Assembly (NCBI GenBank): GCA_015179045.1
Contig: WHUZ01000084.1
Coordinates: 1 to 64,000, forward strand
DNA length: 64,000 nt
Reading direction: 5' to 3'
From: Kalaharituber pfeilii
Lineage: Eukaryota; Ascomycota; Pezizomycetes; Pezizales; Pezizaceae
Positions 1-64,000 of the stretch are shown in pieces. A program made the position numbers and the translations under genes. The notes under the pieces were generated by a model, which searched no databases, was not told where the DNA came from, and saw only the letters and a program-made list of their open reading frames with translations. Position 1 is the stretch's first letter, and each line of letters opens with the position of its first letter.

Positions 1-2
1 GC

Positions 3-88
3 GAGGTACATACTCGCTCGTTCAAAAAGTATTGGAACGGCTGACTAATTATGCGCTAGTAAGCCGTTCTAAACGAGCGAGTACTTAC
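3..88. repeat. Imperfect 86-bp palindrome
   Basis: The left arm (gtacatactcgctcgtt, then ggaacggct) is the reverse complement of the right arm (agccgttct, then aacgagcgagtacttac) with a short spacer. It may be a tiny foldback MITE or the end of an element cut by the window edge. No target duplication is visible. Confidence 0.5.
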
Positions 89-109
89 ATCAGTTCGGTT
101 GCCGCCAAG

Positions 110-2001
110 TACTGTTAGCTATGGCTTAGTGCGCAGGGATGGCTTAGTGCGCGCTAAAATATCCCTGCTCCTCGGCACCAACCCCCCCCCCCTTATTCTG
201 CATATCACGAGATCTAGCTATGCTATGCTTCTCAAACTTCACATATACAATCAACCATGCCTGTATATACTGAAGATAACCTCCAAAAAGCTATACAGCA
301 TGCACGGGACATGCCTTGGGTGTCCAGAGCTCGCATTGCAGACCTCTATGGTGTCAATGCGGATACCTTACGTCGCAGGGTTGCAGGAAAGACGCAAGCA
401 CGCAATAAAGCTCACCAATACCGTCAATTGTTCACTCCAGGGCAGGAGGAAGCTATAGCAGATCACTGCTGCCTCATGGCACAGCGTGGGTTTCCTATGA
501 GCCTTTCTCTCATCCATCGAATGGCTCAGGATATCCTCAATTCACGTCCTGGCAACATACATAGGCTCGGTGAGCTATGGGTGAATCGTTTTATCAAGCG
601 ACACCCTATCCTGAAGAAGGAGTGGGTTGAGCATCAACAGCGTTCGAGGAAGCAAGCTGGAGCTACTCCGGAGCTCCAAACTGCATTTTATAAGCTGTTG
701 AATGACCTTATCCGTCGCTACCAGGTAACACCGGCTAACCTTTGGAACTGTGATGAGAAAGGTATGACACTTGGTAGATCTGGACGAGAGAAGGCTGTTG
801 TACGTGCAGGCACGGTATCTACTGCTGTGAGTGAAGGCAGCAGAGAATTCTGCAGTGTATTGGAGACAATGCCACAGGTGATGTCATACCACCATTTATT
901 GTATGGCAAGGAAAGACGCATCGTGAAGGGTATTATGCAACCAATGAGGGTATTGCAGAGTCAAGAAGGATTAGCATTGCACTCATTCCTGGAGGAGGGT
1001 ATGGAGTCTCTCCAAGTGGATATATGGATGACGAGTTAGGATTTGAGTATATCTCCAGACACTTTGAGCGGCACACCGCCCCCACTACCACTGCTCGCAT
1101 CCTCATCGTTGACGGCCATAGCTCCCATGTCCACTGGAAGGTAGTCCAGTTCGCATTAAAGCATAACACTCACATGATATGCCTCCCTCCACACTCCACC
1201 GGCTTCATGCAGCCATTGGATATAGGATGCTTTGGTATTCTGCAGCGCGCTCAGGCAAGACAGTGGTTAAGGCCTCTAGCCGCAAGCATGTGGGCAAAGG
1301 TAGAGTCCTAACGGACAAGGACGTCATGGAGGGCATTGAGCGAGCAGAGAAGCAGCGTGCAGCGGAAGCAGCGAAAGTCCAGCGCCGACAAGATAGGGTG
1401 GAGTTGAAGAAGCTGAATGATGAAGCAAAGGCACAGTGGGAGACGGAGGTCGAAGCATGGCGACTGGAAGTTGATGCTGCGAGGAAAGAGAAAAGGAAGC
1501 CACCACTGAAGCCACAAAAACCGAAGGTGTTGAAGGTGTTGCCTGGCTCTGAGGTGGCTGAAGAGTGGGAGGAGGTCCATTTTGATGAGGAACAGCTTGT
1601 AGAGATGCTGGATGCTGTTAGATTGCAGCAATTCGCTGAGGTATGTAGCCATGTGAGCTTCAGATTCTAGTGCTAACCATTGAGTAGGTGGATGATGAAG
1701 CAGTATGATGGCTTGGATTAGTACAATGCGTGGTAGTGCGGGTAGGATGTGGGGGGGGGGGGGAGGGGGTCATCATAGGGGGGTACTCAATTCAGAATGG
1801 GGTTTTGACATCGAAAGCTTTATTTTTTCATATGTATGATAGATGCAATGTGTAGAGTGAGCAATTGTGATGATATGCGCCGAAAATTACAGTCTTTTGC
1901 CTATATGCGTCGGCAGAATATGAAGAATAATGCTGAGTCAGCGTGCTGCCCAGGTGCTACGCACTAAGCCATCCCTGCGCACTAAGCCATACTTAACAGT
2001 A
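110..2001 (+). mobile_element. Fot1/pogo-type DNA transposon, decayed
   Basis: Near-identical terminal inverted repeats of about 41 bp lie at 110-152 and 1961-2001. Both begin TACTGTTA and contain two tandem GGCTTAGTGCGC motifs. The ends fall at TA dinucleotides, as expected for the Tc1/mariner superfamily. The 1.9-kb length and the DDD transposase remnant inside match fungal Fot1/pogo elements. The transposase has frameshifts and an internal deletion, so this copy is dead as an autonomous element, although its termini look intact. Confidence 0.85.
257..1670 (+). pseudogene. pogo-family transposase pseudogene
   Basis: An ATG at 257 opens a CENP-B/psq-like helix-turn-helix N-terminus (WVSRARIADLYGVNADTLRR, then a second HTH with WVNRFIKRHP). 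The catalytic region reads WNCDEKG (first Asp), then shifts frame near 878. The second frame gives VIPPFIVWQGK, LIVDGHSSH (second Asp) and LPPHSTGFMQPLD (third Asp), a DD35D spacing typical of pogo. Near 1245 the core is deleted and joined, in yet another frame, to the charged C-terminal tail (1300-1670). At least two frame breaks and a deletion make it non-functional. The family call is strong; exact break points are approximate. Confidence 0.85.
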
Positions 2002-2764
2002 GACACAGATAGTCTTCAGTTGCGGAACTGTTGGAGAATATGCAGCGCTGAAGTGAAACATCATGCACAGTGGTTAGGTGTGCTGAAGATATGCAACCTG
2101 AGCTGTGGCCATGATGCTGGCTGACGTTTCGTGATTCTATGGTCTTCTATTTCCTATGCCGATTATATCCTCTTTACCGTCTGAATCCGCTGCTATGCGC
2201 AACCTCATTCCGCACCAATAATTGTTTAGTTAGGTACGAAGGTACTTCCTGAATTTTTGTTGCATAAATAGGGCCATTTTGGGACGCATATTTGGGGTTG
2301 TTCTGTCTGAATTAATCAACTTTATCCCACCGCATTTTAGCACAGGAACACTGGAAGTACAGTGTTCAATAATTCGCGCGCCAAGAGAGTCTGGGTACGA
2401 GAACAGAAGTGTTGAAGATTATGCAACGAGCTTCACGGGACATATCACGTGAGGCTGTCATGTGTGAAGAAACCACTAGAACGTGGATAGCACATGAGCC
2501 GAGATCATGGTATGAGGTAATTCCAATGTGATGATGAGGTATCTAGTTGTGGATACGCTTGTTGTAATGATGAGCAACCTCATACTCGCACCAATTTGCT
2601 GGCAGCTCATGTCTATATATATGTGGGTGTTAGGAGCACATATTGTACGTTGAATACACAAGAGACAAGTGAGAACAATCTAATACGTATCCCTGCGCAC
2701 CTTTTCTGTATTTGTTGCTTTAAGTACAGTATCCTATTTTGACACCCGAACGTTAACTAAGCTG
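2002..2764. other. Intergenic, repeat-derived; no gene seen
   Basis: No convincing coding region. The part at about 2045-2105 is similar to the reverse complement of about 28575-28680 (shared aaacatcatgcacagtggt), so it is a dispersed diverged repeat. CTGGGTACGAGAACA at 2390-2404 matches the right end of the micro-MITE seen intact at 29212 and 59086. The part at 2212-2272 resembles 29311-29366. Confidence 0.5.
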
Positions 2765-3795
2765 GCTTGCCGTCTGCTGCTCTCTCTAGGCCTCTTCTTA
2801 TCCCGTTTACTTCGACGCCCCCGAGCCCATGCCTTTCCACCTCCCCCATCCCATTTCCAAAAGCCGCCACCTACCCTGCTTTTGGTGGCCCACTCAATGG
2901 ATGCCTCCCGCTCTGCCCTTTTCTCCCGTCCCCTTGCACCTCCTCCACTTCCGTCCACTCACACTCCCCGCCCCATGATATCTCGTCCACCCCCTCTGGC
3001 ACCACAAAGCTCACCATGCTCTGCATTCGTCCTATAATGGACTCGAACACATCTTTCTTCTCTTTGCCAGCCCCACCTCCCAATCTCTCCAGTCCCTTCC
3101 CCTCTCCTCCTCCCTTTCCCCTCTGAAGCCTTCCTGACCATACATCTCCGCAGCTGGTTGGGCCTTGTATGCTCCTCGCCATGAACCTTGCCTGCGCTGC
3201 GTCCAAAGCGGTCTCTGCGCTTTCTGCCCCCATGATCTAATTCACGTTTTCTCTCGCCGTGCCATGTACTGCACCCATCGCCTTTTTCAGTACCTGGTAC
3301 TGCAGCTTCTCTACTTCTTTCCTCCACTCCTTTTGTCCCCTCCACCCTATCTCCACACCACACATCACTACCGCTCTCACCATCCCAGTGTATATCGGCC
3401 TCCAGCTTCTCGGGCTCAGCCCCCACTGTTCTCCCCTACGCCCATCATCCTCCCCGCCATCCTCCTTGCCTTCTCGATCCTCGCCTTCCAGTGGAAGTCG
3501 AATGTCAGCGTCGAATCGAAGATCACCCCCAACCACTTGATTCTTTCCACTTCCTTCCGCCGCCTCTTTACTTTGCCGAACACTATGTCTTCGTGTTTTG
3601 CCGGTTCCAGCGGCACCCCGTTTTCTTCTGCTACCTGCTTCACGATTTCCCTTACCCTCACCCTCATCCTCTCCATATCCTTCACTCCTTCCCAGTCCCA
3701 TGCGGTGACGTTGATGTCATCCACGTATGACGGGACCTCGCACTCAACATCCGGCACTTTCGCCCTTAGGGCCTCCTCCAGTTTTCGCAACGTGG
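2765..3795 (-). pseudogene. Tad-like LINE remnant, reverse transcriptase part
   Basis: Read on the minus strand, about 3795 to 3430 encodes the end of a reverse transcriptase palm: VPSYVDDINV is the YxDD catalytic box, followed by KRRRKEVERIKWLGVIFD. Downstream, in shifting frames, are thumb and linker segments (GLSPRSWRPIYTGMVRAVV, then AVHGTARENVN) typical of fungal non-LTR elements. The 5' half (endonuclease and fingers) is missing, there are several frameshifts, and the 3' RNase H region is not visible. The upstream edge abuts a TPR fragment at about 3800, which suggests that a 5'-truncated LINE inserted into an older NLR-type gene. It is not functional. Confidence 0.7.
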
Positions 3796-3799
3796 GTGC

Positions 3800-4230
3800 C
3801 AGCCATATTAACAATAAGAGTACGTGGGGTGTTCTGTACCCAGTGCCTTTCCCTCCCAGCCAATGGTCGTTCAAACAACTCTAGTGCCCTGTCATATTGC
3901 CCTTGATGATAAAATATTCCTGCCATATTGTTTACTGTACGAAGGGTATCTAGATGGTCTGCACCCAGTACCTTTTCCCTCCCAGTCAATGCTTGCTCAA
4001 ATAAGCCCAGTGCCTTGTCGTATTGGCCTTGCTGGTAGAATACTTCTGCCATGTTGTTGACCATACGGAGGGTATCTGGGTGGTCTTCACCCAGTTCTCG
4101 CGAGCCTGGGAGAAGGGAATCATATAGGCAGTCCAAGCTGCCCTTCTCCCAGCTCGCACGATTAAGCCCTATTACCCTCATCAAAGATTCCACCTTGGGG
4201 CTAGGTCCATCCCTACTCACTTCGTTCGTA
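3800..4230 (-). pseudogene. TPR-repeat fragment of an NLR-type gene
   Basis: The translation holds two and a half kinesin-light-chain-like TPR units of 42 residues (LGEDHPDTLRMVNNMAEVFY, then ADHLDTLRTVNNMAGIFYHQ). Such near-identical units form the C-terminal sensor arrays of fungal NB-ARC/NACHT STAND proteins. There is no ATG at the upstream end and no nucleotide-binding domain in the flanking DNA. The downstream side is cut by the LINE remnant. It is best read as a fragment of a lost TPR-NLR. Confidence 0.65.
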
Positions 4231-4576
4231 GCATAAATCCCGTTGCATAAACTAGAAAATTAAAAACTTGTACCCTCACGTATGTCAGGGGGCTCGCCCC
4301 CAGGCACCCCCATTAGATCATAAATAAATTAGGAAATATCACCAACAAAATCAAAGAAACGAATACTAACAATACACCTCTTACGTTCCATTGATTTCAA
4401 TCTATTCATTTTTGATTAATAAAACCTACTAGTAAAACAGCAATAATCCTCCAAAGACCTCCATGGTATATGCCATCCATCAACTCGAAGAAACACCACA
4501 AGAAGCGTACGACAACAACCAAACCCATCCATCAGCCCCGAAGAAATACACATAATCGAAAACCCATACCTAGCCT

Positions 4577-4641
4577 TTCTTTCTTTTTTTTTTTTTTTTT
4601 TGAACGTAACCCCGCTTGCAGCTGTTCGCCGTGGCAGGGCT
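4577..4641 (-). mobile_element. F1 micro-SINE with 12-bp target duplication
   Basis: A poly(T) run is followed by the F1 body in reverse orientation (ccccgcttgcagctgttcgc, ending gccctgc complement). The direct repeat catacctagcct lies at 4565-4576 and again at 4642-4653. The body without its tail is about 40 bp. It sits immediately downstream of the stop codon of the coiled-coil gene. Confidence 0.8.
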
Positions 4642-4654
4642 CATACCTAGCCTA

Positions 4655-5286
4655 TCACAAAACAGTTAACCCGATGTGTTGACGAATCATGTTCTTCCTA
4701 TCATTTATTCTACCACCTACAGGTAGCCCGAACGCAATAAGAAGGTCGTTTACGGCTGCATCTATTAACGATATCAAGGTTAGTCTCTGTGCTGTACATA
4801 ACGATTTTCTTTTTCACTTACTATCCATAGCATGAATATCGGCAGAAGTCTGCGGAAACCCTTGAATTTGCTGACCGTCTAGGGCGAGTAACGCCTCCAA
4901 TGGTGTGGTATTGTTGGTGACTTTTGAATTTAGTAGCCTCGCGAAGTTGTTTCGATTCCTATTCTAGTGTCAGTGTAAACGTCTTTCCATAGGTGTACTG
5001 ATCTTATGATGTTGTCATACTCTCGAGTGAAGTCTCTGCGTAGATCTCTCAGGTCGGTGCGTACATCTCTCAGCTCGGTGCGTACCTCTCTCAGCTCGGT
5101 GCGTACCTCTCCCAGTCCGGTGCGTAGATCTCTCAGCTCGAGTAGGATCTGGTTTAGTTGGGCAGCCATATCCACTACCGGGATGTTTGGCATTTTCTCC
5201 ATTTCCGTAGCTGCATTTGAAAGCCCGTTGGCTGAGGCTCTCATGGCCTCTGCCAGAGTATTGAAATCAGGAAGTTGTGCAGCCAT
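4655..5286 (-). CDS. Small coiled-coil protein, three exons, function unknown
   Basis: Starts at an ATG at 5286 (MAAQLPDFNTLAEAMRAS). Splicing two GT-AG introns (donor GTACAC with acceptor CACTAG; donor GTAAGTG with acceptor AATAG) gives one frame to a TGA at 4655. Exon 1 carries a run of 7-residue units (ELREVRT, ELREVRT, ELRDVRT, DLRDLRR), a predicted coiled coil. Exon 2 reads NFARLLNS and QQIQGFPQTSADIHAMD. Exon 3 reads DLLIAFGLPVGGRINDRKN. The C-terminal pattern (N-A-R-x-x-N-S, F-P-x-T-x-x-x-I, L-G-L-P-x-x-G) recurs, as I recall, in many ascomycete hypothetical proteins of this size. No enzymatic motif is present. The consistent splicing argues for a real gene; its role is unknown. Confidence 0.75.
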
Positions 5287-7179
5287 TATACTGGAATTTC
5301 AAAGCTGTCAAATGATTAATAACCCTTTGGTTAACTTGAACTAAATTTGAATTCACTATCCAAACTTAGCCAACAGATGGAGTAGAGCGAAACGAAATGA
5401 TATCGCCCAACAATACCGAGTCGAGAATGTAGCGTAGCGAGAGGCGAAGCCGATGCAGAGAGAAGTCAACAGGACTAAGAGAATCCTCGTGGGAACCGCT
5501 GTTACTTATACTTCGCCAAGGCGCTGGGCTGGACCCCGGTCGTCGATCTCTGGCTTGATAACCCTAGGTCTGGGCAACTAGTCTATGTTAGGAAAGACGG
5601 TAACCATAAAAAAAAATTGCAGACATCCTGTTGTAAGTACTCTACAAGCCTACTAGTAAGAGAAGGCCTTCTTCCCGGCTTGCAGAATAGGATACCTATA
5701 ATTACCTCTTATAGTTACTGTTCTTTCTTGTACAAACTAGACATCTAGACTTTTGGTAAAAAAGTTACACTGTACTAGACTAGTGACTGCTGGATTGGGG
5801 AGGTTAGTTAGTGATTAGTCAGCTAAAATATGTGAGCCAGACTGGCCTGTCGGCCGGGTGCTTGCAGGGAACTGTATCGTTCTACAGGGGACTACACAAG
5901 CCTTCAGATCGCATGCCAGATTTGAGGTGTATGTATGTCGTCTATAAAACCAATAGGAATGCCTGCTTCTTGGTTCATGTCTCACTCATACCTCTACCAA
6001 TCCATTACCCACGCTGCAGTATGGCTATAATTCACTCTTCTCTTGCACAAATTGTGGAGGCTACAATTGCATCCATGTCACCACTTCATCAACAGGCTCC
6101 TCTAACTGGAGAGCAGTTTGCCCATGGTTTATTGAGAGCTCTACAACTGCATCTGCTACTTGGACTATGCGACGGGACAGGCACTTGTTGCCTGAATGCA
6201 CACTGACCGCCTGCTCCACTTCTGGTCGCCTGTTCTCAGCCTGGGTCTTAGTCTGAGTCCGAGCTGACCCTGGGATTGCCTCATTTATGTTCATGGCACA
6301 CTTAGAAATAAACGCAATTTTCACACCATAAAATTTAAAAGGTCGGATTTTACCCCATTGGGTAATTTACACTATTGAATTTTCATTTAACAACAGAGAG
6401 AATGATAACTAAACGGAGCGATTAGGCGATTAAAAGTGGAGCAGGCGGTCAGTGTGCATTCAGGCAGAAAGTGCTTGTCCCGAGGGGTTTTGCAATTCTT
6501 AGCCCAGAACTTTGCGGGTATCTTTACAGGACTTACTATTCTATAGAGTTCAAACACGCTTCCAGCGCTTTACGAGAGTATCAATATCATTCCTCCAGGG
6601 GCCCTTTAGATGCTCTGGAATTTTGGTTAAAGTGTGATCTCGTTTCACGAGACCATATGATAAATATTCTTCGGGCCTCTGAAAATACAGCTGCAAGGTT
6701 ACATTCCGGCGCCTACTTTGTTAGCCCTCAACTACTGTAGATTGGCATTTATAATAGCCCCTCTCACCCACCCAGCGTTGCTTAGAAGGGAGCTCCACAT
6801 GCCCAACCTGTCCAAAAGGAAAAGAGCACCACCCCCAGGGCCACTTCGACTGCAAAGAGCAAACGGAAGCCATGCTAGAGCCCCCACCCACGTTACCTGC
6901 CTTCATATGCTAAAGACCTCCATGTCTATCAATCCTCATGTATATCCTGTTATGCTGTTTCATGTATGTATAATTCGTGTGTTTAAGTTCCGTTCATCCG
7001 CCGTGTAGATGGGTCTTCAAGTAGACGTCTTCTTCTCCCTACTGCCTACTGGCGTGGGTCTATGGCGTGGTTCTGTAAAATATAGAATAGAGAGTATATT
7101 CTATTTAAACTCGTTGGGTGATCTTGGGAGCTCTATTCATTTACCTACCGATTCTTCGGCCCTCTTTATACCCTTCTGT
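5287..7179. other. 1.9 kb without a supported gene
   Basis: Mostly low-complexity or AT-rich DNA. A short ATG-initiated frame at 6020-6206 (MAIIHSSLAQIVEATIAS) could be a gene fragment, but it has no recognisable domain. It ends in the inverted repeat listed at 6168-6484. Confidence 0.3.
6168..6484. repeat. 51-bp inverted repeat around a 215-bp centre
   Basis: The segment 6168-6218 is the near-perfect reverse complement of 6434-6484 (core gcctgaatgcacactgaccg). It could be a foldback element or a partial inverted duplication. I see no target duplication. Confidence 0.6.
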
Positions 7180-7190
7180 GGCTACAATTC

Positions 7191-8456
7191 GGAACCTCTC
7201 CGGACAGGCAGATTCTGCCTGCCGCTCCCGGACCTCATCAGACGATAAACTTTACGCCATGACACTGTGACACAGGTACCAACATTGTGGGGTAGGTATG
7301 ATCAGTTGTTGGTACAGGCATATGGCAAGACAAGACAAGTTTTAAAGTGGACTAGTGACGTAAGTGCGTACTGTGCCCACTGGCTACCAAATGTCGGCCC
7401 ATGCTGTGATCTACTAGTTTGAATGCATGATTACTCAATTAAGTAAAAAATAAAAAATGGAAAAATAGATCTGAATTAATGAGCAGATGAAGAAACAAAA
7501 ATGAAATTTTGGGTTTCCTGTAGTACCGCACTCTGTCATATTACTTGCTCATCAGTTCCGGTCACTGCTGGTAGGCTTCGCCTTGCGCTGTCTGTGCTCG
7601 TAGGATGTTACATTTGGAGTACACTACTCCAGATGCACAAGAGCTTATTCATTTGCAGTGCAGAGCATTTTGAGGATGTGCAATTGAGGTGCAGGTGTAG
7701 GTAGTAAAAGGTTCAGGATATCCTGCAAAGCCTGACAATTTTGAAACTGCTGGATGAGCTACGCTGCTTTACAGGTTTGAATTCTTCGCTAGAAAGATTG
7801 GCATGACATTGCTCTGTTTAAATAATTTTGTTCCGCATACAAGCTACAATCCTATCGCAGAGACAAAAAAAAAAATTAGGTTACCTCACTACAATATGTG
7901 AAGTTGAGAATCCAGCTGGCGCCGTTTGGCCATGAGTCAATATTCAATGATCACAATCCGGCAGCTTGAGACATTGACGCTGTAGGTTCGGTTGATGTAG
8001 TTAATAGCCATCTAGGATGAATTAAAGTGATTGGAATTGGTGTCTGCAATTCAAACAATGGTCCAAGCTTGTTGTGACATGGAAGCGTGTATTGATACAG
8101 TAAGTAATACTACTCATTACCAGCATTTGTTGCTATAATAGCATGCGTTGGTTGAAAAGCTGTAGCTACATTGCTATTTACCAAGGCCCCCAAGAGAAAC
8201 GCTGCTGTTTTCCCTACAAAACTGTCCTCTCAACAGAGAAGATACCCTGTTGCCACACCAGGTCACTGACCTCTCGCACGGACTCTGCCCAGCCTCTATT
8301 TTGCATCACTAAATGCTGGTAACAAGTACGGAGTACCAACCTTTGATCTACCTACCCCACACTGTTGGTACCTGTGTCACAGTGTCATGGCGTAAAGTTT
8401 ATCGTCTGATGAGGTCCGGGAGCGGCAGGCAGAATCTGCCTGTCCGGAGAGGTTCC
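7191..8456. mobile_element. Non-autonomous Mutator-like element
   Basis: Terminal inverted repeats of roughly 110-125 bp begin GGAACCTCTCCGGACAGGCA and are almost identical at both ends (7191-7310 and 8335-8456). The element is flanked by an exact 11-bp direct repeat, ggctacaattc, at 7180-7190 and 8457-8467. Long TIRs with 9-11 bp target duplications are the signature of MULEs. The 1.0-kb interior has no transposase-like frame, so movement would need an enzyme in trans. The near-identity of the TIRs suggests recent insertion. Confidence 0.85.
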
Positions 8457-8771
8457 GGCTACAATTCACTGGTCAACTGGTTTCCCAAATTGGTTATCTG
8501 CCCAAACTAGTCGTTTCCGGCAATCCCGCCCAAAGCGGCCATTTTTGGGTTAGCCGAACCTCGCTTACGCGACCTTATTCGGGGAAGAGTTTATTACCAA
8601 TGGTCCGTGGCAGCGATGGCATAGGCTATGATGTTTGGATATAATAATGCCACTTCGCCGTAGCTAGAGACAGACATATCGCGTAAAAGTCCGGATAGGA
8701 AAAAAAGACAACAGTGCGGAGCTGGAGGGCACGTTGCACGCCTACTTGAGTAGATATCTATGGGTATATAG

Positions 8772-8815
8772 GCCCTGCCATAGGTTGGCAGCCTGTATGC
8801 GGGGTTACGTGATCC
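8772..8815 (+). mobile_element. F1-related micro-SINE body, longer variant
   Basis: It begins GCCCTGCCATAGGTTGGCAG and ends gcggggttacgtgatcc. It shares both termini of F1 but has a different middle. The same variant occurs inverted at 33028-33071. No poly(A) tail is preserved. Confidence 0.5.
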
Positions 8816-9058
8816 AAAGATGAAAAGGAATATGACATCGACCCCACTCGCACATCGACCCCACTCGCTTCGCTCGGGGGTCGGTCATTATCATAGCTAT
8901 TATACCTAGGGCCGGGTAGAGAGCTAGCCATGGTTTCCGCAAAGACCTTTCGACGGTAGGTGACTAAACTAACTGCAAGGTCATATATTTTGCCTTTTTG
9001 AGGACTAATCTAGAAGAGCAATTGAAATCAAGGAAATACAAATATAAGTCAGGAAAAA

Positions 9059-9116
9059 TTTTTTTTTTTTCTTTGATATCATTATTTGCGTGCTGCCCTA
9101 TGGGCTATAGTGAGAT
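9059..9116 (-). mobile_element. F2 micro-SINE
   Basis: A poly(T) run is followed by gatatcattatttgcgtgct and gccctatgggctatagtgag, the reverse complement of the F2 body. No clear target duplication. Confidence 0.6.
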
Positions 9117-9450
9117 AAAACGAGAGGAAAAAATAAAATGGAAGATAAATGACAAGACAAATTAAAGGGAAGGAAAATGACGTGATAGATATTCAACTCT
9201 ACACCTCTCTTTCGTCTTTGGCGGGTAAGCAAAATCAGAAAAAAATCACATAACTACTTGTTTTGTAAAAGATCGCCTTTTTTCCACAATAAACAATTAA
9301 ACCCAAGCTCTCACCACTTCGCCACCTCAATACCCCAAAAATAGGAAAACAGGCTGGGTCGCGTTCATCATAGCATGAGATAATAATAGGAATTTGCTAG
9401 CATGATGTCAATGAGGCGGTGCAACAAGCTCATAAGTTGCGGGACTGATA

Positions 9451-9495
9451 TTTTTAAGTTACATAACCGTTTACCGCTGTTCGCTATAGCAGGGC
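9451..9495 (-). mobile_element. Diverged F1 micro-SINE
   Basis: Its reverse complement reads gccctgctatagcgaacagc, then ggtaaacggttatgtaactt, then a short A-run. It matches F1 along the body with several substitutions, including many C-to-T changes. Confidence 0.55.
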
Positions 9496-9696
9496 GGGCT
9501 CTGACTCGGTGCCACCGAATGGCAAACCACAGCGATAGTATAATCAATGATTGCTAAGCAAATAAAGATATCATAAGCAAGAAGAAATAACGCCACGCTC
9601 GATGAGGCTATATAACGGGGGCTAGAATCCACAAGAAAGGATGGGGCCCCGGGCGGTGTTTCAAGGCACCTACAACCAATAGCACCTTCATCAACT

Positions 9697-12600
9697 TCAC
9701 TTACTCTTAGTGAGTACAGGCTTCCCAACTGCTCCATGTTGTTCCAGCAGGCGAAAATTGAGTGAGTCGAGCCCGATTACATCCTGAATGTTTACATTCG
9801 TGAGGTTGAGTTTGTTTTGGGGCACTGCCCATAGACAGGTGATTTCCAAAGAATGATTTTCTAGTGTGCGGCTTGCCTTGGGTTGTACTTGCCATACATG
9901 TATTATATCACTGCCAGAGGCAAGCAGCTGGCCGTCAGGAGAGAAGGCGACACTCCATACCCACTCGCTATGACCCTTAAAGGTATGCATGGCTTCATGA
10001 CGTAGGACTGACCACAGGCGTATAGTGCGATCACCACTGCCAGAGGCAAGCAGCTGGCTGTCAGGAGAGAAGGCGACACTCTGTACAAACTCGCTATGAC
10101 CTTCAAAGGTATGCATGGCTTCATGACGTAGGACTGACCACAGGCGTATAGTGCAATCATCACTGCCAGAGGCAAGCAGCTGGCTGTCAGGAGAGAAGGC
10201 GACACTCTGTACAAACTCGCTATGACCTTCAAAGGTATGCATGGCTTCATGACGTAGGACTGACCACAGGCGTATAGTGCGATCACCACTGCCAGAGGCA
10301 AGCAGCTGGCCGTCAGGAGAGAAGGCGACACTCTGTACAAACCCGCTATGACCCTCAAAGGTATGCATGGCTTCATGACGTAGGACTGACCACAGGCGTA
10401 TAGTGCAATCATCACTGCCAGAGGCAAGCAGCTGGCCGTCAGGAGAGAAGGCGACACTGCATACCGAATCGCTATGACCCTCAAAGGTATGCATGGCTTC
10501 ATGACGTAGGACTGACCACAGGCGTATAGTGCAATCACTACTGCCAGAGGCAAGCAGCTGGCCGTCAGGAGAGAAGGCGACACTCCATACCGGTCCGCTA
10601 TGACCCTCAAAGGTATGCATGGCTTCATGACGTAGGACTGACCACAGGCGTATAGTGCGATCACTACTGCCAGAGGCAAGCAGCTGGCCGTCAGGAGAGA
10701 AGGCGACACTCTGTACAAACTCGCTATGACCCTCAAAGGTATGCATGGCTTCATGACGTAGGACTGACCACAGGCGTATAGTGCGATCCTCACTGCCAGA
10801 GGCAAGCAGCTGGCCGTCAGGAGAGAAGGCGACACTCTGTACCGACCCGCTATGACCCTCAAAGGTATGCACGGCTTCATGACGTAGGACTGACCACAGG
10901 CGTATAGTGCGATCCTCACTGCCAGAGGCAAGCAACTGGCCGTCAGGAGAGAAGGCGACACTCCCGAAAGATGCTGGTAGTTGAATAAAAGGTCTTTCCC
11001 CAAACGATACATTATTCATGCTAGCTTTACTTAGGTCTGCCTTCTCAAGCCAGGTTTGATGCATACGAATCTGCTCTATACCATTAGCTAATTATATAAG
11101 TAACGACGAGTTTTTGTTGATTACATATGTACGAACCTCACATAGGTCTGCATTTTGCAATTGAGCTCGCCCAAAGAAGCCATGACTTATATCTGCTCTA
11201 GGAATCCGTATGCCACGCAAATCATGATTTGCAAAGCACCTTCCTGCTTTAACTAGAACTGTAATTGCATTTGCTGATGCTGTTGAAAAATTTGCATCAG
11301 TTTTGGATCGCTCAATCAAGGTCAAAAAATAGTCTTGCAATGGCCATGCTTTTTCAACAAGGAAATCAAGAACACCAGAATCATCAACAAGATGAAACTC
11401 ATTGATTAGTGCGTTAGCTTTACACCCTTTGAATGCCTCATCCTCCAAAATTACTTCGGCTACCAAATAGTCCCGTAGTGACTTGTGTAAAAATCGGTAT
11501 AAATTGCTCTGTCGAATAAGCGGTGAACTGAGGCGTAAAATTTGTACTTTGATATCATCATTTGCTAAAAAGCGTTTCCAGGATGACTGATCTTGTGGTA
11601 TAGCATCGGAGAAAATACTAGCAGGTACATAGGTTGCTTCTAATACCTGACAGCGATAGAGTGTAAGTGCAAATTGTTGACAAAAGCATCGTGCTTGGAA
11701 ATTAAAGTTGATGTCAGTTAATTGGGTATATGCATCACGCTGGGCTCCTGGTAGTTGAATATTATCCAAACGCTCCTTTGCCTGGTTAATCCAATAATCA
11801 ATGAACTGATGATATAAATCTCCGCGCTTGAGTTTGTCTTTGCTGTGAGCTGGTTTCACGGTCATAGTCATTTTGAGTAGGAACGGGTTGCTGACTAAGG
11901 CACAAACATCGGGCTTCAGTATATACTGTTCGAACTCCTCAACTGAGCGACCAGGTCTAGCCTTCACATATTGCGAAATATACCTCCGGATGCTTGACTT
12001 CGAAAATGGCGCAAGATAGTATTCTTGTAATAGTTTTGGCTGACCACGGGGGTAAAACTGACTTTGATACCCAGGGGGCAAATATTCGGGTCGGCTGGTA
12101 ATGACCACTTTAGCGTTCCATGTATCAAGCTCATTTTCGGTATAAAAGTTGCGATCTCGTCTTTCAATTTCATCATAACCGTCCAAGATAAATACGAACT
12201 GCCGTTGATGCCGAACTAGGTCTATTTGGTCTTTATGAAAGCCTTGTTTAGTAAAGAAAGCAGCTATTAGATCTTGGTTGTGGGTTCCAGATGGATATAC
12301 TCTAGAGAGTGATATAAATACTGGAACCACTGCAATTTCTTTATTGGAAGCTTTGTCAAAGACAGACCATAGCTGCTGTGCAAGGTGATGGTTGAACGTT
12401 GATTTTCCAGATCCAGCAGCACCTTGAATCAAGCAAACCTTTTAATTCATTCATCTTAGCAAAAGCCGGCAAGGCTGCAAGCACCAAATGAAATAGGATA
12501 AAAGACTAATGAAAATAAAAGCAAACCTTTTGTGGCATGGCATCTGAAAGGAATTCTTGAACAGCGTCCAGTAGATCAAAGCGATTGCTATCGTGTGGTT

Positions 12601-14183
12601 GTATCATTCCTTCTGCTGGAATATATAGGTCAAACTCAAACTCTAGCCTTTGTTTATCTAGATAATTCTTCTTAAGCTGCTCAAAGTCTGAATCTAAAGT
12701 TTTCCAAACCGCTGTTTGACGTTGATTCGATACTAATTTATGTTAAAGAAGAGATCGGCGAACAGGTGTGCATAAACATACCAAGTGTAGTTACCATATC
12801 CTTGATATCCCTGGTTGCCACAAGGTTTTCTTCCATGTTCATGGAGATATCTGCATTTATTTATTACAATTAGCATCAATTGCATAACCATTTCTTATGA
12901 CCGAAATTAATATAATCATGCACTTACTGTCTAGGGTAGACAAAAGTTTCAATTCCCCTCTGATATCATTCAAAAGACCCTCTATTTGTTTAAGATCATT
13001 GGAACTCTCTATTCTCATTAGATAAATTTGCCTATCCATATGGGACTCACATAGCGTTCTTACCCATAACCCGTTTCATTGTAGCCATATCTGCATACTC
13101 CTGAATAACCTTCTCCTTGCTAGCTATTTCATCGAGAAATGGTTGCATCGATGTTGAGAAAGGCATAAAGAGATTCCCAATCTTCGTTGCCCCTAAATTT
13201 GGTTCTCGTTAGTGAGGTCCAAACTGACCCAAACTGAGTTGAACCTACAGGATACCGAGCTACCAAAATATTTTTGCACTTCGAGTGTAAACTTCGAAAT
13301 CGCATCATAGAGTTCGTCCAGAGCAGAACCCAACTTGCGGTTAAAAGCCTCAGTTAAGTCTGAATGCATTGTGACCTCCAATGATGTAGTCCTATAGATG
13401 CGAGCATAGAATTCACAAGTGGCCATCCTATCAATAATAGTTCCCATTGCAAGTTCCAGGATTTCCATTAATTCGACATGATTGAGTGCAACCTATTATA
13501 TTAAGCAAAAGTTCCATGGGGGGAGAATTCTATCACTGACCTGCAAAATAAATCTAACACCAGCCCATACAAGAGCGGTGGTTTCGGGGCTATGCTGTAT
13601 TGCTGTATCAACTATAGTTGTATACTTCTGCACCCCCTTAAGGATCCGCCCTATCCGCTCCACTACAACAACAGTCTCACCATGCCTGTTGGTATATTTC
13701 CATTGCCTTTTTTTGATATCATGTTTAGCATTCTGTAATTCCTTAATTACACCTTCGACATTGGCACGTGTATCCTTAATTTCTAAATTCTGCGGAGGAG
13801 TTTGCGGTTGCCCTGATGCAATTGGTAAATGCGACGAACCGGATACTGGGGTGGAATCCACATTTTGTATTTGTACGAATGGTAGTGGTGATGTGAAAGT
13901 AGTAACTGGGCTCGCTGATGTTTGTGCCTGCCCTGTTTGTGGAGTTGTGTGAGGGGGAGTATGCGAAAGCCTATCTGTTGACGGGGATGCGCTAGAGGCC
14001 CTCGTATGCCCCGCTATATTGCCAGCAGGAGATCTCGATCTGGATGAGCCTCTATGGAGTGACGGAAGTTAGCCTGAGCAGAGGTAAATCGCCATGTTGT
14101 TTGAAAACTGACCCAATCCTAAGCTTTTCCCCCAATCTTCTAACACTCTTACGGAACCCCGTTTTGGGATCATTTTTACTCAT
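9697..14183 (-). CDS. NLR/STAND protein: N-terminal helical domain, NACHT, pentapeptide linker, WD40
   Basis: A fungal NOD-like receptor for non-self recognition or regulated cell death. ATG at 14183 (MSKNDPKTGFRKS); exon 1 ends at 14113 and joins 14051 in frame (RIGGSSRSRS). Exon 2 (to 13541) has a Pro/Ser/Thr-rich stretch, then a helical N-terminal domain ending TTALVWAGVRFILQ. Short exons lead to the NACHT exon (about 12433-11139): Walker A GAAGSGKST and Walker B FVFILDGYDEI. After the winged-helix region come pentapeptide-like units (ADISHGFFGRAQLQNADL) that run across an intron at about 11138-11078 into KADLSKASMNNVSFGE. The last exon has nine 42-residue WD40 units, nearly identical except at a few positions. 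All introns read GT-AG; middle boundaries are approximate. No frame break is needed, so it may be intact. The partner effector is not known. Confidence 0.85.
9880..10975 (-). repeat. Array of nine near-identical 126-bp WD40-coding units
   Basis: Each unit encodes VAFSPDGQLLASGS, TIRLWSVLRHEA and HTFEGHS. Differences concentrate at GHS-xx-V-x (GS/Q, EF/Q, GP/W, DS/C, GF/Q, EW/W) and at GS-x-D-x-T (E/R, S/R, S/C, D/C, G/R). The first unit starts FGSVAFSPDG and the last is degenerate. High identity with focused variation is the known pattern of WD40 arrays under concerted evolution and diversifying selection in fungal NLRs. Confidence 0.9.
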
Positions 14184-14968
14184 TTGGAATGGCTGGTGTC
14201 AGTACGAGACACGACGATAATAATGGTGAGAGCTTGGATAAGGAGCCTTGTTTCGCGTTGAGTATATTGGAAGAGACGATTGATGATTGTTTGCAATTAT
14301 TCAAAACTCCGCATTTGATTTTCGTACTCCGCCACCATCTTTAACCAACCGTTAGCAAGCTGTAGCTGCGTACGTGACTATGCCAATCCTGTACCCCACC
14401 TATTGGCGACCCAACGAGAGCCTCATTTCGTTGTAGAGAATAGATTAGCATCAGACGCACGTATCATTCGCCCTTGCAGTTCTGGAGTGCCCCGGGAGTA
14501 CAGTACACATAACGAGGATTGTAAAGTCTTCAACATCCCACAAGAGTAAAACTCCAATACTTTATAATTATGTTAAGCACTTATGTACCTTCAAGTAACA
14601 TCATTGTCCAGGTGGCGCTTGATTGAGGTTGGACTGGGCAAGGCAACGTGAAAGACGGTTGCAGCGAGATTCATACAGTGACATAGGGATGCTTGAGCAA
14701 GTTAAAATGGAAGTGTCCATTTACATAGCAACATGCAGGAGCCTTTCAAGCCCTCTAGAATACTCCATATGACCTGCGAGCTTTAGCTTCTGGACTCGAT
14801 GCCAGCTCACATGTATAGCCAATTGACCGCCCCAACAGAAATATCTTTACATGTAAATGCAACTAAATGCCTGATCCTAAACGCCATGTCCATGATAAGG
14901 AGGTTTGCTAGAATAAAGTGATTGGTGCAAATGTGACCAAGAGGGAAAACATATTGTACACTAAAAAC
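14184..14968. other. Region between the NLR and its upstream neighbour; no gene seen
   Basis: AT-rich, with no domain-bearing frame. It must hold the NLR promoter, since the NLR start codon is at its left edge. No specific regulatory motif is recognisable. Confidence 0.4.
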
Positions 14969-15977
14969 TTATTCCACTTGATAGTCACTGTCAAAGGTCA
15001 AGAGAGATGGGTAGACAGGGCTACTCATGTCCTGCGATCTGTCTGCGGGCTCTGGAGCTGGAGCGAAAAGGCTTTGTATGTTTGTGCCTAGTGCAATTGC
15101 GAGATCCTCGTCCATAGGCCTATCAAATATAGGGATAAAGCTCCCGGACTGATCTAAAGCTTGATCCTCCTCTTCCATTGTGTCCATTTGATACTGTGAT
15201 ATAGGAGAGTGCATAACAGGCATGATAAAGGGGTTTCGAGGATTTAGATTATGGGAGGAGAAGCGAAACGAAGCCTGTACTGGAGGACTTATGGAGCGCC
15301 TAGTTAAATAAATTAATGTAAGGACATTAATACGCCAGACTCGGAAAGAAAGAAGGCTAAAGACACACATATTGATCGTATCGTTACGTTTCTGAGAAGG
15401 AATCGCTGACGGGAATCCAACCCCAGCTTGTGGAGTATTGATGTGCTCAATGGGTACTAGGCTTGCTTTAGCTGTTGCTAACATCATGCAATATAGCCTT
15501 GAATAGCCTTGGACGCAAAACCTCACCTTTATTTTTACTGCTCTCAACAACCTCTTCGAGGGTCATTGGAACCGGAGATGGCGTTTCCATAATAAGGTTC
15601 ATGGGATACATACCAACGGTTGGGTATGTATCCATGTAATAAGGTACTCGAGTATTTAGAGAAGTACCATTCTCAGCCGTGAGGTTCTGAGGCGCGTCAT
15701 CCATTTGTATGTCGTTTGATGCTAGTAGAGGGGCATCACCTTCGATATTATCGCTATGTTCCATATCGACATCACCTGGAGTCCCCGCTGAATCTGATTC
15801 ATCAAACTGTAGGTATTCATCGTTGATTACCAGTGGCATATAATCAGCGTAGAAGTGATTATGAAATTGAGATGGCTTTTGCAATGCATTAATTGCCTCC
15901 TCTTGCGGGGTGCTCTGCTGTTCAACATCAACCATGGGTACATTAGCCAATTTTTCCTGTCTACTCTCTATTGCCAT
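14969..15977 (-). CDS. Hypothetical acidic protein, spliced
   Basis: I do not recognise the family. The first ATG is at 15977 (MAIESRQEKLANVPMVDVEQ). Exon 1 to 15527 joins 15477 through a GT-AG intron in frame (SSKNK, then ATAKASLVPIEHIN). A second intron leads to the last exon (SISPPVQASFRFSS to FDSDYQVE, stop at 14969); its exact donor is unresolved. The product is rich in Asp, Glu, Pro and Ser, with no membrane segment or catalytic motif. The frame stays open upstream of the ATG (CRRAKRYSIKIYTLHRYFKE) to about 16075, so an upstream exon with a degenerate C2H2-like segment is possible. It lies 790 bp upstream of the NLR on the same strand. That could be a functional pairing, but it is only position. 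Confidence 0.5.
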
Positions 15978-16453
15978 CTCTGCGATACCTTCCTTGAAAT
16001 ACCTGTGAAGGGTGTAGATCTTTATGGAGTATCTTTTTGCTCTCCTGCATCCTGGGTAGCTGTAGCAGGTGTTCTCTCACGCTTATTTTGTTTTGGTCTC
16101 AAATTCCGTGGTAAACTCCACTCCTCTTTCTTTGTATGTCTACAATCATGTATATAAGTGCCTATCACTTGCAACTTCTCGCTCAATAGATTCAACAGTA
16201 TCACTATCTCTTTCCTTCGTGAATAGCGTTACAAATACGCATCAACCGCATAGCTTATTGATTTTATAGATTAGGAGCCCGGCTTGACACCGAAATCCAA
16301 CGAACTACAACTCATACCTACCGCAATCCCACTGTCATTATTAGTCTCATTCTCCCGTGAATCAAACTGGTCGCTGCCACTGCAACTTCTGCTGACATCG
16401 CCTCCTCCCCCTCCTCCACCTCTTCTCATTCTGCCTCACCAGAACTAGTCACA

Positions 16454-17200
16454 ATGACTGATGTCACTTGCGCTCTCCTAAACCACCGAATCAACAACCT
16501 TTCCAGGTTATATACTAAAGGCGACTATGCCACTTGGGCAGCTCACGCCGAAGTACATCTTGAAACAGTTGAAGTCTGGGAAATAGTCACTGGTACTGAG
16601 GAAAAATCCTCCATCGACAAGTACAATAATTGGAAACAAAAGAATAAATATATGAAATCCCTCCTCGAGATGATTGATGATGATTTCGCCTACCTTATCT
16701 CTAACGAAGATACTTCAAAGGCTGGATGGAACGCAGTAGAAGATAAGTTTGATCACAAGAATATAATATTTAATGTCAATGCACTTCTGACAGTACTAAA
16801 CTGCTACAGGGATGAAGTTATACTAACTGTTGACTATGTTCAGTAATTCGAGACCTTGTAAACCCACTTCACTCATTATGTAAGGTCAGCTACCACCTCT
16901 CATACGCTATATGTACAGGCACTGAAAATAGTATCGGCTAATGACTCCTAGAATCAGTACTCATTATCAACTCTGTCTCACCTTTTCAATTAAAATTCAC
17001 GGAAATCCTTCTTTCTCATATCAAAATAATGACATACACTCTTCTCTTATTAACTTCATAACTAATATCACTACCTCTGGTAGTGCATTGGTTGCTGCTA
17101 CTACTCTAAAGAAGACTGTTGCAAATAAGAATGAGAAGAAGAAGCCTATAAGCAAAGGAAAAGGAAAGGATTTTGGACTGAATAAATGCTACCGGCAGGC
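16454..17200 (+). pseudogene. Copia-type gag fragment
   Basis: An ATG frame at 16454 encodes YTKGDYATWAAHAEVHLETV, KGWNAVEDKFD-like AGWNAVEDKFDHKN and LNCYRDEV. This resembles the N-terminal gag (DUF4219/UBN2 type) of fungal Ty1/Copia elements. A stop at 16846 and a later frame change break it. A lysine-rich segment (17100-17190) could be the next gag part. No LTRs, protease, integrase or reverse transcriptase follow. A short tandem repeat (acagaat units) sits at 17235-17260. Confidence 0.6.
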
Positions 17201-17381
17201 GCCCACCTCTGCATCGATGATCAGAACGAGAACACAGAATACAGAATACAGAATACAGAATACAGCACACAGTTAAAAACAGACAGCATAGTGAACTGAA
17301 CTCTTTAGTGAAATAACTGCTCAGCACATCGGCCCAAACTGGTCGTTATGCATAACTTGACCCACCGGAACGCCCTGTGCT

Positions 17382-18050
17382 CTAGTAATCCTGCAAGCTC
17401 CTGGCCGCCTTGTCGGCTGCCTCATTGCCCTTTCTGCCCCGGCGCCCTTTGACCCATATCACGGCCACGTCCAAACCCCCTCTCGCTATCCTGTCTTCCC
17501 AGGCCCTCCTGACTGCGTTGGCTGGCCCGTCTGGTGTCGGCCTTCCCTCTGCAATTCTCTGTAATCTGCTGATAGCCACTTTGGAGCCCGATATTATGAG
17601 TAACTCCCCGTCCCCATCTCCTAGGGCCTCTGCCATTGCTGTCATAGGGATGTCCTCCTCCCGTCCCGCCATGTTCCTGCGCCTGTTCTCTCTTCCGTTC
17701 TACTACCATCCGTGTAGGTCCCTTCCCATCCTTCGTCTTCCGCATGTGCGATGGCCCTTTCCCATTCCTCCTTCTCTACCGTCGCCGGTGGGGAAGGAAG
17801 TGTTACTAGGGGGAGTGGGTCATTGTGGTTTAGGCTTCCTCTCATGTAGATGTGATTGCCCTCCTGTTTTGTTAGTGTCTCCTCTTCGAACCTTAGGGTT
17901 CTAGCCTCCACTCGTGTACGTTCGCCCTCTGTAAAAGTTTGTATCGATTCCATGTTTGCCAACCCCTCTACTATGTCCCTTCGTGTTCCCCATGGGGCGC
18001 CGGTAATTGGCCTTGCCACTGTGTATTGCCACTTCTCGAGGTCTCTCAAC
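17382..18050 (-). pseudogene. LINE RNase H fragment, copy 1
   Basis: On the minus strand a linker (MRDLEKWQYTVARPITGAPW) leads to an RNase H domain: TYTDGSR (first Asp), a frame change near 17650, ELLIISGSKVAISRLQRIAE, and VAVIWVKGRRGRKGNEAADK (C-terminal His/Asp motif region). The domain order and wording match the RNase H of fungal Tad-like non-LTR retrotransposons. Reverse transcriptase and endonuclease are absent. An F1 micro-SINE begins 3 bp beyond its upstream edge. Confidence 0.75.
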
Positions 18051-18052
18051 TT

Positions 18053-18114
18053 GCCCTGCCATGGCGAACAGCTGTTAGCGGGGTTACGTGAAATAAAAAA
18101 AAAAAAAAAAAAAA
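18053..18114 (+). mobile_element. F1 micro-SINE with a long A-tail
   Basis: GCCCTGCCATGGCGAACAGC, then tgttagcggggttacgtgaa, then about 20 A. The flanks aacttg/aacttgg give only a short possible duplication. Confidence 0.7.
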
Positions 18115-19203
18115 CTTGGTCTCCCGTGGTACCCCGTGTGCGTAGTCCAGTTTATGCTAAACAAGTATACCAAGTTTTGCGACTATCGAACTAATGTGCG
18201 GAAAGTTACTCTCATATCAAAGAGTACATTTCTGCTTACTTAGGTTGATCATAGTATTGAGCTATTGTTTCATGAAAAAGAAGTACAGAGGCTCTGTAAA
18301 TTTATGTAATAGAAATACATGCATAGGGAGATGTTTTCTGAATGAATCGCAGCATTGACAAAGGGTTGGGACAGTTGAGCACTGCAGGTTACACGTATGT
18401 GTAAAGCCTAATTTCCTCACATAGTACATAGAAGTGTAGGATGAAGAGAGACAACTGACGGCATTGGTAAGAAATGGAGTAAGTATATGCCAAGCGCGGC
18501 GGGTGCACTCCCGATTAGGTACTTTATGTTGGCACCCTGTGCAAACCTAAACCCGATGCAGTAATATTGCACGGATACGCACCTTGAGGCCCTGTATTTC
18601 GGCCACCCGGCGTGATCCTGTTCGGCTACACCTCGCGCCGGATTGCACCCAGCCACATCCTGCAATTACTCCTGCAGTCGCCGCAGCATCTCACCCCCCC
18701 GCACACACTCCGATGGGCCCTCCGACTGCCCTTCAAAACTTCCACAGAGAACACAAAATTACTCCTTCGTAGGTCGACTACTCCCATGTGCGCTCGTTGT
18801 AATATTGTCTGGCAGTTTATCAATTTTTATACCCATTGAAATTTTATACCATTACTATCTTGCTTCTTGCGATCAATTTGTGGGCACACAGGGCTTTAGC
18901 TGGGACCAAGTCAATTAGTCGGCGAAGGAGTGCCTAGCTGAGCTAAGTAAATAATTCCAATGTGAGAAGTTGCGTTTCCGCGCACAAATCAACACCCTGG
19001 AGGGTGCACTTGTGGGCAACGCTATGTCAAGATTCTATGGGCATATCGGGGTATAAACGGGCCCAGGTCTATAACATGATTGGCGGAAATCTTCACAGCA
19101 GTGTAGGTTGCGATTTCACGGCGGTGAAGTTTAGTTGGCCTACATTTTTTCAAGGGGGTTTTGGGAAGAAATTTTTTTCCCCCCACAAAACAAGATGATA
19201 CAT
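18115..19203. other. 1.1 kb without a supported gene
   Basis: Overlapping short frames at 18410-18920 have no recognisable domains and no codon bias. A motif resembling gcacttgtgggca recurs around 18880-19020. Nothing else is seen. Confidence 0.3.
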
Positions 19204-19629
19204 TAGGGGTATTCAGACTAGAAATATCCGATCGGATATGGTAGATATGAAAATCCCAAAAATTCGGATAGGAAAATCGTGTTCGGTGCCCTACGATGAA
19301 TTTTCATATCCGGTCCGGAGACTACTTGAAGCGTACTTATACGGTCGGATACGGGCAGATATGGGGTCCTCATGTCCGGATATTGGACCGTCATATCCGA
19401 TTGAATATGGGAAATCATATCTGGTAGATATGCTCATGAAGTCACATGTAGGTGCCACGTGCAGATGAAGGGAGTGGTCTTGGCTTGCAGTAGGCTGGTT
19501 GCATGACCCTTTAGTCTACCTCCGTCTGAACTTAGAAATTCCTAAGTCCACAAGTGCGTGAGCCAGTTTCCAAATAACATCAGCCACGAAGTTCCACGAG
19601 CCTAAGTCCCACGCAAAAAGCCACGCAAC

Positions 19630-20173
19630 ATGCCACGGGTGAGCGACAAGCGCAAATTGATAAATGGTTATTGGAACGGTCAGCAAGCTAGGAATGAACA
19701 AGAGAAGCTAAATCACACTGCGGAGGTAATCAGGGATAGTGTTGAGAGTGTGGAACAGGGATGGGAAGAGGTGGTAGAGGAGTTAGAGGAGACGCTTGGG
19801 GAAGCATTGGCAGAAGAGGAGATGAACCCTGAAAGCGACTCTTCTGATTGGTCAAGCAACTCCAGTAGCGATGATTCGTCATCTTCAAGTTCTGAATCTG
19901 AGGATGATGGGTCTTCTGACGAATCAGAAGTGGATGCGGCAGAAGAAGATAAATGGTTGGAGGAGGAATATGACGACGAGCTTGACAACGGCCATTTGGA
20001 CTCTGAAATGACAGTTGAGGAGATGGAGGATGAGATACTCAAGGGGCTTATTGCCCAGTGGTTAATGAGGCACCGCTACTTGAGACTGCGCAAAATCATA
20101 ACTGTCACGTGTATGACGCCAAGCACCAGATACGTCCCAAAAACTGTCGGATATGACGCCAAAATTTTGCGTG
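19630..20173 (+). pseudogene. Acidic protein fragment, possible DNA-transposase N-terminus
   Basis: From an ATG at 19630 the frame reads KRKLINGYWNGQQARNEQEK, then a Ser/Asp/Glu-rich stretch (about residues 60-130), then LIAQWLMRHRYLRLRK. The Tc1 element inserted at 20174 interrupts it. No coding continuation is visible in the 138 bp left beyond that insertion. The ending (a basic RYL segment, with RYVPK a little further on) faintly recalls the region before the catalytic domain in Harbinger-type transposases. That is inference only. Confidence 0.4.
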
Positions 20174-20328
20174 TACGGAGGTGTGGCAGAAAAGTAATTT
20201 CCACCTTCCGTCTTTGGAATAGCGTAGCTTGGCGCATATGCACACGAAATATGCATTACTATGCATAACAAGCTGGTCAACCCCGCATTCAACCCCACAT
20301 TATAGCTTAAGCACTCTTGTTCTCCAGC

Positions 20329-20612
20329 TCTCCTTCGCCAGCTCTCCTTCGCTGGCTCTCCTTCACCAGCTCTCCTTTGCCAGCTCTCCTTCGCTGGCTC
20401 TCCTTCGCCGGCTCTCCTTCGCCGGCTCTCCTTCGCCAGCTCTCCTTCGCCGGCTCTCCTTCGCCAGCTCTCCTTCGCCGGCTCTCCTTCGCCAGCTCTC
20501 CTTCGCCGGCTCTCCTTCGCCAGCTCTCCTTCGCCGGCTCTCCTTCGCCAGCTCTCCTTCGCCGGCTCTCCTTCGCCAGCTCTCCTACGCTGGCTCTCCG
20601 CCAGCTCTCCTT
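20329..20612 (+). repeat. 14-bp minisatellite upstream of the transposase
   Basis: About 20 tandem copies of a 14-bp unit (ctctccttcgccgg or ctctccttcgccag) lie between the left TIR and the start codon at 20724. Two unit types alternate, suggesting amplification of a 28-bp dimer. The array also gives long artefactual frames (repeated LSFASSPSPALLR). Confidence 0.85.
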
Positions 20613-20723
20613 CGCCAGCCCACGTTTTCTAGCTGCATTCTCCTACTGTGTTCTCCAACTCTTGTTCTCTATCTCTCATTCTTAAGCTCCTGTTTTTCAG
20701 TTTTCATTATTCAGCTTATTAAG

Positions 20724-22493
20724 ATGTTTGATATTGTAACTAGAGCTCAAGCAGTGATTTTGAAGGCAGTAGGAGAGTGTCTTGTTGAGATTCAGCGGCA
20801 AACTGGAATTACCTCTCGACAGGTTACCAATCTTTATAATAAAGCACTTGAACGAGGCTGGTATCCTGCAACCCCTCTCTCTTCATTTCATGTTATTGAT
20901 ACCCCACGCTCTGGAAGGCGTAAAAAAATTACACCTGAGGTGGAACAAAAATTGATTGAGGCTATCAAGTATGATCGTTATGGTCGGGAAAAGTCAGTTC
21001 GTTCACTAGCTGTTCAATTTAATATATCTCGCTATAGCGCATGGAAGATACTACGAAAACATGGATTCAGAAAAACCAAACCTACACGAAAGCCTGGCTT
21101 GACAAAAGAAATGAGAGAAGCACGTTATCAGTTTGCTTTACGATATCAGCATTGGACTCTTGAGGATTGGAAACGAGTGGTTTGGACAGATGAAACTTCA
21201 GTGGTATTAGGGCATAGAAGAGGAAGTTATAGGGTAAGTTGCTACTATATTTATATCTAAGCAAACTAACTAACAAAATTCTTAAAGGTATGGAGACAGC
21301 CACATGAAGTCTGCATTAAATCCTGTGTTCGAGAGCGGTGGAAAGGATACTCTGAGTTCATGTTCTGGGGATGCTTCACATATGACTTTAAAGGACCTTG
21401 TCATATCTGGAAACCAGAAACCAAAAAGGAAAAGCAACGGGCAGAAAAAGAAGTGAATCTGATTAATACTGCTATTGAGGAAGAGTGCAAGACACAGTGG
21501 GAACTCAATACTATGATGAGAAGAATGGGACTTCGGAATACAGGTAAGTGTGTGGAGATTTCTTCTACTCTTACAGCAGCCGTTTTGGCAGGCATTTTGC
21601 AGTCGATTTTTGCACCCGAGTTGGCAGCTGTTTTTTCACTCGAATTTTGCACCCGAGTTGGCAGCTTTTTTTTTGCACACGGGTTGGCAGCTGTTTGTGC
21701 ACCCGGGTTGGCAGCTGTTTTTTCATTGGATTTTTGCAGCTGTTTTGCACCCGGGCTTGCACCCGGGTAGGCAGCTTTTTTGCACGCGGGTTGGCAGCTG
21801 TTTTTTCAGTCGAATTTTGCACCCGGTAATAGCTTCTACTAACTCTGCAGCTGCTTCTAGGTGGGAGAAAGCCAACCTGGAAATTTAATGTGAAGAACGG
21901 AGCTTTTTCTAGAGAGGAAAGCAAAGGTGGAGTTGATTGGTATAGATACTTAAACGAAATTCTTCTTACCAAACTTCTTCCATTTGCTGAAGCTGCCAAA
22001 TGCTTTATTCCAAATATTACTGTCATGGAAGATAAGGCTCCTTCTCATGCTTCCAAACGTCAACGAGTTTACTTCGATGTCTCAGAAATTGAACGTTTCA
22101 TTTGGCCTGGCAACTCTCCAGACTTGAATATGATTGAACCATGTTGGGCTTATATGAAGCAAGCAACAACTAAGAAGGGTCCTTTAACTTGCCGTCTTAC
22201 TGCTGAAAAAGTGTGGCTTAAGGTATATTAGATACAATATAATGTTTAATACTATTAGTAGCTAATTTTGATATCTATACTAGGCTTGGAAGGATCTTGA
22301 ACAATGGAGAATTCAATCATGGATTGAGCGAATTCCTCGTCATATTCAAGAAGTGATTAAACTTGAAGGAGGTAATGAATATAAGGAAGGGAGGACAGGA
22401 AAACGTCAATCTGATAAATTACGGAAGTCAGATATCAGAAAAAAAAAACAAAAAAATTCGTCAAGTTTGCCAGCAAGCATATACTACCTTTAA
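20724..22493 (+). CDS. Tc1/mariner transposase (DD34E), four exons
   Basis: Cut-and-paste transposase. ATG at 20724 (MFDIVTRAQAVILKAVGECL). The N-terminal paired HTH includes SVRSLAVQFNISRYSAWKIL. Exon 1 to 21233, intron 21234-21287, exon 2 to 21543, intron 21544-21860 (filled by a minisatellite), exon 3 21861-22222, intron 22223-22283, exon 4 from 22284. Splicing joins RVWRQPHEV and RNTGGRKPTWKF in frame. Catalytic residues: D in WTDETS, D in VMEDKAPSHAS, E in SPDLNMIEPCW, with 34 residues between the last two. The C-terminus RIPRHIQEVIKLEGGNEYK runs to a TAA at about 22493. A second acidic frame (to 22704) overlaps an A-rich tract and may be the original C-terminus after a one-base slip. 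All motifs are present, so the enzyme may work. Confidence 0.85.
21595..21835 (+). repeat. About 27-bp minisatellite inside a transposase intron
   Basis: Tandem, partly degenerate units of tgcacccgagttggcagctg plus a T-run fill most of intron 2. The array lies wholly between the GTAAGT donor (21544) and the TTCTAG acceptor (21860), so coding continuity is kept. Confidence 0.8.
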
Positions 22494-23474
22494 GCAAATG
22501 ACGAAAGATCTTCCAGAATCCTATATAGATTATTTTACTTCTCTTTTTACTGGTTCTCTCTGGGTAGATGTTGAAGAAGTTGAAGAAGTTGATGCTGATC
22601 AATGGAATGAAGATGAGTTAGAGCAGGAGCAGGAACAAGAGTCTGGTGAAGAGCAAAGGGAAGGACGGAAAGGAAAACGCAGATCCAGAAAAAAAAGGTA
22701 CTAAAGAAGGAAGAGTAACTAAACGTGGAAGACCTCCAGGACCACCTAAATTCAATGTTCGTTTTCTTCCTATTAATGAGATTGTATATAAACACTGAAA
22801 ATAAATCTACTATATTTCACTGAATTCAAATCCTTCAATACAACTTATAGTCAGCAGGTCAAACTCAAACTCATTGCGTCTGTCAATAAATATACTAACT
22901 GTATATAATATGCGTGCGCATGCGTCATATGCATCATATACCGCATATGCACATATGCATTGTATTTTATGCATAATATGTTGCATATGCGCCAAGTTAC
23001 GCTTTTCCGAAAACGGAAGGTGGAAATTACTTTTCTGCCACACCTCCGTAGAGAGGACCCCATATCCGGGGTAAAACTCCTGATCTCGCGTACGTTGATT
23101 TTTACCGGGCGTTCAGACTAGGGGAAAGTCATGTCCGCATATGGGTGAATACGTATCCGATCGGATATTTCTAGTCTGAATACCCCTATTATTAGTACAG
23201 AAGGTGGTTCGACTGTACAGCTTGGAAACGAAAAAACTACACAGATAAATTCTGACATGTTGGTAAACAAGAGTATAATTTCGCTGTACAGGGTAATTGT
23301 CATAGTGTCAACCTTTGTAAAATTGAGCGGTGGATGCATTGGCGAACCCGCACTCGCATGACCGCAATACCACTTCGTGCTTATGACTGGTATATGTATG
23401 GTATTGATTGATATGCCATGCCAAGCGTTGCAGTCGCGGTGTGGCTAAGTGTTTGTAGAGAGAGCTGTTTACCT

Positions 23475-23534
23475 GTTTTTTTTTTTTTTTTTTTTTTTAT
23501 CAGTGATCGCGTGCCGCCCTGGGGGCTATGGCGA
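23475..23534 (-). mobile_element. F2 micro-SINE
   Basis: About 25 T, then atcagtgatcgcgtgccgcc and ctgggggctatggcga, the reverse complement of F2. The target duplication is not clear. Confidence 0.65.
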
Positions 23535-24482
23535 TTTTAGGTACATAGGGAATAAACGGGAGAAAGAAAAACAGATCGGTAACGGGAAAAGGAAAAGCAG
23601 ATACATAAACCGAGCCCCCGTCCCCGAGTCACCCCCTAGCATCTCGCCCACACCATCAGTTCCAGCAGCGGGTCGCCCGCCCCTCCGGAGGGCGTTTCAC
23701 TGGTTTACTGGGATTGGTGAAATAGTCCCCAAATCATTAGTAGTAAAATACCTGGCAAGAAACACCTGTATTGATTCCTATGTAGAGTACATCCATCTCC
23801 TATCCTGTTTTTTCTTTTTAAAACAGAAACTAACTTGTGCGCACCACTTACCTTTGGACAATCATGGACTTCGTCACAATCCCTCCTTTCATCAGCGCAA
23901 CATTTATGCAATTAACTAAAACTGAATAGTGTTTTATTCATTCCTTTTCTTCATTTTCCATTCCGAAGAATAGCACGTCCATCTTCGGTGACCTCCAAAA
24001 GGATACGTCATCGTATCTGAAAATTCGCCAATAATCCCCTTTCTTAATAAACCCGTACACCTCCCTATCACCATTATTACCCCTTATATCCTTCATGGAA
24101 AGCAAACATTACGACCCCTACGTCATTCTGGACTACCATCACTACCGGCACAGTCAGAGTCCGTTACTGCTGTAGTTACCTTTTACGATTTCCAATTCCA
24201 TCAGCTTCATTATCCTCCTGCCCCAACTGCCCCAACTGCCCCAACTGCAAGTAAGGTTTGGTTAATAGTGCTGTTGTATTGGGGTAGCACAATGGCATAC
24301 AGACTTTTGGATGAAGATTTTGAGAAATGCTTTGTGGTCCTTAAAGATCAACTAGAGGTTTCTTCATATGTTACATATAATGAAGCCAATAGCTTGTTTT
24401 ACAGCACTATAGAAAGGTTTTACAGTCCATTGAAGGCTTTTATAGTATGGATAGTAATAGTACGCAGTACTTTCGGAGCAGG

Positions 24483-24535
24483 TTTTTTTTTTTTTTATAT
24501 CAATACTCGCTGGCCGCCCTATGGGCTATGGCGAG
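24483..24535 (-). mobile_element. F2 micro-SINE
   Basis: Poly(T), then atatcaatactcgctggccg and ccctatgggctatggcgag. F2 in reverse orientation; the flanking duplication is unclear. Confidence 0.65.
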
Positions 24536-24795
24536 GGTCTATTAAAGAAATAAAAGAAACTAAAGCCTAAATACATGTGGTGCCCGCGGTGCTAGTCACT
24601 GATGCGGGGAAAGTTCAGTACGAGAGGGTCCTTCACTTCCTGCCTCTGTTCCAGCCGTACTGCTCTGCTCGAAGCCATCTTCCAAAGTGCAAAAGATAGG
24701 GAAAGAAAAAGGGGAAAGATAGTGGTAGACGTGACCCAGAATATCTGGTGGCAATATCTGGTCTTCATACGTGATTTCCATCCGTATGCTTAGAT

Positions 24796-25186
24796 TAGCG
24801 GTATTCAGATTAGACTGTCCTCATATAAAATGGAATCCGGCGGACAAACCAGTTTATCCGGTGTGTAGTCTGAGTACCCTCTTGTGAAAATCGGATTTTT
24901 TGTCAAATCGGAAACTGGTTTTGGGTCCAAAAATCCATTGGAATTTATGCATACTAAGTCCTGAATATTGCATCAAGGCCCGCAAAATGTTTCATATATA
25001 TGCAGTTGTCGCAAAAATCCGACCGGATTTTTTCCGCAAAAAAACGCGAAAATAAACCGGTTTAACTGGTTTATAACATGAAAATACCAGATAAAATTTT
25101 GTATGGAGATGACCGGATTTTCCGGACTTGATAAAATTCTGAAATCCGGAAAATCTGGCCAGATTTTTCTAATCTGAATACCGCTA
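24796..25186. mobile_element. MITE of the GCGGTATTCAG family (391 bp)
   Basis: Ends tagcggtattcagattaga and tctaatctgaataccgcta are inverted repeats. The interior is AT-rich, with several scattered ccggatttt motifs. Flanks fit a TA or ATT duplication. No coding capacity. It is related to 29365-29625 and, by its end sequence, to the element at 19204. Confidence 0.75.
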
Positions 25187-25684
25187 TTCAATTCAAAACA
25201 TGTCCGAATTCCAAGAACACGTACTTGATGATATTCGCATGGAAGACACAATTCTGAGCATTGATTAATATCGCCCGCTAAACTAGAATTGAGTAACTGC
25301 CATACTTGACAGAATTATACCAGCGTATTGTTCCCCTAGGCGTACTGGCAATGGCCTTTGCGCCCCTGGGAAGATAAACCACTAGTGCGTCTTTTCTATC
25401 TTCAATAGAGAACTATCGCACTGTGTACTACCGATCCCATAGTAATTTCGCTAACTTAGGGTGTCACATCGATGCAAATCCAGTTAGTGAACTACAATCA
25501 TTTGAGATTGGCTCAGCTCTGACGGTACTAATTTACGACCCAAAACCCCCCTGAACAATAGTTGCCAATGCACAAATGAATACCTAACGTCAAGAAGGAA
25601 AAGAAATGAATACCTAACATCAGTAGGGTATGGTAGGTGGTCCCTGCATCATAACACAGATTTATTAGATGAGATAACCCTACA
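25187..25684. other. Intergenic, downstream of the siderophore synthetase
   Basis: No gene. A direct repeat of about 20 bp (aatgaatacctaac) occurs at 25573-25588 and 25606-25620. It should contain the 3' UTR of the minus-strand gene ending at 25685. Confidence 0.35.
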
Positions 25685-27728
25685 CTAATTTATGTGCTTC
25701 AGGTTGCGATAGACACTGCCATCAGGGGCAACTGCTTGGGGCTCATATAATATCAGGTTCGGTACAGGACTGTAGATGTAGTCACGGTAGAGTTCCGCCA
25801 TTTTCATTCGCACCAGGCACTTGCCTTGCATGACCTCCTGGGTCCTAAGTAGCTTGTACAACTCACTTCCGTGGTCAGTGACATTCCTCTCCAGGGCTTC
25901 ACGCACACAGCGCCAGCCAAAGCCATTTATGTGCTGGTCTAGGACTCGGATAAGTCGCTGAAGATGCAAATGGAATAGGCTGTGGTACAACTTCTGCAAG
26001 ACATCCGAGGGTGCCTTGGCCTCAACAGAATTCCCGGGAAGCACATCGATATCAACACCTGTGCTCGCTCTTAAGGTCGGACGGTGGACTCTGATTCCTC
26101 CAAAATCACGAATGAGGAAGCCCTTTAGCTCACCCGTCCGACGGTCAAATCTCGCCAGGACGTTTTGGCCATGCGCTTCAAACGCGACTCCATTCATGAC
26201 AGCAGGTGGCAGGAAGGCACGTACGATCAAGTCAATGTAACGCCTCAAGAATTCCTGTCTTTTTGACTCGGTTGCAAGTCCAAAGACATGGGTCACCAGA
26301 GTCGTGTCAGTGTCGGGTCGCTGGATACGCTCTACCAAGCTCGCACAAGGAACGATGAGGTCGCGCTCAGATTCGGGACCGTATTCCAAGGCTTCACGTA
26401 CCAGACAGGATGCATGTTTAGCCACATGGGGATCATCATGGCGGGCTACTGCAGTCGCAAGTTCACGCTGAATGGTAAGTACGTCTCGGTCGTAGCAGAG
26501 ATGGGGTACGACCTTCTCCGAAAACCCCGGGCCAAAGTATGCGGTGATGGGCATGATGGTTCTTAGGGTAGCTGTGATCTTGAGGTTGAGGCAGAGTTTG
26601 AGGGTCTTTCCTGGGAAGAGCTTGGGTAAGGCCACAGTCCGGACCGACATGAGGCCATGGGCCCTGAGTGGCCTGGCCTCATGCACGGCTTGGGCCATTG
26701 GGAACTTTTCAAGCAAAGTGTCAAGTTGGAACTCGTGCACAGGCATATAGACAAATTTGGGATCGGGTTTGCAACTAAGCATGTGTTCAACCAAGCCATG
26801 GATCGCGGCCTCAAAATCACCACGAAGTTGGATGGCCTCTCGAGGAAAGGAGACAAGATAGAGTCGAGGGTTTTCAAGATCAATCATGCCTGGTGTAAGC
26901 GGAGGCTTGGGCGGGTAGCTCTTGCGCATCTTGTGCATCTACAGTGCAAATCACAAAATCAGCAAACTATAGATCAAGCCTTTCTCCCATGTCACTATAA
27001 CTATGTATACGTACTGGATGGGTGGGATGAGCCTCCAAAATGCACTGTTCCCATTCAATGGAGGATGATTCCAGTGTAGGTAAGATCTTCGGATGGTCGT
27101 AGGCCATCTTTTGGTAATCGATGGATGACTGAAGCTCGCGGCTGAGCTCATCAATCAATTCCGGGTCCAACTTTTGGTGCCACGCGAAGGTCGACCAGAG
27201 CTGAAGCGCGTCCAGACCCGCCTCCAGAATGATCGTGTCAGGTGCGGCTCCGGAAGCCTCTGCTAGCATGAACTTCAGATGCTGGTACTGTTCATGCTCC
27301 ACCCCATTATGGATGGCATTGCCCAAGTTCTGGTTCCGATGCAGGATGCGGAGTACAAACAGATTAGGGGCAATCATTTCCCAGGGATCAACGAGTTGGA
27401 TCTGGGGAAAGCGACGAGCGCCATTCACAGAGTTGGTAGCCGCTTTCGGATCGAGGATGGGAAGACTGCGCAATGGAACGACCGCAAGCACGTCTGAGGC
27501 CAACGTTGCAGCTTCCAGGCGTTCTGTCGTACGACTCAGCAAGAGGGCAGCACCGATTAAATTGCTCGACGAAGAGGAAGATGGCGAGGAAGAGCACGAG
27601 GAGGAGGAAGTGACTGGCAAGAAGTAGGCCGGGCGCAGGCCTTCAGATACCAGACAAGACACAAGTCTAGAGGCTGCGGCAAAATTGGCATAGGCCTGGC
27701 TGTCAACTTTGTACCTTGGGGCAGCCAT
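25685..27728 (-). CDS. NRPS-independent siderophore (NIS) synthetase, IucA/IucC family
   Basis: ATP-dependent ligase that condenses a polycarboxylic acid such as citrate with an amine or alcohol to build a siderophore, usually cytosolic. ATG at 27728 (MAAPRYKVDSQAYANFAAAS); exon 1 ends at 27015; a 76-bp GT-AG intron joins 26938. The join recreates the family motif EAHPTHPMHKMRKSYPP. Exon 2 carries MPITAYFGPG and then EAHGQNVLARFDRRTGELKG and FLIRDFGGIRVH, the ATP/substrate-site signature of IucA/IucC proteins. The C-terminal part (GWRCVREAL, MKMAELYRDY) fits the FhuF-like end. Total about 655 aa, near family length. Fungal NIS enzymes are known mainly for rhizoferrin in Mucoromycota. No transporter or oxidase lies nearby. 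An upstream atccgatag (27851-27859) loosely resembles an iron-GATA site; weak. Confidence 0.85.
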
Positions 27729-29211
27729 GGGGAAGGAGATTGGGGTGAGGATGGAATGCAGCTGCTTCGGACGCGGTGTGAGGAAAAATTTAAGCTGCCT
27801 ACCAGAATATATACCTGGCAACTTCTGGGTGGAACAGCGAGTTCGATGTGATCCGATAGTTGGCTTTGATTTAGTTAGATGAAGTCCCCAGCTGTCCAAC
27901 GCTTCGCAAAATCTGAGAATGCCGCTCAGCTCATTCTTTCTAAGATGTTTGAACGTCGTTACAGCGCCGTCCTCAGAACTGTATCTCAGGATTTGATTCG
28001 AAAAAGACGGACATCAGATGCATTGTGCATCTATATAGCGAAAAGTACAAAAAAAAGCTGTAAGTTGCCATGCAAAGAGAAGCTAGTCGATAGTGCGGTA
28101 GGGATGGTGGTGTGATTTTAGGCAAACTAAATGTGATCTTGCTAAACTTGAGCTGAACCGTGGAACTAGCTACTCTCAACCTGATAGAGTGCAGCATGCG
28201 AGAACTAGTACTCCGTACATACGAGATATCATACTTGCTGCAGCGTTACACCAACCCAGATTTATCACTTGGCCAGGAGAGCCCCCGTCTAGTCTGTTGC
28301 TCCCCTGTTAATGGGGCCAGCCGAAAGAAATTCGGGCCAGGCTGGCCGGAGAAGGGGGAGTTAGTCAGGCCAGGCTGGCCCAACGTCTGCCCCTGCCGCA
28401 TTTTTACGCTATGCACTGCATAGCACTCTGAATTGACTCCAGACGCTGCGGGTTTGCAGGAATTAGACATTCGGCTTGGCAATCCGTCTCGGGTACGAGG
28501 CGTTATCAGCGGCACCCGTAGCAAAGCAGGTTCGAGACTGTAGCAAAAGCGGAAAATCATAGAAACAGTAGACACAATGACTACAGTTCAAGCTGCATAT
28601 GACGCAGAATGTTCTGTACACTTGACCACTGTGCATGATGTTTCACCTTTGTGCTGCATCTTCTCGAACAATCACAATAGAAGTGCCTGAATTCCGTTTG
28701 CCATCGGACTTGCAGTTCAGCGCGCTCTTGTTTTTCCACTAGTCTCGTAACCAGTCCACCTCCGGTGCTTGATCTTGGAGGTGCTCTCTGGAATTTTATG
28801 GCGGATATCATATCAGCAATCACACCACTTAGAATTCACGCCCTGTGCCAGTGATTGGTGGATATAACTGAGATTGAAATACTAAAGCTAGAAATTCTCG
28901 TGTTCAGCTTTTCACGACACCACATTTCAAGCGCTCGCTGGAGTCAAATGCTCTAAAAATTGTTATCATAAGATATCGAAAGCTGAACATGGATTTGTTA
29001 CCCATCCCTCCCACGGAGGAAAGCATCGCCTTCTGATTGGCAGTTGCACTGGAATCGACAAGGATGCGCTGCGCTGCAATACTTAGAGTGTCGTGTTTCC
29101 AAGGTGTTGTACTAGTACGTACAGACTGAGAGCATTTGGTATAGCAATGTTCCCGGTACAGCCAGGTCCGGTATAGCAAGGGAGACTGCACATCACAAGC
29201 TCATTCTGCAC
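27729..29211. other. Intergenic, upstream of the siderophore gene; no gene seen
   Basis: The first 300 bp should hold the siderophore promoter. The part at 28320-28400 contains two ggccaggctggcc copies. The part at about 28575-28680 is a diverged copy of the repeat at 2045-2105. A pogo-type end (gtccggtatagcaagggaga) is present at 29167-29190, related to the MITE at 57481-58250. Confidence 0.4.
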
Positions 29212-29306
29212 TGTTCCGGTGCCCAGACTATTATTTTCGGCCTCCCCATTGGCATGGCCGTGTCTTTCCTATTATTTCTTGGCCTCTTAGGCTGGGTACG
29301 AGAACA
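29212..29306. mobile_element. Micro-MITE, 95 bp, with exact 9-bp target duplication
   Basis: The left end TGTTCCGGTGCCCAG and right end CTGGGTACGAGAACA are inverted repeats. ATTCTGCAC flanks both sides (29203-29211, 29307-29315). The interior shares actattattttcggcctcc with the 56-bp copy at 59086. Non-coding. Confidence 0.8.
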
Positions 29307-29364
29307 ATTCTGCACCAATGTCTTGTCAGTTGGGTACGAAGGTACTCCTCGATTGTTGCATAAA

Positions 29365-29625
29365 TAGCGGTATACAGATTAGAAAAATCCGGCCAACCCC
29401 ATATTGGCAAAATTTGATCTGGTTTTTTCTAGGCCCAAACCGGCTAAACAGGATTCTTTTTGGGAACAACTGCATACGATGTTGGAAATATGAGGCCTAT
29501 TGCTAATTTGTAGTATTCACGACTTGGCCGGTTTCAGATTTCACAAAAAAAATCCAATCTGCACAAGAGTGGTTTGTCTGCCAGATTTCGTTTTATGTGG
29601 AGACGCTCAAACCTGAATGCCGCTA
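29365..29625. mobile_element. MITE of the GCGGTATTCAG family (261 bp)
   Basis: Left end tagcggtatacagattagaa; right end complement taatagcggcattcaggtt. TA at both borders. The interior has aaatccgg/aaaccggc motifs like the copy at 24796. No coding capacity. Confidence 0.65.
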
Positions 29626-31752
29626 TTATAACATATTTGATGGAAGTTAACAAATCTGACCACGAACTATGCGTACTTCTTTATTTCATTTTCGCTTGGC
29701 ACTCACGATTGCCTCACCTCGAGCGATCCCTCACATATCGACCCTCAAAAGAGTCTTCGAACCCACCTCGCGTAGAACCATTGAAACGCCCATGGTCGGA
29801 ATGCAGACATCAAGTATGTATGATGTAGCTTCGTGCAGAGATCATCTAAAAAAATAGTTCGTGTAACACCTGCCACGCGCATTCTACATGGCCCCTTAGC
29901 GAAGGAAGCATGATAAGGGTACCTACTCAGAATCAGGCTTTTCAGCTGCGTCGGTATATCAATCAATACTGCTGAATGGTTCTATTGAAATGTACCCCTT
30001 CATTACGGCATTGTTTTTTTTCTATCTTTATTGCTTTTGGATAGTTTGTTTCTCTGCGGATATCTTTCCTTGTCATTTATAAACATTAAACCATTTATTT
30101 ATGACGTTAGTATAGTTAGACTGAAGTAACTCTGGTTGCCAGAGTTACCCACATACAAATCTACCTTGCCATTATGAATATTACGCTACCCTATAAACGG
30201 AATTTTGGCGGAAGAATTTCCAGCTACATATGTACAGAATGATACTACTTAATGTATGAAGCCGGAGGTTGTTGGAGTGGGTTTAAGCACACCCCATTCG
30301 CGGAATCGACACACGCCTGGGGAGGGGGCCGAGCCACAAGGGGTTAGCAAGCCGCGCTGCAGGGAGCATGCCACGGGCCAATGACATAAGCAGCGACATT
30401 ATGTCATCATTAAACTACTATGTATTAGAGATTTGCTATAGCCTCTACTCTGTCTCTCAAGCTTGCTATCATAGTCATAGCTGAGTGCGTGGAGCATCAT
30501 TCATCGACTAAGATTTCTTGGTGCGATTTATTACTAGAATAGGAAAACGTCGAGACATTCATCCAAGAGGACCCCCTTGCGATAGCACAACTGAACAAAA
30601 ATGCGCCTTTTTAAATTCTGAAAAAAAGATTTGAATTCTTTACTGTCTATTCGTGTGGTCTCTTATTTTTCATGTAAATATGTTTTGATTCTCTATTGAT
30701 GTTTTTGGAGGGTGCTCAAATGTGGTCCGGAGGGGAGGGTCCGCTGGATAATGAACGAAAAGCGCTGAATTTTACCATTCATCGGATTAAGGTTTACTTT
30801 TTTAGTTAGTTTTTCGTGTTTCCGATGACGTAGTCCCTACCATACACCCTGGTCAAGTTATTAAAGTATCTAGCATTTGTGATGAAACCCGAATATCAAA
30901 TGATTGTACTCGAATATACTTGATTGAAAGGAACTTCAGCTGGCGGGCCGGAGAAGAACCCGGGAACACCACTTATTTTTCTCAAAGCCTAGAGATGGTA
31001 AGGCATGGCAAATGTCCTGGTACCCAGCGCCAGGAATTTTCCTACGTTGCAAACAGCATAAAATCCTGCGCTCTCCAATCCTGCGCAGCACAGGACTCCC
31101 TAAATCTATTCTTGAGAATATGTAAAGCTGCTAGTCATTTTTTTGTGCGCTTGACTATACTCACATATTTGTATTGATTTATTTTCATGTCTGTACAGTA
31201 CCTGTATGAATGCCAAGATTTTTCCTCCAACACTTGCAGTTCTCTCGTTCTATACAACCTTTTCTTTCCCTATCAAAATCTCAAGTTTGAGTCCTCGTTT
31301 TAGATATCATATTTTCCTGTGGGTGGGCTTAAACCTAGAAAACTTGAACCTTTTTAGATTTAACTTATCGAAACTTGACGAAAGACTCACTTTTACAACT
31401 ACTGCCAGTAATATTTTGTAATGGTACGAACGAGATTACTGTAATGGCTAAGTATTTAGTGAGTAGTCGGAAAGTACAAGTACCTAGTAAAAAGGTGCCT
31501 AGTGAGCAAGAATCAAGTAAGCCAATGTCCAGTACTTGAATCAATACCATGTACAGTTCCGGTACAACCCAGCATCCAGTCCAGTGCATGGTCCATCCAC
31601 CAGAAATCCAGTGTCTACCAGCACATCTCTAATATTGATGAGGAAAGAGTAGAAATCTATCGCATAGCAGCAGAAAACTTAATCTATGCAGTAGCCTGAG
31701 ATAACGTAATTTACACTTTACCTGAGTGTAAAAACCATTGAGACCGTCCTTC
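29626..31752. other. 2.1 kb AT-rich region without a supported gene
   Basis: No domain-bearing frame, TIR or RNA gene recognised. Short repeated cagtacctg/caagtacctag-like motifs occur at 31190-31580. It may be decayed transposon DNA. Confidence 0.3.
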
Positions 31753-32646
31753 TACTGTGGTTCACCACTTTCCCGGACACCCTACTTTCCCGGACACATT
31801 TACCACCAAAACTGCGCAACTTTCGCACTCAATATCTCAACAACCACAACAGCATTTGTGAATGCACTTTATGTAGCTATTACACACAGTGTAATTCTTG
31901 CTATCTAGCACTTTTTCTTCATCAAAAATTGTGGTTGCAAAGGGATTATGGCTTGTCGCATTTACGTTGGAAGGCTTGGCATTTATTTGTATGGGATCTC
32001 CATACAAATGTCACCACCCCCGAATTCTGTATGCTACACCTGCAATCAATTCATGAAAAAAACTCAGACACTCACATTCAATAGCATCACTCAGTCGGAA
32101 ACTATGAACAACGTAGTTAGGTAATAACTGTAGTGGTTGTGAAATTATTCACAATATTCATATTTCCCATAGAAACCATTTGTATGAGAACAACGCCCAA
32201 AAGTAGATAGTTGTACACCAACTCTACAATTCAGCAAATGAAAGTAAACTAAATGCAGCACCTTACTATACCTCTTCAGGTAATTCTTGACATATACTAT
32301 CATAGCTATTGTAATTAGCGTTGAAGAGTAGGACTACATTCGAGTCTGATGAACATTTTGTATGGAGATTCCATACAAATAAATGCCAAGCCTTCCAACG
32401 TAAATGCGACAAGTCATAATCCCTTTGCACCCCTAATTTTTGATGAAGAAAAGGTGCTAGATAGAAAGAATTACACTTTGTCTAATAGCTACACAAAGTG
32501 CATTCACAAATGCTGTTGTGGTTGTTGAGATATTGAGTGCGAAAGTTGCACAGTTTTGGTGGTAAATGTGTCCGGGAAAGTGGGGTGTCCGGGAAAGTGG
32601 GGTGTCCGGGAAAGTGGGGTGTCCGGGAAAGTGGTGAACCACAGTA
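31753..32646. mobile_element. Long-TIR pogo-like MITE (894 bp)
   Basis: The outer ~280 bp are inverted copies (31753-32020 and 32360-32646), starting TACTGTGGTTCACCACTTTC with TA at both borders. Just inside the ends are tandem 18-bp cacttTCCCGGACACCC-type units: two at the left and four at the right. The ~340-bp centre is non-coding. The TACTGT ends and tandem subterminal motifs resemble the pogo element at 110 and the long-TIR element at 39510. Confidence 0.8.
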
Positions 32647-32664
32647 CTCAGTGTAAATTTATAA

Positions 32665-32821
32665 TACAGTCGCTATTGATAAGGCCGGGAATGGAGGGTT
32701 TTATCCAATAAGACAAATATCCAATAATCCCCACCGGACAAATTGACTCAGGCCGGCAATGCTGATCCAATAAGACAGGTTATCCACTATGACAGGATCC
32801 AATATGAGAGGTTCGACTGTA
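32665..32821. mobile_element. Small pogo-like MITE (157 bp)
   Basis: Left end TACAGTCGC and right end GGTTCGACTGTA form short inverted termini with TA at the borders. The interior repeats (t)atccaataagaca several times. It is decayed but recognisable; a related segment lies at 33588-33690. Confidence 0.5.
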
Positions 32822-33027
32822 TACACTTCTTCAGAGTGTGAACCAATAAATGACTAATATTCCTTGCCTTAAACCTCACTAAATCTTTGAGTGGGGTAGA
32901 TTTCGCTTCACAAGGGCAACTTACCCCCTTGTGGGGGTAAATCATGCCTTGCTAGGGTTTAAGTGGGTTTTCCCATTCAAATTTTTATACCACAGTGTGG
33001 GAACAGGTCTGTATAAATTATTCTCTT

Positions 33028-33071
33028 GGTCACGTAACCCCTCATAGGCTACCAACCTATCTATGGCAGGG
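33028..33071 (-). mobile_element. F1-related body, longer variant
   Basis: The reverse complement starts CCCTGCCATAGATAGGTTGG and ends gaggggttacgtgacc. It matches the variant at 8772-8815. No tail retained. Confidence 0.45.
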
Positions 33072-33473
33072 AATAATTACAAGAAATTACCAACAAATAG
33101 TACCCTCCAGATATAATCCTACTGTACTCCGTGGCCGCACCTGTTGTCATCAGACGTGTGATAGCTTCCTTAGGGCCTGTGGGCCACAGTGCTACTCCAC
33201 GGGACTTTTTCTGGTGGGAACTTACCTGTATCTGTCAAGAGCACTCGGAACGAGGCATTTGTCTTGTAGTGTGTTCAGCAGCAGCCTGAATCTTTGAAGG
33301 ATTGACCGTTCCTCTGGGGAATAACAGCCTTGAAAGAATGGTTTGAGACCTTAATGAGTGGAGAGAAGTTAAACCGTCGAAGGCCCGAAGGTGTTTCCGC
33401 ATACTCTACGAGCGACGGTGGTCGGTCATGTGGAATCTTCCTTTTAATTTCTTTTTTTTGGATATAGCTTCGG

Positions 33474-33526
33474 CCTCGCCATAGCTTTCGGGGCGGCATG
33501 GGAGTAAAATTGAGATATAAAAAAAA
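33474..33526 (+). mobile_element. F2 micro-SINE
   Basis: cctcgccatagctttcgggg, then cggcatgggagtaaaattga, then gatat and an A-run. A diverged F2 copy in forward orientation. Confidence 0.55.
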
Positions 33527-34358
33527 GGCAGCCTCCTCAGGATCAAGGCGGTCAATTTCTATCAAACTGAATGGTTAATAACTAGTAGAGTCAAACCTCT
33601 TGTACTGGATCCTGTCATCCTGGATAATGTCATATTGGATGAACTTCGCCGGCCAAACCGCCGGTGTAGATTATTGGATAGTTTCATTATTGCATGGACA
33701 GCATTTTTGCTAGCCCATTTCCCGGATTTACATAGTAAGTAGACTTAGTCAGGGGGAAGCTCCAGAGCTTTGGCTGCGCCACACTTCATTGATTAGCAGG
33801 GAGGTCGAGAAGCTCTAGAGTCTGTTGCGAAAGGTCTCTAATAATGTAGTGCCCAGCTCTAATAATATAGTGCCCAGCGAATCTTTACAGTCCCTTGAAA
33901 TTCCATGGCGGACCGGCCTAACCGCGACAGCACTAGCAGCCCGCTGATTCTAATACTGTACCTCTGAGTCCCATGTGCCCTACACAATTTGCATGCTTGG
34001 AGCACCGTCCACAAACGAAACCTCAGATATGAAAAACTCTACTGTAATCTCAGGTTGCATGATCATTACATTCAAGTCACCTTGTGGTCCGTTATACAAA
34101 ACCCGTTACGATCTCTCAATTGCTTTTTGCATTCCTAGAGTATAACATTTTTGAGTGAAGATCAATGCGCCTACATATATATAAACCAAATCTATAAATC
34201 GTACAATTACCCATCTGAAAAATCAAGCGAAGATTACAGCCGAGATAAGAAAACTCAATGAAACTCACACAAATCTAACTGCTCCAGACGTCATTCTACA
34301 TAAGAGGGTATTTACTGGGATCGCTATTTCCTGACCACCAAAGCTTCGTCCATTCCAA

Positions 34359-37300
34359 TCACTCGCCCCTGGCTAGGGCCTGCAGCTCCTCCTCCTCAAA
34401 CTCTTCCTCTAGCTCCTGCAACACAGTCTCCACATTCTCGGGATCCACAACCGCCTTCTTACTCGAGCGTTTCTTCTTTGGTTTTACCTCCATTTCAGCC
34501 TTACCTTCGGCTTCACTCTCGTCAAGAGGTTCGGTCGCTTTTTTCCTAGGAGTGCGTTTCCTAGTCTTCTTTTCCGGGATGGCTGCTTCGGCGTTTTCAG
34601 TGCTGGGCTCGATGTCCTGGAGAGCTGGGTCGCTGGCCTTCTTCTTCGATGCTCGCTTGCGTGTCTTAGGGGTCTCAGCGACAGCCTCCATGGATCCGTC
34701 GGCCTCCGAAGCAGTCACCTCCTGCTCTGACTCCGTCTTCTTCCTCGCCACCCTCTTCGTCTTCTTAACTGGCTTCACCTCCTCTTTCACTTCTTCCATC
34801 ACCCCCGTTTCCATCTCTTCTTCAACAGCACCTACCCTCCTGCCGACATTACTCTCCAACGAGGTCTCCACATCCGGCACCCCCTGCTCTCCGTCTGTCA
34901 CACCCCAGGTATGCACCACAACCCCTTCCGGATCCGACATTCTCGTCCCCCTCTCACCATTCTCTACCTTCATCATTCTAGCCCCAGCGCCACCACTCCC
35001 AACCTTCACCACGTCCTCCAGCGACTCGCTGTGAGTTACTACCAGGACATGTTTTACTTCTCCTCCAGCAGCGCCAATCCGTGATGTCCCAGCTGCCGAG
35101 ACCGCCGAGATCAGCTCGGCTGCCTGCACCTGACCCTCGCGGTCCAGAGCGTCGAACACCTCATCCAACATGATGAAGTCTGCTCTGAAGCGCGATTTCT
35201 GGCGAATGAGCTGGAACAATGCGAACAGGACAGCAAGATTATTCCTCTTTCTTTGGCCCGAGGAGCGTTTCCCAAAAGCGGACGGCGGGTAGATACTGAG
35301 ATCTGGTGTAAACGATATTGGCAGTTCGGCGTCCAGGCGTCGCTGTAGCCCGAGCGTGTTCGTTGTCGTCACTGCCGGCGCCGGACTGAGTATCGGTGTA
35401 GTAAGGAGGCTCATATTCGTCTTGATGAGTGAATTCAGCTCTTCGATTGAACTCGAGATCAAAAAATGCCGCATATTTGGCGCATTCACTGTCGCCTGCT
35501 TCTTACTGAAAGCCGTATCCCAGAACAGTAGCACTCTAATGTCCCCCTCCAACCTCTCCAGCCTCTCCCTACTCCCCTCCATCTCTTTTTCCAACGCCCC
35601 CATCTTTTCCCTCATAGTCTTCACTTGTGTAGTGGCAAAGCTTACCTCTGTCGCCAACTTAGTCAAACTGGAAGTTAAAGTCGTTCGCCGCGCCGATAAC
35701 GTCTGAATCCTCCTCAGCAGCTCCTTATGGTTCTGCATTGCTTTCTGCAACGACGAGACGGCCTCGTCATCTTGACGATTGGCAAGCACGGCCACCTCCT
35801 CCATTGTTCTCCCATTCAGCATCTTTTCCAACGACTTCTCCGCTCTCTTCAGGTCGTCCCTCAAGCTTCCGAGTGGTGTCTCATTCACATAAATCGCCCT
35901 TTTAGCCTCGCGCTCTCTCTCCGGTAACCCACTCAAATAACCCAAAGTGAGATCCCGCTGCTCCATCGTCTTGAGCACGTCCTTCTGCTTCTCCTCCTGT
36001 GCCAAGAGTTCCCTCTTAATCTCATCCCTCTCTTCGCCCAACTTTTCCATGTTCTTCTCGGCTTCCTCCTTCTGCTTCTTATACCTCGCGATATGTTTCT
36101 CCACATGCTGCGTGTCACTGAGGGACTGCTGACACGTCGGACACACTCCTCTATCTGCCTCTTTCACAAATCTCTCCAATTTCCTTTCAAGCTCCCTGAT
36201 TTGGCTGGACGCCTGCCGCAACTCCATGTCCTTCATTTGCACTTGCCGATTCGCTCTGTCGATTTCCTTTTGCGCCGCGGCCCACGTTGCATATACTGGC
36301 CTCGCCTCCTCTGCCTTCTTCAACGCCCTCCTCGCCTCTTCAACCGCCATTTCTCTCGTGACAATCTGCTCTTCAAACCGCCCCCTGTCGTCATGCAGCC
36401 TCAACAACGCATCATACACCTTGTTCCACTCCAGAATCCTCCCCTGTTCCCTTTCGACCCTCTCCCTGTCGACCTCAAACCTTTTTACCTCCTCCTCTAA
36501 CCGCCCAAGCTCATCCTCCGCTTTCCTCCGCATTTCCTCCTTCGGCCCAATTCCACTTTCCAACCTTTCGCTTTCCCATTTCAAGTTCCTTATCTCCGCA
36601 CTCACCACTTCACTCCTGGCTTTCAATCCTATATAGTCTTTCTCCAGAACCCTCTTTTCATCCCGCACCGCTTTCATATACCCCTCGAACCTCCCGATTC
36701 CCAACAACTCATCCAGAACCTCCCTCCGCTGCTTACTATCTAGTGTCAAAAAGTTTCCCGCGCCAGCTCCCTGATCCCCAAAGATCACACTCTTGGTAAA
36801 CGTCCCAAAATCGCACCCAATTACATCCCTCTCGAGCGCCATCTGCGTTTTCCTCATCTCTCCCCTCTCAAATCCCTCAACTTCCTTTCCATCCTTATAC
36901 AACCTCAGTCCCGGCCCGCTTCCTCCACCCTTCGAGGGAAAATTCCTGAACCGTTCCACGCTATATCCATTCTCAAAGTCGATTCGCACACAACAGTTCC
37001 GCCTCACGACATCGTTGATCGGATCTGCGGCCGCCATGTCGCTACGCAGGACCTGCCCGAACAGACACCACACTATGGCCTCCAGGATCGTGCTTTTTCC
37101 AGACCCATTCGGCCCAGTCAGAAACCAAATGCCCGGCGCGAGCTTTTCAAACGGGATCGTGAGGGAGCCTTGGATCGAAAAAAAGTTTTGGATCATGAGC
37201 GTTTTGAGCGTGCCGTGGAAGACGGGCAGCGAGGATGTCGTGGAGACGTGTGCGGTCGTATTGGGCCCTGTGAGGCCTGCGGCGGTGTCGGCGTCCGCTT

Positions 37301-38636
37301 GTTTCATGAGGCGTTCAGCGACGGCGATGTATTCGGAGCGTTTGTCGGCTGGGATGAGATTCAGGTCCTGAGGTATTGTGTCAATAAACGCAGGGAGGGC
37401 TTCGATAAACGTGGCGGTTGTCGGTGCTCTGAGGGTCTCCTCTTCCTCCTCCTTCCTCTTCGCTGCCTCAGCCTCTAGGCCTTCTTCACCTGCCTCCTCG
37501 GTAGCGCCCCTTTTCTCCCCAGTTGCACCAAATATCCCTTGCCCCAGCGTCACCTTCCTCCTCACGTCGCTCGCCCCCGCTTCCATCAACCTCGCCCTCC
37601 ACGTTTCAAATTCCAAGGCGTCGACCGAGTTGCACGTCACGTTAATCCTCTTTTTCTGAGGCTCAAACGGTAAGTTCCACTGCAGCGCCTCATCCACCCC
37701 TTCCCCTACAACCTTTACCCCTTCCTTCAATTCCCGCAACCCAACCTCCCTAAACACATCCCACTCCGGATTCTGCACGAACGTGTACTTCGGCCGCCCT
37801 GCTGCCGTCTCCTCTCCCGGCTCCACAATCATCACACCCCTCCTCTCATCTGACTTGTCCCCGAAATGATGCTGCATTGGTGCGCCCACGTACCAGACCC
37901 CTCCTCCTGCTCCATCTCCACTATCTCCTCCCAACTCTTGGTGGTGATGAAAGTGCCCCAAATACGCGCCTCTGAACCCACTCAAATACCTCCCCTTCAG
38001 GACACCCGAATAGCACCTATATCTGCTCGTTACCGGTACACTGGGCTGCTGGATTGCTCCTGATACTGCGAGATGCCCAAACAGCAAGCTTCTCCCCTTC
38101 ATCATATCGTCCATCTCCACCAGCTTCTGCACCACCTCCGAATGATTCTCAACCCACGGCACCATGAGGCATGGGTACCCCTCAATCTCTCTTTGCTCCC
38201 ACTCCCGATACAAACTCCATCCACTCCTCAGCGCCTCTATGCTAAACACGTCCAAACTGCTCACTCTCGCCGAGTGCTTCAAATTCATGTCATGATTCCC
38301 CAACACAATATGCACCGGCGCGATCGACGCCAATTCGTCGAAGAAGCGGATTGCCGAGGACAATGCTTGCACATGCACATGTTCGCGCGTGTTGATGACG
38401 TCGCCTAGGCAAATGATCTGAGACACGCCGTTGGCACGGAAGGTGTCGAGGATCCAGTTGGATGTTGCAATGATGCGGGGGAGGTCGTCAGGCTGGAAGT
38501 GGAGGTCCGAGAAGAGGCCCCATTTTGGCTTCCGGGGCAGGGGAGCAATCGTGGATAAGGAGCGAGCATGTGAGCGGATAGCGATTAGGGCGGTGGGAAG
38601 GCGGCCTGCTCTGATGCGCGTCTGGGCGTTGAGCAT
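34359..38636 (-). CDS. Single-chain SbcD-SbcC (Mre11-Rad50-like) nuclease/ATPase fusion
   Basis: An uninterrupted 1425-aa frame joining both halves of a DNA-end-processing complex. I start at the ATG at 38636; the frame extends upstream only through non-ATG codons. Residues 1-38 have Arg at 7, 9, 12, 21, 25 and 35 and no acidic residue, which looks like a mitochondrial presequence. Metallophosphoesterase motifs: FSDLH (42-46), CLGDV (76-80), GNHD (113-116), FGHLAVSG (from 186), GHFHHH (from 227). After an acidic linker comes an SMC-like ATPase: Walker A GPNGSGKST (508-516), coiled coils, zinc hook CPTC (832-835), signature SSGQRKR (from 1125), Walker B FIMLDEVFDALD (1154-1165). The tail (after about 1230) repeats basic KKTRKR-type blocks in acidic sequence. 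The wording is bacterial/phage SbcCD-like rather than like nuclear Mre11 or Rad50. Location and activity are inferred. Confidence 0.85.
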   Translation of the reverse strand: MLNAQTRIRAGRLPTALIAIRSHARSLSTIAPLPRKPKWGLFSDLHFQPDDLPRIIATSNWILDTFRANGVSQIICLGDVINTREHVHVQALSSAIRFFDELASIAPVHIVLGNHDMNLKHSARVSSLDVFSIEALRSGWSLYREWEQREIEGYPCLMVPWVENHSEVVQKLVEMDDMMKGRSLLFGHLAVSGAIQQPSVPVTSRYRCYSGVLKGRYLSGFRGAYLGHFHHHQELGGDSGDGAGGGVWYVGAPMQHHFGDKSDERRGVMIVEPGEETAAGRPKYTFVQNPEWDVFREVGLRELKEGVKVVGEGVDEALQWNLPFEPQKKRINVTCNSVDALEFETWRARLMEAGASDVRRKVTLGQGIFGATGEKRGATEEAGEEGLEAEAAKRKEEEEETLRAPTTATFIEALPAFIDTIPQDLNLIPADKRSEYIAVAERLMKQADADTAAGLTGPNTTAHVSTTSSLPVFHGTLKTLMIQNFFSIQGSLTIPFEKLAPGIWFLTGPNGSGKSTILEAIVWCLFGQVLRSDMAAADPINDVVRRNCCVRIDFENGYSVERFRNFPSKGGGSGPGLRLYKDGKEVEGFERGEMRKTQMALERDVIGCDFGTFTKSVIFGDQGAGAGNFLTLDSKQRREVLDELLGIGRFEGYMKAVRDEKRVLEKDYIGLKARSEVVSAEIRNLKWESERLESGIGPKEEMRRKAEDELGRLEEEVKRFEVDRERVEREQGRILEWNKVYDALLRLHDDRGRFEEQIVTREMAVEEARRALKKAEEARPVYATWAAAQKEIDRANRQVQMKDMELRQASSQIRELERKLERFVKEADRGVCPTCQQSLSDTQHVEKHIARYKKQKEEAEKNMEKLGEERDEIKRELLAQEEKQKDVLKTMEQRDLTLGYLSGLPEREREAKRAIYVNETPLGSLRDDLKRAEKSLEKMLNGRTMEEVAVLANRQDDEAVSSLQKAMQNHKELLRRIQTLSARRTTLTSSLTKLATEVSFATTQVKTMREKMGALEKEMEGSRERLERLEGDIRVLLFWDTAFSKKQATVNAPNMRHFLISSSIEELNSLIKTNMSLLTTPILSPAPAVTTTNTLGLQRRLDAELPISFTPDLSIYPPSAFGKRSSGQRKRNNLAVLFALFQLIRQKSRFRADFIMLDEVFDALDREGQVQAAELISAVSAAGTSRIGAAGGEVKHVLVVTHSESLEDVVKVGSGGAGARMMKVENGERGTRMSDPEGVVVHTWGVTDGEQGVPDVETSLESNVGRRVGAVEEEMETGVMEEVKEEVKPVKKTKRVARKKTESEQEVTASEADGSMEAVAETPKTRKRASKKKASDPALQDIEPSTENAEAAIPEKKTRKRTPRKKATEPLDESEAEGKAEMEVKPKKKRSSKKAVVDPENVETVLQELEEEFEEEELQALARGE

Positions 38637-39509
38637 GGTGGGGACCTGAGAGACAAAAGGACCCTTGCGTACCACTCCAGAAACCGACGTCAACAAGATC
38701 AAGGGGGGGGGGGTTGATGCGGTGGGCACGGTTGTTAGAGACAACAGCCTGAGCCCCGAAGTTTGCTTGAAGGTGGGCGAGCCCGAACTCAAGATTTTAT
38801 GTTGGTCCCTGCCAAGATCTTGTTTTCTTAAACTTTTTTTCCGATGAGGCCGGTGCCAAGAGTTGCGACGTTTGCGGAGTGGTGGGGCTTGTTGCACAAA
38901 GCGGGGTTCCAGCACATGCAGGCCGCCACGGCTGGGCGGATGCAATGCAGACGTGCTGAATTACAGTAGGAAAGAAAAAAAAGAAAAGTGGGGTTAGATT
39001 TTCAAACTATGCAATTGGTTTTCTGGATCTGAGAACTACCGTCGAAGATGTGCTATGCATACCAGTATTGGCGGTTACGAGACTAGGTGCCGATATGTAC
39101 CAGCATGCTGTACTCAAGTAGATTACGGTAACATAATGCTTGATGTGCTGGCGAAGCTGTCACACTACGCAAGCTACCTGGTGAACTACCCGTGCTTTAA
39201 CCTACTGCTGCACCCCAGCTTGGAAATATAACGTGATTTGAATCTTGCGAAGTTAATGCATTAAATTGAGCTATAGAGTAGAGAAATATTCTGTTCACCC
39301 TCGCTGTGTATATTTAATTCAATTCTATCTTCATGTCCGGGCGGCCCAAGGGATAGCACAAGCGAGCACCACTATATCACGCGAGCTGAATGATGCGTTA
39401 CAGAAGAAGAAAATTAAATACATGTACACAGCAATCAACTAGAGAGGAAAACAGGGGGAACAAAGCGAAAATAAAAAGAGTGCAAAAATGGCGAAAATAA
39501 AGCAAAAAG
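38637..39509. other. Intergenic between the fusion gene and the 10-kb element
   Basis: The part next to 38637 would hold the fusion-gene promoter; it has an 11-base G run at about 38703-38713. The rest is AT-rich and shows no coding signal. Confidence 0.35.
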
Positions 39510-40444
39510 TACTGTCGCTTACCTATTAGTGACCGAGCACCTATTAGTGACCGATTTCTTGGCACTCGTCCTCGTACAACTTCCACATGCAATATCTTCA
39601 ACGTCAGGCATGCTAGCAACATGAGGTAAGTTGCAGAATATACAGCAGGCGCGCCTGAATATTTGAAGGATATTTGATGGCCACACTATATATACACCTT
39701 TTGTAATTCAATGATATGCAGAGAAAGTATAGCATTCTACCCCCCCCTTGCATAGCGAAGGATAGCATACACTAAATACTATATAACTACAGCTCTTTGC
39801 ACTCTCAAGTAACTATAGAAGAAGGATAGTTTACTTAAATGATGGTAAGATAAGGTTGCTATAGATTTCTGTAGCTTCAAAAGCAGTTACCAAAATACCC
39901 AAAAGTGCCGGAAGTGCCAAAGCTGCCAATATATTCTACTGTACTCAGTACACATAATATACCTCACTGCAGTCAATATACTACTCTATAAGCAGCACTT
40001 CTACGCTCTCAATATAATTAATAGTGTTTTGTATAGTAAATATACACTAAAGTAGTGAGTATATAATGAGCCAATTCTTTAATTACTATATTCTATCAGC
40101 AAGTACAAATTTATACCAATTGCTACTACCTTAATACCAGAGTACTATTACTCTATAGACCTTGTCCTGAGTGCTCTACATATCCTAAATGTGCTAATAT
40201 TCTAGTATTGTAAGCATCTTAAGTGTCCTTATTATTCTCAGCAATATAGAAATAATAGGTATCTGTGCCGCGCCATTCGTAACAAACGTTCCAGCGGCCA
40301 CTAGCCCGGATTACTCAATGGAACGCTGGTTCGTGACTGGCCCGGGCCACTCAGAATTTGAATTTTCTCATTCTACCTACAATTCACCCTCTCAAACTCT
40401 CACACACACACTCGCGTGTCCACACATCCCACATCCACTGTTTG

Positions 40445-40925
40445 AAAAAAACAGTGTCACTAAAGACCCCTCCCTGTCACAGGAAAAAACAGCTCTACCA
40501 AGGACCCTTCCAGTGACAGGAAAAAACAGCTTCATCAAGGACCGTCTCCGGCGAAAAAAAGAAAACAGCAGCAGCAAGAACCCCTCCAGTGACAGGAAAA
40601 AACAGCTTCATCAAGGACCGTCTCCGGTGAAAAAAAAAACAAAAACAGCAGCAGCAAGGACCCCTCCGGCGACAGGAAAAAACAGCTTCATCAAGGACCC
40701 CCAGCGACAGGAAAAAACAGCTTTATCAAGGACCCCTCCGGCGACAGGAAAAACAGCTTCATAGACCCCTCCGGCGAAAAAAAAAAAACAGCTTCATAAA
40801 GGACCCCTCCGGCGACAGGGCAAAAAAAAAAAAATACAGCATCATGAATGACCCCCTCCGGCGACAGGAAAAACAGCTTCATAGACCCCTCCGGCGAAAA
40901 AAAAAACAGCTTCATAAAGGAATAT
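40445..40925 (+). repeat. Minisatellite of about 37-45 bp units
   Basis: Tandem degenerate units of cttcatcaaggacccctccg, gcgacaggaaaaaacag, with A-run length variation, about 11 copies. It gives artefactual frames on both strands. Confidence 0.8.
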
Positions 40926-41311
40926 GCCAATAAGTTTTATTTTTACCAGCATGAGCTAAAAGATTGCAATGAACATCTTGAATAATGTCAAATGCTCGAT
41001 CTTCTATAATAACCTCACAATGGTATTCGTTTTAGGGAGGATTCGCTTTGCGCATTAGAATGCCATCCTCATTAATAAAAAATTTCTAATTTGTTAATAT
41101 CTTATTAAAATATCTCATTATAGGTTATACTTACCTTGGCAAGAGTTTTAACATTATTCTCAGCTGCTGAAGACATGGGCCGTTCTGGGTCACGACAGAA
41201 AATTCGGATTTCACGTAACTTTTGAGGTTCCATTCGATATCTATTTGTGTGATCCAGAGATTGAATATATAGCTCGAATTGATGGCGAATTTCGGGTGTA
41301 AAAGACTCCAT
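40926..41311 (-). pseudogene. Integrase-like gene fragment (zinc-binding HHCC part)
   Basis: Minus strand: an N-terminal exon (QFELYIQSLDHTNRYRMEPQ to NVKTLAKV, 41311-41130), an apparent GT-AG intron (GTAAGTATAA to AATTAG), then KFFINEDGILMRKANPP, one stop, EYHCEVIIEDRAFDIIQDV and HCNLLAHAGKNKTYWHIP. The H-x5-H-A-G pattern resembles the first half of the zinc-binding domain of retroviral-type integrases. Sequence then runs into the minisatellite, so the catalytic core is missing. Broken by a stop and a truncation. Confidence 0.45.
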
Positions 41312-41738
41312 AGGTAAAGATTGTTAAGGAATGAGGCTGAAAAGTAATTACCAGTTTAGGTAAGTAAGATAGGCTTGGCATTGTATACTAGAGAAGTGTA
41401 TGGAACAGAATGCGATATATGTAGAATACATACAAAATACCGACAGCATGGAAAAATATCAAGTTTAAATACTTGAGTAAATAAACAAAAAAAATAAACA
41501 AATGATTTAGACAATTACAATTTCGAACCTTCTAGTATTTTAACAGCCACCAACATACCAACATTCTGTTGTAGTTCTGTGTGTAGAACAAAAAGGTCAA
41601 TGCGTTGTACTAGTGTGTGATCACGAACCAGCGTTCCGTTGAGTATGGTGGAGTGCATCTATAAGGGACTGGTCATAACATTTGCTGACTTGCTGACTAA
41701 TACACCAAAAATTGCTACTGGTCGCATAGGTTCACCTC

Positions 41739-42457
41739 CTAATGGTCCTCGGCTACTTCGATTCGAAACAAACATGAATTGCTATGTGGAATACATGACA
41801 GAAAAAGACAAGGAAAACAAATGAGGAGGCGTCCTATCCATGCTCTTTAGGTTGCGGAAATCGGCTCAAGGGGTTTGTAGCCCCCTAATGCCCATGCTTA
41901 GTCAGTCGTTTCGCTGACTAAGCAGGGGCAAACCGAAGGACCCCCCCAGTCTCTCCCTCGCGGAGGCCCGAGTCGCTGGGGTAACGGGGTCGGTGGGTGG
42001 GTGATTTCGCAACTCACGCGGCTTGGAGAGGGAGGACCAGCGTCTCCCTCACCCCTTCTATATACTGAGCATCCCTTCGCTGCCTGCCCATGACTACCAC
42101 AAAGGGATCACCCAAACGGGAAACCAACTAGAGAGGGACTGTGCTGTGGCTTGGTGGCGCCCACTAGTGGCTTGCCCTCTCTTCCGTGGTCTCGAGGGTT
42201 GTGGTGGCTGCTCTCGAGCCTCCCATTAGCTTGCGGTTGAACCGCCAAATCTAATGGTCCTCGGCTACTTCGATTCGAAACAAACATGAATTGCTATGTG
42301 GAATACATGACAGAAAAAGACAAGGAAAACAAATGAGGAGGCGTCCTATCCATGCTCTTTAGGTTGCGGAAATCGGCTCAAGGGGTTTGTAGCCCCCTAA
42401 TGCCCATGCTTAGTCAGTCGTTTCGCTGACTAAGCAGGGGCAAACCGAAGGACCCCC
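41739..42457 (-). repeat. 3' terminal split direct repeats (B1-A2-B2)
   Basis: B unit 42251-42457, A unit 41999-42252 (2-bp overlap), spacer 41946-41998, second B unit 41739-41945. The B unit contains a short hairpin (cttagtcag, then ctgactaag). Confidence 0.9.
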
Positions 42458-42504
42458 AAACCGGACCCCAAAGGTGCTCACTGCCGCTATGCGGTGGCAG
42501 GGAG

Positions 42505-43390
42505 CTACTGAGGGTGATGCAGTCGCCGTGCGAGTTGGAAAACGTGCTCCGGATGGACCTCGATATACCGCTGGTATGCCTCTGATTTCCATCTTCCTAG
42601 CAGCTGAATCTCTTCCTTCGATAGCCCTGCCCTCTGCGCTGAGGTTGCAGCCCCTCTACGGAAGGAGTGGCCTGAGTACTGGCCACCTATGCCTAGCTGA
42701 CCCAGTATACGGCGGAGTGTGTTCACCACATGATCCCGTGTAAATGGAAGCCCGTTTTGACGAGAAAAGAGTGGGGCTTCTGGTGCTGCTGGTGCCAGCT
42801 GGTACAGCCGTTGGAGGGAGGTTACCGGGCATGCCGCATCTCCAGCTGCTGCGACTGTGAGGGTTATTCCGCGCCGGAAGGGGTCAGTCTTACTTGCCGG
42901 CAGAGTCACGTATACCCGTGACTCCGCGAATTGGATGGACCTGCGGGTGAGGTGCCATTGTGGGGCGTCCTGCTCCCAGGTTGACCAGGTGAATTCTCCA
43001 ACCCGTAAGAACCCTGCGAAGGCTAAGCAAAAGGCAGCATGTAATGCTATATCGTCCAGTGATCGGCCGAACTGGTCCACTATCCGGAGGAGGAGGTCCC
43101 TCGTAATGGGTAGTCTCTCTCGACGTGCCGGGGTTTCCCCATGAAAACGTTTGATACCCCTTAATATCCTTTGGAGCCTCAGGTCCTGGAAGGCTTCGAC
43201 TGAGTGGCCTAGGTCCACATGCAGGGACCGCAGTCCAGTGAGGTATAGCTTCATAGTCTCTGTTTTGACTTTTCCTGCTAGAGAGGCGACCCACTCACAG
43301 AGCATCACTGCAGTTGCGGGGAAGGGGTTGGCACCGGAGAGGGCGCAAAAGAGTGCATATTCCCGTCTCGCGGTATGGTATGTTCGTCTG
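42505..43390 (-). CDS. Tyrosine recombinase of the YR retrotransposon
   Basis: It inserts the circular cDNA by site-specific recombination. The core-binding part begins upstream of the first ATG (REYALFCALSGANPFPATAV) and continues ETMKLYLTGLRSLHVDLGHS. Catalytic residues: Arg in FAGFLRVGEF, the HxxR box GHSFRRGAAT, and the nucleophile Tyr in GRWKSEAYQRYIEV. The conserved Lys may be in PASKTDPFRRG. It overlaps the end of the RT-RNase H frame by about 85 bp in another frame, a usual arrangement in DIRS-like elements; translation probably needs frameshifting or re-initiation. The reading frame is intact. Confidence 0.85.
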
Positions 43391-45079
43391 GTGGTTGCTG
43401 AGAGTCCCCACCAGAGGTATCTGGCTGCTCGTCGCGGGAGGTCTGGAACGTCGTTGTACCATGACTCTGGTGGGTCATATGTGACTTGGGCGTCTGTAAC
43501 CTGGACAGCTGTGGTGCAAGGTTAGCTACTTTCTTGAACTCGAACCGGGATAAAGCATCTGCTAGTGTGTTTTCCCCTGTGGGTATCCAATGAACAATCA
43601 ACTCAATATCCTCCTTTGCACTCAGAAGAGTGATTTTCCGGAGGGGGTCCATTGCGGCCCTCTCATTGTTCGCCTAGCGAGGCCATTTACCACTGCGGTG
43701 TTGTCATTGTGGATGTGCACGCGAGCACCATGCCATATTTTTCCCCAACGCCGGAGGGAGTGGAGGACTGCGGCCATCTCCTTGAAGTTTATGTGCTTGT
43801 CCCGATGCCTGCGAGGCACTCTCGTGGAAAAGGCGTTTTCCAGTGGAATAGTCGTGAGGTCATACATTGAGTCTCCCTCTTTTGGTAGGTAATACCCCCC
43901 AATTCCTTTACGTCCTGAGGCGTCAGTCCAAAGGGCGAATTCTCGCCGATTGGCGTGAATAATTGACACTCCGTCCCAGGATGGGAGGAAATTTAGCCAC
44001 CAGTGCAGATCTGCTCGCATGTCGGCGGTGATATGGCACCTTCGATTAGGTGCGGAGTAAGATGAAAGCGCATTATATAGGCGTCTCAGGAAGGTACGGC
44101 CCATAGGTACCACTTTTGCCGCGAACGATAGGAAACCCGTTAACGATTGAAGTTCGAGTAGGGTTAGTGACCGGCGTTTGAGGTAGAGCCTCAGGAGTAG
44201 GAGTGCCTTTGCGTGCTTATCTGATGGCAGGCGTGCTTGCATGGCATTCGTGTCTATTAGAATTCCTAGGAATTCGGCTACTGTCGACCGTAGGCTTTTG
44301 GACTCCTTGATTTCGAATCCGAGATCCCGGCAGATTTGTGCGAAATCTTGCTCATACTGACTTGCATCCGCATGTGGATCTAGCACCTTTAAGAAGTCGT
44401 CTAGGTATTGGAGTATGTCCTCCCAGCCTTTCTCGTTTTCCAGGATCCATCGTAGCCCTTTTGCGAATAGATCAAAAATGAAGGGCGAGGTCCGGAGGCC
44501 GAATGGTAGGTACTTGTCATACCACCAGCTTCCTTCCCAGGAGAAGCCTAGTAGCCACCAGTCCTCGGGGGACACTGGGATGTGGCGGAATGCATTGGCT
44601 AAATCTCGTTTTACCAGAATGGCACCCTTCCCTTTTTTTGCCACTGCCGCAAGTGCTTCGTCAAACTTGACATATACGAGGGTGCCCCACGAGGGTGGTA
44701 TGTGGTCGTTGACTGAGTTGCCATGTGGGTGTGATAGGTGGTGTATCCTCCGCCAGCCTCCATCAGCTTTTGGGACAAGGCCTAGGGGGGAGGAGATAAA
44801 ATTCTCTGGTAGTACTGCGACCTGACCAACCCGTCCATGAGAAATCTGCTCTTGGAGGTCTTTCGTAAGGACCTGTGGGGCGTCGTTTGCGGATGGGAGG
44901 TTTTTGCTTAAGATCTGCTGGGCTGGCCCGGTGTAGCCTATCTTGGCCCCATATTGGATTATTCTTATGAGTGTATTAACATAATAGCGGTCTGGGTGGT
45001 TCTTTAGCCAGCGGGCCCAACCTTCGGCCTGAAGCGGGCCTGGGTCAATTTCTGCGGGATGGTCACTGCGGGACGTCAC
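43305..45079 (-). CDS. Reverse transcriptase-RNase H of the YR retrotransposon
   Basis: RT: VLPENFISSPLGLVPKADGG, RRIHHLSHPHGNSVNDHIPP, ILVKRDLANAFRHIPV (first Asp), LPFGLRTSPFIFDLFA, DILQYLDDFL (YxDD), FLGILIDTNAM. RNase H: FALWTDASGRKG (Asp), NFKEMAAVLHSL (Glu), HIHNDNTAVV (Asp), PTGENTLADALSR (Asp), so all four catalytic acidics are present. Between the last two the frame changes at about 43650 (TMRG then MDPLRKITLL), which could be one indel or programmed frameshifting. The open frame has no ATG near its start, so expression from gag by readthrough or re-initiation is likely. Confidence 0.8.
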
Positions 45080-45163
45080 GTGATATGGAAGATATACGGA
45101 GGATTCAGAGCTAGGATAATCATTTGATTTAATTACTACCCCTAGTGATCCTCCCTCTAATTG

Positions 45164-46237
45164 CTACCTCGAGGCTTGGATGCGATCCGCAAATGATGTT
45201 GCATTTGCCCCCGTAGCCGGTGCATTGGCACCTTGTTGGCAATTTGGGTGGGGTTTGGCGCACGAAATACAGATGTGTGCGTATCGGCAGTTTGGGCTTC
45301 TGCATGTGCCCTGATTGAAGCGGAAGCATGGGGTGGGGCTTGGGCCCTGTGACGGTGCTGCTGGTGCTCCCCATGATTTCTGGCGTTTTGCGTCGCTTGC
45401 CGGTAGGTGCTCTGTCGACATTCGTGGTAGGCGTCTCATTAACAGATGTTGCAATGTGGGATCCTGTTCCCGCCAGCCTTGAGGGTCATAGACGTCGAGG
45501 AGGATCCTTTTTTGATGAAACGCCACGTGGAAAACCCGGATGCTTTCCCATGTGTGCAGATGGTAGAGGTCGTATAAGCGGTGCCTATAGAAGGCTAGAG
45601 CTGCGCTCAGGCGGAGCTTGACGCCCTGCGGGGCGAATTGGACCAGGGCCTGGCAATATACCTCGAAAGGCTGCATGAGCGTGTGAATTGAGCGGTATTC
45701 CTCGATCTCCACATCGCGGGTGGTTGTTGGGATTTCGTATGGTCCCAATGTCAAGGTTTCTTGTTTCCGCTTCCTTGCCGCGGTAAGGGGGTAGAAGGAG
45801 GCATTGATCTTTAAGAGGTTCTCCGCCTTGAAACGGCCCTCCAGTATCTCCCGCCAGATAGCCGGGTCTACCGCTGGGTATTCTGTGTGAAGGGGGAGGG
45901 TGCGGGGGTCATTACCCTCATTCTGTGATGCCTCCGAGGCTGGTATTATTGGTCCTGCTGGGGTTGCCCGTTGCTGTGCAGCCAGGAGGCCCTGTAGCAC
46001 CCGTTGTACGATTCTATCCTCGTCTATAGCCGCGGAGGGTGCTGCGGAGGGTGCTGTGGCGGGTGCTGCGTTCTGGTTTGCTGGTGGGGTTTCTGGGACT
46101 TGTTCGTCGAACAAACCCATTTGCCCAGCAGATGGCCCAGCGTGCATGGTGAATGTCGATATAGCGTTTGGTGTTTGTGAGCGAGAGGTTTGTGAGCGAG
46201 TTCTGTAGTTGCGACTGGTCATAAGGCACCGGGGCAT
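45164..46237 (-). CDS. Gag-like protein of the YR retrotransposon
   Basis: Start chosen at the ATG at 46237 (MPRCLMTSRNYRTRS). A Pro/Ala-rich N-terminus (about residues 45-75) is followed by the capsid-like part (ENLLKINASFYPLTAARKRK, RSIHTLMQPFEVYCQALVQF) and a C-terminal CCCH-type zinc finger: CFRFNQGTCRSPNCRYAHIC, then CISCAKPHPNC. This finger arrangement is usual in Ngaro/DIRS-like gag proteins of fungi. It ends at 45164, about 85 bp before the RT frame. Intact. Confidence 0.75.
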   Translation of the reverse strand: MPRCLMTSRNYRTRSQTSRSQTPNAISTFTMHAGPSAGQMGLFDEQVPETPPANQNAAPATAPSAAPSAAIDEDRIVQRVLQGLLAAQQRATPAGPIIPASEASQNEGNDPRTLPLHTEYPAVDPAIWREILEGRFKAENLLKINASFYPLTAARKRKQETLTLGPYEIPTTTRDVEIEEYRSIHTLMQPFEVYCQALVQFAPQGVKLRLSAALAFYRHRLYDLYHLHTWESIRVFHVAFHQKRILLDVYDPQGWREQDPTLQHLLMRRLPRMSTEHLPASDAKRQKSWGAPAAPSQGPSPTPCFRFNQGTCRSPNCRYAHICISCAKPHPNCQQGANAPATGANATSFADRIQASR

Positions 46238-46261
46238 ATGTGTAGAAAACAAAGGTATGGG

Positions 46262-46515
46262 GGGTGATTTCGCAACTCACGCGGCTTGGAGAGGGAGGAC
46301 CAGCGTCTCCCTCACCCCTTCTATATACTGAGCATCCCTTCGCTGCCTGCCCATGACTACCACAAAGGGATCACCCAAACGGGAAACCAACTAGAGAGGG
46401 ACTGTGCTGTGGCTTGGTGGCGCCCACTAGTGGCTTGCCCTCTCTTCCGTGGTCTCGAGGGTTGTGGTGGCTGCTCTCGAGCCTCCCATTAGCTTGCGGT
46501 TGAACCGCCAAATCT
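46262..46515 (-). repeat. 5' terminal direct repeat (A1)
   Basis: A near-identical copy of 41999-42252, beginning gtgatttcgcaactcacgcg on the plus strand and ending aaccgccaaatct. Confidence 0.9.
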
Positions 46516-47107
46516 TGTACACCTTCTTGTACACCACTTGCTCATCTATACACCTGACTCTTTGCACCATTTATTTAGCTGCAAGCCTGACTATCATTTT
46601 TACATCAAAATAGCTTTTCAGCTTCAGATAGCTCGATTGAGTTAGGTTCTAAACAGTAACTATAAAGTGATTATTCTCATGAGCTCTAGATTCTCTTTCT
46701 GATATAGCTATTAATTATTTTTTCACAAATGTTTACGGACTATGGAGGAACATAGAGATAGTTGTGTACTAGTTTTATGAGACTTGGTTTTGTATATGGC
46801 ATTAGTACTAAACGCATATGTATAGAAGTTATTCAGAGTTATGGTGGTGTTCATCAAGAAGGGACCAGGTGTAACACTGGCTTGCTTGCTGACTAATACA
46901 CTAAAAAATACCTGGCCCCTGCGTCCTGACCCTCCTTTTGCAATTTCTCTTTCACAATTCAGCACCGCCGCACACAGAGAATCTCTACAGCAAAACTGCC
47001 TTTTGACATAGGATAACTTGAGTTAGGTTCCTGAGAGTAAGTATACGCTGATCTATAGCACCTTTTAGCTTTAAAAAAATACAAATACTAATGTAGTGAT
47101 AGGTAAA

Positions 47108-47851
47108 ATGGGCCGTCTGAACAGGAAAAGAAATGCTTGCTTGCTTGCTTCTCAAGCTGCTGCCAGCAAGGCGAAAAGGAGAGCAGTTATATATGGAGTG
47201 GAAGTAAATACTGTCGAGCCGGTAACAGCAGAGATGCATGTGGATATCTCCGGACCGCTTGTATATACCGAGAGTGAAGAGTCTTTAGTGGATGAGTCTT
47301 TTTTTTTTTTTTTTTTTAATTTCACGTGACCCCGCTTGTAGCTGTTCGCCATGGCAGGGCTAGTGGATGAGTCTGAGTGGGAATCAGAGGAGGAGTAGGA
47401 GGAACATGAGCAGGATATTCAGGACTTGAGTATGGCGGTGGATGTTTATAATGAGCTGATGAAGAATACAATGAATGTAGACTTCTCCACTATTAAGTTC
47501 AAATATCAGTGTGGAGTTCAGGTGTCTCGCCAGACAGTATGGCGGCATAAAAAAGCTCAACAAGATTTACGAAACTCAGCTACCGGATGTCGACCGTTGA
47601 CAGCTTACTTCACTACTCCATTAAATTCAGAGGCAGCGCCAAGTCTAACAGCTAATCTCAAGCCGAAGTCTGAGGAGGAAATGACAGCAGAGGCGATTTT
47701 AGCAGGAATTAAGGTACTACAAAAGAAGTTGAAAAGTAAAAAAGAGATGGTTACTGGGCAAAATTATCAGCGTCACCTAGCAGTTCTACATTTTCTACAA
47801 CTTCAGTTACTTACACAATGTGTATATAAGAGTCATAGAAGAGTTAAATAG
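47108..47851 (+). pseudogene. N-terminal fragment of a fungal DDE-type element protein
   Basis: ATG at 47108 (MGRLNRKRNACLLASQAAAS), an acidic stretch, one in-frame stop (47395), then VQVSRQTVWRHKKAQQDL, ATGCRPLTAYFT and SKKEMVTGQNYQRHLAVLHF to a stop at 47851. From memory, this order of motifs precedes the catalytic domain in a widespread group of large fungal DDE transposon proteins; here the catalytic part is absent. An F1 micro-SINE with a 13-bp duplication interrupts the frame at 47299. Confidence 0.5.
47299..47360 (-). mobile_element. F1 micro-SINE with exact 13-bp target duplication
   Basis: tagtggatgagtc lies at 47286-47298 and 47361-47373. Between them: poly(T), then aatttcacgtgaccccgctt, then the rest of F1 to gccatggcagggc. 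Removing the insert plus one duplication restores the surrounding coding frame, so the insertion boundaries are unambiguous. Confidence 0.9.
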
Positions 47852-49677
47852 GTAGATCATTTCTATATATAGTAATTTTTCATTCTTCACTAGTACCAAT
47901 TCCCTAATTTTGGCTGTCTTGGCATGTAACTCGTTAGGGGCTTCCCATATAAAGTATTAAATTTTTGATCTTATATTTCTCAATACCACATTTTTATTTT
48001 TTAATTTGGACTCCGAAGAGTTGTAGAGCAGACGAAATAGTACATATCTACGGGTTTTAAATTTCAATCAGATGTGGTCAGGTAATGAAATATAATTTCT
48101 CGTTGAAGTCAATAATTTTGGTCGACAGGGGTCCCTTCTTGATGAACACCACCATAGTAGTCTGGTTGCACTACTCTCGTACAGGTTAGGTAGGTAGATC
48201 ATTTTCGTATAAAGTTAATTTTTTCTACTACACTAATCCTAAATGAGTGAAGCTAGCAATCTTGGCGTGTAACAATTTAAGGGCCTTCTCATACAAAGTA
48301 TAAAATCTTCAATTTCAAATTTCTCAACAACGCCTTCATATTTTTCAAATTGGAAAGCGAAGGATTGTAGAGCAGATGAAATAGTACATAATTTCGTTCT
48401 TTAAACTTTAATCAGATGTTGTTGGGTAGTGAAATTGAATTTCAAGTTTGAGTCCTTAATTTTGGCTGCAGGGGGTCCCTTATAGATGCACTCCACCATA
48501 GTCCGGGCCAGAGAGCACATGCATGAAACTCCGCTTAGTCAGCGTCTGGTTACGAGACTAGCCAGTGGCCACTGGAACATTGTTACGAATGGCCAGGCAC
48601 ATATCCTTAGCCTGCTTATATAATTCATCCTAGCACACTACTTCAATACTACTAGATACTGATCGCTCTGATAGAAGTTCTTCCAGCTAATTATTATGGT
48701 ACCTATAAGACCATTATAGTAAGAAGTTCATCTCATCTATTAATCCTGTCAGCTAGGCATATACTATTGTCACGGAGGTAGTAAATGCAAAGAGTTACCG
48801 TCTGCCAGGCCATGACCAGCAGTACTTGCTAGTCTCCATAGCTCATATAGTACATTTTATGTGACTGTGATGCCTTGGCGGTCGTATATTGACTGCATCT
48901 ACTGACCACCCCACCTACAGTTGCAGGAAGTCTATAACAACTATTATGGCCATGAGGGTGCTTCCATACTAGCTAATTCTGTAGCTATGTACTATTGTTG
49001 ATATAGATACCTATCAGGTTTACCAATCCTGTCATCCTACTAGAGGCTGTCGCACTCATGAGAGCATTTTTCCTAGCAATGTATACTGTCAGTCCTGCAA
49101 TATACTACAGTATTCTTGAGAATGTCTTCCTAGTAGCCAACACTCCCAATTATATTACAGACCATTGTAATCATAAGAGTAGTCTTATAGCTATTAATCC
49201 TATCATTTTTAGTATATGCAGTTGCTTGTTGCAAGTAATAGGAGAGCATATTGGCAGTTTTTGGCACTTTCGGCACTTTCGGCCATTTGGTAACTGCTTT
49301 GAAACTACCGAAGTCCAGAGCAGCCTTATTCTATCACCATTTAAGTTAGCTATCTTCTTCTATAGTCACTTGAGAGTGCAAAGCGCTATAGTTAAGGATA
49401 GTCATTTAGTATTTAGTGTATGCTATCCTTCGCTATGCAAGGGGGGGGTAGAATGCTATACTTTCTCTGCATATTATTGAATTACAAAAGGTGTATATAT
49501 AGTGTGGCCATCAAATATCCTCCAAATATTCAGGTGCGCCTGCTGTATATTCTGCAACTTGCCTCATGTTGCTAGCATGCCTGACGCTGAAGATATTGCA
49601 TGTGGAAGTTGTATGAGGAGGAGTGCCAAGAGTCGGTCACTAATAGGTGCTCAGTCACTGATAGGTAAGCGACAGTA

Positions 49678-50787
49678 GGACATTCCCAATGTTCAGGACC
49701 TTGAGATAAGCTCAAGTTCGCCATTTGCAAGCCACTCGCGAGCTGTCAAATTCAAGTACTAGTAATTAGTAACAAGGAACGTAAGTAAGTGAGGCCAACT
49801 TATCATAGCGACGTCGCCTTTGGCAGGAGAACCAAGTGGCAGGTGCAAGAGTGGTATGTCGATTGATGGACTCGGATCATGAGGATAATGGATGCGAGTT
49901 ATGCTGGTATGTACAGTTGAATCCAAAGGGCGATGAACGGAATGCACGAAAAACGGAACTTGACAGTCGCGCGAACCTAGGTCAAGTATATCAAAATACG
50001 TATTGTTTGTTACCTGGGCCTGTGAATTTGGATGGGATGTGCTGTCATCCCATGACATGGAGTCAACTGGAATCACTTTGTGTGCCACGGCGAACCAGCT
50101 CTGGTGGATGCAGCACCGCCACTCAGTGGCCGCCATCAGATGATTTAGTGTCGGAGTGTCTTTTGCGCAGCTAACATAGATGAAAAACAATCATTGATTC
50201 ACAACAATCTTTCCTCTAATTCTAATAGTCGTTAGTCAAGAACTCTCTTGCGCGGAAGAAACCAATAACCTTATTACTACTGTCCTCCCTTCAGCCTCTG
50301 GATTGGAATACGAGTATTAATCTCGCAGCTCGCGGCCAACAATGGCCCCCTTGTCCTACAACGAATGTATAAGCAATCTGCTACCGATGGGCGGCGCTTC
50401 CAGTCCTTATTGATGTAGTCGTAACGAGCCATGTAAAACCTTCAAAGCATAGCGCGAACGATGTATCCTGCAAGAAAACGTAAACGAGCACTAAGCTCCT
50501 TTGCATTCTTTTCCCCTTCGATAATACCAGCAGACTTCAAAATAAATTACTGCCCTGCCATGGCGGACAGCTGCAAGCGGGGTCACGTGAAAAAAAAAAA
50601 AAAAATTACGCCGTTTGTCCTAAACGGTCATATAGACTGTGTAGTAATCTTGCTATAGTTCATATGTAAATCTCCTTCCATGCCCCAAAATGTACCCATA
50701 ACCTACTATTGCAGGACCGGAAAGGAGTTGTAAGGTCCCTTTAGACTCGAGATTTCTCTGCTGGGCATAAAACTCTATTGCACCAGG
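49678..50787. other. Intergenic with one F1 copy; no gene supported
   Basis: Frames on both strands at 49760-50190 lack ATG starts on the plus side and recognisable domains on either. Otherwise only the F1 copy at 50552. Confidence 0.35.
50552..50606 (+). mobile_element. F1 micro-SINE
   Basis: GCCCTGCCATGGCGGACAGC, then tgcaagcggggtcacgtga and an A-tail. The flanks share aaattac, partly merged with the tail. Confidence 0.75.
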
Positions 50788-51153
50788 TGTGGTGGTAACC
50801 ACAGTACCGATGGAAAGAATAGGGCCAAACGCGGCCCGGAGCGGTACTCATCGGTAGGGCCACATGCGTAGGATGAGGAAGAAAGCTACATTTAAGAAGC
50901 GAGATGTGGATGTACAGGCTCAGTTGGAGGGGAAGGTGGTCTATAAATTGTATGTAGATAGGACTGTGGAAGTAGGCAAGCAAGTAGCAACAGGCATGGA
51001 TAAGAAGCAGGACAGACATGGACACGCAGACAAGACAATTGAAGACCCTTTCCTTGACATTTGATCATTGAGGCCGCCCTTAAGGCTTCATTCTGCCAGC
51101 TCTAGATACCGGTACCCATGCGAAACAGTGGATGCTGTTGAGCCGTCATCACA
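50788..51153 (+). repeat. 5' LTR
   Basis: 366 bp, TG...CA ends, nearly identical to the 3' LTR apart from its insertion. Confidence 0.85.
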
Positions 51154-51469
51154 TTGGTCCCTTCGACCGGAGAGCTGTGGCTGCAGAATGAGACTTATGG
51201 GCAAATTTGACTATCTACAACACTCAGGACTCGCAAGACTTTGGTTACAGAATACGATGATGGCATCATCGGTTTGGACACCTTTCGCTATCTGCTCGCT
51301 AAAGCAGTATTTGGACTAAAGATTGAGTTGAGTTTTGGCCCGGCTATCATGGATTCTATCATATGCAAGCTACCTTTACAGCTTCAAATTTCAGAGATGA
51401 TGTCAATATTTGTGTGCTACGTTGTTATCAGGTTAACTATGAGGGTTGAGCAATTGGTGCATTCAGACA

Positions 51470-53605
51470 GGTATATAAAGACAGCAAGAATGCCAGACTT
51501 GAAGGCATCATCATTCGCATCAGACAGATCATCATTCACATCAGACAGATCATCATTCGCATCAGACAGATCATCATTCACCTCAGACACATCAGACACA
51601 TCAGACACATCATCCAGACAGACAACACAGACCTCGCACATATCCGCATCTTCAGACCACGCACTCGCACACGCAGCAGACTCGCAATTGACCTCTTCCT
51701 CGGACTCTTCTTTGACCTCGCACCTTTCTATAAGACCTTTCTTATTTGCCCAGACAATTCGCAAGACCAAATCGCACCTATCTTCTTCAGCAACACGGAC
51801 TCTTAGAACAACTCGCCGCTTTGGCAACAGACCTCGCAATAGACCTCGCAACAAGACAACTCGCAGAAATCGACTTCAGGACTCTCAGCAAGAGTTCTTT
51901 CAGCAACAGAACCAGTTACTTACAGCGATCAGTAACTTAATAGCAAAAATGCCTACTTCAGGACCATCTACATCATCCAGTTCGAACACAGGCGCCGGCA
52001 ATCCTGAATGACTCAGGTGTCTACTTCTACCCACTCGCACATCAACCCGGCGCTCCACACTTCGATGGCAAGGTCATCACGGACTTTATCAGGATTTGGG
52101 AAGAAATGACTGCAGATTGGACCAGTGAATTCAAGATCAAGAAGCTTCCCTTATACTGTGAGAGACTTATTAGCAAATACGTTAAGACCATGGCCAGCTA
52201 CATGGGAGAATCTTGGGATCAGTTTAAGAAAGAGCTACTGGAGGAATTCTGTGAAGATGATGGAGAGCAGCAAAAGTACACAGAGACATACTTACAGGAT
52301 ACTTCCAGGGCAATGCGTGACCACCAGAATCCGGCACCAGCAATCTTCAGGGCATTCAAGTTCATTCTGGATTTTACGGAACGAGCTGAGTATCTGGTAT
52401 CCAAGAAGCTTCTTAGTACACATACCAGAGTGATACTTTTTCTATAGGCATTTTCAGACAAGATTGGTGACAAGCTATGCAAGAAATGCGATGTTGATAT
52501 TGAAGATCCAACAACAACAGCTACAGTATGGAGTGATCTTTTCGCCATAGCCCTTAGGGCGGTAAGCGAGTAATGAAATTAAAAAAAAAAAAAAAAAAAA
52601 TGGAGTGATCTTATGAAGGAGGCCATTCGCATCTGCACCAAGGAAGACTCTCAAATGAAAAAGCTATGAAAGAAAAAGCAGCCTATGATACAGATAGACC
52701 AACCAGTCAAGCTACAGCAGCTGCAACCACAGAAACCGCAACCACAGCAACATTATAAAGCACCTAGGGCCTCGGGACGAGACAAAGACATAGAATACCT
52801 CACTGATATGATGAAGGAATTGAAGGTCCAGCAACTAGAGGCTCAAAAACGGGTCGATGCACAGATAGCGGAAATGAAGGCTATGGTAGCCGCGCCTAAG
52901 CCATACTACTCGCCGAACCGATATGAAAACTGGGAATATCCAGCAGTGAATAGGACTAATCTTAGAGGATGCTACTGGGACGGAGGTATGCATAATCGAG
53001 AGACATGTGAAGACTTAAGCAAGGCAATATCCAGAGGAGATGTTCATCAGAAAGGTCCTATACTTTATCTTGGCCAAGAAGGTGTAGGGGACTCAGTGAG
53101 AGTATCTATTCCAGTAGAGAAGGATGGCATAGTGGAATGGCAGAAAGATTGGGTTGCTACACAGCTTCGTAAGAAGGAATCTGAAATGTCTTCAGTAGGA
53201 TGCATTACACTATTGGATGAGAGAGTGGAAAAGATCAATGGTGAGAAAGTCATTTATCAGACTGCTAGGCAGAAGGCTACTCGGCAGGAGGCAGATCTTG
53301 AAGAAAAACGAGGCCGGCAGTTGCATGATAAGGGCGAAAACACACGAAATAAGAGACCGCAGCCACGCACGCCATCACCTTCTCCAGACACCATTACAGT
53401 ACGTCGTAGGCATGTGAAGAGACCTCGGCAACGCAATAAACAGCAATATCATCCGGAGAACTTTGATACAGTGGCACCAGGCATGATAGATCAGGAGATA
53501 CTATCAGTCTCACCAGATAAGATGCAACGATGGTTTAAAGACAAGACGATTTCGCCACTTCCAAAAGCCAAGGGAAAGATACCTATGCTCAGGCGGACTC
53601 GCTAA
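51470..53605 (+). pseudogene. Gag region of the LTR element
   Basis: A first frame holds Ser/Asp-rich 24-bp repeats (ASDRSSFTSDRSS, 51510-51610) and an Arg-rich stretch. It stops at 52011. The capsid part continues in another frame (APHFDGKVITDFIRIWEEMT, then ESWDQFKKELLEEF), with a stop at 52447, an F2 insertion at 52541 and another stop near 52667. After that a long frame (52685-53605) has a coiled coil (DMMKELKVQQLEAQKRVDAQ) and a zinc-knuckle-like GCYWDGGMHNRETC. At least four lesions; not functional. Confidence 0.65.
52541..52600 (+). mobile_element. F2 micro-SINE with 13-bp target duplication
   Basis: ttcgccatagcccttagggc, then ggtaagcgagtaatgaaatt, then about 20 A. atggagtgatctt occurs at 52528-52540 and again at 52600-52612. 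The cleanest F2 copy; it interrupts the gag sequence. Confidence 0.9.
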
Positions 53606-53619
53606 AGGTATATACATGT

Positions 53620-54066
53620 GCGGCACCTCGATGCAAGGGCACAATTGAAGAATGCACTTTCGATATGTTGATTGACTCGGGATCAGAACTTTGTATGATG
53701 TCAATAGAAGCATATGAGCAGCTGAATCCCCCCATGGACATGGAAACAAATTGGGTCATAGAATCAGCAAATTCACATAGAATGAAGGCCTATGGTGTAT
53801 GCCATGATGTGCCAATAGTAGTGGGTGGAATTGAAGCTAGGTGCAGAGTATTTGTTATGGAGGGACTTTCACAAGAAGTTACTCTTGGAAGGCCATGGGA
53901 GCGGCTAGTACGAGCTAAGCATGACAACAGAGATGATGGCAGCTGCTATACCACTATCTATGATAAACAGGGAAATTCGGCAACGTTTTGTTCAGTGAAA
54001 GCGAAGCATGAGCGCAATCGTAGCAAGGCTAGACAGGTGATAGTGGGAAAAGAATGCAGTCAGTAA
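53620..54066 (+). CDS. Retropepsin-like aspartic protease of the LTR element
   Basis: The active-site motif DMLIDSGSELCMMS (a D-S-G triad) is followed by the flap region and by EVTLGRPWERL, which matches the conserved L-G-x-P-W of Ty3/Gypsy-type proteases. The stretch is open to 54066. It follows gag directly; no pol enzyme follows before the 3' LTR. It may be translated as a gag fusion if gag were intact. Confidence 0.65.
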   Translation, partial: AAPRCKGTIEECTFDMLIDSGSELCMMSIEAYEQLNPPMDMETNWVIESANSHRMKAYGVCHDVPIVVGGIEARCRVFVMEGLSQEVTLGRPWERLVRAKHDNRDDGSCYTTIYDKQGNSATFCSVKAKHERNRSKARQVIVGKECSQ

Positions 54067-54334
54067 TGAACCCGGCCATTGCTGACTGTCAAAAGGATTA
54101 TCTGGGAATTCACGTTAAGAGATATAAGAATGAGTGGGGAGAGCGCAGAGGTAAAACCGGAAGGAAATTGGGAGAAGCAGCAGAAGCGAGAGGGAATTGG
54201 AACACGGTGGGCGTATTGATCTTTGACATTGACAAGTCTTTTGTTGCTCTTCATTTTTGTTATTTTTGGATTGGTTTTCTTCTTTGGGATGGTTCGAACG
54301 CGGAGGGCCGCTGTTCTAGGAGAGGGGGGTAGTA

Positions 54335-54706
54335 TGTGGTGGTAACCACAGTACCGATGGAAAGAATAGGGCCAAACGCGGCCCGGAGGGGTACTCATCG
54401 GTAGGGCCACATGCGTAGGATGAGGAAGAAAGCTACATCTAAGACGCGAGATGTGGTTGTACAGGCTCAGTTGGAGGGGGAGTTGGTCTATAAATTGTAT
54501 GTAGATAGGACTGTGGAAGCAGGCAAGCAAGCAGCAACAGGCATGGATAAGAAGCAGGGCAGACATGGACACGCACAGACAAGACAATTGAAGACCCTTT
54601 CCTTGACATTTAATCATTGAGGCCGCCCTTAAGGCCTGTTCCGCCAGCTCTAGATACCAGTACCCGCCCTGCCATGGGGAACAGCTGCACGCGGGGTCAC
54701 GTGATA

Positions 54707-54737
<31 letters not shown>

Positions 54738-54784
54738 TACCGGTACCCGTGCGAAACAGTGGATGCTGTTGAGCCGTCATCACA
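54335..54784 (+). repeat. 3' LTR, interrupted by F1
   Basis: Matches 50788-51153. The extra 83 bp at 54666-54748 are the F1 insertion plus one target duplication. Confidence 0.85.
54666..54734 (+). mobile_element. F1 micro-SINE inside the 3' LTR; the 5' LTR is the empty site
   Basis: GCCCTGCCATGGGGAACAGC, then tgcacgcggggtcacgtgat, an AT repeat and an A-run. The flanks are agataccagtaccc (54652-54665) and agataccggtaccc (54735-54748). The 5' LTR shows the single uninterrupted agataccggtaccc. Confidence 0.9.
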
Positions 54785-55048
54785 CAGGTTCCTTAGCAGG
54801 AACTTGATGACCTCTCCTCAAAAATCAACACCGCAATAAGATTCTTCACTCTCAGTGCCGCAATCCCAAAATGCTTATTACCAAGGGCGCAGGGCGTATT
54901 TGAGGGCTCTTTGCTGCTGTCCCTTCTCATCACTGGTCTCAGCTGCCCTGCATCTGTGCCCAAGGAGAAAAAGACAAATATTAAACAAAAAGTAGCCGAA
55001 AACTGATGTATCAACCTCCCTTTATAGTTTTCATAACTTGGACTGTTA
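54785..55048. other. Short intergenic segment
   Basis: No gene. It ends in the hAT-type target duplication gactgtta (55041-55048). Confidence 0.4.
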
Positions 55049-55663
55049 CAATGAATCCAACAGGCCGTTCAGGCAGGTTCAAGCCAATTAACTGAATCAC
55101 ACTCCACAACTATCCAGGTGAATTGAGACCAGCGTTTACTAGATTGTTTGAGTATTTAAATGAGTAGAATCTCCCGTATATCTACAATTTTAAACAGCAG
55201 CGGTCTACGACTTTCGTCAAGTATGTATCACACTTTACGTTCAAGTATATATACTAAGAAATATTTTGGCGATGATGGAGCTTCCAGATAATACAACAGA
55301 CGGGAATCAATTCTTCGATGATGATACCTAATACGCAACTGTCAGTTACTAATAGTGGAAATATCCAGGACTATTAAAATCTAGTTCACCTGGGTTAGAT
55401 TCTAAAATCGCTTGAATTTACGTAAGTGGCCTGGTTGGCCTAGTCTCGTATGGTTGGCCTGGACCGACCTAAATGGTCTGGACTGGTCTGAATGGCCTGG
55501 ACCGGCCTGGTTGGCCTGGATCGGCCTGATTGGCCTTCATTGTTTCAGGCTGCCCTCATGGCCTGGCCTGAACAATCAGGCCAGGCCAGGCCCAGAATTT
55601 CACGGTCCAGACCAGTCCAGACCTCCGGTTGGCCTGGCCTGGCCTGGCCTGTTGGATTCATTG
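55049..55663. mobile_element. hAT-like MITE, copy 1, with 8-bp target duplication
   Basis: The inverted ends CAATGAATCCAACAGGCC and GGCCTGTTGGATTCATTG are flanked by gactgtta on both sides (55041-55048, 55664-55671). The interior is unique AT-rich sequence shared with copy 2, followed by a ggcctggaccggcct-type minisatellite (55428-55650). Non-coding. Eight-base duplications and CA...TG ends fit the hAT superfamily. Confidence 0.85.
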
Positions 55664-55819
55664 GACTGTTATTTCAGCCTTCATCCCTTATTTTACTTAA
55701 CTCACAAAACGCATAAATCCAGAATCTAATGGCTTTTGTAGACCAGCTCTAAGTCAGAAACTGTACACCCCTAAAGCTCAGCTTGAATATATAATATATC
55801 TCCACTGGAACCAATCACC

Positions 55820-56248
55820 ATGTCTGGAGATCGCTCTACCCTTATTCCAACAGACGCTCAAGCCCCTACTCCCTTGGGAAACCTCCCCGCCACGTCTATT
55901 CATTTACAGTCCAGCCTTAACGTCCCAGCGCAAGCACAGCCATCACAGATGCCGGGCCAGAGTCAGCGTCGCCAAAGGTCTGTAGGACCCCAGCTGCAAG
56001 CTATCCTGCGGGCCATCGCCAGGCTTCTTCCAGAGTTCCAGCGGGTCTCAGAGGGCTCAGACGACCTCGAGGCTCGAGAAACATATGATAGGGTGTTAAG
56101 TGTTTTGCAGGCAAATCCCCAGAGATGGGCACGATTGATGCAGGCGAGGAGTTGGACGCAGAGCGACATGAGGATAGTGAAATTGAAGGTGGTAAGGAGA
56201 ACAATCCCAGAGGAGGTAGTGACACACAAGGCGGATGAACAGGCTTAG
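55820..56248 (+). CDS. Hypothetical protein, 142 aa
   Basis: ATG-initiated open frame (MSGDRSTLIPTDAQAPTPLG) with GC-rich codons unlike the flanking repeats. The N-terminal half is Pro/Gln/Ser-rich. The C-terminal half is helical and basic (LQAILRAIARLLPEFQRVSE, RARL-like WARLMQARSWTQSDMRIVKL). I do not recognise the family. A Pro/Ser-rich frame at 56250-56435 may be a further exon, but I could not find a splice that joins them cleanly. Real gene or fragment is undecided. Confidence 0.4.
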   Translation: MSGDRSTLIPTDAQAPTPLGNLPATSIHLQSSLNVPAQAQPSQMPGQSQRRQRSVGPQLQAILRAIARLLPEFQRVSEGSDDLEARETYDRVLSVLQANPQRWARLMQARSWTQSDMRIVKLKVVRRTIPEEVVTHKADEQA

Positions 56249-57480
56249 GATGGTGATGCAGAGGAGGAAGCTTCAGGAATCAGAACCTGAGGACGATCAG
56301 ATGCATCTTGATACCCAACCAACAGCCCCATCATCCCCGCCTCCTTCTCCGCCAACCAGCCCAAAACGATCCGCCTGTACGCTGAGCAACTACACTTTCG
56401 GCACCAAAGAGACGCAACCAGAGGAAGACCCCTAGGTCCTCGCACGACTACAACGACTACAAGAGCATTATGAGCAGCACGGCATGCGGCGGACATGCGA
56501 AGGCATTCTTGTATGCCACGAGCATAGTAGAAAACGGAGATGACAAACGGAAAAGTTCCCGGTAAATGCGGCAATTCATAACCCTCCAAGGCTCGCCGTA
56601 TTTGACCTCTGTGGCTGTGAACGGCAGTGTAAATCCCGGCCCCACAAACACCACCCTCTCAGCGGCCTTCACTGATGGCACGGCGGCTTTGGCGTGACTG
56701 CAGAAAGTATTTTGCCGGTAATCTGCGCCGCGCAAGGCGCGCCTCTACCGGGTCTCAACAGCCTTGCCGCACTGAGAGCATACTGTCTCTTTCCGAGTCA
56801 TAAGGACTTCGGTACAGTGCGATTAGCGAGCTTATGAGGAGGGGGTGCGCCGTCTGACGTCCATGGCATGGCGAGTACGGATGCGAGTTTGGTATTGAAC
56901 CGGGCGGACAAAGCACCGTCTGCAAGCCCCTCAGTTCGCCCTGCCACAGCGAATAGCGATAAGCGGGGTTACAAGAAAAAAAAAAAAGGCCCCTTAGTTG
57001 TGGGAAACCCATCGCGATTCCAGCACGGCCACCCAGTAGGAACGTGACAAGAGGGGAAGCAAAAGTGGTGCATGATTTGGCTGGATGTCGTTTCCTGAAA
57101 TGCTTGTGGTTCTGGTTACGAGACTACTTGGGGTTGACGATCGGTGAATGTGAATGTGAATGTTGTAGGGTGATATAGTAGAGACTATCGGGGCGACTGG
57201 ATTGGCCTTCTTATGTTTTGTAAATGTTGATTTCCTTTCAATGTCAATTTTGTATGGATTGCTTTTCTTTATTCTTTCCGTTCAGTTGTATCTAGGGGCT
57301 TGGTATGGGACTAAAGTTATATATACTCCTTAGTTTTGCTATTACCTGCCCTATTGAGTCTGCCGGAACCTGGCTCCTAAATGAAGATACGCTTTACCTA
57401 AGGAACCTTGCTTCCTAGTCTGGCTGGCACGACTTGCTTCCATCACCCGTGTCGGTAGAGTTGGGTAAGGTAGGGCAAAT
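56249..57480. other. 1.2 kb with one F1 copy and a possible exon
   Basis: The frame 56250-56435 may belong to the preceding gene. 56440-56930 is GC-richer but gives no domain. The rest, after F1, is AT-rich and non-coding. Confidence 0.3.
56938..56986 (+). mobile_element. F1 micro-SINE with 11-bp target duplication
   Basis: gccctgccacagcgaatagc, then gataagcggggttacaag and A-tail. The flanks are gcccctcagtt (56926-56936) and gccccttagtt (56988-56998), one mismatch. Confidence 0.75.
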
Positions 57481-58250
57481 TACAGTCTACCCTTGCTATA
57501 CCGGATGGCCTCTGGCTGCAACATCCGTTCCCCATACAAATCGCCCTTGCTATACCGGACGCCCTAACAATTCCGGACCGGACAGAAACCCCCAGACAAG
57601 TACCCCTGTCTCCATACAAATAATATTTGCTATACCGGACGCACTAATACTAATACATCTTAGACTACTCCATTTCACACTTAGCTGCCACTACTGCTGT
57701 CACTCCTTCTGCTAATGCCGTTGCTACTACTGCTACCATCACTTGCTACGTTCGAGTAATGGAAATGGGCACTTCTTGTTCCATGTTCCGAGATTAATTG
57801 CTAACCACTTACCACTTTATTTCAAAATACCTGACTAAGTAGAAACAGCTACTGGTCAGCTTAAAATAATAAATTAGATACCTAGGATGTCAAAGTTAAG
57901 TTCAAGTATAGTAATCTTACCAATTTATCTCAAAGATGTTTATCAAATTCATTCAACTTTTCTTTAGCATATTTTGGTTCTAGTCAATGTTTACATGTTT
58001 GATGCTTCTCAAGCACACTCAAGGCCCGACATTTTTTAAGATTTCATGACTGATGCATATTGATGTCTTTGGCTGGGTGTGAAACAAGTTGATGTTTACT
58101 TCGTTCATATCTTATCTCAGTAATTATTTGAATTCACAAAATTTATCACCCCCCCCTGTCTGCTAAGCATTTTATTCTATACCGGAACCTTGCTATACCG
58201 AACGAAAAGTGCCAGATTTTAGAGATCCGGTATAGCAAGGGTAGACTGTA
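57481..58250. mobile_element. pogo-like MITE (770 bp)
   Basis: TACAGTCTACCCTTGCTATA at the left and its complement at 58225-58250, bounded by TA. The cttgctataccgga motif recurs three times inside the left end and again near the right end. No transposase frame. A related end is found at 29167-29190. Confidence 0.75.
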
Positions 58251-58389
58251 GGGTATGGTAGCCCGAGAAGGGTAGGCGCTAGGCCAGTCTCGAACTGAGG
58301 TTCAGCGGGGAGATAAGATTTGACTGGCGCAAGAAACTTGGCCCTCAATGCTGTACTTTAACGATGAATTTTTCTTTGATATAGGGTGC

Positions 58390-58446
58390 CTGTATGCGGG
58401 GTTATGTATGCGGGTTATGTGACCCAACAAAAAAAAAAAAAAAAAA
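58390..58446 (+). mobile_element. F1-related insertion with A-tail, rearranged body
   Basis: tgcctgtatgcggggttatg followed by a partial duplication tatgcgggttatgtgaccc and about 20 A. The 3' half resembles the longer F1 variant. Confidence 0.5.
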
Positions 58447-58595
58447 TAAAAAAATAGAAAAAATTTTCTGACTTTTAACAAGCTTGCCGTTATCATAGTG
58501 ATGCGTCTATGCACGGCTGGAGGGAGTACTCCGTTATTATCTTAACGAAATTGTGTCAGGCCTCTTAGCAATTCAACGGATATGTTTTTTGCTAT

Positions 58596-58645
58596 GTTTT
58601 TTTAATATCATCACTCGCATGCCGCCTTTCAGGCTATGGCGAGAT
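58596..58645 (-). mobile_element. F2 micro-SINE
   Basis: Poly(T), then aatatcatcactcgcatgcc and gcctttcaggctatggcgag. F2 in reverse orientation. Confidence 0.6.
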
Positions 58646-58699
58646 AGTAAACATAGGAGATGACTTCGGAACTGAATAACCAACAGCTAGAAAGCACCA

Positions 58700-59540
58700 G
58701 CAAAACACGCGACGGGATCGAGAAAATATACTATAGAAAAATGGAGCGTTCTACCCACTCAATCAGTTCCATCAGAGGGTCTCTCCCACCCTCTCTTGCC
58801 TTTGGATGGTCCTTCACCGCCTCCAGCCCTCCTGGCCACTTCCGGCTCCAGACTTCACACGAATCACACCTGCTCCAAATGTGTTCCGCCGTCTCTTCTC
58901 CCCTCCGCACCATCGACATTCAGGGCTTCTCTCTTTGACTAGTTTGTGTTTCCAGGCTCTGAGGCCCTTCCTTCCCAAAAGTCCTACCAGCGTGGCGGTC
59001 CGCACCCCTAGCCGCTGCAGTGGTCTGTATCTCGAGTTCAGCCTGTCTCTCTCTCTCGCCCTGTAGGCTCCCTGTAGGCTTTCGCTGTTCTCGTGCCCAG
59101 ACTATTATTTTCGGCCTCCGCCATGGCTGGGTACGAGAACAAGCTTTCGCCTCCGCTCGCATGCAGGCCTCTGTGACTATTTCGTCCTGGTAGGGTAGTA
59201 CGCCGGCCTTGGCCACCCTGTCCGCCCTCCCGTTGCCCTCCAGGCCATTGTGCCCCTTGACCCAGATCACAGCCACATCAATTCCTCCCCGTGCCGCCCT
59301 GCCCCCTAGACTTCCCTCGCCAGTTGAACCGCGCCCTCAGGCACCGGAAACCCTTCTGCTAATCTCTTGAGCTTCTGAATGGCCACTTTGGAATTTGTCA
59401 CCAGGAGTAACCACGCGATAGTGGAGTCTTCCCTCCTCGGGTATGTCTTGGAACGGACATTGTGATGTACAGTAGCCTGTACGTTGTACATATATATTGT
59501 CCGCGAGCATGTAGGTCCTTCGAGCCTCAATTAAGTTCAC
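58700..59540 (-). pseudogene. LINE RNase H and C-terminal zinc finger, copy 2
   Basis: Minus strand: VTNSKVAIQKLKRLAEGFPV, then MAVIWVKGHNGLEGNGRADR (RNase H C-terminal motifs), then a linker, RTATLVGLLGRKGLRAW and a CCHC finger (ECRWCGG then EHIWSRC). This is the 3' end of a Tad-like LINE. A 56-bp MITE (59086-59141) plus small indels break the frame. RT and endonuclease are absent. It is a different copy from 17382-18050, covering more of the 3' end. Confidence 0.75.
59086..59141. mobile_element. 56-bp micro-MITE inside the LINE remnant
   Basis: Ends TGTTCTCGTGCCCAG and CTGGGTACGAGAACA. The flanks are ggctttcgc and agctttcgc (8 of 9 match). The interior matches the 95-bp copy at 29212. The surrounding LINE frame provides the inferred empty site. 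Confidence 0.8.
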
Positions 59541-59566
59541 CTTGAGTTATTATTGCTACTCTATCC

Positions 59567-59618
59567 TCGTCATAGCCCTTAGGGCGGCACACCATCACTC
59601 ATGTAGAAAAATTGATTG
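59567..59618 (+). mobile_element. F2 micro-SINE, short tail
   Basis: cctcgtcatagcccttaggg, then cggcacaccatcactcatg, and only a short A-run. A shorter relic (tcgtcgtagccctcaggac) lies at 60767-60785. Confidence 0.5.
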
Positions 59619-59908
59619 GTAGTAGAGTAGTAGGAGACTGATTGATTCCTTGATTGTTAATACCGAACAACAGAGTAATAAGATAGTTTATATACAGGAG
59701 ACATCTCGAAAAAAAGGTTCTCCTCCTCTCCATACAGTCTTTGTGCTAGGATGTTCCCCGTGAGACCGCGCGATTGACCTTGGACGCTGGGCCTGTCACG
59801 ATAATAGTCGACGGCAAGGTCTGGAACGAGTTCAGTAGTTCCTGTAATATTCATGCCTCGTAGAGAAATCAAGAGAGAGCTTTGTGCTTCCAACGTGTCT
59901 TTCCCATG

Positions 59909-60636
59909 CAATGAATCCAACAGGCCGTGATCTGCATTGGACTGAAACCGCCTGGACCGGTCCAGGCCATTCAGGCCGGCCCAGGCCAATCAGGCCGGTT
60001 CAGGCCAACCAGGCCGGTCCGGGCCATTCAGGCAGGTTCAAGCCAAAAAGTGAATCACTCCACAGCTATCCAGGTGAATTGAGGCCAGCGTTTACTAGAT
60101 TATTTGAGTAACTAAATGAGTAGAATCTCCCGTATATCTAGAATTTTAAACAGCAGCGGTCTACGACTTTCCTCAAATATGTATCACACTTTATATTCAA
60201 GTATATATACTAAGAAATATTTTAGAGATGATGGACCTTTTTTTTGTTTTTTTTTTTTTTTCTTTTTTTTTTAAAAAATATCATTACTCGCATTCCGCCC
60301 TGGGGGCTATGGCGAGATATGATGGACCTTCCAGATAATACAACAGGCGGGACTCAATTCTTCGATGATGATACCTAATACGCAACTGTCAATTACTAAT
60401 AGTGGAAATATCCAGGACTATTAAACCTAATTCACCTGGGTTAAATTCTAAAATCGCTTGAGTTTACGTAAATGGCCTGGTTGGCCTGGACTGGCCTGTT
60501 TGGCCTGGTTGGCCTGGGCCGGCCTGAATGGTCTGGACCGGCCTGAATGGCCTGGACCGGTCTGATTGGCCTGATTCTTTCAGGCCGCCTGGGCCGGTCC
60601 AGGCGGCCCTCATGGCCTGGCCTGTTGGATTCATTG
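59909..60636. mobile_element. hAT-like MITE, copy 2, with 8-bp target duplication
   Basis: Same ends as 55049-55663. ttcccatg flanks both sides (59901-59908, 60637-60644). ggcctg minisatellites are at both ends (59945-60030 and 60470-60620), where copy 1 has one block. An F2 micro-SINE is inserted at 60240. Confidence 0.85.
60240..60318 (-). mobile_element. F2 micro-SINE; empty site preserved in the sister MITE
   Basis: Long interrupted poly(T), then aatatcattactcgcattcc and gccctgggggctatggcgag. atgatggacctt lies at 60228-60239 and 60319-60330. The sister MITE has the single uninterrupted site (gatgatggagcttccagata, about 55272). Confidence 0.9.
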
Positions 60637-60644
60637 TTCCCATG

Positions 60645-61506
60645 AACTACGGCGGAGGCACAACTGTACTTACGCACTCGCGTGGTGTTACTATGATGCT
60701 GTTATTGTGTTTTGGTTTATTGATTATTATCTTTACTTTACTTTATCACCTACTTAATTCACCTCGTCGTAGCCCTCAGGACAGTATATAAAACTCGCGC
60801 CAGCCTCGCCCCAGCTGCAGCACCCCGCCGAAGATTCCTGTTTGGGTAGACATGTATGATTTACCAATACAGCGTACACACTGCCAGTCGATCAGGAGTG
60901 CAGATTGTGAAATGCCATTACTCTTGGTCCCTGAGACGGGCCAAAAGAGTAAGATGCATTGGAAAGTCGAAGGATGTGATAATTAAGGTTAATATTTTCA
61001 TGCATCAATGGTTTCTTCTCTCGCATGCTTTCGGATGCTCTCGGTTTCTAGCAGGTTGGGCTTGGCATAAGAGTAATCATTGCCACCTCTATTTAAGCAG
61101 CTGGCTGCCCACCTACACACTCCTCCACTCGACACTCACTTCAGGCTCCTCAAGCCAACGCGAACTCTCATCCTCTAAAGCGTCGTTCTGACTTAACTGC
61201 TTCCCGGTGCCCTCTCTTTATAGTGCCATAGAGTCATCTGACGGGTATGTATGTGTCGCACCCGTGGAGCCCAAGTCACGACTGCAAGATAACTGACGAT
61301 ATCATAGTTTCCTCTCCTCCTAACCTTCGTGAAATTCGCAAACTTGTGCCGATCTAGGACATCCCACAGTTGACCCGCCCGTGGGCTTCAGGGTTCATCC
61401 AGTGCATTCAATCCAGTCATACAACAGAAAGTGTTAATACAGCTCTCAACATATCGTTATTTTCTTTCAGCGCCAGAGTAGCAACACGCTTTAACCGTTC
61501 TCTACT
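60645..61506. other. Intergenic, possible promoter of the next frame
   Basis: No domain-bearing frame apart from an F2 relic near 60767. The last 150 bp include C/T-rich tracts (ccacacacc-type, ctccactc) that could be promoter-like; nothing specific. Confidence 0.3.
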
Positions 61507-62294
61507 ATGTCTAGTGAGATTGTTTGTCGAGAGGGGAGCGCTCCATCCACCCAAGTATGGATAGACAGCTTCTGGGTGTTTGCGACATGGCAATCACCCA
61601 ACCTAGCCGAGCAGCCGGAGCGGATATGTGCAGAGAATTTGTGCGAAGTATGGCTATTACAAGACCTTATCAATTGAAGGCAAACCCTGCCGTCGACAAT
61701 TGTGGTAGAAATAACAGCTTTCCGAGTGAACCGACCAGTCCTCAAGAGGAACATTTCGGCATGCATCACCTGTCTGAACAGAATGCAAACATTTTACCAA
61801 CTCCTGGAACAAGTAGTTGCAAGCCACAAATTCGTAGTCATCCAGAGTGGAACACGTTCCTCAATGATACCGGATACGATTGTATGGCCCTCCACCCCAC
61901 CACCAATCCCCTCCTCACCACCCCTCTCTGGACAAGCATCCTACACTCCCGTGGCCTCATCGACTTTGCCAACGCTATAGCGTGGGAGCGCGAACTCCCG
62001 ACAACCCTCGTCCTGGATGATCTGGATATTAAGCCGCCCGAAGATATAGTGCGGGTCCATGGGCCAGTAGCATTTTTAGGAGGTGATGATCCAGATAAAG
62101 GATGGGTTTGGTTGATGGAGGAGGTTCAGCAGGAAGCTTGTGGGAACAGGAGGCTGGTGGCAGTAGATGAGCTTGGGATAAAGACAGTATTGCGGGGCGA
62201 TGTGGAGACGGTAGCGGGGCGAGTCTGTTCCCATGCGGCTCGTCCTACATACTCAGTTGACATGTGTAGCCATATGCAGAGCAAAGCTGAGTGA
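61507..62294 (+). CDS. Hypothetical protein, probably spliced
   Basis: An ATG at 61507 gives SSEIVCREGSAPSTQVWIDS and FWVFATWQSPNLAEQPERIC before a stop near 61672. A second frame runs to 62294 with coding-like GC content: GYDCMALHPTTNPLLTTPLW, WERELPTTLVLDDLDIKPPE, DKGWVWLMEEVQQEACGNRR. A frame change via a short intron between about 61640 and 61860 would join them, but I could not fix the splice sites. No recognised domain, signal peptide or membrane segment. Confidence 0.35.
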
Positions 62295-64000
62295 GGATGT
62301 TGGTAACACGCTGACTAGATGTTGGGTAGCTTGACCGTGGAGGAGCTTTCTTCGTTGCGTACATCTCCTATACTATACGAGAAAAAACCTTTTTTTCCTT
62401 AAAAAAAAAAAATCTGTTTACGATCGCACGTCACACATCGAACATCACTTCTTGTTTCTCTTCGTTGTGCACTATTTCAACAGTCTTCTCTTTACTATGA
62501 TCTCACAATCGTTTCTTTCTATTCTGTCGTTGTTCTACATGCAATATAATGAAGAATACAAGCCTCGGAACTTATTCACAGTTTTACTCGGCTATTTACT
62601 CCTTCGTTCTCTCTAATGTTGGTTGTCGCACGACCTCCCAAAACAGGACCTCCGACCCAGTAGGGAGTAGAGGATGAATCATATATTGAAGTATTGGTCA
62701 ATGAAGTTTATTGGAATCCTACTCGATCTTAGATAAAGCCCTGAGCATATTAGATATAGGATATCCTAGATCAGCGTAAGTTAGGGACCTCGATGAGGCT
62801 CGGAGGGTGACCCAACTTTAACAACATTATTAAGCTTGCTATATTAACCGTCATTCCGCACATGCCACCCTTTGGAGGGCGTATGCCCAGAAGCTTCAAG
62901 TGACAGGCGGAGGCTGGAGTGAGACTCGGGAAGTTTCTTGCGTCAGTTAGCCTGGAAAAGATTACATATTACCCAAGACGGCACGCGCAAGGACCTCTCC
63001 GACGCCCTGGGTCTCATCCGACAATCGCTCCCGCTTCTCTCCACCGTCGACCCTGCCAGTCCTGATGGTGAGCACGGAGTCATTCTGAGGATATGGGAAA
63101 CGATAATACCACACGGTTTCCACGTTCAGTCAATCCTTCTTCATTGTTAGATGTCTGGCATTTATACCGTTGGGCAATGAGTCGTGGACGATTGAGATCA
63201 TCAATGACATATTGCTGATCGTGAGAACAAATTCAGTTACCAGGACAAGAATTCAAATTCAACTAAATAACCAGTAGCTGACAATTACTGCAACAAAGAT
63301 TCCTGCAATTCCCTCAAATTATCTCCTTACTCATATCACTATTCAATCGAAACCCTCAATAGTAGGAGACCGGCCTCTGAGACACCAGCACAAGGAAACG
63401 GAGTAAAAAAACGCAGTAGTTATCCTCTCGACACATACTCCTTGAGTGCCGGTTAAGTAGGAAAAATTGCTTTTATGACTTTTCTTCTCTTTTTCTTTTT
63501 GCCTCTTTCTCTTCTGTTGAAGAACTGGAACCGACTTCTGAACTCTGTATCCAAAATTTGAGAACTATGACATTTAGAATTACATCTTTGAGCTCTTGAA
63601 GGGATATGGTCTTGCCTCTGATGCTAAGTGATTATATCGCAGGCGTTGGAATTCTGTCATAGTAAGAGTAACATGTAGTACTAAATCGTTTCGCTGAGAG
63701 CAATGGAGGGGGGGTCAATGCAAATTAGGTATAATTGATTGACTAGGGGTCTGCCGAGGTTCTGTCATCAGGGTACTGAATGTAATGCCTCTCGGTATTT
63801 TCAAGCGCCCTGACTTATTAGTTGATTTATCAGGAGTATGTCTGCTCGTTAGATAGCTACAATATGTTTTCATCAATGATTCATATTCCACAAAGAACGA
63901 TTCTTTTGCGGGGACGAGTACTCTAGCTTTTTTTTTTTTCTTTTTTTTTTTTTTTTAATGCATACTGCTTCGTGAGTACGAGAACAGTACCGCCCCGAGG
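62295..64000. other. 1.7 kb at the window end; no supported gene
   Basis: Mostly AT-rich. A GC-richer segment at 62938-63150 is open but lacks an ATG and could be an internal exon (LSDALGLIRQSLPLLSTVDP). A long interrupted T-run (63930-63958) precedes gagtacgagaacag, which matches the micro-MITE right end, so a truncated insertion is likely. Confidence 0.3.

What the first reader, a model, noticed from the sequence alone, without database searches (positions are those of the whole stretch)
47299..47360. F1: a poly(A)-tailed retroposon with a body of only about 40 bp
About ten copies or relics share the same 5' end (GCCCTGCC) and end ggggttacgtga plus poly(A). At 4577, 47299, 54666 and 56938 they are flanked by 11-14 bp duplications, and at 54666 the other LTR is the empty site. 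Known fungal SINEs are several hundred bp. Inference: a very short RNA mobilised by the local LINE machinery.
Basis: partly seen in the sequence, partly recalled or inferred. Interest (0 to 1): 0.87.

Follow-up and report, generated by a model that had tools for sequence, protein, structure and literature searches.

The report
Hairpin-only retroposon of 39 bases
A truffle-type (Pezizomycete) fungal genome carries over a thousand copies of the last 39 bases of its LINE retrotransposons, a stretch predicted to fold as RNA into one hairpin; most copies sampled start at that same base and end in a poly(A) tail, and they were likely copied from trimmed pieces of LINE RNA, which would make them among the smallest mobile elements known.

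Summary
The 39-bp body at 47322-47360 (-) has 1,849 relatives (up to 3 mismatches, within longer copies or alone) in the 78-Mb genome, 0 for the reversed control. Of 109 short copies read, 96 have target duplications, 86 of these 12-14 bp (chance: 2 of 541). The empty site of the 54666 copy is real.

It is not ordinary truncation either. Of 100 young copies picked by their last 19 bases alone, 86 start at the 39-nt point, 6 at a 76-nt point, 7 are longer LINE copies and 1 keeps only about 21 nt. Both points are the 5' base of a predicted hairpin. Five tail subfamilies made the same 39-nt form. Extra 5' bases match the LINE no more than chance, and microhomology is near chance.

I infer that LINE RNA is trimmed to the hairpin that the LINE reverse transcriptase would bind, and that this stump is copied end to end. 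RT termination and hidden short master genes remain rivals. My searches listed no such element.

The parts
47322..47360 (-). F1 body, 39 nt; 84 of the 101 copies read that have the exact 3' 19-mer carry this identical 39-mer; predicted hairpin
47300..47321 (-). AATT plus poly(A) tail of F1
47286..47299 (+). target-site duplication, left copy (TAGTGGATGAGTCT; last T could belong to the tail)
47361..47374 (+). target-site duplication, right copy
54666..54704 (+). F1 copy; tail (TA)n then A to 54735; duplication AGATACCrGTACCCG; empty site in a repeat at 50919-51163
4602..4640 (-). F1 copy with poly(A) and 12-bp duplication AGGCTAGGTATG
56938..56976 (+). older F1 copy (8 mismatches), 11-bp duplication with 1 mismatch
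18053..18091 (+). F1 copy with poly(A), no convincing duplication
50552..50590 (+). F1 copy with poly(A), duplication weak (7 bp)
8772..8812 (+). older relative of the same 3' hairpin with a different inner stem (41 nt)
33030..33071 (-). older relative of the same 3' hairpin
2940..3820 (-). relic of a related LINE (63-71% protein identity to the L024 RT region)

Best explanation
F1 has the sequence of the last 39 nt of several LINEs plus poly(A) and sits at LINE-type target sites with duplications, and its fixed 5' end likely means that the template was LINE RNA already trimmed to the base of its last predicted hairpin. Shown: identity with LINE 3' ends, poly(A), 12-14 bp duplications, a pyrimidine|purine target site, and two discrete 5' ends (39 and 76 nt), the 39-nt end in five tail subfamilies and the 76-nt end in at least sub1, sub2 and sub4. 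Predicted: both ends coincide with the 5' base of a stem (hairpin III, CCCUGC/GCGGGG; hairpin I, AAGCCUG/CGGGCUU). Inferred: a 5'-to-3' exonuclease, or a structure-specific endonuclease, removes the rest of the RNA up to the hairpin, which the LINE protein would hold; the LINE RT then primes on the poly(A), copies the stump to its physical end, sometimes adds a few untemplated bases, and joins the cDNA to the target.
For: LINE copies L022 and L024 (4.7 kb, 91% alike) end in this sequence plus poly(A); frames of L024 hold EEP endonuclease, RT and RNase H. Of the first 100 of 455 exact 3' 19-mers, 86 start at the 39-nt point, 6 at 76, 7 are longer LINE copies and 1 keeps about 21 nt. Of 45 extended copies 11 end at 76; all 11 have duplications, 10 of them within 2 nt of the same point. 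Short copies with duplications: sub1 81 of 85, sub1b 5 of 5, sub2 3 of 4, sub3 3 of 3, sub4 1 of 1. Of 96 short copies with duplications 53 start exactly; 23 have 1-4 extra bases, of which 6 end in G, the LINE base there (chance about 6); 20 (21%) have 1-3 nt overlap, about 25% expected. Target YY|R: +1 is A or G in 94 of 96. Folds. Just upstream of the 76-nt point sub2 has almost no structure (-0.3 kcal/mol over 39 nt) and two sub1 flanks fold no better than shuffles, against an RT barrier there.
Against: No RNA was measured. The 127-nt 3' end of L024 prefers another fold in which hairpins I and III are not formed. Folding z-scores are modest (-1.3 to -2.6 for hairpin III, -0.1 to -0.8 for the 74-76 nt forms). 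Covariation support for hairpin III is weak: 87% of cells paired (no shuffle of 1,000 reaches it; 32-50% when slid), but the numbers of pair types and of compensatory pairs do not exceed shuffles. No copy read starts at hairpin II. Overlaps of 3 nt (4 of 96) are a little above the 1.6% expected for a 3-nt match. Sub2 makes few short copies (3 of 23 exact copies read), which a general trimming rule must explain. A precedent in Magnaporthe favours RT pausing at hairpins (PMC2104539, passages read).
Confidence: 0.5

Rival explanations
1. The RT starts on full LINE RNA and drops off at two fixed places because of RNA structure or bound protein, so F1 is an extreme, positionally sharp form of ordinary 5' truncation.
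For: In Magnaporthe MGL, template switches recur at fixed sites with predicted hairpins just upstream (PMC2104539, passages read). Predicted hairpin II lies 4 nt upstream of the 39-nt point.
Against: Almost no structure upstream of the 76-nt point in sub2, and no stop where hairpin I or II would be met from the 3' side (0 of the 11 extended copies that end under 100 nt). Extra bases match the LINE at chance (6 of 23) and overlap is not raised overall (20 of 96).
Confidence: 0.3
2. F1 is a true SINE: a few short source genes, one per subfamily, are transcribed from outside promoters and supply the 39-nt RNA.
For: In sub1 86 of 100 copies are short, in sub2 3 of 23, as if sub1 had a strong source.
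Against: No Pol III A or B box above chance in the 39- and 76-nt forms tested, no tRNA gene and no credible Rfam match at one LINE 3' end. The same end arose in several subfamilies, and short copies carry tail bases seen in matching long copies (sub2: GAT in 3; one search counts 3 of 5, but one of the five, L128, is a long copy that script misfiled; sub3: TT in 3 of 3).
Confidence: 0.15
3. Ordinary variable 5' truncation of LINEs, or an assembly artefact.
For: A few copies of intermediate length exist (L035 and L017, about 160 nt).
Against: 86 of 100 at one point; duplications in 96 of 109 against 2 of 541 by chance.
Confidence: 0.02

Closest known systems
SINEs with a LINE-derived 3' tail (stringent type), e.g. 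Mg-SINE with MGL, SINE2-1_BG with Tad1 (table passage in PMC3747384)
   Same: 3' end shared with a LINE and presumably recognised by its RT; duplications; no coding capacity
   Different: F1 shows no tRNA/5S/7SL head and no Pol III promoter; it is the tail alone, 39 nt
5'-truncated LINE copies
   Same: collinear with the LINE 3' end, poly(A), duplications
   Different: truncations are described as falling at various positions, lengths 100 to 1,000 bp (PMC3747384, passage read); here one sharp point at 39 nt and a lesser one at 76 nt
ZfL2-1/ZfL2-2 (and UnaL2) 3' stem-loops recognised by the LINE protein (PMC4176376, passages read)
   Same: a small 3' hairpin, which in those LINEs is needed for retrotransposition
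   Different: there it is part of the LINE; I saw no record of the hairpin alone as an abundant element
MINE and other chimeric retrogenes of Magnaporthe (PMC2104539, passages read)
   Same: fungal LINE RT with recurrent template positions near predicted hairpins
   Different: those are template-switch fusions; F1 is a free-standing short unit, and the GCC* switch motif reported there is at neither F1 start

Membership tests
SINE | small, non-coding, dispersed with LINE-type duplications and 3' tail | tested here: met
SINE | head from tRNA, 5S or 7SL RNA with internal Pol III promoter | tested here: not met
   one LINE 3' end; 39- and 76-nt forms of two subfamilies
SINE | transcribed as its own RNA | not testable with these tools
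   no RNA data
5'-truncated LINE copy | collinear with the LINE 3' end and tail | tested here: met
5'-truncated LINE copy | variable 5' end | tested here: not met
   86 of 100 at 39 nt, 6 at 76 nt
APE-type LINE insertion product | duplications of about 10-20 bp at a loose T-rich/A target (target rule recalled) | tested here: met
   12-14 bp in 86 of 96; YY|R
stringent-type LINE 3' tail | conserved 3' stem-loop shared between families | tested here: inconclusive
   hairpin predicted, 87% of pairs kept, little covariation; another fold in a longer RNA
stringent-type LINE 3' tail | hairpin bound and required by the LINE protein | not testable with these tools
   needs binding or retrotransposition assay
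Tad clade of fungal LINEs | RT phylogeny | not tested
   only domain order EEP-RT-RNase H seen; clade name recalled

The most novel reading that the evidence does not exclude
F1 is a new kind of mobile element: a stable decay stump of LINE RNA. The cell's RNA-trimming machinery, not a promoter, defines the element, and the LINE RT spreads the stump by the hundreds or thousands as a hairpin-only parasite that re-arises from each new LINE subfamily.
Probability: 0.4. Interest if true: 0.87.

Novelty: new variant of a known kind. Interest (0 to 1): 0.72.

Why it matters
It would set a natural lower limit for what a LINE RT can mobilise: about 39 nt plus poly(A), essentially the predicted recognition hairpin. 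It offers many natural end points for asking whether 5' truncation is decided by the RT or by RNA decay before copying, a question usually studied with mixed-length copies. Such units may be easy for repeat finders to overlook (not tested here), so similar elements could be hidden in other genomes.

Tried and rejected
Head-to-tail F1 dimers (a sign of template jumping at RNA ends): among 154 distinct copies two same-strand pairs lay within 160 bp (L017, L081). They look like separate insertions: both members at L081 and the downstream member at L017 have their own duplications. L094 is one F1 inserted into an older F1 with a duplication inside it (sequence, read by eye). The genome-wide dimer search did not complete (see below).

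Splice-site origin of the 76-nt start: sub2 has TTTTTAG just upstream, but sub1 and sub3 do not; rejected from sequence. Known RNA: no credible Rfam match at one LINE 3' end (best E 4.1, outside the 76 nt), none at gathering score in the window. Pol III SINE. F1 as a short coding mRNA (ATG GCG AAC AGC ...): not pursued; older forms such as window 56938 (CCACAGC) and the 41-nt forms (CCATAG) lack this start.

Full report
What was checked. The body at 47322-47360 (-) is a clean insertion with a 13-14 bp duplication and poly(A). The 39-mer with up to 3 mismatches occurs 1,849 times in the 78.03-Mb assembly (934 forward, 915 reverse); read backwards it occurs 0 times. These counts include 39-mers that end longer LINE copies: a 50-nt pattern reaching 37 nt further upstream gives 233. 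A second subfamily string (ACCC...TTATGTGA) gives 1,079 at up to 3 mismatches; the two strings differ at four positions, so the sets overlap and are not to be added. The host is a Pezizomycete by inference: the best named relatives of one window protein are from Tirmania, Terfezia and Peziza, at 55-57% identity.

Target duplications. In the loci held I gathered 154 distinct copies within 8 mismatches of one of five forms: 109 short, 44 extended, 1 cut by a locus end. Of the 109 short copies, 96 have a duplication by a fixed score; pairing copies with the 3' flank of others gave 2 of 541. Length is 12-14 bp in 86 of 96. A later pass, with one copy (L010) moved to 'extended' and a slightly looser tail rule, gave 97 of 108. 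The 13 without a call include four window copies, of which 54666 and 56938 show duplications with one mismatch. The base before the duplication is T or C in 79 of 96 and its first base A or G in 94 of 96, a LINE-type nick. Most loci were chosen because they hold an exact copy, so young copies are over-represented.

It is the LINE 3' end. L022 and L024 share 4.7 kb at 91% and end with a 76-nt segment, whose last 39 nt are F1, and poly(A); frames of L024 hold EEP endonuclease, RT and RNase H domains. Diverged LINE copies in L010 and L026, with an RNase H frame just upstream, share a similar tail. Sub2 long copies in L011 and L015 are a 1.34-kb element with a 316-aa frame and no RT (L015 has the duplication ACTGCTGTAGTT, seen; L011 has 20 extra bases at its 5' end), like a gag-only half-LINE (comparison recalled); the frame has no Pfam match.

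It is not ordinary truncation. To avoid choosing by 5' end I searched only the last 19 bases (455 exact) and read the first 100 places listed. By, rechecked, they are 86 short, 6 at 76 nt (L004, L015, L020, L052, L085, L088), 7 longer LINE copies (L022, L024, L034, L035, L037, L045, L096) and 1 that keeps about 21 nt (L055, no duplication found). Among the short ones L050 has a 4-nt insert, L054 a small internal deletion, and L053 starts 3 nt inside. These 100 lie on the lowest-numbered contigs and are young (exact 19-mer). Among 45 extended copies overall, 11 end at 76 nt, 2 near 160, 1 near 187, and the other 31 reach about 200 nt or more, several to the limit of what was read. All 11 at 76 nt have duplications (L085 has 15 extra T, and L014's has 1 mismatch).

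Several tail subfamilies do it. Short copies with duplications: sub1 81 of 85, sub1b 5 of 5, sub2 3 of 4, sub3 3 of 3, sub4 1 of 1, old forms 2 of 5, other 2 of 5 (the labels are mine, by sequence motif). Of 23 exact sub2 copies read at distinct places (20 fetched plus L015, L017 and L022; L030 repeats L015), 3 are short (L112, L120, L123), 1 is 76 nt (L122) and 19 are longer. So the 39-nt end is a property of the shared tail, while its frequency differs strongly between subfamilies.

Structure. Hairpin III (pairs 1-32 to 7-26, inner stem of 3-4 pairs) and, in the 76-nt form, hairpins I and II are predicted. The 39-nt start is the first base of stem III, or the second pair if the flanking G pairs too; the 76-nt start is the first base of stem I in sub1 and near it in sub2. 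In 19 diverse forms 87% of pairs are kept (0 of 1,000 shuffles; 32-50% when slid), but compensatory changes do not exceed shuffles. One LINE 3' end of 127 nt folds differently. So the structural claim is a prediction.

Which mechanism. If the RT fell off an intact RNA, spill-over into the next LINE bases (AGGG) and raised microhomology would be expected. Instead 53 of 96 are exact; 23 have extra bases (17 single: T8, C5, G3, A1), 6 of the 23 ending in the LINE base G; overlap of 1-3 nt occurs in 20 of 96, near chance, though the 4 with 3 nt are slightly many. Nothing structured sits just upstream of the 76-nt point in sub2. This looks more like run-off at a physical RNA end, hence my preference for trimmed templates. 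The Magnaporthe precedent for RT pausing at hairpins (PMC2104539, passages read) keeps RT termination alive at 0.3. That a LINE protein holds the hairpin is an analogy to zebrafish LINEs (PMC4176376, passages read).

Literature. Ten searches of the open PMC library listed, by title and start of abstract, no element of this size made only of a LINE tail; three of them returned nothing. Subscription papers and repeat databases were not searchable, so this is limited. For PMC5063351 (Aspergillus SINEs) I saw the abstract start and passages; its 5S-related SINEs average 259-343 bp. For PMC3747384 I saw the abstract start and passages. Other papers were seen only in search listings.

Noticed in passing
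window 34359-38960 (-): One 1,533-aa open frame joins an Mre11/SbcD-like metallophosphatase to a Rad50/SMC-like ATPase; proteins with both domains occur in Tirmania, Terfezia, Peziza, Rhizina and one Trichoderma.
   Followed up: partly
window 42505-46276 (-): Adjacent frames with a phage-integrase domain and an RT with a weak RNase H-like match: looks like a DIRS-type element (type name recalled).
   Followed up: no
window 9697-12441 (-): Frames with a NACHT domain and WD40 repeats side by side, a fungal NLR-like gene (name recalled).
   Followed up: no
window 20223-21260 (+): Transposase-type HTH domain, Tc3-like.
   Followed up: no
L011 and L015 (minus strand): 1.34-kb non-autonomous element with a 316-aa frame, no RT, ending in the same 76-nt LINE tail.
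   Followed up: partly
L014, L026, L003, window 54705-54720: Between the body and the poly(A) some copies have runs of C, T or TA (for example 12 C), as if the RT stuttered at priming.
   Followed up: no
L085: A 76-nt copy has 15 T between the target duplication and its 5' end.
   Followed up: no
window 47108-47299 (+): The F1 insertion lies about 190 bp into an open frame that starts at 47108 with MGRLNRKRN; the gene was not identified.
   Followed up: no
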